A stretch of DNA of 64,000 nt, taken from NCBI GenBank assembly GCA_964019135.1, contig OZ025258.1:11551961-11615960 (forward strand), read 5' to 3'. Positions 1 through 64,000 of the stretch are shown piece by piece. The notes under the pieces are model-generated. The model saw nothing but the letters and a program-made list of their open reading frames with translations, made no database searches and was not told the origin of the DNA. Every line of letters begins with the position of its first letter. Within the stretch, counting starts at the first letter, position 1. The translations under genes were made by a program, and so were the position numbers. The DNA comes from Arenicola marina. Its lineage: Eukaryota > Annelida > Polychaeta > Arenicolidae.

Positions 1-1840
1 CGCCGCCCTTCCTCCCCCTTACGCCCCACCCCCCTCCCCTCACCCACCCACCCCTCACCTTACCTCCACCTACCACACTAATATTCCGATAGCATCACGC
101 TTGTCTGCACGGCCGTTGGGGTAGTGCAGACGCCATGAGAGATGCCATTAGAATATTGGTGTAAGGCTGGAACTCATAGGACAATGATATTTCGATACAT
201 TTATATATGCGTCCATGAGTTCGACGTGATTCTTGCTCTCCCGGAGAGGGGGGGTGTATAATAAAGTGCTCAATGTCATCTTGTTGTCATCAGAAATGTT
301 TCTCAGGCATCGTGGGCCCCACAGGGAACTTCCCCTCCCCCTACCAAATTTGCATAATGGTGCCCACCCCCACCCCTCACCAATCATTCACTGGCGTCAC
401 TGTTGTTTTTATCCAATAATGTGGTGAAAATAACTCTTCCACGTGCTCTATGTTGGACAAACAAGTCGGACAAACAAAGCAGCATGTCACTTTATTGTCA
501 GTTTCAGAGATAAGTACTTCTCACTTGTACCTGCCATCAGCTATGATTGTCAATTTCATACTCACCATTGAGGAAAATCATCTCAAGCGTGGGCGGGGCT
601 TAGTATCGGAGTATGAGGGTGGAACGTAGATGCAGGCTGCTGAATTCATATGAATTTTTGAGAACAGAGAAAAACGTAATCACGCTAACGTACCCCAATG
701 AGCATTATGTCAACAGAACTCGGGATTTATGACCTATTGTGATACGTTGGCGAGATGCGTTTGTGAGACGACGTATGAAACGACTTTCCAGCGTTCTGCC
801 GGTGCGTATGGCAGCCCAAGGAAATTTCCTTAATAACCTTTTTTTCTGCACAATGCATGTATTTCGAGTTTTGCTGGTCATCAGGAGACGATACTTCACA
901 GATGTTTATTGTATTGACTGTCTTTTAACGCTTAATTGCTCATATCTCTAAATAATGGCCCATATGTAATAACGTATGTGCGTATCATTACATGATTTCA
1001 ATATATCTCTAAAGTGCTCACAAATCATTAATTAACTTAGACATATCCCCAAATAATTGCGCATGAGCCAAAATATTGAGATATGTCCAATTATTTCATG
1101 ATATGTTGAAATTAGGTAAACATAATATTACATTGTTTTGACACATGTCTCCAAATAGCAACGACTATTACAAAGGCGCAATTTAAAATGATATATTCTG
1201 TATTTTTTTGTAGTACCAACAACTTCTCCATGTCAAATATGGATATTCTCTTATATATCCTAAACGCCTATGGGCTATCCGAAGAGAAGCGCATTTGTTC
1301 ACCAGAGCAGAAGTTGGTGGCCGGCTTTATATCCCTGGGCGCCTGTTCGATTTGGGTCTTCTGTGTGATGTCGACCGCGGTGTCGCTAGGACGTCCGCGC
1401 GCGATAAAATAGTCCGCGCAGTTTTATGTTGGACTTGTTATTTTACAGACTAGAAGAGATATAAAACATATGCATCATCATTTTGAGATACTTTAAGTCT
1501 TGATTCTAAAATGTAATTAATCTAAGATGGCGCGTGTAAGTAAGCTGCTTTAAATAATGATGTATGAAAAAAAATATGATAGGTGGAACTGAAATAATAA
1601 TACAGAGCATTAAATTAATCATCTGTGGAATCGAATAATTAATATGTGGAATAAGGGCGGTAAACAGCGGCACTCAAAGTTTGATTCTGTATTTATTTCG
1701 CGCAGTAAGATAGCAGACGCACAAACCATATGTAAAATATATAAACTGTGCACAGTAGCTCACCCAATTATTTCTTCAAAATATATTTATATATTCCAAC
1801 GTTACCATGTCGATGGCGAAATCTATTTCTTCTGGTTCTG
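1..1840. other. left flank, no gene recognised
   Basis: I see no convincing coding exon here. The short open frames have no recognisable domain and no splice-site support. The only structure I can support is a dispersed repeat at about 385-625. The DNA from about 640 onward is AT-rich. Homology to the copy B arm begins near 1840, so this stretch lies outside the inverted duplication. Confidence 0.6.
385..625 (+). repeat. dispersed repeat 1, copy 1
   Basis: About 200 bases recur at 49605-49835 in the same orientation and at about 33425-33600 in the opposite one. Shared landmarks are TCATTCACTGRCGTCAC, GTGGTGAAAATA, CGGACAAACAAAGCAGCATG, CACTTGTACCTRCCATCAGC and AAGCGTGGGCGGGGC. It is probably a non-autonomous mobile element. 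No terminal repeats or target-site duplication were resolved. Confidence 0.6.
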
Positions 1841-1889
1841 AATAGTTGATTATCATCTTATGAAGTGCATCAAATCAATTCTATCCTTC

Positions 1890-1895
1890 TTTATT
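1890..1895 (-). terminator. poly(A) signal of copy A
   Basis: AATAAA on the minus strand lies about 180 bases beyond the stop codon of the last exon. The same hexamer, in homologous surroundings, lies at 21671-21676 after copy B. Confidence 0.6.
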
Positions 1896-2074
1896 CAATA
1901 ATTATGGTAACATAGTGGAAACAGTATTATATAGTCACAAATGGAATACATGCACTTTGAATGCGAATTTATCATTTTCGCACATCGCTTGCCACCCGAC
2001 AACCCATCTCTTTACGACATCATAGCCTCTGCCTTACGGCGGACTTCCAATCGACGGATAATTCAGGGGTTAAT

Positions 2075-5000
2075 TTAACTGAGGTCGTTGGTCAGAGACA
2101 AGAACCCGGTCTGCTCCAAGCCTTCAATGGTGGCCACGACTAATCTGGCGTGGTTGAGCCCCGCACCCCCCACTGACGAGCTGCCAGCTCCATTCTCGCC
2201 AATCTCCACCATCGCTTGGTACTCTGTCTTAACCATCAGCATGGCCTGCACGAAGGTTGGGTAGTAGGTGGTAACAAGTCTGTTGATCACCGCGAGGTTG
2301 TCCAAGTAGTCGATCGCTGCCTGAATGCTCTCCAAACCTATACCGTCAGGGTCAAAATCACATCACATAAGATACGATAAAATAAAGATTTTTCTTGGCG
2401 CAAAACTTGCGCAAAAGCCGTGGCGTACGATAGAACGATATAGTTCGTTCAGAAATGGTTGCTGTTCGCGAAACGCTCAGCTTTGAATACGGTACTTCAG
2501 AATATTCCCTTCAATTAGTATCGTCAAAATAATTCGTTCGTAGTATGCTTATATTCGGTCAGCAATCGCAACACAATGTTGCAGGTCTTACCTCTAAAAA
2601 TACAAATAACTATATAGGACATTAGAACACACTCTCGCAGTATTTGGACCCCGAAAGCGAAATTATTTATGAAATAATTATTTATTATTTATTGACTTTC
2701 CACGAGCCAGACTTACCGAGGATGTTGCAGGCAATTTCCGGACCTGGTCGGAGTCATGAAGATTAATCCCGGAGAACATCATCACTTCATTTGCGATCTT
2801 ATCTCCCACTGGGCTCTCAAACCTGTGGTAATATAACAAACCCATGGGCGTGAACAATTCAACTTATGTAAGTAAGCAAGGTACTAAATCTAAAATATAA
2901 ATATTATTTATTATGTATGCGACCTAATTCTTTTTGTAATTTGAAAGCTTCCTGTTCTTTTATAAAGCGGTTTTCTTTTAAAGGGGTAAGTCGAACTCAT
3001 TTACTATGCTATAATTTTGCTCGTTACTGGGTTAATTTTCAGGGTGTGGCGCATTACCTTATGTTATATACCTGTGATTATCAGTATGCAGTCTACAAAC
3101 ATGCATTATAATTGCGGCATGGTCACATATTTTCATTTGATGCATAACCTAGAGCACAATGCTGCCCTCTGCTGTCAGAGCCGTGCAAGGTCACCCTTGC
3201 GTACACAGACGACTTTTTAACTTGCTAAACCATTCCTTCACTTTTGAATTTTGAAATTAAAATACACCATTCCCACTGCGTCAAAATACGTACAGGGCGT
3301 CCAAGACGGTGCCTAGGGCGACCGAGAAGCGGTCACAGAGTTCGTCATGTGTTCGCTTGTGTTTCCCTTCGTATCTCTTGCCCTGGTACGATCTGCTCTC
3401 TTTGGACGTGACACTAAACGGTTCCAGTCCAAGAGATCTGAGGAAGCCAGCAGTGTGTTCAGTGGACCTCTTCGTCGGTACGTGACCGACCTCCACACTC
3501 TCGATGAAATCTGTTTATGATTTATGAGTCCGCATACACAAAACGGTATGCGGCACATTACTTATTAAAGGACAAGGAACCTATAAAAAACGTCATATGT
3601 GATCAAACTTGCCTGTACTATTGCATATCTTGTTTTACATTGTAACATTTTGCTTTTTATTTTTTGGTAGGAAGCCCCATGTTTCTAGCGTATCGTTAAA
3701 TTTTTTTTTTCTTCATAACAAAAATCCAGATGTACAGCTAGTTCGTAATTTCATATCACAATTTAGTTACACTCTAAAGAGTGTCGTTAAATAAATATGT
3801 TTAAGCCTAAGATAAGGAACACGTAGACACACATGAGGAAAACGATATGTTATGAATACACACCTTCCGCACCCATTGATAAACAAAGCATTGTCGAAAT
3901 TCATTTTGACGTCTAGTAGTCTCTTAGTTAATGACAACTGGTGATTCAAAATATCTATTAAATATCCAATTATAAATCCAATTCCATATTCTCGTGGTTT
4001 AAAATTGCATTGTATTTTTGTATAGACGTCCAAAGTCTAAATGCAATTGCGTATTTTTCTCAGTCAATATCTCCATAAATAATCACTGTACTGTATTAAT
4101 GTTAAACGACCCATGTCTTTCTTCGTAAAGAGTAGGGGTTTACTCCCAGGGACATGGCTCCATTCTCCCTTCCTTTTCCCATTGACGCGATATGACCAAA
4201 AAGTGGTTAAAGCGTCCTGAATATGCAACCAACTAATGTTAAACGATGTGTGAAGAAAAAAGTTAAAAGAAGCAGGCAGGGATGCTGGAGATCTGACTTG
4301 TAAACATGTGGATCATAGTGCCGTGTACACGATACCAATATGCAGCACACGGGTACAATTGGGGGTGGGGGGGGGGCGGTCGATGCCTGGATCACATTGC
4401 CTCACCTGCTATCCACAGGACGCCCTCGGGATCAAGGTTACCCAGGGAGGACTCCTGGATGACACGGAGCATCTCCAGATAGCTCTCCAAGATCGGAAGT
4501 TGGTCCTCTGGGATCCATGGGCTGCCCGCCTGCAACTCCAGGGTGGCCACGGCCTGCGGCACGAAGGTCATTCCCATGTCATAGCCCGCGGTGGCCACGC
4601 TGTGTGTTAGGCCGAGTTCAGCCGCAGCCGCCTTCACTTCACTCAGAGTGCTCGCCTCTGTGAAAGTGACCAGGCTGCTATTAGTGAAAGGCATTATGTG
4701 AGTGCCGTGGGTGATAACTTTGAGTGATATGAGTAAGATGACTGACGTCAGTGAGGATGTCAGTGACGTCAGCAACATGAATGGCGTGAGTGACGCTAGC
4801 GAAATTAATGACGTCAATGACGTGAATTCTGTGAGTGATGTGAGTGACCTGAGGGATGTGAGTGATGTGAGTGATGTGAGTGACCTAAGCGATGTGAGTG
4901 ATATGAGTGATGTGAGTGACGTGAGTGCTGTGAGTGATGTGAGCGATGTGAGTGATGTGAGTGATGTGAGTGCTGTGAGTGATGTGAGCGATGTGAGTGA

Positions 5001-8000
5001 TGTGAGTGATGTGAGTGCTGTGAGTGGTGTGAGTGATGTGAGTGATGTGAGCGATGTGAGTGATGTGAGTGATGTGAGTGATGTGAGCGATGTGAGTGAT
5101 GTGAGTGATGTGAGTGATGTGAGTGATGTGAGTGATGTGAGTGATGTGAGTGATGTGAGCGATGTGAGTGATGTGAGTGATGTGAGTGATGTGAGTGACG
5201 TGAGTGCTGTGAGTGCTGTGAGTGATGTGAGCGATGTGAGTGATGTGAGTGATGTGAGTGCTGTGAGTGGTGTGAGTGATGTGAGTGATGTGAGCGATGT
5301 GAGTGATGTGCGTGATGTGAGTGATGTGAGTGGTGTGAGTGGTGTGAGTGATGTGAGTGATGTGAGTGGTGTGAGTGATGTGAGTGATGTGAGTGATGTG
5401 AGTGATGTGAGTGGTGTGAGTGTTGTGAGTGATGTGAGTGATGTGAGTGATGTGAGTGGTGTGAGTGATGTGAGTGATGTGAGTGATGTGAGCGATGTGA
5501 GTGATGTGAGCGATGTGAGTGATGTGAGTGATGTGAGTGATGTGAGTGATGTGAGTGATGTGAGCGATGTGAGTGATGTGAGTGATGTGAGTGATGTGAG
5601 TGATGTGAGTGATGTGAGTGATGTGAGAGATGTGAGCGATGTGAGTGATGTGAGTGATGTGAGTGATGTGAGTGATGTGAATGATGTGAGCGATGTGAGT
5701 GATGTGAGTGATGTGAGCGATGTGAGTGATGTGAGTGATGTGAGCGATGTGAGTGACGTGAGTGATGTGAGTGATGTGAGCGATGTGAGTGACGTGAGTG
5801 ATTTGAGTGATGTGAGTGATGTGAGTAATGTGAGTGACGTGAGTGATGTGAGTGATGTGAGTGATGTGAGCGATGTGAGTGACGTGAGTGACGTGAGTGA
5901 TGTGAGTGGTGTGAGTGATGTGAGTGACACGAGTTACGTTAGCGACGTGAGTGACGTGAATGACGTGAGTGACGTGAGTGACGTGAGTGACATGAATCAT
6001 ATTTGTGGCATGAGTGACATCAATGACATCTGAAAGCTGAACAAGTAACATGGGTGTCATGGGAGTTATAAGTGACATCAGTGATGCCACTGACAAGAGG
6101 GATTTGCTAAGTGGTCCACGCTTAACATGGGGTACAATTTGCATAGAAAAGGGACATCGTCACCCAGCAAGGTGGGGTGAGGGGGTCTGGAACCCCTTGT
6201 GCCCCCCTCCTCCCCGGCTCCCTATCTATGAAATGACCAAGCCGCTGGCGGTACTTACCTGTGACACGACACACGACCCTCCTCATCTCGCTGGGGTCCA
6301 GCAGGTCGATGCCGGACACTCGCTGGACGATACTTCGTACCGTAACGGGCGGAGGAGGCGCGGTGGCAACCAGGGCGTTGATGAGCTTGTCGATGTCGGC
6401 GGCCAGCTTCTCGCAGTCTCCACCCGCCCTGCAATGGAGGGTCCGCAGGAGGCAAGTCAGCTCTCTGGGCGACGGTTTGCCTTCTGCACCCCCACGGGAG
6501 TGGGGGGGGGAGTAGAATGGACACACAATAAGGTTATTTATATGACATTAGCGTTCGATCTGGATGCGTCTAAAATTGTGTAAAGTGACTCGAAACTCGC
6601 GCTAAGAAGCTACTGGGGCTGTACAGTTCTCGCGGGTTCTATTTCCGGTTTAGGTCTTTTGGGGACCAACAAAAAAACACGTGCTCTTAGAACGAGTGCG
6701 CATCACGCTGGTGGAGCCGCCCACTCATTGTAGTCAACGTCTGAGTGTTGGGAACCGGCTGGCTGTGCGGTTTGTGCGTGAAGAATCGAGTGGGTGTGAA
6801 ACTATTTTTTTGCTTGCTTTGGTGCAGACATTGATAGCTATAAAATTAAAAATATAGCTAAAAACAAGACATTTATCTCTCCTAAATGTATGTGTTTCGT
6901 TCGATGAGACGAAAGTCGAAGGTGCTTATTTTGAGGCAAATCGTCGATGTTTGCCTGTTCAGTCCATATAACTAGCGTTGTTACGTAACCATAGATACCG
7001 CGCGCAGACATGCGAGTCATGATGATTATTACGTCATACGACATGAACATTCGACACAGCACAAAAAAACGCCTGACACTGGCAGTCACCAAATGCTGAC
7101 ACTGACAGTCACCGCATGAGATAACCGCATTCTGGTTTATCAACTGTCTAACCGCTCATATATTACATAAATCTACTCGGATGGTTATAATTCAGATATG
7201 CACATAACATCATGCCAGTGGTTAGTTGTGCATCCTATCTTTTTTATAGGACAGCCTTAGCCTTTCACGATAAGTTCCCCTGCGGCCCCTTTGGTGAACA
7301 ATCGTTACCATAGTTACTTTTGAGCTGTGTGAGCACCGCGTTGCTTGCCGTTATATATAAAAGCAAGGAACCAAGTACACAATGTACAATACAAACACTG
7401 TGGGTGTATTTTATGTTAAAGTTTCGTGTGTCGGATATTCAAACGTGAAATCCGCGTTGTCTGACAGTAACACGGCAGATGAATGAGATCTGTGAGTGTC
7501 ATTTCACTAAGATCTCGTAACTTTTGCTCGTAAAATAAAAACAACTAATTGCCTTCCCGAAGAGCAATGAAAAAGTTGAATATATCATAAATATATCGCA
7601 AACATGTTGTTTTAATAATATTGGTAGAACATAAATTGCACGAAGATATGATCTTTCGTTAAATTAGCATGCAAAAGATACGGTTGCGAGCTCGTAATTG
7701 TTAGTGAAACGATCCCTTGCTCACCACATGAGCTATTTCTTTGACGCCATGTTGGAAATCCTTGTACCCCTGCTCGATACCGAGAGCACGCGGAGCAGTG
7801 AAATTGATCACGTGACGCAACGCTCGGGGCACGATTTTCGCTCTTTGATTTACAAGACGTCATGACTGAGGTACTCCGCGCGCATAATCAAATACGCCCA
7901 CAGTGTACTTCTGACATTCCGGTGTAACATGCGGTTGTGTCCCCCTATGCACAGCTGTCCCCCCTTATATAAAGTACATCATATTGAGACCCTCTCCGCT

Positions 8001-8570
8001 CCCTGGGTTCATACAGTGCCATTATGATACATACAGGGGGGGGGGTCTCCGCATGGGGGGACAATCCCGCCTAGCTAACCGGGTGTGACATAAGACTGTG
8101 ACACTGCTATCAGGCTATGGCACCAATTAGTATATATAACCTGCACAAGTCTAGTGTCGAGGGATCTCCAATGAGTTTACCAGATATCCTCAAGCGATGC
8201 AGGACAATGACTACGATGTATGCTAATTTTAAATATAGCGTAGAAAGAAATCCAGCCATTGGCTCACCAGGCCTAGGAAAACTTGCAAATTTCAGACCTT
8301 TGAGCAATTCGCTAAGCATTTACATGGAAATAATACCCGGGCGTTTAACCAAAGCAGAAAGGAGACATATTAACGCCATACGTGGGCGAGCATTGATGGT
8401 CAACTTTTAATGGCAGGAATTTCGCATGGTGTCAGGCATTAGGCATTCTAAAGATACGTCGAATTTAATTAACGGTCGTACTACCAAAAGATCTACGGCG
8501 ATCTGTCACTCTTACCTGTGACGCCCAAGGCGAGGATGACCGCTATCACCGTAACTATGACGACCTTCAT
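2075..8570 (-). CDS. two-module secreted protein, copy A (exon 5 frameshift)
   Basis: Exons on the minus strand, 5' to 3': 8570-8516, 6483-6259, 4657-4406, 3510-3294, 2822-2717 and 2337-2075. Every intron has GT-AG ends, and five exon lengths match copy B exactly (55, 225, 252, 217, 263). Exon 1 encodes a hydrophobic signal peptide beginning MKVVIVTVIAVILALG. Exon 2 carries GIDLLDPSEMRRVVCRVTG. Exon 3 ends in GNLDPEGVLWIAG. Exon 4 is Lys/Arg-rich. Exon 6 ends EQTGFLSLTNDLS. Exon 5 is 106 bases instead of 107: one base is missing in CGGAAATTGCC relative to CGGAATATCGCC in copy B. Read through, the frame shifts and reaches TGA early in exon 6, removing the last ~85 residues. The shifted exon 6 is otherwise 93% identical to copy B, so the lesion is recent or an assembly error. 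I do not recognise the family; secretion is inferred from the leader. Confidence 0.72.
4097..4246 (+). mobile_element. 5'-truncated tRNA-SINE with target-site duplication
   Basis: The 3' part of the local tRNA-derived SINE occupies 4110-4233, from CCCATGTCTTTCTTCGT to CGTCCTGAATATGCAACC. A perfect 13-base direct repeat, TAATGTTAAACGA, flanks it at 4097-4109 and 4234-4246. It sits in intron 3 of copy A. The matching place in copy B (19492-19504) holds a single, uninterrupted copy of the target with one mismatch, so this is a filled/empty site pair. Confidence 0.85.
4697..6092. repeat. 9-base minisatellite in intron 2 of copy A
   Basis: About 1.3 kb of tandem GTGAGTGAT (plus strand), degenerate at both edges. 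It lies in intron 2, about 40 bases from the acceptor of exon 3. On the transcribed sense strand it reads as repeated ATCACTCAC. A shorter homologous array (about 0.35 kb) sits at the same place in copy B. The long open frames across it are a by-product of a period divisible by three. Confidence 0.95.
6484..8515 (-). other. intron 1 of copy A, expanded
   Basis: This intron is 2.0 kb, against 0.6 kb in copy B. I find no exon, recognised repeat or RNA gene in it. An open frame at 8117-8410 on the plus strand has no domain I know and is not called. A short G/C run lies near 8036-8060. Confidence 0.5.
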
Positions 8571-8626
8571 GGCGACGATTTGGAGACTGGAAGAAAATGA
8601 CGCAACCACTAGTGCCGGACTCCAAA

Positions 8627-8632
8627 TTTATA
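8627..8632 (-). promoter_or_regulatory. TATA box of copy A
   Basis: TATAAA on the minus strand lies 57 bases upstream of the start codon. The same element and much of the sequence between it and ATG (CACTAGTGG, AAATCGTCGCCATG) recur upstream of copy B, so the promoter was duplicated with the gene. Confidence 0.6.
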
Positions 8633-8639
8633 CCCAACC

Positions 8640-8939
8640 AGGGGTCGTGTTCATCCAACCCCTACCACACAAACACCCACACCCAATCTAAATGAGGTAC
8701 CCAACCAGCCATTGACACCCCCACCCCCGACGCCTCCCCAAACACATACGCTCTGCATTTGGCACCAGACAGGACAGAAGTACTGTTACCGCCCCCCCCC
8801 CCCCCCACCCTCACACACACACACACACCCACCCATGCACCCAAACCAACTATTCTCACTTCTCACTGCCCCCACCCCCACATACACCTTAAATAATGCA
8901 CCCCCCCCCCCGCCCCTCCCCCAACACACAAACATGTAA
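8640..8939. repeat. C/A-rich low-complexity upstream of copy A
   Basis: Long C runs and CA repeats, G-rich on the coding strand of copy A. A comparable G-rich block (17225-17300) lies upstream of copy B in matching orientation. No gene. Confidence 0.8.
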
Positions 8940-10002
8940 GATTTCACGCAGTACTACTACTACGACCGTATGTTACCAATGGGCTGCAGCATTAGCTGCG
9001 CCGTTTTCGAAGCTTTTAGTACCTCTCTCCATTGGATTCTGCACCACAAATTTCACGTCGAAGTGCTCTCCCATATCCTCGATGATTTTATCTTCCTTGC
9101 GCCCACTCAAACCACTCTAGGTTCTGCTTATATCGAAACATTCACCAAACTCGCTACACGAGTTAACTTTCCCATCAAGCATTCCAAAACGGTCCTTCCC
9201 ACCACTAAAGCAACCTTACATGGCATTGACATCGATACAACAACGATGTCGGCCTATTTGCCACGGGATAAGGTCGTTGCATGCATCAGCCGCCTGGCGA
9301 AATATCGCAAATCCAAAACTATCTCACTGAAAGAGTTACAGTCGCTCGTGGGACACCTTAACTTCGCATGTCGGGCGGTCATTCCGGGTCGGGCCTTCCT
9401 ACGTCGTCTTATCGACCTAACAGCCAAGGTCACCAAGCCCCATCATCACATCACCCTCACCTCGGAAGCCCGGAAAGATATGGCAGCATGGTTACTGTTT
9501 TTGGAAAGTTTTAACGGCCGACCTTTCCTACTCCCCAATAAGTGGTGCTCCTCCCTGGAGCTTCGTCTCGAAAGCGATGCTTCTGGGTTGGGTTTCGCAG
9601 CTATACTCGGCTCACATTGGCTGCAAGGTCGCTGGCCCCCCTCTTGGCACGATCACCACATCACCATCAAGGAACTGCTTCCAATCGTCCTCGCCATTAG
9701 GGTATGGGGCCAGTTACTCCAGAACCATCGCATCCTTTTCCTATGCGATAACATGGCTGTTGTCTACATCATAAATTCACAAACATCGCGGGACTCAAAA
9801 CATCATGTGCCTCGTCCGCACACTCGTAGTAGCCTCTATGAAATTTAACATTGTGTTCCGCGCTAAACATGTCCCCGGTACACTCAATGTTATTGCCGAT
9901 TCCCTTTCCCGTTTTCAGAACTCTCTGGCATTCGCCCAAGCACCGCAACTGCATCCCGAGCCAACCTCCGTCCCCGAGTCCCTGCTCCCTTGGGCAACGT
10001 GA
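8940..10002 (+). pseudogene. DIRS reverse transcriptase (partial) and RNase H, frameshifted
   Basis: The frame starts inside the RT at YYYYDRMLPMGCSISC, followed by the HILDDF catalytic aspartates and the thumb motif LKELQSLVGHLNFACRAV that is typical of DIRS-like elements. RNase H follows with acidic residues in LESDASGLGF, TIKELLPIVLA and LCDNMAVVYIINSQ. Near 9785-9800 the frame breaks: the RNase H continues in another frame as IMCLVRTLVVASMKFNIVF and KHVPGTLNVIADSLSR up to the stop at 10002. The rest of RT and any gag are absent. The copy is therefore dead for autonomous reverse transcription. Confidence 0.85.
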
Positions 10003-10895
10003 CTTCTCTCTTGTTGCGTAACGCACTCTCTAACAACTCACGGTTGCAGTACACCAGGAACCTGCAGCGTTTCTCGAATTTCGCGGTGCATACGCTCAAC
10101 GTGGGCCATCCGTTTCCCGCGTCCACAACATCCATCGCCGCCTTTGTATCCTACCTGTTCTCCTGCGGCCTCGCACCGGCTTCCATCGCCTCCTGCCTAT
10201 CTGCAATTGCTTATTATCATAAAATTCGACATCTTCCTGACCCCACAGCGTCCTTCGTTATACGCAAGATGTTGCAAGGGGCGCACCGAATACGGCCATC
10301 ACGTGACACCCGCGCTCCCATCACCCCCACTCTCCTCAAAAAATTGGTTTCGTCACTGGACGTTGTTGCGGACTCTGCTCTTCTCAAAACTCTTTTCAGA
10401 GCCATGTATCTGCTAGCCTTCCACGCCTTCCTTAGAATAGGAGAAATTACCTTTGCAACGTCCGCCCCGAATCATACCCTACAGTTCGCTAATGTTGCTA
10501 GATCAGATGCAAAATTGCTCTTGACGTTCACCTCCTTTAAGCATCATAAAGGATCCCCCGTTACCCTCTCACTGTCACGACTAACGTCGCAACCTACGCT
10601 GTGCCCAGTCCTGGCCTTAGACGCCTACCTTACACAACGCGGCAGCTATCCGGGTCCGTTATTTATCTTCCCTGGGGGTTTTCCCGTGTCCCGGCAGTAC
10701 TTTACACGCGTCCTGCACCAGTCACTTTCTTGGTCGGGCGTATCCGCCGCTGTCTACAAGGGACATAGTTTTCGCATCGGTGCAGCGACCACGGCCGCCG
10801 CCAAGGGAGCACCCGACGATACGATTCGACGGATGGGTCGATGGAAATCCGACGCTTACCGTCGCTACATTCGGATCCCATCCCTTACCTTGTAG
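9990..10895 (+). CDS. DIRS tyrosine recombinase
   Basis: An intact 301-residue frame overlaps the end of the RNase H frame by 13 bases. The N-terminal half is a helical core-binding domain. The catalytic half shows Arg I in LLAFHAFLRIGEI, the His-x-x-Arg box in GHSFRIGAATTAAAKGA, the GRWKSDAY segment, and the nucleophile Tyr within YRRYIRIPS. In DIRS elements this enzyme joins circular cDNA into the genome without target-site duplication. The start is the first ATG in frame. The product could still act on other copies; whether it is expressed cannot be seen. Confidence 0.88.
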   Translation: MGNVTSLLLRNALSNNSRLQYTRNLQRFSNFAVHTLNVGHPFPASTTSIAAFVSYLFSCGLAPASIASCLSAIAYYHKIRHLPDPTASFVIRKMLQGAHRIRPSRDTRAPITPTLLKKLVSSLDVVADSALLKTLFRAMYLLAFHAFLRIGEITFATSAPNHTLQFANVARSDAKLLLTFTSFKHHKGSPVTLSLSRLTSQPTLCPVLALDAYLTQRGSYPGPLFIFPGGFPVSRQYFTRVLHQSLSWSGVSAAVYKGHSFRIGAATTAAAKGAPDDTIRRMGRWKSDAYRRYIRIPSLTL

Positions 10896-10935
10896 TTCCT
10901 TCCAGGGTTCTCACCTAATCATACGTCTCGCCATG

Positions 10936-11142
10936 CCGCCGCTTTCAGCTTAGGCTGAGTGGCTCTAAACACGTCGTGACTCACATATTACACCCGCCGC
11001 TTTCAGCTTAGGCTGAGTGGCCTTAAACCCCCCGCCGCTTTCAGCTTAGGCTGAGTGGCCCTGAACCGCCCCGCCGCTTTCAGCTTAGGCTGAGTGGCCT
11101 TAAAACCCCCCGCCGCTTTCAGCTTAGGCTGAGTGGTCTAGG
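10936..11142. repeat. DIRS 3' tandem units with imperfect palindrome
   Basis: Five copies of CCGCCGCTTTCAGCTTAGG followed by CTGAGTGG begin at 10936, 10994, 11032, 11071 and 11110. Each contains the near-palindrome CAGCTTAGGCTG. A degenerate sixth follows near 11147. They lie just after the recombinase stop. Confidence 0.85.
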
Positions 11143-11625
11143 TCACTCCGCTACCTACGGCTTGAGCTGAGTAGCCGATGCCCGCTTGCTTAGGGTCTAG
11201 TATTCTTCTCCTGCTACCGGGAGCTTACGCTACATTCAGACTCACGAATAGTTCAGTTCGTTTTAGTTATGCTCCCCTCTAACAGGCAGTATCTTGGGTG
11301 GGTCATATGGGGTGGTTTTTCCAGCCCCACCTTTGGTGCGGTCACCGCATAATATTGTCATGTTCTAGCATAATCGTTACGTCATGTTATCGAGGCCTGC
11401 TTAGATTAGCACGACCTCTCTTGTTCTAAGTCAACGGGTATAAATACATATACGGTTCATTAGAACCTTACTGCATTTTGCGACATCTATCGGTATTCGT
11501 AACTGTTACGTACTCAGTCATCTTGTCACCGCATTTTGCGGGAATTGTATTAGTCTGTAAATGTTACGTAACTAGTCATTTACTCCTCGCAGTTTGCGGG
11601 AATTCTTTTGTCATATACCGGTTAT

Positions 11626-11750
11626 GTAATAAGCGCAATTCGCGGATATTGTTTGTTAATTAACGGTTGCGTAATAAGCGCAATTCGCGGATATTGTTTG
11701 TTAATTAACGGTTGCGTAATAAGCGCAATCCGCGGGTATTATTATATTCC
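11626..11750. repeat. 45-base tandem repeat in DIRS 3' region
   Basis: About three copies of a 45-base unit begin at 11626, 11671 and 11716 with GTAATAAGCGCAATTCGCGG. Looser relatives (GCATTTTGCG..., GCAGTTTGCGGG) precede it from about 11470. The open frame across it reflects a period divisible by three and is not called. Confidence 0.8.
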
Positions 11751-12015
11751 GTATCGATCTAACGATACGCCACTGACGGGGGTATCTCCCGCAGTGACGC
11801 CAATTCCGGGTATCGGGCTATCGTTGCGCGGCTTATACTACATCTCATATCGTAGACTGCTGTACATTCGATGTGACCGCGCTCTCCTTTGTCAACGGCG
11901 GCGTGGCCAACGTAATATCAGTAAGGCCTGGTGTCTGGCCATAGGCCACACCGTTGCGTAACCCGATACCCCCTTTTCTGGGTTTTGAATAAACCCCTAT
12001 TTCAACCTATCATCG

Positions 12016-12679
12016 TGTGTTTGTTTTTCTCGCACCAAACATAGCTGCGATACTGCCTGTCCTCAGCGATTACAGGGAGCTTTATAAATACGCCTTACAT
12101 AAGGCACCCAGCAACCACCTCCCTCATCCACAGTCCATATGGTCGGTCCTGTTTCTTTTGTCATCACCATCACCAACACCATCACCATCCTCTGTCGTTC
12201 CACTCTTCACGGCTTTACGCTTTTTACTGCAATGATATTTAGTATTACTGACACAATATATGCGTGAGGACCAGGGATTAGAATGATGCCTCGCCACCAA
12301 CATAAAACCATGTGTAATATAGGCCGTACATCCTGTGGTTATATATAGCAGCGAGAGTTTCGGCGGCGTCAGGTCTGGTTCCACATTTATTCAGGACCTA
12401 AAATCTATCGAATTTGCGACATATCGACTTGTAATGGGATTGAACTTTCAAGACCAAACAGAGACGCCGGTGCCTATAACTGTAGTTATGCCAGGATATA
12501 ATTTTTCGTCGTAAAACTTGGTTCACTGAGACAGGGGGTAGAAACATTTTTTAGTCCATGAGCGCGAATAACGACAAATGCCTACTATTTATATACTCAT
12601 ATGCTATACTGGTTTATACTATTAGCATATGTTTATTTAGCACGTAATTTGAGGCCCAAAACAATAGGTTACTCGGTAT
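12016..12679. other. no gene recognised
   Basis: This stretch follows the DIRS element. A short CAT/CAC-rich trinucleotide run lies at about 12163-12193. I see no coding exon or RNA gene. Confidence 0.5.
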
Positions 12680-12807
12680 CATTGGCTTATCAGCCAAGCA
12701 GACGTACCAAATGTCTGAACCTACGGTTCCTCTCGTACTGAGCAGGATTACCAAGGCGACGACATGTCATCAGTAGAGTAAAACTACCAGGGTCTCACGA
12801 CGATCTG
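12680..12807 (-). pseudogene. 28S rRNA 3'-end relic
   Basis: The minus strand reads as the sarcin-ricin loop region of nuclear large-subunit rRNA: GATTTAC-type tract, TGCTCAGTACGAGAGGAACC, GTAGGTTCAGACATTTGGTA, then TGCTTGGCTGATAAGCCAAT. The eukaryotic form AGGAACCGNAGGTTCAGACA distinguishes it from mitochondrial or bacterial rRNA. Several conserved bases are changed and homology fades at both ends, so it is a fragment, not a working gene. It could be a retrocopy, an rRNA-derived SINE, or a relic of an rDNA-targeting element. Confidence 0.8.
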
Positions 12808-13400
12808 CCTACCAAACAGATCGGTGAATTGAGCTAAATCGTCTGCATATAAGTTTAATAACATAAACAGACTGGAATTATGTTTATCCAAATAAACACG
12901 GGTTTTGCTCGATGATAGATGTAAATTGTCATTGCGTGGTTCAGCCAAAGGCCACTATAGAGTTACTTTGAAGATAACAAAAACCTATTTTATGTATCCG
13001 ATGTACGACGCCTTGGCACCAGGAATTTGGAAAATCGCCATTGATTGGTATACCGTTAAATCATTCTGTCGTTATGGGTGCTGTGGTGTCAGAAGAATAT
13101 TTCAGTATTTGGGGACACAGAACGCCATACCCTGGATCTCGTCTTATTGTTTTGTAAATTTTTCATTGCGGTTACCAAATTTGGCGCTGTTAAGATAATG
13201 GGGTGTACTTAGTGTATACTCCTCGTCAAAAAATCACTGGTATTATCATAAACCTAGTCGGGAACGTTGGTGCTTTTAAAGTTTCACATCTGTTTGAAAT
13301 ATGTTTACTATCTCTGCCCAGAAAGGGGGAGGGTGTATGGTGTATAGGGGGTGTGAGGGTGTAGGGAGGGGGGAGCAAGAGAGGAGAGGGTGCCAAGCAG
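12808..13400. other. no gene recognised
   Basis: An open frame at 12905-13198 has no recognisable domain. A G-rich run lies at about 13320-13390. Nothing else can be supported. Confidence 0.45.
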
Positions 13401-13464
13401 AACGCCCTCTCCAGCGCCATCGACATCAGCACCTACAACTGCAGCGGAGAGTGGGACATTATCG
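13401..13464 (+). pseudogene. possible lone Cys-loop receptor exon
   Basis: A 64-base segment between AAGCAG and GTGGGT translates as NALSSAIDISTYNCSGEWDI followed by I-G. The D-I-S-x-Y-x-x-x-G-E-W-D-[LI] pattern and the exon end just after W-D-x-x-G resemble the end of the extracellular domain of nicotinic-type ligand-gated ion channels. No neighbouring exon of such a gene is visible, and both sides are G-rich low complexity. It is likely an isolated remnant; a chance match remains possible because the segment is short. Confidence 0.35.
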
Positions 13465-15628
13465 GTGGGTACGGGGGAGTAAGGGGTTAGGGGGGGGGGG
13501 TATGGGGGTGTGAGGGTGTAGGGTGGGGGGAGGGGAATTCTAACGACTCTGGTGTACTGATGTACAGGCTGACGTTGGACCTCTCTAACCAGTCCTGTCT
13601 GTCGGCTGACAGGATATTTCTAACCCTTCCGGCCTTTGATCTACCGAATAATGTACTCTAATATATCTCATGCTATCATTATGGATCTGAAATCGTGTTT
13701 CTTGATGTACCGTTACTGTAACATTACTATACAAAATAAATAAAAGATAATACAACAGTAAAATTAATTTAAAAAAAGGAACTCCGCTCTGTCGGTTGAG
13801 AGCTGGGAAATATCTAACCACTGCGGTGTCTCGGCTGACAGGACATTTCTAACCAGTCCTGACTATCGGCTGAGAGCTGGAACATTTCTAACAATCAATT
13901 TGCCTTGGGTTGTACGCTATCACCGGCCCTTAACTTCCCCTTACATGGTATACAGATCCGCCCCACGTAATGCGGTAATGAAAACGCATTATATATGTTA
14001 TTTCGCATGATGGGTTCCAGAGGCTCGGGGTTCCGTATTTTAGCATTGCCTGGAGCGTGCTCACGGGGTCACAGCTACATCCGGTATGGGTTACTCTCTT
14101 GATATGACGTTGTATATGGCGATTGTGGCACACGCCATCTTTGGACATGTGTAATCATGTATATTGCTTTTATATAATTAAGAGATAATTTAGATGTCTG
14201 TCAGCATGTAGGCCAATATTACCATATCCCCTGGGTTTGTGGGTTTTTTTGTGGGTTAATGGGTTTTCATTACATGAGCAGTCACCAGGCTAATTCCAAC
14301 GAATATACAGCAGACATGGTTAGTCAGTGGGGCCATGTTCCTCTTCATTGCGTGCAATCGTCTAAGACCGGCCGGGCTAGTCATAAAATCATATATTTCA
14401 TATTGTACGAAGCCATTCCGCCCACGAGATGATGAAATGACACAATACATCGGTGAACTAACAACACACAATTGTGTGACGCAACTTTCCTCCAGATGTA
14501 CCATTACATATTTAGCCAATATTACGGCTCCAAATGTAAATACGAATGTTTTGATTTCAGTATTCTCTGTAGATTGTTGGTGTAAAGGATGTGTATACGT
14601 TGCTTTAAATCAGTCTGAGTGTGTTTATTCTGCAGAAAGTCGTCCCTCGGACGATGTCCTGCCGACGTGTGGACCACTGGTTGACTTCAGTGGACTGTCC
14701 TCTGTCCGCATGGGAGGTGAACAGGGCGCTGAACTAAATATCGAAACGATACATTGAATTGCCATTATGAGGAACAGAGCAGCTTTGGGGGGTGGGGGGG
14801 TGCTCCCAGCTGTGACCGCGTTATCACAGTGCAAGACCGGGTTATGGATACCTGAGTTACTGTGTGAGTTATGAGGACTTCACTGCGGTTGTGGGGAACA
14901 TGAACTGTTGTTGACTTACTTGACTACTTACTTTAATTATAATTTATAATAAATTTGGTTGTGTTAATATTTTAATCTGAATGTATTTTGTACTGTGGGC
15001 TTATCTTACAGAGTAACCTGTTTTGGGCCTCCAAATACATGCAAAGTTAAAGTATATGCTTATCGTATAAATTAGTATAGCACAATAAATTATCATATGT
15101 CTTTGTGTACATAAATATCAATATATAAATAGTAAGCATGTGTCATTGATCACATACATGAACTAAACATGTTTTTACTCCTCGGTCTCAGAGAAGCAAT
15201 GTTTATGACGAAAATTGATATCATGGCATCACAACAGTTATAGGCACTCAGTTTGGCCTGGAAAGGTCAATCCCGTTACAACCAGATCTGTTACAAATTC
15301 TATCGATTTCAGGGTCGAAATAGATATAGCCGCCGCAGAACCTCTCGTTGCTACGTAACTACAAGATGGATGTATGGCCTAACATTCAATTTGATGCCTT
15401 TGGTGGCGAGGCACCGTTCTAACCCCTGATCCTCAGGCTGATATTGCGTCTGTAATACTAGATATCACCCTCGCGGATGTGGTTTGACCTGTGGTCGCAT
15501 TAAAAAGCGGAGCGACAGGATGGTGAAGCTGATGACAGAAGTTGACGTGAATTGGCCGGATAGCAAATAGGACGGACCACATGAGGTGTGGATGACGGCG
15601 TTGGTTGTTGGGTGCCTCCTATACGGCG
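13465..15628. other. no gene recognised; short degenerate repeats
   Basis: Between about 13575 and 13890 a degenerate unit recurs (TCGGCTGACAGGA, ATTTCTAACCAGTCCTG). Beyond that, I found no exon with domain or splice support. The frame at 14335-14757 is unassigned. Confidence 0.45.
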
Positions 15629-15700
15629 GGGCGGCCTCGATAGCTCAGTGGGTTAGAGCGCTCGCCTCGAGTGCTCTGGCCACCTGAGAGCGGATGCAGT
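15629..15700 (+). mobile_element. tRNA-SINE head fragment
   Basis: This is the A-box region of the local SINE, GATAGCTCAGTGGGTTAGAG, followed by CTCTGGCCACCTGAGAGC. It then diverges before the B box, so it is a 3'-truncated head and not a tRNA gene. Confidence 0.75.
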
Positions 15701-15862
15701 GCGTGTGTAGGGGGAAGCGAGGTAAGGGGGGGGGTGCGTGGCTGGATGGCTCCCTCATTTAGGGTGGGTGTGATTGAGCTGGGGGGGGGCATGGTGAGTG
15801 TGGGTGTTTGTGGGGGGGGGGGTTACATGGCGCCGACCCATGGTTGGGTTGCATCTGGTAGA

Positions 15863-16615
15863 CGCCGGCTGTAAGGAGAAGACGAGGAGTAGGGCCGGAG
15901 GGGGGGGGGGGTTAGTCATAGCTGATCACGCCGGCTGTAAGGAGAAGACGACCAGGGGGGCCGAAGGGGTGGGGGGGGTTAGTCATAGCTAATCACGTCG
16001 GCTGTAAGGAGAAGACGAGGAGTGGGGCCCGGAGGGGTGGGGCGGGTAGTCATAGCTTATCACGCCGGCTGTAAGGAGAAGACGCCTAGTGGGGGCCGGA
16101 GGGGGCGGGGGGGTTAGTCAGAGCTGATCACGTCGGCTGTAAGAAAAAGACGATGAGTGGGGGCCGGAGGGGGGGGGGGGTTAGTCATAGCTAATCACGT
16201 CGGCTGTAAGGAGAAGACGCCTAGTGGGGGCCGGAGGGGAGCGGGGCGGTTTAGTCATAGCTTATCAAGCCAGCTGTAAGGTTGGTTGGTTGGTTGGTTA
16301 TTCAGGACGCTTTAACCACTTTTGGTCATATCGCGTCAATGGGAGAAGGAAGGGAGAGTGGAGCCATATCCCCAGGGGTAACCCCCTACTCTTTACGAAG
16401 AAAGACATGGGATCTTATCCTGCGAACACACATACATGGCCACAGCAGGGCTCGAACCACCGACCCACGTGCCGTTAGGCTCTCAGGTGACCAGAGCACT
16501 CAATGCGAGCGCTCTAGCCCACTGAGCTGTCGCGCCGGCCCCCGCCGGCTGTAAGGAGAAGACGAGAAGTGGGGGGCCGGGGGAGGGGGGTGGTAGTCAA
16601 AGCTAATCACGTCGG
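15863..16615. repeat. 66-67-base GC-rich minisatellite
   Basis: Units start with CGYCGGCTGTAAGGAGAAGA at about 15863, 15929, 15996, 16063, 16131, 16199 and 16267, then again after a nested SINE at about 16542 and 16610. Each unit contains a long G run and TTAGTCATAGCT. The array lies in the spacer between copies A and B. Confidence 0.9.
16281..16541 (-). mobile_element. full-length tRNA-SINE nested in the minisatellite
   Basis: In minus orientation it reads from a tRNA-like head (TAGCTCAGTGGGCTAGAG A box; GGTTCGAGCCCTGC B box) to the 3' end CGTCCTGAATAACCAACC, with a CCAAC-type tail. The sequences on either side, GCCAGCTGTAAG and GCCGGCTGTAAG, are near-identical. That fits either a target-site duplication or adjacent repeat units. 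Confidence 0.85.
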
Positions 16616-16619
16616 CTTT

Positions 16620-17410
16620 TTCAAATTCCATGGACGCTAATAAAAAGCAGAAAAATAAGCGACATTTTTAGAATTGGTAACAATTTGATAGACCCGCCAC
16701 AAGCCCCCGATCCTCTGCTATTTATATGTTACTTAGGAGGGGAGTAACATGTGCAGAACATATATGCGTGTCCTATCCGGAGGTCACGAGGTGGGTACGT
16801 TATCCCCTGCCCACAGGAGTGACGTATCCTCGCGGATCGACTGCCACAAGCAACGGATAGCGGTCTGGAAGGGGGGGGGGGGGAGGGGGGGTCCAGTGTC
16901 CACTGTCGATTGTTCATTCTCAATTCTCAGTGTCGAATGTAGATTTTTCACGACTTTCCGTGTCGATGTGTTGTCTAGGTTCAGTGTCGCTTTTTCAAAA
17001 CTCTGTGTCGTTGCATGTCGCTTGTTCATAAGATAAATTCGCAGATCCTCAGTGTCGGACTTTAGGGGTCAATGTCGAATGTTGATTTTTCAAATGTGCC
17101 TGAGTCGCGTGTCGTCACTCACCCCTCACAGACCCCCTGATTCCAGATGATAATGAATAAACGTAGCTGTAATATGATCTTCATAAGCGAACCCCATGAG
17201 GCCAATAACACCCGGACGTTTTGGCGTCATAGAACTTGAGGATGGATGGCGTGGGGGGGAGGGGGTGAGGGAGAGGGTGGGGGGAGGGGGGTGGTGGGGG
17301 GGGGTGGTGGTATTGATTGCAGGATGGCATTCATCGAGCGATATGCGGATCTCAGGGAAATGGATATGGTCAAAGGGGTGAAGGAGGGGGGGGGGCGGAG
17401 GAATCAGCGG
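16620..17410. other. no gene recognised; G-rich block
   Basis: TGTCG-rich degenerate sequence occupies about 16895-17115. A strongly G-rich block lies at 17225-17300, upstream of copy B and on its coding strand. No coding exon is seen. Confidence 0.5.
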
Positions 17411-17416
17411 TATAAA
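17411..17416 (+). promoter_or_regulatory. TATA box of copy B
   Basis: TATAAA lies 61 bases before the start codon, matching the position and context in copy A. Transcription would be expected to start about 30 bases downstream. Confidence 0.65.
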
Positions 17417-17476
17417 TTCGGAGTTCAGCACTAGTGGCCGCATCATTTGCTTCCACTCTCTTCACAAATCGTCGCC

Positions 17477-20400
17477 ATGAAGGTCGTCATAGTTACAGTG
17501 GTAGCGGTCATCCTCGCCGTGGGCGTCACAGGTAAGAGTGACAGATCGCCGTAGATCTTTTGGTGTTAAGATTATCTTGTCCAGCTTAAGGGCGGTCAGT
17601 GCGTTTTTCTGTTCTTATATAGTCATGTGCTGGTCATATGCTAAGTAAGCGTTTCTTTCATTCAACAGGCAGATGATGAAATCACGTAGTTTGGGAGTAT
17701 TGCTATCAAACGACAGTGAATTATATCAACCATATTATATAATATCACCTGCGTGGTTGCACTCTTTTAATGTTAAATTTGGAAGCCCTTAACCGTTCTC
17801 TAGTTATGTACCAGTATGTTGTCCTGCTTTCGTGCTTCCTCTTGATTGATCTAACTGCTTCTGAAATAACCTTATTACTGATAATACGTGTAACATATCT
17901 ATCGTAAATGCAAATACAGATATATATCATATAAATAAGCTTACTGGGGCCCACTAATTTTTTTCTAGGTCTGATATATCGATATACAGGAGTACCTCAC
18001 AAATTTTGATAATACATGTAACATATGCGATTATTACTATATCAAAGTACAAATACAGATCGGTATCAAATCATATAAATAATCTTATTGCCTGTCCTTT
18101 CTACCCCCCCCCCCCCTTCCCGTGGGGGTGCAGAAGGCAAACCCTCACCCAGAGAGTTGACTCGCCTCCTGCGGACCCTCCATCGCAGGGCGGGGGGAGA
18201 CTGCGAGAAGCTGGCCGCCGACATCGAGAAGCTTGTCAATTTTATGGTCGTCACCGCGCCTCTGCCCCCCGGCATGTTACGAGGCCTCATCCAGCGAGTG
18301 TCAGGCATCGACCTGCTGGACCCCAGCGAGATGAGGAGGGTCGTGTGTCGTGTCACAGGTAAGTACCGCCAGCGGCTTCAACATATCTTAGAGATATTTT
18401 CTTGGCGCGATAGATTGATTTAGCTACTGCCAGGATTGCATGAAAACCTATTTTCATCCGGCGCTATCGATTAAGATTTTCTGACCAAAAGGAAAGGGGA
18501 TCTCATTGTCGGATTGGAAGGGGGCCGGGGAAAGTGGCCGGGAAGGGGAGTGGGGGGGGGGAGAGTGTCAAGGGGTTGCGGACCACCTCGCCCCACCATT
18601 CTGGGTGACTAAGCGTGGACCACTTAAGCTATCCCGCCTGTCAGCGGTATCGCTGATGTCAATTATATCCCCCAGGACACTCAACTCGCAGATGTCCCTT
18701 ATGTCCTTGATGTCACTCATGCGGCAGAGATCGCTCATGTCAGGCATGTTAATGATGTTACTGATGTCACTCTAGTAACTAACTTCACTCACGTCACTAA
18801 CTTCACTCATGTCACTCACCTCACTCACGTCACTAACTTCACTCATGTCACTAACTTCACTCACTTCATTCATATCACTCACGTCACTCACATCACTCAC
18901 TTCACTCACTTCATTCATATCACTCACGTCACTCACCTCACTCACGTCACTCACTTCAATCATTTTACTAACTTCACTCATATTACTCACGTCACTCACT
19001 TCACTCACGACACTCACATAATGCCTTTCACTAATATCAGCCTGGTCACTTTCACAGAGGCGAGCACTCTGAGTGAAGCAAAGGCGGCTGCGGCTGAACT
19101 CGGCCTAACTCTCAGCGTGGTCACGGCGGGCTATGACATGGGAATGGCCTACGTGCCGCAGGCCGTTGCCATGCTGGAGTCGCAGGCGGACAACCCATGG
19201 CTCCCAGAGAACCAACGTTCGATCTTGGAGAGCTCTCTGGAGATGCTCCGAGTCATCCAGGAGTCCTCCCTGGGTAACCTTGACCCCGAGGGCGTCCAGT
19301 GGATGGCAGGTGAGGCAATGTGATCCAGGCATCGACACCCAATAGTTGTACCCGGATGCTGCGTGTTGGTAACGTGTACACGGCACTATGATCCACATGT
19401 TGACCGGCAGTCGGTATGATCTCTCAGATGTCCACGTATCATATCTCTCGAATCGCTGTTACTGCAGTTGCCCTCATTTTTTCCTCACACATCGTTTATC
19501 ATTAATACAGTACAATGAGTACAAGTATTTTTTTGAGCATAGAGGGAAATACGCATTTGCATTTAGATTTATTTAGGCGTATATTAATACAATGCAACTG
19601 TAAATTATGAAAATATGCAATTAGATGCATAATTGGATATTCATAGATATTATGAATCACAAGTTGTCACTAATAGACTAACTACTAGACTACTTGACGT
19701 CAAAATGAGCTTCGCCAATGCCATGTGTACCGATGGGTGCGGTAGGTGTGCATCCATAACATATCGCTTTTCATGTGTGTCTACGTGCTTGTTGTCCTTG
19801 GTTTAAACATATTTATCTAACGAAGATACGCTAGAAACATGGGACTTCCTCCCAAAAAATGAAAAGCAAAACGTTACAATATAACACAAAATGTGCAATA
19901 GTACAATGGCGAGGCGAGTTTGATCACATATAACGGTACATGAAAAGAGACAGGAAGAGGGAAGTGGGATAGACTGAAAGGCTTACTCCAGGTTTATTGG
20001 TATCTGAAACGATGAGTAGATGAAACAAATGTCCCTTGTCCTTTAATAAGTAATGTACCCTATGTCGTCTGTTGTATCTGGACTCACAGATTTCATCGAG
20101 AGTGTGGAGGGTCGTCAAGGGCCGAAGAAGAGGTCCAATAAACACACGGCTGGCTTCCTCAGATCTCTTGGACTCCTACCTTTGAGAGTCACGTCCAAAA
20201 AGAGCAGATCGTCCCATGGCAAGAGATACGCAGGGAAACACAAGCGAACCCACAACGAACTCTGTGACCGCTTCTCGATCGGCCTGGACACCATGTTGAA
20301 CCTCCTGTACGTATGTTGATGCTGTGGGAAAGGTCTATTTTCTGGGATTTTTATTCGGTGATAAATATTGAAGTGTGGCTTGTGAGGGAATCACCCATGA

Positions 20401-21506
20401 TTTGCAAGTTAAAAAGTCGACGCTATAAGCAAGGGTGACATTGTTGTAATTTGGCCAACAAGGAAAAGATGTGACCATGTCCAACTTATAATGCAAGTTT
20501 GAAGATTGCAGAATGATAATCACATACCGATAAGCCATTGTAATCTAACACACTAAGGAAATGAAGCTATAACGAGCAAACTCAAAGCATCGTACAATGC
20601 CAAAGGGTTCTACCTAACTCTTAAAAAGGTACTTCTATAAAAAAGATGTTAAAGTTACAAAATTAAATTGGTGGAATTGATGAGCGCCTCTATAATTGAG
20701 GTTTAGAGTGTTATAATAATCGAACATTTTGAATTGTTTTGATATATTATTACCACCAGGTGGGCCAGCCCTGTTGGAGATCAGATCGCGAGTCAAGTGA
20801 TGATGTCCTCCGGGATTAGTCTTAATGACTCCGAACAGGTTCGGAATATCGCCTGCGACATCCTAGGTAAGTCTGCCTCCTGGAATGTCCAGATTGTTTA
20901 ATTAAGCCTTCGTACATAATTTTGGTTTCGGGGTCTCAATGCTGCCAGAGTGTGTTCTGGTATAATATACCACGTTTTTTTTAAGGTAAAACATGGCGCA
21001 ATACGTTGCAATTGGTGATCGATTATAAACGTCTTACGAACGGATTATTTTGACCATAAGAATTGAAGAGAATATTCTGAACCGTATTCAAGGCAGACAG
21101 TTTCACAAATTGTAACCACTTCTGCCTGGTAAAAACGATACGTTTCTATCGAAAACCAAAGCTTTTGCGCAAGTTTGACACACACAAAAAAATCTTTATT
21201 GTAACTTATCTTATGTGATGTGATTTTGACCCTGACGGTATAGGTTTGGAGAGCATTCAGGCAGGGATCGACTACTTGGACAACCTCGGGGTGATGAACA
21301 GACTTGTTACCACCTACTACCCAACCTTCGTGCAGGCCATGCTGATGGTTAAGACAGAGTACCAAGCGATGGTGGAGATTGGCGAGAATGGAGCTGGCAG
21401 CTCGTCAGCGGGGAGTGCGGGTCTCGCCCACGCCAGATTAGTCGTGGCCACCATTGAAGGCTTGGAGCAGACCGGGTTCTTGTCTCTGACCAACGACCTC
21501 AGTTAA
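17477..21506 (+). CDS. two-module secreted protein, copy B (intact)
   Basis: Exons 17477-17531, 18134-18358, 19058-19309, 20090-20306, 20760-20866 and 21244-21506 join to 372 codons with GT-AG introns in phases 1,1,1,2,1. The ATG is 61 bases below a TATA box. Residues 1-18 are a signal peptide (MKVVIVTVVAVILAVGVT). Module 1 is residues 19-177: GGDCEKLAADIEK, GIDLLDPSEMRRVVCRVTG, then helices ending LGNLDPEGVQWMAG. Module 2 is residues 178-372: a basic segment with KKRSNKH and GKRYAGKHKRTHNELCDRFS, then GISLNDSEQVRNIACDILG, then helices ending EGLEQTGFLSLTNDLS. The two Cys per module are suited to one disulfide each. No enzyme motif or transmembrane segment besides the leader is visible. It is the only complete member of the A/B pair. 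I do not recognise the family; an extracellular role is inference. Confidence 0.85.
18650..19022. repeat. 9-base-type minisatellite in intron 2 of copy B
   Basis: Repeated CTTCACTCACGTCACTCA and TCACTCATGTCA on the plus (sense) strand, ending about 36 bases before exon 3. It is the homologue of the 1.3-kb array at 4697-6092 in copy A, in the same orientation relative to transcription but about a quarter of the length. Confidence 0.9.
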
Positions 21507-21670
21507 ATTAACCCCTGAATTATCCGTCGTTTGGATGTTTGTCCAAAGGCAGAGGCTATGATGTCGTAAAGAGATGGGTTGTCGGGTGGCAAGCGAAGTG
21601 CGAACATTATAAATTTGCATTCAAACTGTGGCTATGTCATATTATTTACACTGTATTTCCAACCTTATTG

Positions 21671-21676
21671 AATAAA
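21671..21676 (+). terminator. poly(A) signal of copy B
   Basis: AATAAA lies 165 bases beyond the stop codon, in sequence homologous to the end of copy A. Confidence 0.65.
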
Positions 21677-21739
21677 GAAGAACATAATTGATTTGATGCA
21701 CATCATAAGATGATAATCGGCTATTCAAAAACATATTTC

Positions 21740-23055
21740 GTTGGTAACGTTAGCATATATAAACACAATTTGATGAAATAATAATATGGTGAGCTACTAT
21801 GCCAAGTTTCTATATTTCACATTTTATTTCTTCGTGTGCAATTTTTGTACCTTACTGTGCGAAATAAATATACGATCAAACTTTCAATTGCGATATTTAC
21901 TCTTCCCTCCCCGCACCCCCATCCCCACTAGCTACACCGTTATACTTGCGATTTTCACCGCATCAAAGCAGCCTTTCGTACCAAAACATGTTGTAAATAT
22001 CAACCGGATAAACCCAAATTGATAATTGAATTTGAAGTCGAGGAGTGCCAGGCACATCTAACCACAACCATATGAGGAAAGCCTTGTATTTGATAATGTT
22101 TTTGTCGACTAGACACATATCAGCATAATTACATCAGTAAATTTCCAACTCTATGCACACGTCATCCTTAAAAGATACTGAAAGAACAAACGTAATACTA
22201 TTACTGCTTAGAGATTAATTGCAAACGCGAATTTCCTATTTGTTGTGATTCAATAGTAGCCCACTGTGATATCTGATCATAACCGTTGAAATTAGGGTTT
22301 GCAATTTTTTATTGTTTTTTCAGACCATTCGATAAAGTATAGTGATGAAAAAACTCTCCATCGATTAATTTAATGTCCCTAGCCAGTTGCGAGTTAATAG
22401 TAGCAAGAAATGCTCTCGTCGGGAAGTTATTCTACAGAGGGTTTAATGTTCAACGGTAACAAAGACTGAAAAAATGCCCAATTTTTAGTAAAACAGTTAT
22501 TAGTTGAAAATATGTTCCCTAACATGACGAAGACCGGTCGGACAAGTTGACAGCTTGCAGGACACGGACAGTCATTGCATATTAAATAGTTACTGCAGTA
22601 CGTTCCCGTGCAAGATTCTGTGGAGAACCCTGTCGAGGGTTCACGGCTATCTTCATCCGTTTATTTGATTCAGTTGAAACAACAACATTTGTCTCATCTC
22701 TTGTATTTATTCCTCATACACATTTCTTATACACGAAGTCTAAATCAAAAGCTCTCAAACAATTCAGTTTTGACAAGTCCCAACCAGTCCTGCTCAAGAT
22801 TCCTGCCCCTTATATAAGGGACAGTCCCACCCAAAGCTAGATGTGCTGGACCCACAGTTGGATCCACAGTTGTAGGTGCGGCCCTCGTCTTAAACTTGAA
22901 GGCAGGGTCCTCGCCAACCCCGGCAGGTAGGGGAAAGGGGTGGGGGGAGTCACAGTTGTAGGTTGCGGGACCCATAGTTTTGGGTCCATCCTGGCCAAGC
23001 CAGGCGGGTGTGATGGAGGGGGTGGAGTGTGTCCCGCCTACCCCGGCCACTGGGA
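21740..23055. other. no gene recognised
   Basis: AT-rich up to about 22740, then GC-rich with a loosely repeated GGACCCACAGTT / TCACAGTTGTAGG motif (22850-22990). The open frame at 22745-23092 on the minus strand follows that repeat and is not credible as a gene. Confidence 0.5.
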
Positions 23056-23325
23056 GCCCGGCGAACGAGATAATAAGTCGTGCGAACGTCATACTAAGTC
23101 GTGCGAACGAGATGCTATCTTCTACGAACGAGATTAGAAATCGTGCGGACGAGATACTAAGTCGTGCGCACGAGATACTATCTTATGCGAGCGAGATGCT
23201 ATCTCGTGCGAACGAGATGCTATGTCGTGCGAACGAGATACTATGTCGTGCGAACGAGATACTATGTCGTGCGAACGAGATACTAATTCGTGCGCGCGAG
23301 ATACTATCTCGTGCGAAGGAAATGC
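23056..23325. repeat. 21-base minisatellite
   Basis: About a dozen copies of the 21-base unit GTCGTGCGAACGAGATACTA plus T, with point variants. The open frames on both strands follow from the period being divisible by three. Confidence 0.9.
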
Positions 23326-23329
23326 CATA

Positions 23330-25400
23330 TAAAAAAAAATACGAATGTCCCTAGCGGGGCTCCGTAAGTTTACAGATGCTTATATATCTCATTGAATGTC
23401 TTTAGACAGGGCAAAATAATTTGTCGAATGTAAGTGGAACATGTTTCGGCCGTCTGCAGTAGCAGTGGCCAGCGCAGTGGCCAGTGAACCAGTGCACAAT
23501 GCGGAATACACCCCTACAACTCGACCACCCGCGTTGTTTGAAACATACATGTGTGTTTATATCTGCCACTGACTATAGAGAGACAATGACCGATGGTGAG
23601 TTGCTTATAATTTCAGCAACTCAAGTTTCGTATAAACGTTTTCCTCACACAGTAATAACCAGTTGCAATTTCTTCTAAAAAAAACATGGTTACACCTAGG
23701 ACTTCCTCTTTAGATGGCCAAGTAGACCTCCCCACCCCCCCCCCCCCCCCCAACCCGCCATCCCCGAGCCATCCAAATCCGAAATAAATACCAGAAGCCT
23801 TTGGAATGTCGAAACTGAAAAATATGGGTCACTGAAAATGTAAACTGTTTATATGGTTTTACTTTTATTTATTGGTGTTGTTTCAATAAGAAGTTTCAAA
23901 TTTAACTCTGTTTGTTAAGGATTGCATGTGGACATTTTTTTTAGTTCGTTCATAAATATAAATAAAAAAATTAATTAAATCATCATTTTCAGAAGGTGTT
24001 TTCTGGAAACGGTTATTTCATAATGTGGCATAATCCACCGGAGAATTAGTCCTGAAGAAATGCTCTATTATAGTTTTTGCTTTCGTTTATTTAAGGGTAA
24101 GATAGCGAAAGAAGTAATATAAATATGCATAACACTAAAACAGATATTAACACTTTTAAACAAAACTGTTCAAACTTTATTTTCTAGTATTCTATTCTGT
24201 TTCTATTGTGATCGCCCCGGGGGGGGGGGGCACTGTTATACAAATCTGGTGGGGGGTGGTTTTAAGGATCAGCTCATTTCCTAGTTTCAGAAACAGTAAG
24301 ACCTCGTTAATATTTGACAGATTTGGTTGCCCTCCTGATGTAATGTCTAACGTATATAGTATATAACGTCGATTTAACGGATCCAGAAATCAAATCGCGG
24401 GGCCGCCCGATAGCTCAGTGGGTTAGAGCGCTGGCATTCAACGTCCTCTTTCTTATACAGAGCCCTCCTTTGAATGCTCCGTAAAACGTCTTGCAAACAC
24501 AGATACAAGTGATAAATCTTTTTGATTGTTTGAAACAATTTGATAGCTAGAAGATTAATCTATGCACAAATGTGATATTTAGCCCCAGTGTTCCTCCAGA
24601 TAATTCAGAAATTCTCAAATGCGCCTATTCTTTTCGAAATTCCCAGTGGGAAGTACAGGCTGGAACCGGGACCGAACGGAGGAACAAAGTGGGTCTCCCG
24701 AGGCTACCCTTCACTTTGACCTGACGTCAGTTTCAGTGGAATAATTGGTCTGCTTTTTAATAATTGGCACTCTGCAACCACATCATTACGTCTTATAGGG
24801 CACCACAGAAAGCTCCAGCGAGGGACATACAGCGTCCCCTGGTGGACAAGATCTATAAGAGTTTGGCTATTTATAGCATGAATGGCGGAGGGAGACCGGC
24901 GGGGGAGGGGGGGGGGGAGGAAAGGGGGCGGGTAACAGATTATCACATGGCATCCACACTGACTTTCACGCACCATTCCCCTGACATTTCCCACCAGACT
25001 GGGGCCATATTAAATCTTGTGAACACGTGTTTTTTATGTAGTTAAACCTATAAACGCCAGAAAAAGACACGGCCGGCATTTAGGCAAGACAAGATATAAG
25101 CCTGTCCAAAAGCCAGATTTTTTTCGTGCTCTGTCTTTGGGTATTTGAATACATGAAGTTCCACTTTACTGTCCATAGTGGCAGGCACGTGCCAACCTAA
25201 TTGATGAGGGTACGAAAAAGTCACCTAACGAGCAGACGAGGAGAAGAGGGGACTAGAATGAGGTCTGAAGATAACGAGAGGACGGCTGGAAAAGCGCACA
25301 AGGTCGCGAGTCAGCGAGTGACAATGGAATAAATGGACGAGGGGCGAGGAGACGAGCGGCAAGGACAAGGGGGGCAAATTAACTAAAAGTGTAGAGATCA
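23330..25400. other. no gene recognised
   Basis: Poly-C at about 23733-23750, poly-G at about 24217-24231 and 24901-24918. A SINE head lies at 24405-24446. I see no exon with support. Confidence 0.5.
24405..24446 (+). mobile_element. tRNA-SINE head fragment
   Basis: CGATAGCTCAGTGGGTTAGA and flanking bases match the A-box head of the full-length SINE at 61992. Similarity ends after GCGCTGGC. This is too short for a tRNA gene. Confidence 0.7.
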
Positions 25401-28400
25401 CAGGGGACGGAAGGAGGACGAGGGGACGAGGGAACAAGGGGACGAGGGAACAAGGGGACGAGGGGACGAGGGGACGAGGGGACGAAAGGACGAGGAAACG
25501 AGGGAACGAGGGAATGAGGGGAATAGGGGACGAGGGGACGAGGGGACGAGGGGACGAGGGGACGACGGGACGAGGGGACGAGGGGACGAGGGGACGAGCG
25601 AACGAGGGGACGAGGGGACGACGGGACGAGGAGACGAGGGGATGAGGGGACGCGGGAACGAGTGGATGAGGGACATGGAATGAAGGGACGAGGGGACGAG
25701 GCAACGAGGGGACGACGGGACGAGGGGACGAGGGGACGAGGGGACGAGGGGACGAGGGGACGAGGCAACGAGGGGACGAGGGGACGAGGGGACGAGGGAA
25801 CGGAAGGAGGACGAAGGGACGAGGGGACGAGGGGACGAGGGTTCGAAGGGACGAGGGGACGAGGGGACGAGGGGACGAGGGGCCGAGGGGACGAGGGGAC
25901 GAGAGGACGAGGGGACGAGGGGACGAGGGGACGAGGGGACGAGGGGACGAAGGGAGGAGGGGACGAAGGGACGAAGGGACGAGGGGACGAGGGGACGAGG
26001 GGACGAGGGGACGAGGGGACGAGGGGACGAGGGGACGAGGGGACGAGGGGACGACGGGACGAGGAGACGAGGGGATGAGGGGACGCGGGAACGAGTGGAT
26101 GAGGGACATGGAATGAAGGGACGAGGGGACGAGGGAACGAGGGGACGAGGGGACGAGGCAACGAGGGGACGAGGGGACGAGGGGACGAGGGAACGGAAGG
26201 AGGACGAAGGGACGAGGGGACGAGGGGACGAGGGTTCGAAGGGACGAGGGGACGAGGGGACGAGGGGACGAGGGGACGAGGGGACGAGGGGACGAGGGGA
26301 CGAGGGAACGGAAGGAGGACGAAGGGACGAGGGGACGAGGGGACGAGGGGACGAGCGAACGAGGGGACGAGGGGACGACGGGACGAGGAGACGAGGGGAT
26401 GAGGGGACGCGGGAACGAGTGGATGAGGGACATGGAATGAAGGGACGAGGGGACGAGGCTACGAGGGGACGAGGGGACGAGGGGACGAGGGAACGGAAGG
26501 AGGACGAAGGGACGAGGGGACGAGGGGACGAGGGTTCGAAGGGACGAGGGGACGAGGGGACGAGGGGACGAGGGGCCGAGGGGACGAGGGGACGAGAGGA
26601 CGAGGGGACGAGGGGACGAGGGGACGAGGGGACGAGGGGACGAAGGGAGGAGGGGACGAAGGGACGAAGGGACGAGGGGACGAGGGGACGAGGGGACGAG
26701 GGGACGAGGGGGCGAGGGGACGAGGGGACTAGGGGACGAGGGGACGAGGGGACGAGGGGACGAGGGGACGAAGGGACGAGGGGACGAGGGGACGAGGGGA
26801 CGAAGGGACGAGGGGACGAGGGGACGAGGGGACGAGGGGACGAGGGGACGAGGGGCCGAGGGGACGAGGGGACGAGAGGACGAGGGGACGAGGGGACGAG
26901 GGGACGACGGGACGACCGGACGAAGGGACGAGGGGACGAGGGGACGAGGGGACGAAGGGACGAGGGGACGAGGGGACGAGGGGCCGAGGGGACGAGGAGA
27001 CGAGGGGATGAGGGGACGCGGGAACGAGTGGATGAGGGACATGGAATGAAGGGACGAGGGGACGAGGCAACGAGGGGACGAGGGGACGAGGGGACGAGGG
27101 GGCGAGGGGACGAGGGGACTAGGGGACGAGGGGACGAGGGGACGAGGGGACGAGGGGACGAAGGGACGAGGGGACGAGGGGACGAGGGGACGAAGGGACG
27201 AGGGGCCGAGGGGACGAGGGGACGAGGGGACGAGAGGACAAGGGGACGAGGGGACGAGGGGACGACGGGACGACGGGACGAGGAGACGAGGGGATGAGGG
27301 GACGCGGGGACGAGTGGATGAGGGACATGGAATGAAGGGACGAGGGGACGAGGCAACGAGGGGACGAGGGGACGAGGGGACGAGGGGACGAGGGAACGGA
27401 AGGAGGCCGAAGGGACGAGGGGACGAGGGGACGAGGGGACGAGCGAACGAGGGGACGAGGGGACGACGGGACGAGGAGACGAGGGGATGAGGGGACGCGG
27501 GAACGAGTGGATGAGGGACATGGAATGAAGGGACGAGGGGACGAGGCAACGAGGGGACGAGGGGACGAGGGGACGAGGGAACGGATGGAGGACGAAGGGA
27601 CGAGGGGACGAGGGGACGAGGGTTCGAAGGGACGAGGGGACGAGGGGACGAGGCGACGAGGGGACGAGGGAACGGAAGGAGGACGAAGGGACGAGGGGAC
27701 GAGGGGACGAGGGGACGAGGGGACGAGGGGACGAGGGGACGAGGGAACGGAAGGAGGACGAAGGGACGAGGCAACGAGGGGACGAGGGGACGAGGGGACG
27801 AGGGGACGAGGGAACGGAAGGAGGACGAAGGGACGAGGGGACGAGGGGACGAGGGTTCGAAGGGACGAGGGGACGAGGGGACGAGGGGACGAGGGGACGA
27901 GGGAACGGAAGGAGGACGAAGGGACGAGGGGACGAGGGGACGAGGGGACGAGCGAACGAGGGGACGAGGGGACGACGGGACGAGGAGACGAGGGGATGAG
28001 GGGACGCGGGAACGAGTGGATGAGGGACATGGAATGAAGGGACGAGGGGACGAGGCAACGAGGGGACGAGGGGACGAGGGGACGAGGGGACGAGGGAACG
28101 GAAGGAGGACGAAGGGACGAGGGGACGAGGGGACGAGGGTTCGAAGGGACGAGGGGACGAGGGGACGAGGGGACGAGGGGCCGAGGGGACGAGGGGACGA
28201 GAGGACGAGGGGACGAGGGGACGAGGGGACGAGGGGACGAGGGGACGAAGGGAGGAGGGGACGAAGGGACGAAGGGACGAGGAGACGAGGGGACGAGGGG
28301 ACGAGGGGACGAGGGGACGAGGGGACGAGGGGACGAGGGAACGGAAGGAGGACGAAGGGACGAGGGGACGAGGGGACGAGGGTTCGAAGGGACGAGGGGA

Positions 28401-31400
28401 CGAGGGGACGAGGGGACGAGGGGACGAGGGGCCGAGGGGACGAGGGGACGAGAGGACGAGGGGACGAGGGGACGAGGGGACGAGGGGACGAGGGGACGAA
28501 GGGAGGAGGGGACGAAGGGACGAAGGGACGAGGGGACGAGGGGACGAGGGGACGAGGGGACGAGGGGACGAGGGGACGACGGGACGAGGAGACGAGGGGA
28601 TGAGGGGACGCGGGAACGAGTGGATGAGGGACATGGAATGAAGGGACGAGGGGACGAGGGAACGAGGGGACGAGGGGACGAGGCAACGAGGGGACGAGGG
28701 GACGAGGGGACGAGGGGACGAGGGAACGGAAGGAGGACGAAGGGACGAGGGGACGAGGGGACGAGGGTTCGAAGGGACGAGGGGACGAGGGGACGAGGGG
28801 ACGAGGGGCCGAGGGGACGAGGGGACGAGAGGACGAGAGGACGAGGGGACGAGGGGACGAGGGGACGAGGGGACGAAGGGAGGAGGGGACGAAGGGACGA
28901 AGGGACGAGGGGACGAGGGGACGAGGGGACGAGGGGACGAGGGGGCGAGGGGACGAGGGGACTAGGGGACGAGGGGACGAGGGGACGAGGGGACGAGGGG
29001 ACGAGGGGACGAGGGGACGAGGGGACGAGGGAACGGAAGGAGGACGAAGGGACGAGGGGACGAGGGGACGAGGGGACGAGCGAACGAGGGGACGAGGGGA
29101 CGACGGGACGAGGAGACGAGGGGATGAGGGGACGCGGGAACGAGTGGATGAGGGACATGGAATGAAGGGACGAGAGGACGAGGCAACGAGGGGACGAGGG
29201 GACGAGGGGACGAGGGAACGGAAGGAGGACGAAGGGACGAGGGGACGAGGGGACGAGGGTTCGAAGGGACGAGGGGACGAGGGGACGAGGGGACGAGGGG
29301 CCGAGGGGACGAGGGGACGAGAGGACGAGGGGACGAGGGGACGAGGGGACGAGGGGACGAGGGGACGAAGGGAGGAGGGGACGAAGGGACGAAGGAACGA
29401 GGGGACGAGGGGACGAGGGGACGAGGGGACGAGGGGGCGAGGGGACGAGGGGACTAGGGGACGAGGGGACGAGGGGACGAGGGGACGAGGGGACGAGGGG
29501 ACGAAGGGACGAGGGGACGAGGGGACGAGGGGACGAAGGGACGAGGGGACGAGGGGACGAGGGGACGAGGGGACGAGGGGACGAGGGGCCGAGGGGACGA
29601 GGGGACGAGAGGACGAGGGGACGAGGGGACGAGGGGACGACGGGACGACGGGACGAAGGGACGAGGGGACGAGGGGACGAGGGGACGAAGGGACGAGGGG
29701 ACGAGGGGACGAGGGGACGAGGGGACGAGGGGACGAGGGGCCGAGGGGACGAGGAGACGAGGGGATGAGGGGACGCGGGAACGAGTGGATGAGGGACATG
29801 GAATGAAGGGACGAGGGGACGAGGCAACGAGGGGACGAGGGGACGAGGGGGCGAGGGGGCGAGGGGACGAGGGGACTAGGGGACGAGGGCACGAGGGGAC
29901 GAGGGGACGAGGGGACGAAGGGACGAGGGGACGAGGGGACGAGGGGACGAAGGGACGAGGGGACGAGGGGACGAGGGGACGAGGGGACGAGGGGACGAGG
30001 GGACGAGGGGACGAGGGGACGAGGGGACGAGAGGACGAGGGGACGAGGGGACGAGGGGACGACGGGACGACGGGACGAGGAGACGAGGGGATGAGGGGAC
30101 GCGGGGACGAGTGGATGAGGGACATGGAATGAAGGGACGAGGGGACGAGGCAACGAGGGGACGAGGGGACGAGGGGACGAGGGGACGAGGGAACGGAAGG
30201 AGGACGAAGGGACGAGGGGACGAGGGGACGAGGGGACGAGCGAACGAGGGGACGAGGGGACGACGGGACGAGGAGACGAGGGGATGAGGGGACGCGGGAA
30301 CGAGTGGATGAGGGACATGGAATGAAGGGACGAGGGGACGAGGCAACGAGGGGACGAGGGGACGAGGGGACGAGGGGACGAGGGAACGGAAGGAGGACGA
30401 AGGGACGAGGGGACGAGGGGACGAGGGTTCGAAGGGACGAGGGGACGAGGGGACGAGGGGACGAGGGGCCGAGGGGACGAGGGGACGAGAGGACGAGGGG
30501 ACGAGGGGACGAGGGGACGAGGGGACGAGGGGACGAAGGGAGGAGGGGACGAAGGGACGAAGGGACGAGGGGACGAGGGGACGAGGGGACGAGGGGACGA
30601 GGGGACGAGGGGACGAGGGGACGAGGGGACGAGGGGACGAGGGGACGAGGGGACGAGGGGACGAGGGGACGAGGGGACGAGGGGACGAGGGGACGAGGGG
30701 AGGAGGGGAGGAGGGGACGAAGGGACGAGGGGACGAGGGGACGAGGGGACGAAGGGACGAGGGGACGAGGGGACGAGGGGACGAGGGGGCGAGGGGACGA
30801 GGGGGCGAATGGACGAGGGAACGAGGGGACGAAGGGACGAGGGAACGAGGGAATGAGGGGAATAGGGGACGAGGGGACGAGGGAACGAGAGAATGAGGGG
30901 ACGAGGGGACGAGGAGACGAGGGGACGAGGGCACGAGGGAACGAGTGGATGAGGGGACGAGGGGACGAGGGGACAAGAGGACGAGGGGTCGAGGGGACGA
31001 GGGGACGAGGGGACGAGGGGACGAGGGGACGAGGGGACGAGGGGACGAGGGGACAAGAGGACGAGGGGTCGAGGGGACGAGGGGACGAGGGGACGAGGGG
31101 ACGAGGGGACAAGAGGACGAGGGGTCGAGGGGACGAGGGGACAAGAGGACGAGGGGTCGAGGGGACGAGGGGACGAGGGGACGAGGGGACAAGAGGACGA
31201 GGGGTCGAGGGGACGAGGGGACGAGGGGACGAGGGGACGAGGGGACGAGGGGACGAGGGGACGAGGGGACGAGGGGACGAGGGGACGGGGGGACGAGGGG
31301 ACGAGCGGACGAGGGGACGTGAAGGGACGAGAGGACTAGGGAACGAGGGGACGAGGGGACGAGGGGATGAAGGGACGAGGAGACGAGGAGACGAGGGGAC

Positions 31401-32490
31401 GAGGGGACGAGAGTACGAAGGGACGAGGGGACGCGGGGACGAGGGGACGAGGGGACGCGGGGGCAAGGGGACGAGGGGACGAGGGGACGAGGGGACGAGG
31501 GGACGAAAGGACGAGGGGACGAGGGGACGAGGGGACGAGTGGACGAGGGGATGAGTACGAAGGGACGAAGGGACGAAGGGACGAGGGGACGAGGGGACGA
31601 GAGTACAAGGGGACGAGGGGACGATGGGACGATGGGACGAGGGGACGAGGGGACGAGGGGTCGAGGGGACGAGGGGACGAAGGGACGAAGGGACGAGGGG
31701 ACGAGGGGACGAGGGGACGAGGGGACGAGGGGACGAGGGGACGAGGGGACGAAGGGACGAGGGGACGAGGGGACGAGGGCACGAGGGAACGAGTGGATGA
31801 GGGGACGAGGGACGAGGGGACGAGGGGACGAGGGGACGAGGGGACGAGGGGACGAGGGGACGAGGGGACGAGAGGACGAGGGGACGAGGGGACGAGGGGA
31901 CGAGGGGACGAGGGGACGGGGGGACGAGGGGACGAGCGGACGAGGGGACGTGAAGGGACGAGAGGACTAGGGAACGAGGGGACGAGGGGACGAGGTGATG
32001 AAGGGACGAGGAGACGAGGGGACGAGGGGACGAGGGGACGAGAGTACGAAGGGACGAGGGGACGAGGGGACGAGGGGACGAGGGGACGAGGGGATGAGTA
32101 CGAAGGGACGAAGGGACGAAGGGACGAGGGGACGAGGGGACGAGAGTACAAGGGGACAAGGGGACGAGAGTACAAGGGGACGAGGGGACGAGGGGACGAG
32201 GGGACGATGGGACGAGGGGACGAGGGGACGAGGGGTCGAGGGGACGAGGGGACGAGGGGACGAGGGGACGAGGGGACTAGGGGACTAGGGGACGAAGGGA
32301 CGAGGGGACGAGGGGGCGAGGGGACGAGGGGACGAAGGGACCAGGGGACCAGGAGACGAGGGGACGAGGGGACGAGGGGACGAAGGTACGAGGGGACGAG
32401 GGGACGAGGGGATCGACGAAGGGACGAGGGGACGAGGGGACGAAGGGACGAGGCGACGAGGGGACGCGGGGACGAGGGGACGAGAAGTGA
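25400..32490. repeat. 7.1-kb array of an 8-base G-rich unit
   Basis: Tandem GGGACGAG fills about 7,090 bases, close to 880 units, nearly all purine on the plus strand. Variants recur as landmarks: GGGTTCGAAGG, GAACGGAAGGAGGACGAA and GAGTGGATGAGGGACATGG followed by AATGAAGG. The last appears about a dozen times between 25.66 and 30.33 kb at irregular spacing, giving higher-order blocks. From about 30.95 kb other variants take over (GGGACAAGAGGACGAGGGGT; GAGTACGAAGGGACGAAGG). Every unit carries one CpG, and consecutive units form G4-N4 runs. The very long open frames on both strands are artefacts: no unit can spell a stop in any frame. Confidence 0.97.
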
Positions 32491-33424
32491 CGACGCATGC
32501 TTTCTGACCAGCGGTGGCTTATGTCATCTTAATTTTTCCGGCGCAGCTGAAAGCCGCTTCCCTTTGTAAGCGATATTCCCCAAGGAAACCTTACGCTCTG
32601 CCACTTACCAGCACTTGACCATACATGACAGACATTGTAATGGCTTCCAAACCCTTTAAGAACCCGTCATCATTGCTTGTCACCCTATGATGTCCCATCA
32701 ACCTTAATTCATACGGGGTAAAGGTAAGGCTGGTACGAAATGCAACGCTGTACGATTCTCCAGCTGTAAGACAAATCTACAGCCGCAGAGATCACAGGGG
32801 CGGAAACCCAAGCGCCAAGATCACAGGGCCACGGTCGCGTCGACACCGAGGTACACCGCGAGTTCACGGCATCAAAGTCACGGTATCGAGTACACGGCAT
32901 GAAGTTCATGGCATCAAAGTCACTGCTCAGAGATAACAGTGGCCTAGATTCCAGACTAGGTAACCCACTAGGCTGTGTGGCCGGCCCAGATTACAGGGTA
33001 GGGTAAAGGCCACTCCTTGTGCATGGTCGTGTTCCCGAAGTAGCACTGCTGGTTTCTGGGTGACAGTGTCGATGGTCGCTTCGACCACCCGGCAATACAC
33101 TTCTCAATTAGCAACGTCACAAGTAGGACAGTATGACAAGGGGTACCATTGCTCCTAAAGCAAGACCTTTAGGGGCATTGCAATGCCAACTTATAGACCG
33201 ATCCACACTGCGAAACTAGCGAGTCGCGGTCGAAATCACACAGAATACCGAACAGTGAACAGGGGCGCAGGGATATAAGGCCGGCCACCAACTTCTGCTC
33301 CGGTGAACAAATTTTCCCTCCGGATTGCCCACAGGTTTTCACGATTTCAACTTAAGACGGAATATTCTTATTTGACATGGAGAATAGGTTGGTAATACAG
33401 TTTTTTAACATATTTTAATCGTGA

Positions 33425-33600
33425 GATTGACAATCATAGCTGATGATAGGTACAAATGAGAAGTACTCACCTCTGAAACTGACAAGAAGGTGACGGGCTG
33501 CTTTATTTGCCCGACTTGCTTGTCCGACATAACGCACCTGGGAGACCTTTTTCAGCTCATGATTGGATAAAAACAACAGTGACGTCCGTGCACTACTGAC
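33425..33600 (-). repeat. dispersed repeat 1, copy 2
   Basis: This is the reverse complement of the repeat at 385-625 and 49605-49835, sharing ATTGACAATCATAGCTGATG and TTGGATAAAAACAACAGTGA. Confidence 0.6.
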
Positions 33601-36600
33601 AGCCTGGATCGGTATATGGCGAGACGTTCCCACATGATGCACGCGAATCAAGACACCTGGTCCCCAATGTGTCGTTATCTGTTTACAGGTAACACCGTCT
33701 GCTACAGCTTTGTATGAAGTCCGTTGGCGCCGCCTGCTGTACCGGTCACGCCACCGGTGGTGGAGATTATGGGATCATATCGGCACGGACAGGGGTTGCA
33801 TGCAGGCGACATCTAGCGGATATAATTGGGAAGTTGAAGTACCTGCTTACAGTTTACACAAGCAAAATGATTTACATCAACGCAAACATGTAGACTCATT
33901 AAAGGGAATGAGGCATGCAAGATACAAGATGACAGCGCTGTGAACAATATGAGAAAGTATTTTATGTCATCGGCTACGTCTCCTTACCAGTTTACTTTCG
34001 TATTCATTGCATGATATCTTTTGGGTATTAATGTTATATCTGAATGAGAATATTACTCATACATGTGCTTTTCATCTGACCAGTCTTCTTATCGAAATAT
34101 CAAATGCATTCTAAGCGCCGTAGGGGTGCACAGAACGCTCGAGAATAATTATGTGAGAGAGAGTGAACTACATCTACGTGTGGTCTCGCAATGACCACCA
34201 CCCCCCCCCCCCCCCCGCCCCCTCGCCCGCCCCAGTACCAACACCCTCTCGCCCTCCACAGTTACCCCCTCCTCCTGCCGATACCCTGGCTTTGAATAAC
34301 AGCGCTTCATGACATCTATTCCCCATCTGTCAGCCGTCACTTCAGCGCCCTACTTGGCCCACCTCCCGCCTCGGACCACAAGGGTTCCTGGCGGCGATAA
34401 TGATCCTCCGCATACTATATATATATATAAGGGAAATGTGAACTTGCCGCAGCATGGACAAACGTATCAGTCGTCACATGGTGTTACAAATTGTGTCGAT
34501 CGACGCATATGTCCAATTTAAGTTTTTTTTAGCAAGACGTTTTATATCGGTGACATAATAGAGAATTAAATATCTATTTATGTATCTCAGCAGAACGTTC
34601 TAGATACACCGTGTGGATGTGTATATATTTAGAGAAAATGTCTAACTGCCATCCTACGGTGCCCGGTTTAGGACATGGCGATATGTTTTTTTTGTCTTTC
34701 TTCTTTTCTTCACAAAAATCATCGAATCTCTCGTGGTCGTTGCGTTGTCGACTGCATAAATGTATGTTGCAGGTGAAACAGAGGTGGGCTAAAACGCCAA
34801 TTCGTCTATTCAAAATAATTAACTCCTTTCAAACTTCGTCGCGAGACGAGTTAATGGGGTGAGGATGTCGTGCTCCAAGAGAACTTGGTACAGAACCTGT
34901 ACCATACAACTAATTGTCTGCCACAAAATCACGAATTGTGGTGACATCTGGATCCATCACCAGTAAGAATCTAAAATGAACCAGACAGATTACGTCAAAA
35001 GTAATTTGACTTTTCAGCCGTCGGTTAATTTCCTTACCTTACCTTATATCGTTGAACCAATGATTACCATTATAGTTTATTTCCATTTGGGCACGACGTC
35101 GATAATAAAGACATGTAGATTTACAAACTTAACGCCAGGTGCCTTTATAATTAGTATTGTAAGCTACAAGTTAGTTGCACGTCGGACATGTTACAATCTT
35201 ACCTAGTGATTAATATGATACGAAAAGATACGTCTTACCAAAACCACTTACCCTACCCCGCCGTGCCTAACCTACTTCACAAAGATATTAATATGGCTCA
35301 CATGACATTGCACTGATTGCATAATTCGCAAACTTGTTTTGACCGTATGTATAATTACCTCTATTTCATTTCCACAGCACTCTGAAGTGGTCAATCGTGC
35401 TTTCAAACAACACCCTTCTTACTACTAATTCGTTATTCTGACAGCGTTCTATTTACTCAAATGATGCTCACATTTATTCTATGAAGATGCACCGCTCTCC
35501 TTTATTTTAACACCTGTCTCCTCAGATTCATTAGCCTAATTTAGCTCTCTCCTGTACACATCTGGCCTAAAGCAACAACCGTTTTCCTTCTACTCCTTGC
35601 GCACGTTGCCACGCCATTCTCTCTTTCTTGTCCCGAGCCTTTCATGTTTTTTTTCTTTGCCGTAATGTGCCGATATTGCTCAGCCTGGGGCCGTGTCACC
35701 GATCCATTATAGAACGCGGAGGTCGTATTACGTACCTACGGGGGGGGGGGGGGTGGCCGGTAACGGCCGAGCACGTCACCTCTCGCGGGACCGTGAACGG
35801 GAAGGATACCCTGCAGCGACGGCTTAACGAGACCAAAACAAGCCACGCCATATGTCACCGTCACAGTGTCCGTACAGCGCCAGCGAATTACCGGAGAAAA
35901 CTGGACCACAGTTTCTCATCGACGGTGCACATCTCACATATCACCCACGTTATCAGACGTACGCTATTCCATGAAGATGTATAGTAAAGTAATTGTCATA
36001 TTGTAGTTACAAATTAAAGAATTAACGTAATATATATTTGCATACACTGATTACCGGTTAAATATGTTAATTACCAGTTATAAATAATATATCAATTATT
36101 GCGCTAATAATATGTATATAAAAGGCAACAGTTAAAACTACGTGTTTGTAAGGATGAACGGTACTCCATGTACAGGTCAACAGGAACTCCTGTATCTATA
36201 CAAAATATGTCATAATATGCAATTAATGTGTTGATTTAGATGACCCACGTCAGTCTCTTGTTTTGTGTTTAACTGGCTTCAAACGACACGCCTTTTTGTC
36301 ACGCATCAAATTGCCTCGATAGACAAAGTTCATTGTCTATTACATCGCATCGGTTGTTTTCAGAAGATGCAAACATATTTACCACGTTGTTGGTACCTTA
36401 ATGTACAGAGATTTTCCTTGAACCAGCGTAAAATCTCCAGCGTTACGCTTTGCAATAATAGCTTTCTTGTTGGCCGAGGCTAAAAATTTTTAAAAAAAAT
36501 ATACCTAAAGGTCTAAGTTTCAAATTATTTTTTGACAAACGATTTTATAATAATTTATTGATATGTCAGACCGTCCCAGTTTCTCAATATGACAAAGAAG

Positions 36601-37064
36601 CTATGGATTCGTGAAAGGTTTTGAGTGCGACTGACAAAACGTCTCGCTAGATTAGACACTATGTAAATTTAGTCATATTTACAAGTATGACTTCTGATCA
36701 TGGCGAATGATCAGAACTGTGTTTCATGTGCCCGACCGAGTTGTTTAAAGGCAAAAAGAAATATCTTGTGCACTACATAAAGGGGATGCCATTAAAGACA
36801 CAGTTCCGCCAAGGTCCAAAAGACTGAATGATGGCAAATTTTGCAATCTTTTTATATCCAATGCAAAACACAAATAACAGCTGATGAGAATTTGTGAAGC
36901 GGAAGTAATTAATTCAACATGCATTAACAGTGGTGCCAGTACTACTCACAACTACTCCAAGTTGTCATTTTATGTGTATATATTATCTATTTATTGGGAG
37001 GAACTTCCTTAGGTCAACGACATCTGGAGCCTGAGTGAACAAATTCGATATTTAAACCGATTTT

Positions 37065-37460
37065 GTTCTTAAAGTGTTCGCGCCACGACTGTGTCTTGCT
37101 CCGAGTTAACTTGGTTTAGGGAAGATACACAAATTACATTTTGTTTTAAGCGGAGTTTACATTTTTTTTATTCCACGATATCACTATAAACGCGTTCGTC
37201 AAAGTAGCAAAGTGAGATCCGGCGGGTTTATTTCTGGGAGCATTGCATCTGAGCGTTATTTGAACATTAATAACATTCCCCAATGATGTAACAAGATTGA
37301 CAGTTCAAGCCAATGATCAGAGATAATTTGAGTCTCAATATAAAAGCACATGCGTTTGTATTCCCCTTTGTCGTCACTTTCCTCGCTCGCCGAAGTTAAA
37401 TTTAGGTGCGAAAACAAGTGGAAAAAGTATGCCCTTCTACTATTTGATGCGTTACGGCTC
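37065..37460 (+). repeat. dispersed repeat 2, copy 1
   Basis: It aligns along its length with 46940-47400. Shared stretches include ATATCACTATAAACGCGTTC, GCGTTATTT, GAGTCTCAAT and TGCGTTTGTATTCCCCTTTG. Its first ~50 bases (GTGTT...CACG...AGTTAACTT) recur alone at 49538-49590. Confidence 0.65.
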
Positions 37461-37574
37461 CACAATATCAGTGTAGAAACACATAAGATGAATATGAGCT
37501 AAAGTTGTCTTGGCGTGGCACGAACACACATAACTGGGCCCAGGAACCTCCGGGGATGCTGAAGGAGGAGAGGA

Positions 37575-37675
37575 TGAAACATGCACCGGCTTAGGTGTCC
37601 AGACCCAGAATCGAACCGAAGACTAACTATCTACGGTCCTGTGCGCCAACCACTACACTAGACTACACCCCTCGC
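37575..37675 (-). mobile_element. second tRNA-derived SINE-like fragment
   Basis: On the minus strand it has an A-box-like TAGTGTAGTGGTTGGCGC and a B-box-like GGTTCGATTCTGGGTC at tRNA-like spacing. The stem arms do not pair well enough for a functional tRNA. It differs from the GATAGCTCAG SINE found elsewhere in the window. Confidence 0.5.
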
Positions 37676-38984
37676 ATCTTGGTAGCATGATGTCTTGGTA
37701 GCATGATGTCTTGGTAGCATGCTGTCTTGGTAGCATGCTGTTTCAGGCAACCTTCCGTCAGGCGTCATGTATCCAATGCCAACCGTTTCCCCGAGGGGCC
37801 AGGTCGATCTCCCGGCAGAGGGCGTTACGCTTGCGCCATAGTCCCTCTGCCCCACGTCAAATTTAACCATCAGAATTATCCTTCATCCGCGAGATTTGAA
37901 ATGAATCTTCTTCTTTTTTTAAATTTCATTTCATCCGCAGCAGGTATCGAGTACAAATATTTCAAGGCACAGGCATGCAAATATACAATCAACTATAAAA
38001 CTGATCATTCAAATATTGGTCTGAGTGGGCCCCACTTTCCATCAAATTTACACAAACTGGATCCCCCCTTAGTGTACCCAATACATCGCTCTGTGAAATA
38101 ATTGGACTTAATTTGAAATGAATCTAATCGCAGATAAATTCACAGTTTGGCATCAAATAGACCACTGTTTAGCATTTACTGTGCCACTGGTACCGTACCG
38201 GACGAATACATTCGATTAATTAGAAGCCATGTTACTTTTGAACTATATTTTCGAGTTTGATCGAGGGCAAAGGCGTGAAGCGTTTTGAACTTGGACCCCG
38301 TGTTATTTTGAAATGTTTTTTCGCCCAACTCTTCCCTTGTGATCATTCGACAACGAAATGTCTATATTTTTCAAATTCTGCATCGAAAATTTAATATTTC
38401 AGCCAAAAAACCCTCTAACATTCATCGTGACCCCAGCACCGTTGAGGTCAACTGTGCGGTGGGCCGTTACGTGGGGCAGAGGTGATGTGAGGAACGAGCG
38501 CCCTCTGCTGGCAGAGTGGGGCCAGGTGTGAGCGAGTCTCCGATAGATAGCGCTGACATGGCTCCGCAGGGCATGGCTCGGCAGGGCATAACGTTGCTGC
38601 GACATGGCTACCAAGTACATGTGCGCGGCCAGCGCCAGCTGTGACACGTAGTGGGCGGAAGGCTGTTGGCGTGACGCCGTCACCACTATAACACGGACCC
38701 CGCCGTGAGCTCCCCTCGCCATGCCCTCGCCCTTTATATGGGCGGGGTGCGCGGCAAACCCGGCCATTCAGTCCCCGCAGTTAGTCGGGGTGATGCTGAC
38801 CGTGGCAACTCCCATGGTGACGGGGGAACATACTGCATCTTATATATATATATATACTGATCATTGTCGAAATCTTAATATATATACATTGGACAAAGCT
38901 GACAATATATATATATATATCTATATATTAATATCTTATTATATGGTTGGATGAATAATGCAATTGAGAAACCAATAATGCGAT

Positions 38985-41900
38985 ATGAAATATACTGAAC
39001 TGAGGGCAGATATGATGGCTGTAAGGCGCTGGTTCTATCTGGTCGTCTTGCTGTCGGTCAACCAGCGGAGCAGCAGGGGGACGGAGTCCGGAGTACCCGA
39101 GCTGTCCGAGCACTCTTATCAACGCCTCGGAGACCTGAATCTCGGGATCCTGCTCGGTATCCATGGCTACAGCGAGGACTCCTTCTGCGACATGGATACC
39201 CTCCGGCGGTCCGAGGTGGAGCTGCTGGAGACGTTAGTCTACGCCATCGGCAAGGTCAACGAGAGAAGCGATCTGTTGCCGAATGTCACTCTGGGGTTCG
39301 TCGCCGCCGACGATTGCCGGAAGGAGCTGACGGCGCTTGCGCGGGCGGTCGCCATGGTGAGCCGCAGCTCCCCGCTACGTCCCGGGAGTCCTAATGACGC
39401 AGTTGCGATAGGTGGTGACGCCGCGGCCGATGGTAGAAATGGCGACATCGTCGGCACCATCGGTCCGATGTTCAGCGGCCAGTCCATCATGGTATCGAGC
39501 TTCATGGGACTGTTCCATGTCCCCGTGCTGAGTCCCACGGCCACGAACGACGAGCTGGAAGACTCGACGCGCTTCGGGTATTTCATGCGGACTTTACTTC
39601 CGGATGCGTATCAGTCCACGGCGCTGGTGGAGCTGCTGACTCACTTCCGGTGGACGTACGTCTCCCTGGTGTACTCCGAGGGCGGCTACTCGGAGGGCAA
39701 CGCGAAGCACGTGGAGAAGCAGGTCAAGCAGAGAGGCATCTGCATCGCGTACTCACACCGCCTCGCCAGCGACGCCGACCGAGCCGAGTACGATGATGTC
39801 GCCAGGGAGCTGTCCCGGAACGCCAAGGCCCGCGTCGTCGTCACCTTCTTGTTCGACAGACAGGCCTTGGCCCTATACGAGGCGCTGGACAGAGGCGACG
39901 CGTCCGCACAATTCATCTGGCTCTCCGGGGATATCATGATGGGGGCCTGGCCCCTTTCCCGCGAGACCAACTGGGGCATCTTCACCGGCTACCACGGCGG
40001 GCAGCTTCCGGGTTTCGACGAATACTTCAACTCCCTCCATTGCGACGACAACCCGAATCCCTGGATCGGGAGTTACTGTCAAGAATTGAGCGGATGTGGA
40101 ACCACAATGGAGAACGACACCAGAGATGTCAATGATTGCACCCGGAATAAAACTATCGGTCAGATTGACGAGATTGTACCCAGCGCTAATCACGCGCGTT
40201 GGGCGGACGCCGTGTTGATCTATGCGCATGCGCTGAATAGTCTCATATCCGGTCACTGTCCGGAAGCGTTGGACGGGGACAAAACAGGACTGATGAGTTG
40301 CGTGTCTGGATCGAGACTCTTACAGTACATGAAAAACGTATCTTTTCAAGGCTTTGCCGGACACATGCAGTTTGATGAAGAGGGACATATAAGATCGGGA
40401 TACACCCTGGATCAGGTCCAACAGCAGGGAAAACGCCGGAAACCAGTGACGTGCGGCGAGTGGGGACGCCAAGTCGATGGAGAATTGGCCATCAATATTT
40501 CCTGTTTAATGTGGCCCGAATCCTGGTTGATTGAGGAAGGTACTGGAGACACATTGCCCTATCCGGAATCCGTATGCAGCAAGCCGTGTTCGCGAAGGGA
40601 GTACACCCACCAATTGGAACTGTCGTGCTGTTGGGAATGCCGCCGTTGCCGGAGCAACGAATACATCACCACCAACAACTCGGGTTGCAAGACTTGCCCT
40701 GTCTACACGTGGCCGGATGACGTCACTGGTCGAGAGTGCCTCGCTTTGACCCCTACTTACTTACGTCATAGCGACGTGGCGGGAGCGATCCTGCTAGGTC
40801 TGGCCTTGCTGGGCGCCGTAGCCGCGCTGGTCGTCATCGGGATCATAGTCCGGAATTTCCGGAGGAAGCTCATCAAAGCCAGCAGCCGTGAGTTAAGCAT
40901 GATGATCCTCGCGGGCGTCCTCCTGGCCTGTCTGGACACCTGTGCCTTCATCATGCCGCCATCTTTGATCACGTGTATCCTGCGCCAGGCCGGGTTTCAC
41001 TTCACCGTGACCGTCATCAACGCTCCCTTGTTGATCAAGACATCTCGCATCTACAGAATATTCGCTGCGGGATTGAAGGGAAATACGAAACCGCGCTTCA
41101 CGTCCAGTAAGACCCAGGTCACCTTTGCTGTCTACGTCATCATCTTGCAGGTAATAAACAGGTTTCTTCTTTTGGACATTTATGTAGCTGGTAAGATGTG
41201 TCACGCGATGAAAACGCTGACAAGGTATGGCGAGGATAAAATGGTGGAGGGTAGTGTAAAGAATCTTTAATGCGAAACTGAATTCAAACAAACCGTTATA
41301 CCACGTAAAGTATACATATAAATAAGTTATGCTATATATATATATAATTATGTCCTTTTATACACGTCAATATGCATGATTGTCACTATGTCGAATCGCT
41401 GCGGTCCATCAGGTCAGGGATAAAAACCAATGAGCCACTCTGCGATTGTGTACTTTCGGTAACACTTTAGACTTTTTATCTCTCAAGGTGACATGCTTAC
41501 ATGCTTACTTGTCAGACAGACAAGCTCTGTAATATACAAAGTTATGCTTTTATTCCAGGTCATTTTCCTCCTAGTTGTTCAGCTGAAGAGCGCATCGGTG
41601 ACGGAGCGGCGCATGCCAATCCCCACAGTACCGGAAGTGGAAATGGCCTGCGCGCGCCCCCTGTGGGGCTTCTTGCTGCCGCTCTGTTACAACATGGCGA
41701 TCATCATGGCCTGCGCCCTCCTGGGGTTCCTCACCCGAAAACTGCCGGAAAACTTCAACGAGTCCTGGTTCATCTTCATCTCCGTGGCGACGACGCTCTT
41801 CATGTGGGCCGTCTTCATCCCGGCCTACTTCACCGCCTTCTACGCCAGTCACCAGACGGCGCTGCTGTCCACCTGTCTATTGCTGAACGCCTTCGTCACT

Positions 41901-42014
41901 CTCGGTTGTCAGTTCGGCCCGAAACTGTACGCTCTTTACTACGTCAAGGAGGAGAACATCAAATTCGCTACCTTTACCACGGTTACCACGGTGCATGTGC
42001 ACCCAATAGGCTGA
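38985..42014 (+). CDS. metabotropic-glutamate-receptor-like class C GPCR
   Basis: Two exons, 38985-41150 and 41559-42014, join in phase 0 across a GT-AG intron to 873 codons, the usual size for the family. An alternative start at M10/M11 (39012 or 39015, MMAVRRWFYLVVLL) gives a cleaner signal peptide. Residues ~45-520 form a periplasmic-binding-type Venus flytrap (GTIGPMFSGQSIMVSS, LSPTATNDELEDS, FRWTYVSLVYSEGGYSEG). Residues ~531-586 are the nine-cysteine linker domain, with all nine Cys present (CSKPC, SCCWECRRC, SGCKTC, GREC). Seven membrane segments follow (~597-845), including LIKTSRIYRIF after TM3, FLTRKLPENFNESW in loop 3 and FGPKLYALYY after TM7. The cytoplasmic tail is only about 25 residues. 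The ligand is probably an amino acid or related molecule; conservation of the Thr and Asp that contact glutamate is plausible but needs an alignment. Almost the whole receptor lies in one exon, which suggests intron loss or a retrocopy origin. Confidence 0.9.
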
Positions 42015-42884
42015 CGGGGATCGGTTGTTTGTTCTTTAAAACATGAATTGAAAACCACGACGACTGCGAGACACAGGGGTGTCGCTCGTACGTCAATGTA
42101 ATAGAAGGACGATCAACCTATAACGGACATGTATTGTTTACGCCAATATCATTGGGGGTGGGGGGTAAGGAGTGTTTCCGTTACTCGGAAATAGGGTTTT
42201 CACTTCGTGAACTGGGAATGAAGCAAAACAATCTTCGTGAACTGGGAATGGGGTATTAGCCGATCGTGGTGATCAAGGATTTCCATTAATGGTGAACTGG
42301 GAATTTTAATATTAAATAACCGTGAATCGGGAAATCGTTATTTTATATCATGCGTCCGCCCTTCCTATGGATGACTTGAGTTATTCTTTTTAACCCATCG
42401 TGACCTGGGAAGACGACCTCCCATCATTGTGGTTAGATGGCGTTTCATCATATGTTCTTCAACGAATTTAATGTATATAAAACGTATATAAATATTGCGT
42501 TGGCATCTGTTGTCGTACACGTTCTCGCAGTACGGGATTTGCGCATAGGACTGGTTGGTGGCGAGAATGAGAAGGACCAAGGCAGAGAGGAGCCATGTCT
42601 CTGTCGATGAGATTTTCGGTTGAGGGAGGTCGACCAAAAACTTACTCTCGGAGGCCGGGGGATGAGAGGGGGAGGGGGTTCGCGCCTTAACCCATTAATG
42701 CCCAGACATAGACCGCGTCGACAAAGTTTTAAGTTTTTTGCCGATTATTATCATCGAGAAAAGACACAATAAGACATGTCTGCAGTCTGAAAGCTTTTGC
42801 TTTATTTGGACACTACAATTTTGGGCGTTCTATATATCGAACGCTAGGAAAAGCAGGGTACAGGTACAATTTACAGACATAAAT

Positions 42885-43015
42885 CGTACGAAACAAATAT
42901 TCGTACGAAACAAGTATTCGTACGATTCAAATATTCGCACGAAACAAATATTCGTACGAAACAAATATTCCTACGAAACAAATATTCGTGCTAAACAAAT
43001 ATTCGCACGAAACAA
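42885..43015. repeat. 17-base minisatellite
   Basis: About seven copies of AAACAAATATTCGTACG with point changes. Confidence 0.9.
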
Positions 43016-43894
43016 AAATCTGGCCGCAAAAAATCATAGTGTAGATGAAAAGTTGCTGTAAGAGCAGCTTTAATAATTACTTAAGATATTCATCTTGTTC
43101 GGCAGCCTTGAGGAAGCCATCGACGTGACAGAAGAATCTCGGCATCCTGAAGCGTGCCGCCATCACGTAGCCTCGTACAAAGGCTGCATTTCCCTGCACG
43201 CAAATTCCCGTATGCATGCACTGTTAACGCACATGCACCATGGGCAAAAACCTCCGGAAAATTGTGGTGAACATATGGAAAAGACCATCTCCATGCATAC
43301 ATGTGAACATAGTTCCCTTCTAAAGCCTATCTTGGCACTTTTTTCAGTGTATTTTTTCAATAGCCTGTTCCCCAACTTTGCCCCTAAAATTGAAACTCTC
43401 CCCAACTTGTTATTTTCATCCAGGGCGAAAAAGTATTCATTTTTCTTATTTTAATTCTCTGATTGATTAGCACACATTTCACAAATACCAGAACACCGAA
43501 ATTAATTTACAAACTGAACACTTTGTCCACAAGTTCCTAAACAATTATATTTCTAAGACAACACTTACATGATAAATGTCAATTGCTTTAAAAATTAAGG
43601 TACTTTTCATTTGGTCGGGTCACTTAGCGGGATCAAGCCAGGCCAATAGTATTTCTATGTGTAGTGGTGAGCTAGGGTTAGACCTAAATAAATAAACACG
43701 TGCCTCGACTGCTATGCTGCATGATTACCATACGTTCGTGTAGCCTGACAACAAGACGTTACTGTCGTAATACACTTGGCACTGGACATGTAACGTCTGA
43801 ACTCATTGCACTTAGTCGCTGTTTAAGAAACTTATTTGGACTAAAACACTTACGTGTCAGCCGTGTTTTTAAACAGCAGAGTTCTTCCTTGATA

Positions 43895-44010
43895 TAAATC
43901 GAAGCGTGGGGAGATGACTGCATAAATCAACATTTTCACGGTCGAACGAACAATTTTACTTTGCACTCGATCGGCCATGGAGCCTAATCGTCAACTTATG
44001 CATCCTGTAA
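43895..44010 (+). pseudogene. decayed copy of the small frame at 46248-46487
   Basis: About 95 bases match the minus-strand sequence at 46.4-46.5 kb: GATATAAATCGAAGCGTGGG, ATGACTGCATAAATCAACAT, TCGGCCATGG, ATCGTCAACTTATGC. A TAA follows three codons after ATG, so it cannot encode the same protein. Similarity stops near 44010. Confidence 0.55.
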
Positions 44011-44711
44011 ATCCTGTAATATATCTTGCCGTCTCTCCGCATACGACACATGAAATTATGCTGCAAGAGGGTGCCAGTTCGCGAACGAGCGCCCTCTGAT
44101 AGGAGATCTGCGTTAGCTCTCTCCGACCTTCACCTTCTCTCACATAGGGCGAGTTTGGGTGTGAGCGGAATAGTCCGACTCTGCGGAGTACATAATCGAA
44201 TGCTACACCTTCTATATGGATGGTCGAAATACAATGATGAACTTGAATATCCCATCCTTCTGCATAGACCTCATGGCAAGGGCTATATATTTTTGTTCAC
44301 CAAGAAACGCCTTATGTTACAATAAGAGATGATTAAGTGGTATAAAGAACGCAATTATAGAACAATCATTTCCCCATGATCTATAATTTAAAGCGTCTGG
44401 ATACTTTATGCGGCAGAATCACGCATAGAACAACCATCGATACGTATATCTAGTATACATCTATAGATCTAGAATATCTATGATAAAAACCCATGCTTAG
44501 ATCGATCATCTATCTTATGTTGCATCCCATGTCTATATCATCGCCTGGCTAGACGATACTTTAGAGACCACATGTCTAGACCATCGCCTGACAATCACAT
44601 CACTTAACCATGAGATATCAAGCCATGTAGCTTTGTTGATGGTCTGTCTGAACGTTTGATATATAAATCATCAGAAGGTTTGGTTGAAATAATTGGCGGT
44701 GTTTGGCAGAG

Positions 44712-45107
44712 CTACGCCAGGTTCATACAGCCACTCTGCTCCAGAGACTCCAGCAAGGGGAAGTACACTCCCGCCGCGGCGGCCTGTCGTTCCAGACTCT
44801 CCCGATGTCTGTCGGCGTACTCCCATTCCGTCTCGACGTCGACCACCGTCTCCAGCTCCTCCAACTGGTCCACGGCGTACTGCAGACCGCGGCGGTAGTT
44901 GTACGCCGTGCGTACCGCCTCGTCGTACCCGGCAGCCAAGGCCGCGCCCAGTACGCCAGAGGAATCCAACACGTCGTACAGCCGGTAAACGTCACTGGAC
45001 TCTATAGGTCACACACCAATAAATGACTTTGAGAAAAACAAGTATATATGATGGCAAAGGGTTCCATACTACTTGTATAAAGTAACTTGAATAATTGTTC
45101 AATTTTA

Positions 45108-45149
<42 letters not shown>

Positions 45150-48100
45150 TTTTTCGTACTCAAAGTATACTTTCGACAGACGATGACAATCACAAAAATA
45201 GCAAAATTACAAAAAGAAATTCAGAGGGACGTCCTAAACATAATTTTAAAAAAAATTCAACAGAAATAGCAACACACATCAAAATAACAGAAACAAAAAT
45301 CGGTCTAGGACTGTACTTAGTTGCAAAAAATCCTTTATGACTCCAAGAACCATTAAGTCTTTTGAGGCGCGATCACAAGGATTTGGGGCGTACTGCTGAT
45401 AAAACACTAAACTTGTCCTTACTGATACAATAGCGGAGGGGAGGGTGATTTTACCTAACAGGTCACAGACGAAGCCATGGAGCGCTTCAGAGTCCGCCAG
45501 ATTAATGCCGATCCAGGATTCCAACAGCCGCCGTGCGGCCTCACCACGCTCTGGGTACGGGTTATTGTATCTGACGACCAAATCAAATCAAGTAATAAAA
45601 TCACACGTAATATAAATTATAAACTAAATCAAATAATATAAATTATAAATTAAATCAAATAATATAATTTATCAATTAAATCAAATAATATAGTCTCACA
45701 TAAAATACATTATAAATTAAATCAAATAATATAATTTATAAATTAAACCAAACAATATAATTTATAAATTAAACCAAATAATATAATTACACATAATATA
45801 AATTATGAATGAAATCAAATGATATAATCACATAATATTAATTATAAATGATATAAATGCTCCTCCTGCTTCCGATACTTTATCTTCCCAATTCATGTCA
45901 ATCAATTAATTTATACATAATGAATGTTTTTCGTTGAGGGGGGGTGGAGGTAGGTGCTAATAAGACATTTCTCCACAGTACCGTCAGAAGCTGCCCACAT
46001 ATTGCAAAGCCCACGCCCCTCCTCTGTGCTGCTGCCATAGGCCATACAGACGGACATTGCTTTAGATCTAGATGCAAGTGGTCCATTCTAATGTATATCC
46101 TAATAAATAGATCCCAATCGTTTAAAGGCAAAAACGGGCACATTCAAAACTTGAACTTGGAAAAAGAATCTCGCTAGCGCTATTATAGATCCTTGGATAA
46201 AACTAGGTTTACAGAATTGCAATATCAAGTATATTGCTCTCTTTACTTCATCGGGTGTAAAGGCACTTGCAACCCGTTAGCCTGAAAACGTCGACGTATG
46301 CCTCCAGGGCGGCGCCACCACGGTGGAACCGGCCTAGAGTGGTTTCCAACAGGAAGGCCGTTACCAAGCCTCCTTGTTGATAGTGGCGCCGCCCTAGAGG
46401 CATAAGTTGACGATAAGACACCATGGCCGAACGAGCGCGAAGTGAAATTGTTCGGTCGTCGGTGAAAATGTTGATTTGTGCAGTCATCTTGCCTGAATGA
46501 GTGCGAATCTCGCCTCCCAACGCTTCCACTTATATAAAGGAAGAAATCTGCTATTTGAAAATGCTGCTGACAAGTGTGTGTTTTAGTCAAGATGGGAAAA
46601 TAGGTTCACTGAACAGCAAACAAGTGCAATGAGTTTAGACGTTATTTGTCGTCCATTACAAACTGTCTAACGACAGTAACTAGCGTGCCCTTCTCAAATA
46701 TCTAACATTATACTAAAGACAATAAGTTATTCGAAAGGTGTGGGTTGTTTAAGATTGAAAGGCGGAAGTATGCAAGACATCGGGTCATTGGGGCATCGGG
46801 ACGCACTTACATGAGCAGATCCATGAAGGCGTCAAATGGCATCATGACATGGTCATATGATCTGGTGACTTCCGGTGCGAATGGCACAGACCCGTCGTCC
46901 TCGATCATCATGACGCCTAAGAGGTGATGAAGGTAGCAAGTACTTAGAGTGTTGGTGCCACGATTTATTTAGCTCACAGTTAACTTTACTTGGGGAAGAT
47001 AAACAAATGAGAATTTGTTTTAATGGGAGTTTGCGGCTTCTTATTGCATGATATCACTATAAACGCGTTCGTCAAAGTAGCAAAAGTCCGGCCGGCTTTT
47101 TTCTGGTGGCATTGCGTCTGAGCGTTATTTAGAAATTCCTCAATGATGTCACGAGATTGACAGGTGAGCTTTGATGCAGTGTGTATGTATCTGTTATCGA
47201 GGATGTATATTGTCGTCATAGTTAAGTGCTTTTCGTTGAGTACAAGCCAATGACCAGAGAGAATCTGAGTCTCAATGTAAAAGACCATGCGTTTTTGTAT
47301 TCCCCTTTGACATCACTTTCCTCCCTCCCAGAATTTAAGTTGGTAGGTACAAAAATAACTGGAAAAATATTCCTTTCTACTATTCAGGGCGTTATGCATG
47401 TAAGTAGGCCTAGGTTGCTTTAAACAGAGGTGGACTCCCAGACTTTTGACATTGCGAATTAGTAAACTCGTCCAATGCTACTTGACTTGACTAGTACAGA
47501 CCCACCTTGAGCCAGTCGTACCCCCTCGGGGTCTAACCCGAGGAAGCCTGTGTCGTACACAGATTCAAGGAGACCGAGACCGCTGAGCTGTAGCCGGTGC
47601 TCATAATCCCCCTCGCTGCCCGGACCCATAGGGGGGCCAGCCGCGGGTAACCACTCCAGTGTGAGCAGGAGAGCCAACGCCCCAGCGTCGTACGCGAAAC
47701 GAGCCATACTGAAGGTCACGTCAAGGTCGTCCAGTATAGTCTTCAGCTGTTCAGTCGAAGACGCTTCTGTGGAGGTAAAAATTATTTTATGGGTATTTAT
47801 GGATTTATTCCAATACTGACATAATTGCAACGCATATACTTTGTTTAACGTCATTTTGCAGTTAGTTTTTAATTATGTCCAAATAGTAAGGAACCCAATT
47901 ATTGTGCTTAGGTTGTTTGTACCAGGCAATCAGATGTATAAAATACTATGGAACTAACGAGTTCAGCACTATATGGAATTATAAAATTTAGCATATTTCT
48001 CGAATTTTAGGACACTATCGAATTGACAACTATAGAATGCAACAGAAGTTTACAAACTATCGAATATTACGAAATTGACAATTGTCACATAATGTGGAAT

Positions 48101-49067
48101 AGACTTCTGTCCATGAAAATGCTACATTCGGGAATGGATATTGCATTGATGCAGTTAGCTCAAATTGTGTTAATCCAAAATATTTGAATATTTCATTTTG
48201 TCGGACGTTTTTTCTACATGTCCCCACCAAGCACTCGGCAGACGACTCGCTCCATCTCGCTATGGTTGGTCAGGTCTACCCCTGTAAACTGATCCAGTAG
48301 CCCCGTCCAGCGCTGGCGTTCTACGATTGGTAGACTGGCAAGGACATGGTCCAGGAAGCTGGCTCCATGACTCGCAACGACTGCGCAGGGCACGCCTGAG
48401 CGGACCAACCGGAAGCGGAAATCCCCGTGACGACATTCTGCTAACGATAATAACACACGGTGCCAAATCAGTCAAATGAGTATTAAAACCCTGTCCCCCG
48501 AAAAGCCATCTTCAACATCCAATTGTAACAAACTGTAATTTAACCTGTGCTTTAATTTTATTACTGTTGAAGCAGCAAAAATGCCTGCTTTGCCAGATAA
48601 TAAAGTATTTTTTAAAGTAAATATCTTGGCACATATGGTGTTGATACTCACGTTCCAAACCTGTTCAAATGCGAAACTAAATAACATTCAATTATAAATT
48701 ATTTAACGGAATCGATCCTCAAGCGCCGATCCAGGATTTCTCCGCGAGGGAGTGTGACGTAGGTTCGAAAAACATACGGCCAAGGCCGGCCGGGTGGCGG
48801 TGACGCTTCGTCAAAGGGGTGGTAAGGGGGTTTCATACCCCCCCCCCCCCTCCACCCCGCATCCGTGGATCGACCACTAAATCTTCATCCACATACCGTG
48901 GGTACAAAATATCGTATGCATGTTTTTTTTTCAATTTTGGTAACCACGCCATGTGGGTAAAGCAAAAATTGACTAACCGGGCAATGTTATCAACAAAAAT
49001 AGTCACCTCTCTTTGGAAAGTGAAGCAGACACAGACCGAGCAACGAAAGTATTCCAATCAACTTCAT
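44712..49067 (-). CDS. two-module secreted protein, copy C
   Basis: Exons on the minus strand: 49067-49007, 48437-48228, 47766-47506, 46916-46811, 45570-45455 and 45001-44712. They join to 348 codons, GT-AG throughout, with the same phases (1,1,1,2,1) as copies A and B. Exon 1 is a leader (MKLIGILSLLGLCLLHF). Module 1 (residues 21-177) has ECRHGDFRFRL, FTGVDLTNHSEMERVVCRVLG and ESVYDTGFLGLDPEGVRLAQG. Module 2 (178-347) has TRSYDHVMMPFDAFMDLL, GINLADSEALHGFVCDLLG and ESLEQSGCMNLA at the C-terminus. Exon 4 lacks the ~38-residue basic insert of copies A and B. The Cys that opens module 2 in A, B and D is Tyr here (SYDHV). An AT-rich array lies directly upstream of the exon 5 acceptor. A separate small open frame (46248-46487) lies in intron 4. 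Function unknown. Confidence 0.82.
45107..45150. repeat. (TA)n microsatellite
   Basis: A TA dinucleotide run lies about 110 bases upstream of the last-exon acceptor of copy C, inside intron 5. Confidence 0.9.
45585..45865. repeat. AT-rich ~26-base array in intron 4 of copy C
   Basis: Repeated AAATCAAATAATATAATTTA plus TAAATT, with variants, begins about 15 bases from the exon 5 acceptor (45570). The homologous intron of copy D carries the 67-base satellite at the same place. Confidence 0.85.
46248..46487 (-). CDS. small TATA-driven open frame, uncharacterised
   Basis: An ATG-initiated frame of 79 residues (MTAQINIFTDDRTISLRARS... to ...LTGCKCLYTR) lies in intron 4 of copy C on the same strand. 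A TATATAA (46531-46538) is about 45 bases before the ATG, a plausible core promoter. The C-terminal half (GGLVTAFLLETTLGRF, ALEAYVDVFRLTG) looks helical. I do not recognise it. The promoter and first codons recur, broken, at 43895-44010, so this unit has been copied. It could be a short gene, an unused exon or part of a mobile element. Confidence 0.35.
   Translation of the reverse strand: MTAQINIFTDDRTISLRARSAMVSYRQLMPLGRRHYQQGGLVTAFLLETTLGRFHRGGAALEAYVDVFRLTGCKCLYTR
46940..47400 (+). repeat. dispersed repeat 2, copy 2
   Basis: It aligns with 37065-37460 and carries an extra ~60-base segment at about 47165-47235. It lies in intron 3 of copy C, in the opposite orientation to the gene. Confidence 0.65.
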
Positions 49068-50055
49068 CCTCTCGGGCTGATACCTATCTAGGGCTTCAGC
49101 AGCGCACGCCGCGCGAGAAGTCTATTTGAACCTATATCCCTATTTATTGCGCCGCAAATAGCAGCATTTTTCACAGTTTCGGCATAATAACGTTTAATGG
49201 GGACGATACCTGGACGAAACCCAAAACGCGGTCCCCCACACCCCACCATCCAACGCCCCCAGTCTCTATGTGTTTTTCTCCCTACAATCGTGTCGAACGT
49301 GCTGTGATTTATGCCTCCAACGATGCGCTCTTCCGTTTGACGACGTTTATGACATCCGGATTCCGGCCAAAACATACATCCAGGCCGACAAATTGCGCCA
49401 ATTATACCCTCATTTATTGGGAACGGTGTCACATTTAAGCCATCACATGCTCCCGCACATGGACGATCATGATATACTGACCTATAATACAGCTCCGTTG
49501 GTGGCCGTTGATATGTGTATTTGTCATCGGTAAACCCGTTAAAGTGTTGGTGTCACGTATTTTTTTAGTTCAAAGTTAACTTTGGCAATGGACCGATCCA
49601 GGCTGTCAATCATTCACTGACGTCACCGTTGCTGTTAGCCAATCATGTGGTGAAAATAGGGCTTCCACGTGGTTAAGTCGGACAAACAGGTCGGACAAAC
49701 AAAGCAGCATGTCACTTTCGTGTCAATTTCAGTGATTCTCACTTGTACCTACCATCAGCTATGATTGTCAATTTTATACTCACGAGTAAGGCAAAAGGAC
49801 TCAAGCGTGGGCGGGGCATAGTGTCGGAGCCTGGATTGGTCTATTGAAGATAAACAAATAAGCTTGCCCTTGATTGAAGGGAAATTCCGCCATGGCGCCA
49901 CAAGCTTCAAATGTGAACCTCAGTCCCTTACATTCGCTCAGCTGTGTAGTGTTTTCATGTTTGAGTGATTGTGATTGGAAAAGATAATACAAATAAGTGT
50001 CACTGTTGCCTAGATCTACCATATATATTTAGAACAATACTACCACATTGCAGCG
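49068..50055. other. intergenic between copies C and D
   Basis: The 5' flank of copy C comes first, with a weak TATA-like AATAAATA on the minus strand at 49141-49148. The head of dispersed repeat 2 follows at 49538-49590, then dispersed repeat 1 at 49605-49835. No gene recognised. Confidence 0.5.
49605..49835 (+). repeat. dispersed repeat 1, copy 3
   Basis: Same landmarks as the copy at 385-625, in the same orientation. It directly follows a fragment of dispersed repeat 2 (49538-49590), so the two may be parts of one longer element. Confidence 0.6.
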
Positions 50056-50059
50056 TCAG

Positions 50060-50385
50060 GCTTGCAATGCACCTGAGGCCGCCAATCTGAGACCACAGTG
50101 TCTGAGACCGCAAGTCTGAGACGACACGTCTGAGACGGCAAGTCTGAGACGGCAAGACGGCAAGTCTGAGACGGCAAGTCTGAGACGGCAAGTCTGAGAC
50201 GGCAAGTCTGAGAAGTCTGAGACGGCAAGTCTGAGACGGCAAGTCTGAGACGGCAAGTCTGAGACGGCAAGTCTGAGACGGCAAGTCTGAGACGGCAAGT
50301 CTGAGACGGCAAGTCTGAGACGGCAAGTCTGAGACCGCAAGTCGGAGACCGCACGTCTGAGACCGTAATTCTCAGACCGCAGTTA
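50060..50385. repeat. 14-base minisatellite
   Basis: About 20 copies of GTCTGAGACGGCAA. A sister form, GTCTGAGACTGCAA, fills 50632-50795 and 52860-52985. The AVSDLQSQTCSLRL-type frames are translations of this repeat. Confidence 0.95.
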
Positions 50386-50622
50386 GAGAGCTCGCCTTGA
50401 GTGCTCTGGCCAACTGAGAGCCTAACGGCGCGTGGATCGGTGGTTCGAGCCCCGCTGTGGTCATGTCTGTGTGGTCGCAGGATAAAGATCCCATGTCCTT
50501 CTTCGTAAGGAGTAACGGGTTACCCCCGGGGACATGGTTCCACTCTCCCTTCCTTCTCCCATTGACGCCATATAACCAAAATGGGGTTAAAGCGTCTTGA
50601 ATGTACAACAACCAATCCAAGA
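50384..50622 (+). mobile_element. tRNA-SINE, nearly full length
   Basis: It begins within the A-box head (GTTAGAGAGCTCGCC), has B box GGTTCGAGCCCCGC, and ends in AAAGCGTCTTGAATGTACAA and CAACCAATCC. It is flanked on both sides by 14-base minisatellite, suggesting the array spread around the SINE. Confidence 0.8.
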
Positions 50623-51846
50623 CCGCATGTCCGAGATCGCAAGTCTGAGATCGCAAGTCTGAGACTGCAAGTCTGAGACTGCAAGTCTGAGACTGCAAGT
50701 CTGAGACTGCAAGTCTGAGACTGCAAGTCTGAGACTGCAAGTCTGAAACTGCAAGTCTGAGACTGCAAGTCTGAAACTGCAAGTCTGATACTTGTCTGTG
50801 TCTTGTCGTGTCTGTGGGGTCGCAGGATAAATATCCCATGTCCTTCTTCGCAAAGAGTAACAGGTTACCCCCTTGGGACATGGCTCCACTCTCCCTTCTT
50901 CCTCCCATTGACGCCATATAACCAAAAGTGGTTAAAGCGTCTTGAATATACAGTGTAAGCTCTACTCTGCCATATTTGGTACATATCCTAAAATGTTGAT
51001 ACGATACAAATAATATATTCTCCCTGTTACGATAAAGTAATCTCGATAAAGACAAATATAAATGCCTCGAATCCTTCCATATGACGGTGCCAATTCACCT
51101 CTCTAGGGGTCGTGTTGCCACACAAGAGTCGAACCAGATACCGGCTGGTCACACATGTCAATCTTGTGACGTCGTAGAATAATTTTTAAACTGCGTTCAT
51201 ATGCAATGCTCCCGGAACAGATCTGTCCTTAGTTTCACAACTGTGACTAAAGCGCTTACTTACGGAACAGATGGAAGACAGAAAAAAGGTAACTTTTTAT
51301 TTAAAACACATTCTTATTTGGTAATTTTCAGTTGACTTTGAACTGATGTAAAATAGCGTGACATCAAAGCTTCAGCACACGGGTGTAACACATCAATAAA
51401 CTTCGGACAGAGACCTTTTCATTTGTCGTATATTCACCGAGTGTAAAGCCTCCTTATTGCGAGAGAGTTCTAGTGTTTACTGCTGTTTAAACAGCGAAGG
51501 CGCCTCTCTCCGATCTGACTGAACCCTCCTCCGCAAAATGTATTGTAATAGTAACCTTAACGTTGAAATAACGTTGCCATCACTGTCCGTGTGGCTTGTC
51601 TAGAGTAGCAATATATCAAATTAAATGTCCCAACCGTTGTCGCACTGTCGTACCTTTGTTTTGGCATTTCAGTGATGGCTATTCTACACAACAGAACTCA
51701 TACAAGACAGATACTTGCTTCCATTAACATCGAATCTTTATTGATAATCCGGCGGGAATTCAGTTGTTAGACAGCCAAAGAGGTCAACTCTGGATAAGCA
51801 GAAATTCCTTCTCTAAAATACTATAGAACTAAACTATAGAAAGTGA

Positions 51847-51852
51847 TTTATT
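51847..51852 (-). terminator. poly(A) signal after distal last exon of copy D
   Basis: AATAAA on the minus strand, 184 bases beyond the stop at 52036. It is the duplicate of the signal at 54034-54039. Confidence 0.55.
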
Positions 51853-52035
51853 CACCACAAGAACATTATACACGTCACAAATCGTCGCGGCAAACATAGA
51901 GATAAATAAAGATAGTAGTGAATCTCACATATTATCCGATGCAGAACTTATCCGGTATTTCTCCTAATAGCTCAACAAATCATTCAATGTATAGATATCA
52001 ACCTGTGCCATTTAGAGATGAAGTGATGTCCGGCA

Positions 52036-52352
52036 TCACTCTGCTCTGCCTGTCAGGTTCATGAAGCCGCTTTGCTCCAGAGACTCCCGCAAGGGGAAGT
52101 ACACGTCCGCCGTGGCGGCCTGTCGTTGCAGACTCTCCAGGAAGAGGTCGGCGTTCTCCCATCCGGATTCGTAGGCATACCACTCGAGGTCGGCGACCGT
52201 CTCCAGTCGTTCCAGCTCATCCACGGCGTACTGCAGACCGCGGCGGTAGTTGTACGCTGTGCGTACCGCCTCGTCGTACCCGGTAGCCAAGGCGGCGTCG
52301 ATTACGCCAAAGGACTCCAGCACGTCGTACATCTGGCGAAGGTCTCTGGACT
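52036..52352 (-). CDS. duplicate terminal exon of copy D
   Basis: It has an acceptor CCTGCAG, an open frame of 104 residues in the same phase and a stop, as in the proximal exon at 54539-54223. Two residues differ: Arg in PLRESLEQ (Leu in the other) and Val in DEAVRTAYN (Leu in the other). In both cases copy C shows which state is likely ancestral (PLLESLEQ, EAVRTAYN), so each duplicate has one derived change. It could be reached only if the proximal exon and its poly(A) site are skipped. Confidence 0.7.
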
Positions 52353-54033
52353 CTGCAGGTTACACACCAACAAATGTAAAGACACAATCGTGTTATATAA
52401 TCCACATCGCCAGTTATGCTTTGTTTTGCTATGGCTTCAAAATCACATTGACTTGTCAGTGGCAACGTAAATATACCGCGGTTCAGTTCAATTTGGCTAC
52501 ATTTTATGACCAATTACTGTCGTTTAACAAAGATAACGAGTAGATAGATGCCAAACGTATTGTGAGGCTTTGTTATAAAGTAATAGTGGATTTTGTTTAG
52601 TGCACCATGTACATGTAATAGCCGAGAATGCTTCCATTCCCTTCATTCCCCACTTATTGATTATGCCGGGAGACTAGGTTTCATCTTTACCAACTCGCTT
52701 TTGTTTCCGACAGGCAAAAGAAAAGTGAAGTAATTCATCTGCACGGTTTTTGGGTGTTTTTTTTCTGGGCTTTTTTTTGGGGGTGGGGGGAGGGGGGGGG
52801 GTAATGGGGAGGGTATAATAAAAAATACCAGAGAGTATTAAATGGCGGGAAAAGTTAATTGCAAGTCTGAGACTGCAAGTCTGAGACTGCAAGTCTGAGA
52901 CTGCAAGTCTGAGACTGCAAGTCTGAGACTGCAAGTCTGAGACTGCAAGTCTGAGACTGCAAGTCTGAAACTGCAAGTCTGATACTTGTCTGTGTCTTGT
53001 CGTGTCTGTGGGTCGCAGGATAAAGATCCCATGTCCTTCTTCGCAAAGAGTAACAGGTTACCCCCTTGGGACATGGCTCCATTCTTCCTTCTTTTTCCAA
53101 TTGACGCCATATAACCAAAAGTGGTTAAAGCGTCTTGAATATACAGTGTAAGCTCTACTCCGCTATATTTGGTACATATCCTAAAATGTTGATACGATAG
53201 GAATAATATATTCTCCATGTTACGATAAAGTAATCTCGAAAAAGACAAATATAAATGTCTCGAATCCTTCTATATGACGGTGCCAATTCACCGCTCTAGG
53301 GGTCGTGTTGCCACACAAGAGTCGAACCAGACACCGGCTGGTCACACATGTCAATCCGTCGTAGAATAATTTTTAAACTGCGTTCATATGCAATGCTCCC
53401 GGAACAGATCTGTCCTTAGTTTCACAACTTTGACTAAAGCGCTTACTTACGGAACAAATGGAAGACAGCAAAAAAGTAACTTTTTATTTAAAACACATTC
53501 TTATTTGGTAATTTTCAGTTGACTTTGAACTAAAGTAAAATAGCGTGGCATCAAAACTTCAGCACACGGGTGTAACACATCAATAAACTTCGGACAGAGG
53601 CCTTCTCATTTGTCGTATATTCACCGAGTGTAAAGCCTCCTTATTGCGAGAGAGTTCTGGTGTTTACTGCTGTTTTAACAGCGAAGGCGCCTCCCTCCGA
53701 TCTGACTGAACCCTCCTCCGCCAAATATTTTGTAATAGTAACCTTAACGTTGAAATAACGTTGCCATCGCTGTCCGTGTGGCTTGTCTAGAGTAGCAATA
53801 TATCAAATTAAATGTCCCAACCGTTGTCGCACTGTCGTTCCTTTGTTTTGGCATTTCAGTGATGGTCATTCTACACAACAGAACTCATACAAGACAGATA
53901 CTTGCTTCCATTAACATCGAATCTTTATTGATAATCCGGCGGGAATTCAATTGTTAGACAGCCAAAGAGGTCAACTCTGGATAAGCAGAAATTCCTTCTC
54001 TAAAATACTATAGAACTAAACTATAGAAAGTGA

Positions 54034-54039
54034 TTTATT
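54034..54039 (-). terminator. poly(A) signal after proximal last exon of copy D
   Basis: AATAAA on the minus strand, 184 bases beyond the stop at 54223. Confidence 0.6.
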
Positions 54040-54222
54040 CACCACAAGAACATTATACACGTCACGAATCGTCGCGGCAAACATAGAGATAAATAAAGAT
54101 AGTGGTGAATCTCACATGTTATCCGATGCAAAACTTATCCGGTATTTCTCCTAATAGCTCAACAAATCATTCAATGTATAGATATCAACCTGTGCCATTT
54201 AGAGATGAAGTGATGTCCGGCA

Positions 54223-57200
54223 TCACTCTGCTCTGCCTGTCAGGTTCATGAAGCCGCTTTGCTCCAGAGACTCCAGCAAGGGGAAGTACACGTCCGCCGT
54301 GGCGGCCTGTCGTTGCAGACTCTCCAGGAAGAGGTCGGCGTTCTCCCATCCGGATTCGTAGGCATACCACTCGAGGTCGGCGACCGTCTCCAGTCGTTCC
54401 AGCTCATCCACGGCGTACTGCAGACCGCGGCGGTAGTTGTACGCTGTGCGTAGCGCCTCGTCGTACCCGGTAGCCAAGGCGGCGTCGATTACGCCAAAGG
54501 ACTCCAGCACGTCGTACATCTGGCGAAGGTCTCTGGACTCTGCAGGTTACACACCAACAAATGTAAAGACACAATCGTGTTATATAATCCACATCGCCAG
54601 TTATGCTTTGTTTTTTGCTATCGCTTCAAAATCACATTCACTTGTTAGTGGCAACGTAAATATACCGCGGTTCAGATTTAAATTTGGCTACATTTTATGA
54701 CCAATTACTGTCGTTTAACAAATATAACGAGTCGATAAATGCCAAACGTATTGTGAGGCTTTGTTATAAAGTAATAGTGGATTTTGTTTAGTACACCATG
54801 TACATGTAATAGCCGAGAATGCTTCCATTCCCTTCATTCCTCACTTATTGATTATGCCGGGAGACTAGGTTTCATCTTTACCAACTCGCTTTTGTTTCCG
54901 ACAGGCAAAAGAAAAGTGAAGTAATTTATCTGCACGGTTTTTGGGTGTTTTTTTCTGGGCTTTTTTTTTGGGGGGGGGGTAATGGGGAGGGTATGATAAA
55001 AAATACCAGAGAGTATTAAATGGCGGGAAAAGTTAATTAGCCAGATGGGCTGTCAATGCACGTTCGACTTCATCCGTACGTTAAAGTTACAACTGCGAGT
55101 AGGTTGTGAAAAGTGCGGAGGGGATATCTCGGAACGGCCGAAGAAGTCGCAACTGGGTAAGACGCGAAAAACGACACTTGTATTCAAGTGTCATGGCTTA
55201 ACCGACTGCGTTAATGCTGACCCTACATCACACATCATGACGTCACGCCAATATACACATCATGATGTCACGCTCATATGCACATCATGACGTCACACCC
55301 ATATACACATGACGTCACGCCCATATACACATCATGACGTCAAGCCCATATACACATGTACATACCTTGTGTATTTTATGTTCACTCCTTTCTTGTACAC
55401 AAAGCGGTTTGCGTAGTGAATGCATATTATAACAAACATATATGAATATGGTACAAAATCACTACAGTCTTATAATTTACCTAAGATGTTGCACGTGAAA
55501 TTGTGCAACGCCTCCCGGTCGTCCAAATCTAGTCCAGTCCACGATTCCACGATCATTCGCATATAATCACCCTGGCCTGGGTATGGGCTAGAGTATCTGT
55601 AACAAAAGATGGCAGCCTAATGCATCTTATTCTATCTGTAATTCTATCTTTGGGTTCGAGTATCTGTAACAAAAGATGGCAGCCTAATGCATCTTATTCT
55701 ATCTGTAATTCTATCTTTGGGTTCGAGTATCTGTAACAAAAGATGGCAGCCTAATGCATCTTATTCTATCTGTAATTCTATCTTTGGGTTCGAGTATCTG
55801 TAACAAAAGATGGCAGCCTAATGCATCTTATTCTATCTGTAATTCTATCTTTGGGTTCGAGTATCTGTAACAAAAGATGGCAGCCTAATGCATCTTATTC
55901 TATCTGTAATTCTATCTTTGGGTTCGAGTATCTGTAACAAAAGATGGCAGCCTAATGCATCTTATTCTATCTGTAATTCTATCTTTGGGTTCGAGTATCT
56001 GTAACAAAAGATGGCAGCCTAATGCATCTTATTCTATCTGCAATTCTATCTTTGGGTTCGAGTATCTGTAACAAAAGATGGCAGCCTAATGCATCTTATT
56101 CTATCTGTAATTCTATCTTTGGGTTCGAGTATCTGTAACAAAAGATGGCAGCCTAATGCATCTTATTCTATCTGCAATTCTATCTTTGGGTTCGAGTATC
56201 TGTAACAAAAGATGGCAGCCTAATGCATCTTATTCTATCTGTAATTCTATCTTTGGGTTCGAGTATCTGTAACAAAAGATGGCAGCCTAATGCATCTTAT
56301 TCTATCTGTAATTCTATCTTTGGGTTCGAGTATCTGTAACAAAAGATGGCAGCCTAATGCATCTTATTCTATCTGTAATTCTATCTTTGGGTTCGAGTAT
56401 CTGTAACAAAAGATGGCAGCCTAATGCATCTTATTCTATCTGTAATTCTATCTTTGGGTTCGAGTATCTGTAACAAAAGATGGCAGCCTAATGCATCTTA
56501 TTCTATCTGTAATTCTATCTTTGGGTTCGAGTATCTGTAACAAAAGATGGCAGCCTAATGCATCTTATTCTATCTGTAATTCTATCTTTGGGTTCGAGTA
56601 TCTGTAACAAAAGATGACAGCCTAATGCATCTTATTCTATCTGTAATTCTATCTTTGGGTTCGAGTATCTGTAACAAAAGATGGCAGCCTAATGCATCTT
56701 ATTCTATCTGTAATTCTATCTTTGGGTTCGAGTATCTGTAACAAAAGATGGCAGCCTAATGCATCTTATTCTATCTGTAATTCTATCTTTGGGTTCGAGT
56801 ATCTGTAACAAAAGATGGCAGCCTAATGCATCTTATTCTATCTGTAATTCTATCTTTGGGTTCGAGTATCTGTAACAAAAGATGACAGCCTAATGCATCT
56901 TATTCTATCTGTAATTCTATCTTTGGGTTCGAGTATCTGTAACAAAAGATGACAGCCTAATGCATCTTATTCTATCTGTAATTCTATCTTTGGGCTAGAG
57001 TATCTGTAACAAAAGATGGCAGCCTAATGCATCTTATTCTATCTGTAATTCTATCTTTGGGTTAGAGTATCTGTAACAAAAGATGGCAGCCTAATGCATC
57101 TTATTCTATCTGTAATTCTATCTTTGGGTTAGAGTATCTGTAACAAAAGATGGCAGCCTAATGCATCTTATTCTATCTGTAATTCTATCTTTGGGTTCGA

Positions 57201-60200
57201 GTATCTGTAACAAAAGATGACAGCCTAATGCATCTTATTCTATCTGTAATTCTATCTTTGGGTTCGAGTATCTGTAACAAAAGATGACAGCCTAATGCAT
57301 CTTATTCTATCTGTAATTCTAACTTTGGGCTAGAGTATCTGTAACAAAAGATGGCAGCCTAATGCATCTTATTCTATCTGTAATTCTATCTTTGGGTTAG
57401 AGTATCTGTAACAAAAGATGGCAGCCTAATGCATCTTATTCTATCTGTAATTCTATCTTTGGGTTAGAGTATCTGTAACAAAAGATGGCAGCCTAATGCA
57501 TCTTATTCTATCTGTAATTCTATCTTTGGGTTAGAGTATCTGTAACAAAAGATGGCAGCCTAATGCATCTTATTCTATCTGTAATTCTATCTTTGGGTTC
57601 GAGTATCTGTAACAAAAGATGGCAGCCTAATGCATCTTATTCTATCTGTAATTCTATCTTTGGGTTCGAGTATCTGTAACAAAAGATGACAGCCTAATGC
57701 ATCTTATTCTATCTGTAATTCTATCTTTGGGCTAGAGTATCTGTAACAAAAGATGGCAGCCTAATGCATCTTATTCTATCTGTAATTCTATCTTTGGGTT
57801 AGAGTATCTGTAACAAAAGATGGCAGCCTAATGCATCTTATTCTATCTGTAATTCTATCTTTGGGTTAGAGTATCTGTAACAAAAGATGGCAGCCTAATG
57901 CATCTTATTCTATCTGTAATTCTATCTTTGGGTTAGAGTATCTGTAACAAAAGATGGCAGCCTAATGCATCTTATTCTATCTGTAATTCTATCTTTGGGT
58001 TAGAGTATCTGTAACAAAAGATGGCAGCCTAATGCATCTTATTCAATTCTTAGTCGTTCCCCATTTTCCATGTTCTATTTGCTGACATTTTGTATAAAAA
58101 AATGTCTTTCGAATATACTGTGCTCTTGCAATCCGTGGCAACTGATTGCAATGGTGATAGTACGGATTAAACTTATGTCAATTTAATCCATTGGCTTTCC
58201 AGTTCCGAGCTCCGTTTTTGTGTGCAATACCGTTGCACAATTACTCAATTCAAACAGTACAGTTTCGGAGGAGAATCGTTTCGTTACTAAAGCCCAAGTA
58301 CCCTCCAACAATGAAAATTACTGGCGAGCAGAGTTCTCAGATTGAATCACATTACGAATATACTGATATTCACGAAGCTACCGATAACAGTAGATTGGTG
58401 GATATGAATCTATCGATTTATGAATGAGATGACGTCATGGTTTGCTAATGATGGACGAGGACGCAAGGTCTGGGTTGGTTGGAAGATGTAGTCGTTTAGC
58501 TTATTTAAAGTTACTTATCGAGCTCTTTACCGCCAAATCTAAAGAGGGTTGAAATACAAATAAGAATCAGTAGTTTAATCATCCAACATTTCTTTTGTCT
58601 ATATTCCACGTATGCCAGACGGCCAAATGAAGTCTCTTAGCCTTGCCCGTGATATCAATTAACCACAGGTTTTCAACTTAGTGGTACACGTCATCAGTTT
58701 GTGCGCTACGCGATGCTTTGTCATAAGTAGCAGTACCAAGTTCCGCGGTACTGCAATATCACAAATCACAAATAGTGATATATATATGTCGCCTGGGCTC
58801 AGATTTAGAAGGAAAAGCTCGACAAGCAGCTTTAACTGGTTGCCATGTCCAGTACTGAAGAATAGATTCGAATCCTGGTAAGGATAAATTCACGAGAACG
58901 TATTGATTCGAGCGAATACATGAGGCGGTACCAAATTGAGTTAATCAATCCCTAGTTCACTCATTAACTGTTGATTCGTACATAATAATCAACTTGTAGC
59001 AAAAGAATGAAAGTGGTTTTAATGGTGAAGGATGCATTCGTGAACTTCATTTAGGATGGCGTCACTGCTGTGGGTTACATGGCCAACTTACACAAGCAGA
59101 TCCAAGGCGGCATCGAGCGGCGCCATGACGTGGTCACATGACTGGATGACTTCCGGTGGGGGTGGCTGAGGTATAGCTTCGTCCGTGATCAGGCCTACAC
59201 CATGACAACAAAACGCCCTGTTTACTAAAAGCATCATACTGAAAATTGTACCTCGTACATACGATGTCCAAGATGTTAAAGACGACAATGCACATACTTT
59301 ATGAACAGTTTGAGTTTAAATATATGGCGGAAACAAGATTCAGTGCAACTGCTTCTATGCTTGAGTTATGCTAACGCTGTTGACAAGAGCGAATTGGTGA
59401 TGTGAAACCGCAAAACGTATGCAGTTCATGCTGAAAGAATTACAGTGATCAAATTTAGCAGAGCCACCGCCCTTACCCTATATGATACCTAAGATCAAAT
59501 TAATTTCAAGTAAAATGAGTAGGCTAACCAGCAATCTTTTGAATGCCTTCAGGATCAAGTCCAAGGAAGCCCGTGCGATAGATGGTTTCGACAAGCTGTA
59601 AGACAGTAAGTTGCAGCTCGTGCTGAAACCCGATCGCGGTCACACCAGGCAGCAAATCCCTGGCAATCAGCAGTTCGCCAGCCAACAGGTCGTACGTGAA
59701 ACGCGCCATATGGAAGGTCACGTCAAGGTCTTCCAGTATACGCTTCAGCTCTTGCAGCGACGTCGCTTCTGGGGGAGCGTAAACAGAAGAAAATGTCGAA
59801 AAATTGAGTCGTAAATTGCACAATTCTCTCAACGTTATTATTAGCATAGCGCCACGAGACTACATTCTGTCCATATTTTTTAAATCTGCGCCTCGTTGAC
59901 TGATTGGTTGATTGGTTAATTGGTTGGCTTGAGCAGCAAAGCCAAATCAAGGAGCTCAACATCGACGCCTTTCAAACAACGCGATGGGGTGTGGGTTTTT
60001 TTCGACACGAGTATAGATAGACGTTCGCATAGCAAGTCGCAAACCCCCAAACCCTGGCATGATGGCTGGCTTGGCAGGGTAGCTTTCAGACCAGTCAAAT
60101 AGAGACTAGTCAATGAAATAGGAGGCGTATAAATATGTATATATTTATAAGAGAGTATTTGCGCTATGGAATATGTGTCATTAATATTAAATCTAGTTTA

Positions 60201-62588
60201 TTTACATGACTCTTACACATCATGAATTATATTATGTAACACAAAAAATGAACGAAAATAATATTATATAAAAATATAATTTCATGATCATTGCATGGCC
60301 CAGGGAGCTGATTCATGATCATCTTCTATAGATAGAATGACGTCACTGCTATGGTCTAATGAGAATATCAGTGACGTCATATCAGGTCTGTCTACCCTAG
60401 ATACTGAAAATTGGAGATGATCCGGGTTGGCATTTAGGTGCCGAATTCCGTAGAAACTGCATCGCGTCAGTAGAGGGCGCCAGTACTCTATGCATCACAC
60501 GGTAGGTCTACGGATTCGGGCAACGAAATGAGAAAAATTATCATGATCCATTGCCTCAAGATAGGTGCAAGCCTATCTTTCTTCGGAAAGATATGGTTCT
60601 TCTCCACCTCGATCCTTCCCATTGTGGAGATGCGAGTCAAGAGTTTAAAGCGTCCTAATGGAACCAGCCAATCTATTTATCAATTCAAAATACATACACA
60701 CTTCGTGCATCTTAAGTGTGTAGGTCTTCACCATGCACTTCGCTCGCTTACTTACCGATTACGCGGCAGACAACGCGTTTCATCTCGACGGGATCGGTCA
60801 GGTCTACCCCGGTGAGGTGCTCAAGTCGCAGGGGGCCAACCGGACGTACATCCTCTGGCACGGCATCCAGAAGATCCTGGAGGAAGCTGGTTCCTCGACT
60901 CGCGACGTCGCAGGGCACGCGAAAGCGCGCCAGGTATTGATAGTATTCATAGAGACGACATTCTGAAATCGAAAAAACAAACACAACACAATGTTTGACA
61001 CTGAATTTTGAATCTCACCAGAGTAAGTGTCTGTATGTTTGTGAATGATAAATATTCCATGTCTTTCTTCGCAGACTGGGCGGATCCAGGAATTTGAAAA
61101 GGGAGAGTCAATTGAAACTTGTGACCGGGGGGGGGGGGGCTCTGTACAGAAATCGGGGGGTCCACCAATTTTACGACCGGGAGGGGGAGGCAGAGAGCGT
61201 TCTTCCTCAAAAAGGAAGGGTCCGGACCCTTTGAACTCTCCCGCACCCCCGTACTACAAAAACTACAAATCGCACAAAAAGGGAAAACATTGAAAACATA
61301 TAATACATGACAGCTTTCACACTAATTCCAAGCTAGCGTGCCATGCCTCTACTTAGAAACCTTACTTAGCGCTATGAATGCCTTCCAGTCCTAGCACGAA
61401 GTCACTTTGACCAGCTTATGTATCATAAATTGCCAAACTTGTCACTTCATGCGTAAGTTCCGATAGGATATGACCACACGAAGCGTACGCATTAATTTGG
61501 CAGGCCGAATACACAGTCACTGACATTGTGACCATCGTAAATAGGCCGCATCTATTGCGTCTACTCGGAAAGGCACATAGAACACCCTGTGCGTCAGAAG
61601 CTGTGGAATAAACTCCTGGAAATGCCATGCGTACCCTTAGTATGGTTTATGAATACCGGCCTTGATACATGTGTATGAAATGCTACCAGGCAAGTTACCT
61701 ACGATGGGAATGACTAAGAACATGTCCATCAGCCAGGATATCAATATCAGTGACATTCTACATTATTTATGTACGGCGTAAATTCGTTTAACTTAAGTTT
61801 TAGTTTTTTTCCTTTTCTGATTCTTTTTCCCCTTTTTTGTACCACGAGTACGACGTAATAAATAAATCAATCAATCAATCAATCAAAAATGGTCTAAAAA
61901 TCATTCCCGCCCGGTGACTGTTTGATGGCTTTGCATCTGTCCGTCTGTCCATCTCACCGGCGGATAGAGAGGAAGGGCATTCAAACCCTCTACCTGGGGC
62001 CGTCCCGATAGCTCAGTGGGTTAGAGCGCTCGCCTTGAGGGCTCTGGCCACCTGAGAGCCTAACGGAACGTGGATTAGTGGTTCGCGCCCCGCCATGTCT
62101 GTGTGGTCGCAGGATAAAGATATCATGTCTTCCTTTGCAAATAGTAGGGGGTTACCCCCGGGGACATTGCTCCACTCACCCTTCCTTCTCCCATTGACGC
62201 GATATGAGCAAAAGTGGTTAAAACGTCCTGAATATACAACCAGCCAACCATCGTTGATACATATTGCATACATATGACAAACTAGGTCTTTCTATCCTGT
62301 GACATTTCGCAAAGGTAACGTCTTTGACTCATTCTCATTTGACTTCATTCTTAGTTAAAGTAGCGCCGAACCACGCCAGTTAAGTGCGTCATTTTCATAT
62401 AATTACATTTAAAAACTAAAATGAATGACATACTTTACACTTTGGTCACATGCCTTAATACATCATTCGTTCTACGCCTTTTGACAAATTGATTCACCGT
62501 GTTACGAAGAAACCAAATAGCGTTACCTGAGTTTGGAATAAACTGAAGAAATACAGGGAGTAAAGCGAGTATCCCAGCAAGCTTCATC
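54223..62588 (-). CDS. two-module secreted protein, copy D
   Basis: Exons on the minus strand: 62588-62528, 60962-60756, 59768-59529, 59194-59092, 55596-55481 and 54539-54223. They join to 348 codons, GT-AG, phases 1,1,1,2,1. A second last exon lies at 52352-52036. Exon 1 is a leader (MKLAGILALLPVFLQFIP). Module 1 (21-169) has ECRLYEYYQYL, LTGVDLTDPVEMKRVVCRVIG and ETIYRTGFLGLDPEGIQKIAG. Module 2 (170-347) has QSCDHVMAPLDAALDLL, TGLDLDDREALHNFTCNILG and ESLEQSGFMNLTG. The match of TGVDLTDPVE...C..IG with TGLDLDDREA...C.ILG shows the internal repeat most clearly. Intron 4 holds a 67-base satellite, intron 5 a CRE-like array. A TA-rich tract about 70 bases upstream (62651-62671) may supply a TATA box. 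Function unknown. Confidence 0.83.
55226..55352. repeat. ~25-base array with CRE palindromes in intron 5 of copy D
   Basis: About five units of CACATCATGACGTCACGCC plus CATATA. Perfect TGACGTCA octamers, the consensus for CREB/ATF factors, fall at 55238, 55288, 55310 and 55335. A one-mismatch version lies at 55263. It sits about 130 bases into intron 5, downstream of exon 5. Confidence 0.85.
55591..58044. repeat. 67-base satellite carrying a splice acceptor
   Basis: Thirty-six full units and a partial one, with starts exactly 36 x 67 = 2,412 bases apart (55591 to 58003), so no net length change. Each plus-strand unit starts GAGTATCTGTAACAAAAGAT and includes GGCAGCCTAATGCATCTTAT and CTATCTTTGGGTTC. 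On the transcribed minus strand each holds CATCTTTTGTTACAG followed by ATACTC, identical to the true acceptor and first bases of exon 5 (55596). Some units carry GGGCTAGAG exactly as in the exon, others GGGTTAGAG or GGGTTCGAG. These variants, with GATGGCAG/GATGACAG, alternate in blocks in the right half. Confidence 0.97.
58045..59091 (-). other. remaining intron 4 of copy D
   Basis: The part of intron 4 between exon 4 (59092) and the satellite. I see no exon or recognised repeat in it. Confidence 0.5.
60560..60672 (+). mobile_element. degenerate SINE remnant
   Basis: TTTCTTCGGAAAGATATGG, CTTCCCATTG and TTTAAAGCGTCCTAATGGAA then CCAGCCAA align loosely with the 3' half of the local SINE. It lies in intron 2 of copy D. 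A further short fragment (CCATGTCTTTCTTCGCAGAC) lies at about 61040-61072 in intron 1. Confidence 0.45.
61992..62252 (+). mobile_element. full-length tRNA-SINE
   Basis: Head CCGATAGCTCAGTGGGTTAG (A box), TAGTGGTTCGCGCCCCGCC (B box), body TGTCTGTGTGGTCGCAGGAT, and 3' end AAAACGTCCTGAATATACAA then CCAGCCAACC. It is the best-preserved copy of the family in the window. It lies in intron 1 of copy D, antisense to the gene. Confidence 0.85.
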
Positions 62589-62659
62589 CTTCGTCGGTTG
62601 TCAGCCAATCTCCCGTGGTACTGGCGCAGTTGTTCATGTTCACCATCGTCATATAGATA

Positions 62660-64000
62660 TATATAATATAAAGTAATTTTCCTTCAATTTATGTCATTGT
62701 ATTATATTGTTATACCAAATCATCACCGTACATGTGTTTGCAACTCAAAGGATAGACATGGAGCCTGAAAAAAAGCAAATCGTTTGATAAAAATACTATG
62801 CAATTTCTCCAACCATTAACGTATCAGCATCCACCTCATAGGAAATTTAAATGGAGTCTTTATTTCTGAAACGTCACTGACATTGGCGTCTATGTGTACA
62901 TGTACAGCCAGAGAGCCTCGATTACTACGATTAGCCTGATCCAGACTCATAGCGGGGACTCGCCAGACAGAGAAATTACTCCATTACCACCATACTTAGC
63001 TTCAGTCCGAACGACCGGGTGATCTATGGCGCAGTTTGGCGAAGGGTTACCAAACTATGCAAGGCCCATGAAACAAACCAACGATCATATCAAGCCAACA
63101 TTCGCTAAGTGGCGCTACGCAAACTCCGCTTTTACCGCTGCTTTCGACCGGGGATAAGTTTCAGGATTCTTAAAAAACGGTCAAATCACCTGTAATATCA
63201 TGCAACAGTGTAATTTTCAAGCATTAAACATAAAACTAACGAGCTTTGTGTAAGTAATACACCAAACAACATAGTGCGCCTTTTCGAAAAAGTTATAATT
63301 GTGACTGAACTCTTTCTTTTCATCACCGTGTGTTATTATGCATAAGCTGGGTCCCCGGCGCATTTGTCCTATCGAGTGTGCGAATGCATTGAGGCAGTAG
63401 GCGACAGCAGAGATATAATGCGGCCCTAACGCAGTGAGTCGAAGGCAGAGAAAGCGATCAGATGTGTTTATCGAGGCTTATAATGACGAAAAAGAATTTT
63501 TGTGCCATATCTCGATCTTTTCATCCTTGAGCGCTGCAGATTTGACATAATGCCACATATGTCGTTATGCATAAAGACAACATTCGTAGTTCATATAAAT
63601 TGAGTGACGCAACTTTATTGGAAAGTTAATTCCTATATAGCTCACATTGGAAATCTATATTAGGCATAGATCTGACAGAAAACACGAATGTAAAGTGTCA
63701 ACAAGTAAGTGATAAGTATCAGATTCTATGCCGCTCCTAGCCACCCATCAACCCATGGTGCCAAATGGTCCACTTGGCAAGCCCTAAGCTTAGTGTTCCG
63801 AAGGCACAGTTTTCACCATCAGCTTGTCATACAATAATATGGTGACGTAAATATGTTTATCAGTGAATTTAAGCAACGAGTCGCTGATATTGCAATGCAA
63901 GAATGGGGTGAGCAAGTTAAACTTACATCGAAACTATCCTCTTATAGTAAATTCAAGTCACTGCTAGAACCAGAGGGAGATCTCACATCTGTTACGGTTC
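62660..64000. other. right flank, no gene recognised
   Basis: 5' flank of copy D and beyond. I see no exon, RNA gene or tandem repeat. Confidence 0.5.

Follow-up and report, generated by a model that had tools for sequence, protein, structure and literature searches.

A 67-bp minisatellite with 36 decoy splice acceptors, probably born at an exon border of an annelid gene copy

Introduction

When the end of an intron and the start of the next exon are repeated in tandem, unit after unit, before the exon itself is reached, where did the repeats come from, and which acceptor is the gene likely to use? The question is raised by copy D, a member of a gene family in the annelid Arenicola marina (assembly GCA_964019135.1, contig OZ025258.1), which lies on the minus strand of the 64,000-nt stretch of DNA analysed here (the window; positions are counted from its first base).

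Arrays at such borders have been described in lancelets as 'mirages': tandem duplications, resembling minisatellites, that take in a border between exon and intron of Adh3, globins (BflGb6 and BflGb9), TnC or PGBD5 (PMC3087553, PMC3902484). In the first report, mirage units are said to show concerted evolution that spares the cluster boundary, RT-PCR suggests normal splicing, and border-spanning arrays are put forward as a possible source of new introns (PMC3087553). Another study states that new introns can also form from internal repeats at exon-intron borders in human segmental duplications (PMC2812944).

Results

The array of copy D has a period of 67, 36.7 copies and 98% matches in TRF, and makes up the final 2.45 kb of the 3,495-nt intron between exons c and d, running into exon d without interruption (Table 1). 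The initial annotation had described a 67-base satellite with an acceptor in every unit, 36 of them decoys that precede the true site on the sense strand, and the motif count agrees: TTTTGTTACAG/ATACTC (the slash marks the splice junction) occurs 37 times on the minus (sense) strand, as 36 upstream decoys and the real acceptor, after which the first exon base is 55596. The 37 copies of GTTACAG/ATACTC are spaced exactly 67 nt apart. Of the span first given, 55591..58044, the end stands; the start has to be moved by 7 bases, since the overlap with the exon extends over 13 nt to 55584.

Table 1. Positions of the array, its parts and the exons discussed in the text (window coordinates)
Feature	Position	Strand	Basis
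Exon a of copy D	60756..60962	-	spliced reading frame
Exon b of copy D	59529..59768	-	spliced reading frame
Exon c of copy D, donor GT/GTAAGT partnering the real acceptor	59092..59194	-	spliced reading frame
Coding exon d of copy D, 116 nt; the exonic part of the unit corresponds to its opening 13 nt (55596-55584)	55481..55596	-	spliced frame, paralogue exon starts
Terminal exon e of copy D	54223..54539	-	spliced reading frame
67-bp tandem array ('mirage' minisatellite), 36 decoy units and the real border	55584..58044	-	TRF, unit tables
36-nt intron 3' end (GAATAAGATGC...TTTTGTTACAG) preceding the real acceptor	55597..55632	-	sequence comparison
18-nt filler (AAGATAGAATTACAGATA) of the exon-proximal unit, with second TTACAG/ATA	55633..55650	-	sequence
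Upstream edge: intron end (36 nt) of the first decoy, followed by unique intron that holds GACTAAGAATT	58009..58062	-	sequence
Exon-exact stub ATACTCTAGCCCA in a decoy unit; two more start at 57338 and 57740	56991..57003	-	unit tables
Exon d of paralogue C, acceptor GTCGTCAG/ATACAATAACCC, without the 67-bp array	45455..45570	-	homology, spliced frame

Each unit can be read as 13 nt of exon (ATACTCTAGCCCA on the sense strand, TGGGCTAGAGTAT on the plus strand), 18 nt of filler and a 36-nt intron end running from GAATAAG to TTACAG. It had been claimed that the unit joins the end of an intron to the start of 'exon 5'; the joining is correct, and the exon is the fourth of the five that we placed; since exon a starts with a split codon, 'exon 5' is plausible. 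Every unit contains the acceptor, contrary to one of the outcomes that the initial annotation had named as a refutation. Before the decoys, the intron end is identical to that of the real site in 30 of 36 cases and has one base changed in the other 6; AG is kept in all 36, and the exonic bases match the real exon at 11 or more of 13 positions. Only five of the 67 positions vary. The sole GT of the common unit falls within GTTACA, so the unit is without a good donor. The filler brings a second TTACAG, whose 13-nt context has 34 exact matches.

The origin of the filler is less clear-cut. It shares TTACAGATA with the border, which at 9 nt is the longest context match, as long a match arising in 57 of 2000 shuffles, and it is not found whole in the flanking context; these matches only weakly suggest that the border context served as its template. 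A second parsing, made by eye against the upstream edge AAGAATTGAATAAG, reads the unit as 56 duplicated nt that differ from this edge by two small insertions, and the two parsings stand equally. The unique intron with GACTAAGAATT is possibly the ancestral branch region, and GACTAAG, about 42 nt before the first decoy, is plausibly the old branch site. On that reading the real acceptor would rely on signals within the units.

The exon borders of copy D were set by homology between copies C and D together with GT/AG dinucleotides, which are present at all placed borders. The five exons form a single open frame when a G is added before the first to complete its split codon. The donor of exon b reads GTTAGC in copy D versus GTGGGT in copy C. 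Codon positions were compared between C and D over exon d and parts of exon e: in exon d the third position differs at 21/39 sites, versus 15/39 and 12/38 for the other two, and the third-position excess is absent from the compared parts of exon e, so that protein constraint between C and D appears only weakly visible. For copies C and D no Pfam family passed the cut-off, the homologue search for D gave none at E <= 0.001 among the 8000 best-sharing candidates, and the structure search returned only three weak matches (E 0.12 to 0.54), so that no known protein family was matched. Through a 2.2-kb tandem duplication (96%) at window positions 50666-55038, with 14-bp arrays near its joints, the terminal exon of copy D could be either 54539-54223 or 52352-52036, which differ at 2 of 317 bases.

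To locate the native border we used paralogues of the same assembly in place of orthologues. Exon d starts with A/TAC TCT AGC CCA in copy D, A/TAC AAT AAC CCG in C, G/TTT TCC AGC CCA in E, G/TTT GAG AGC CCA in A and G/TGG GCC AGC CCT in B. Codon and phase of the exon start thus agree in all five alignable copies, as do Ser/Asn and then Pro as the third and fourth full codons; copy F was kept outside this comparison, its exon start being different, and copy E, which spans L022 and L023, was counted as one copy from its exon order. This shared codon, phase and Ser/Asn-Pro pair indicates that the unit took up coding sequence and not the reverse. Copies A, B and E lack a tandem array at the acceptor of exon d, and the unique part of the intron of D has no clear similarity to the intron of C (best E 0.17). 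Copies E and F lie upstream of the window, which brings the nearby family to at least six members. In copy C an unrelated AT-rich tandem array (45580-45859) has its edge 10 nt from the exon d acceptor, and its unit excludes the exon border.

The array appears to be confined to this locus. In the 867,369,267-base assembly the junction motif TTTTGTTACAGATACTC has 37 matches, all of them within the array, whereas the same pattern read backwards, used as a control, has 0. A DNA query of 201 nt (three units) gave 18 listed matches, 18 of them in the array, in a search that skips very common words. A satellite found elsewhere in the genome was the other outcome that had been named as refuting an origin at the exon border; both searches of this assembly looked for such copies, as a dispersed or mobile-element satellite would have, and found none. 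The birth of the array at the exon border of copy D, as first proposed, is now well supported by the codon and phase of the paralogues and by the single locus.

The exonic stubs of the decoys record some of the history of the array. Three of the 36 match the exon exactly, which bears out the earlier remark that exon-matching units recur inside the array; nine are one base off and 24 two bases off. From the upstream edge towards the exon the stub types read TTTTCGGTTTCGGTTC, followed by 20 G. This order suggests duplication in blocks of five to six units, with the 20 units nearest the exon expanding last. The changes shared by 33 of the 36 stubs are absent from the exon, their direction being not certain. 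Exon d itself has not been homogenised to the array, as expected if selection holds the coding sequence; in a lancelet globin mirage, cluster boundaries are reported to be likewise left out of homogenisation (PMC3087553). Which stub type is the oldest is not certain, as the one-base variant is nearer to the exon of paralogue C (10/13, versus 9/13 for the exon-exact stub) but the AGC of D is also carried by A, B and E.

Use of a decoy would be unproductive on reading-frame prediction. In 36 of 36 decoys the reading frame closes 11 codons beyond the junction codon, after the peptide YS[N/S]PK[I/L]ELQIE (its variants occur in 33, 2 and 1 decoys), unlike the frame of the real acceptor, which reads on; splicing to the second TTACAG of the unit would give an immediate stop. 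We rejected the idea that RNA structure hides the decoys, as the two 134-nt stretches of array and border that were folded did no better than shuffled sequences (z 0.96 and 1.05). No sign of selection against decoys is seen among the 36 units, though only five of their 67 positions vary.

Discussion

Taken together, these observations describe a structure whose kind is already known, the mirage. The unit spans an exon/intron border that is supported by the paralogues (13 nt of exon and 36 nt of intron end), the units are kept alike (98% matches) with the gene side of the cluster excluded (33/36 stubs), and 37 of 37 motif matches lie inside the array, as in a local duplication at the border. 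In lancelets too the units span the intron/exon border, that of BflGb6 consisting of the intron 3' end and the 5' part of the exon (PMC3087553). The Adh3 units are given there as 10-72 bp, a range that includes the 67 bp of copy D (PMC3087553, PMC3902484). The known mirages differ in their host, a lancelet rather than an annelid, and in unit number: for BflGb6 one haplotype has 6 units and another 3, each of 150-160 bp, versus 36 extra units here (PMC3087553). The 36 units exceed the published mirage counts that we found, the Adh3 count being outside this comparison.

Several human arrays offer partial parallels. The 37-bp repeats in intron 7 of the coagulation factor VII gene (F7) vary in number, start at the splice border and contain copies of the splice site, of which one is normally used (PMC6627357). 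They carry the 5' splice site and are therefore the donor-side counterpart of the acceptor array of copy D; the site used in F7 is met first, whereas the real site of copy D is met last (PMC6627357). Genes within human segmental duplications contain internal tandem repeats that reflect minisatellite growth in recent paralogues, as here, but with units that average 30 bp and are repeated four times, about half of them in coding sequence (PMC2812944). The polyubiquitin gene UBC also has tandem splice sites within a repeat, its dual-specific array differing in that the repeats are coding and the sites can serve as donor, acceptor or neither, whereas those of copy D are intronic and acceptor-like only (PMC10809524).

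Our literature search for border-spanning repeats, covering mainly open-access papers, returned lancelet and human cases, and a narrow search of the same literature with annelid terms returned no paper. Within the open-access literature searched, an annelid host for a mirage is new, as far as that search extends, and it suggests that exon-border minisatellites are not peculiar to lancelets. Mitochondrial contig C762 of the assembly (15,942 bases, of which 6,000 were examined), if it comes from the animal, points to an arenicolid-like annelid: its frames are read as ND4L, ND4, ND1 and ND3, with a tRNA-Val, in an annelid gene order, and over its length ND4 is 72% identical to that of Abarenicola claparedi oceanica (Arenicolidae). 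Among the best 120 of 7998 hits the other 119 are 50-65% identical, and those with recognised names are annelids. A lancelet host, considered in view of the mirage reports and of a Branchiostoma receptor match (31%), was rejected on this ND4 result.

The array is most likely a tolerated by-product of tandem duplication. We assign a probability of about 0.7 to the reading that a mirage-type minisatellite arose by duplication of the border in copy D and is tolerated, with the real acceptor still chosen. The intron end would have been duplicated in tandem together with the 13 bases that open exon d, a short filler or small indels arising where the copies joined, and slippage and unequal exchange would then have extended the array to 36 extra units. 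Each unit would supply its own pyrimidine tract and a possible branch site, so that the array could lengthen without destroying the acceptor. The real acceptor would still be preferred as the only one followed by a complete exon, whose own donor lies 116 nt downstream, the units offering no GT but that of GTTACA, and decoy use would be mostly silent noise, cleared by nonsense-mediated decay because every decoy leads to the stop 11 codons on.

The same near-identity of real and decoy sites could also serve regulation. If decoys were used at a regulated or copy-number-dependent rate, every such use leading to a stop and to mRNA decay, the length of the array would set the output of copy D. Such dosage control by poison acceptors is possible, and is in keeping with the close match of the decoys over the intron end and the exonic bases, the stop common to all 36, their intact AG and the two folds that show no hiding of the decoys. 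We nevertheless consider it unlikely, as with five variable positions of 67 the intact AG says little on selection, lancelet mirages are reported without splicing disturbance (PMC3087553) and the F7 repeats normally use the most upstream donor only (PMC6627357). More doubtful still is the double claim that minisatellites of this family seed preferentially at acceptors and that the array of copy D is a length-tunable set of poison acceptors setting expression. It is quite improbable, too, that the expansion is harmful, with decoys capturing splicing, copy D failing and paralogue C or others doing the work. That the decoys are transcribed before the real acceptor would favour this reading, as would the divergent exon b donor of D and an exon e in which C and D show little excess of third-position differences; the open frame over five placed exons with GT/AG borders and some third-position excess in exon d argue against it.

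The remaining two explanations concern the array itself. Long near-identical arrays are hard to assemble, and 19 of the 37 units, as cut, are identical, so the copy number might be wrong through collapse or expansion. This we judge very improbable: 2.46 kb would be short relative to long reads, and the variant units sit in an orderly block pattern. An origin of the satellite elsewhere, or from a mobile element that landed here and whose end replaced the exon start, would fit a filler that is not found whole in the flanks and shares at most 9 nt with them; it is extremely improbable in view of the whole-assembly searches, which gave no second copy, and of the 13 exonic nt, whose codon and phase are shared by four paralogues.

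Copy D is a natural test of acceptor choice, in which 36 sites differ from the real one mainly in downstream sequence. If the last of the 37 acceptors is the one used, exon definition outweighs the order of transcription; if it is not, array length could act on expression.

Other arrays lie close to acceptors in this family. Upstream of the acceptor of exon b, copies A (minus strand) and B (plus strand) carry arrays of the 9-bp TCACTCACA type (window positions 4693-6026 and 18760-19039), with TRF edges 100 nt (A) and 19 nt (B) from this acceptor and degenerate copies nearer in A; in copy E a short array of 9-bp units lies at L022:816-915, 145 nt ahead of exon b. Counting C and D, all four copies in the window (A, B, C and D) have an acceptor with an array a short way upstream. 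Within 20, 50, 100 and 150 nt of acceptors we observed 3, 3, 4 and 4 arrays, where 0.17 to 0.71 were expected (P 0.0007, 0.003, 0.001 and 0.004). The test, on 14 arrays merged from TRF output and 19 acceptors, two of them approximate, was post hoc, counted D itself and included the related arrays of A and B; adjacency beyond chance is only a hint. A possible second mirage is the 122-bp tandem array at L024:2242-2687, whose unit carries the acceptor-like TTTGAATACAG/GTG and whose downstream exon resembles, by eye, a nuclear-receptor zinc finger. Elsewhere in the window, the plus strand carries at 38979-41270 an exon of a class C seven-helix receptor, with the families ANF receptor, NCD3G and part of 7tm_3, a best match of 39% and a best named match of about 31% (Branchiostoma), and a 7-kb array at 25402-32484 consists of 881 copies of the 8-bp unit AGGGGACG.
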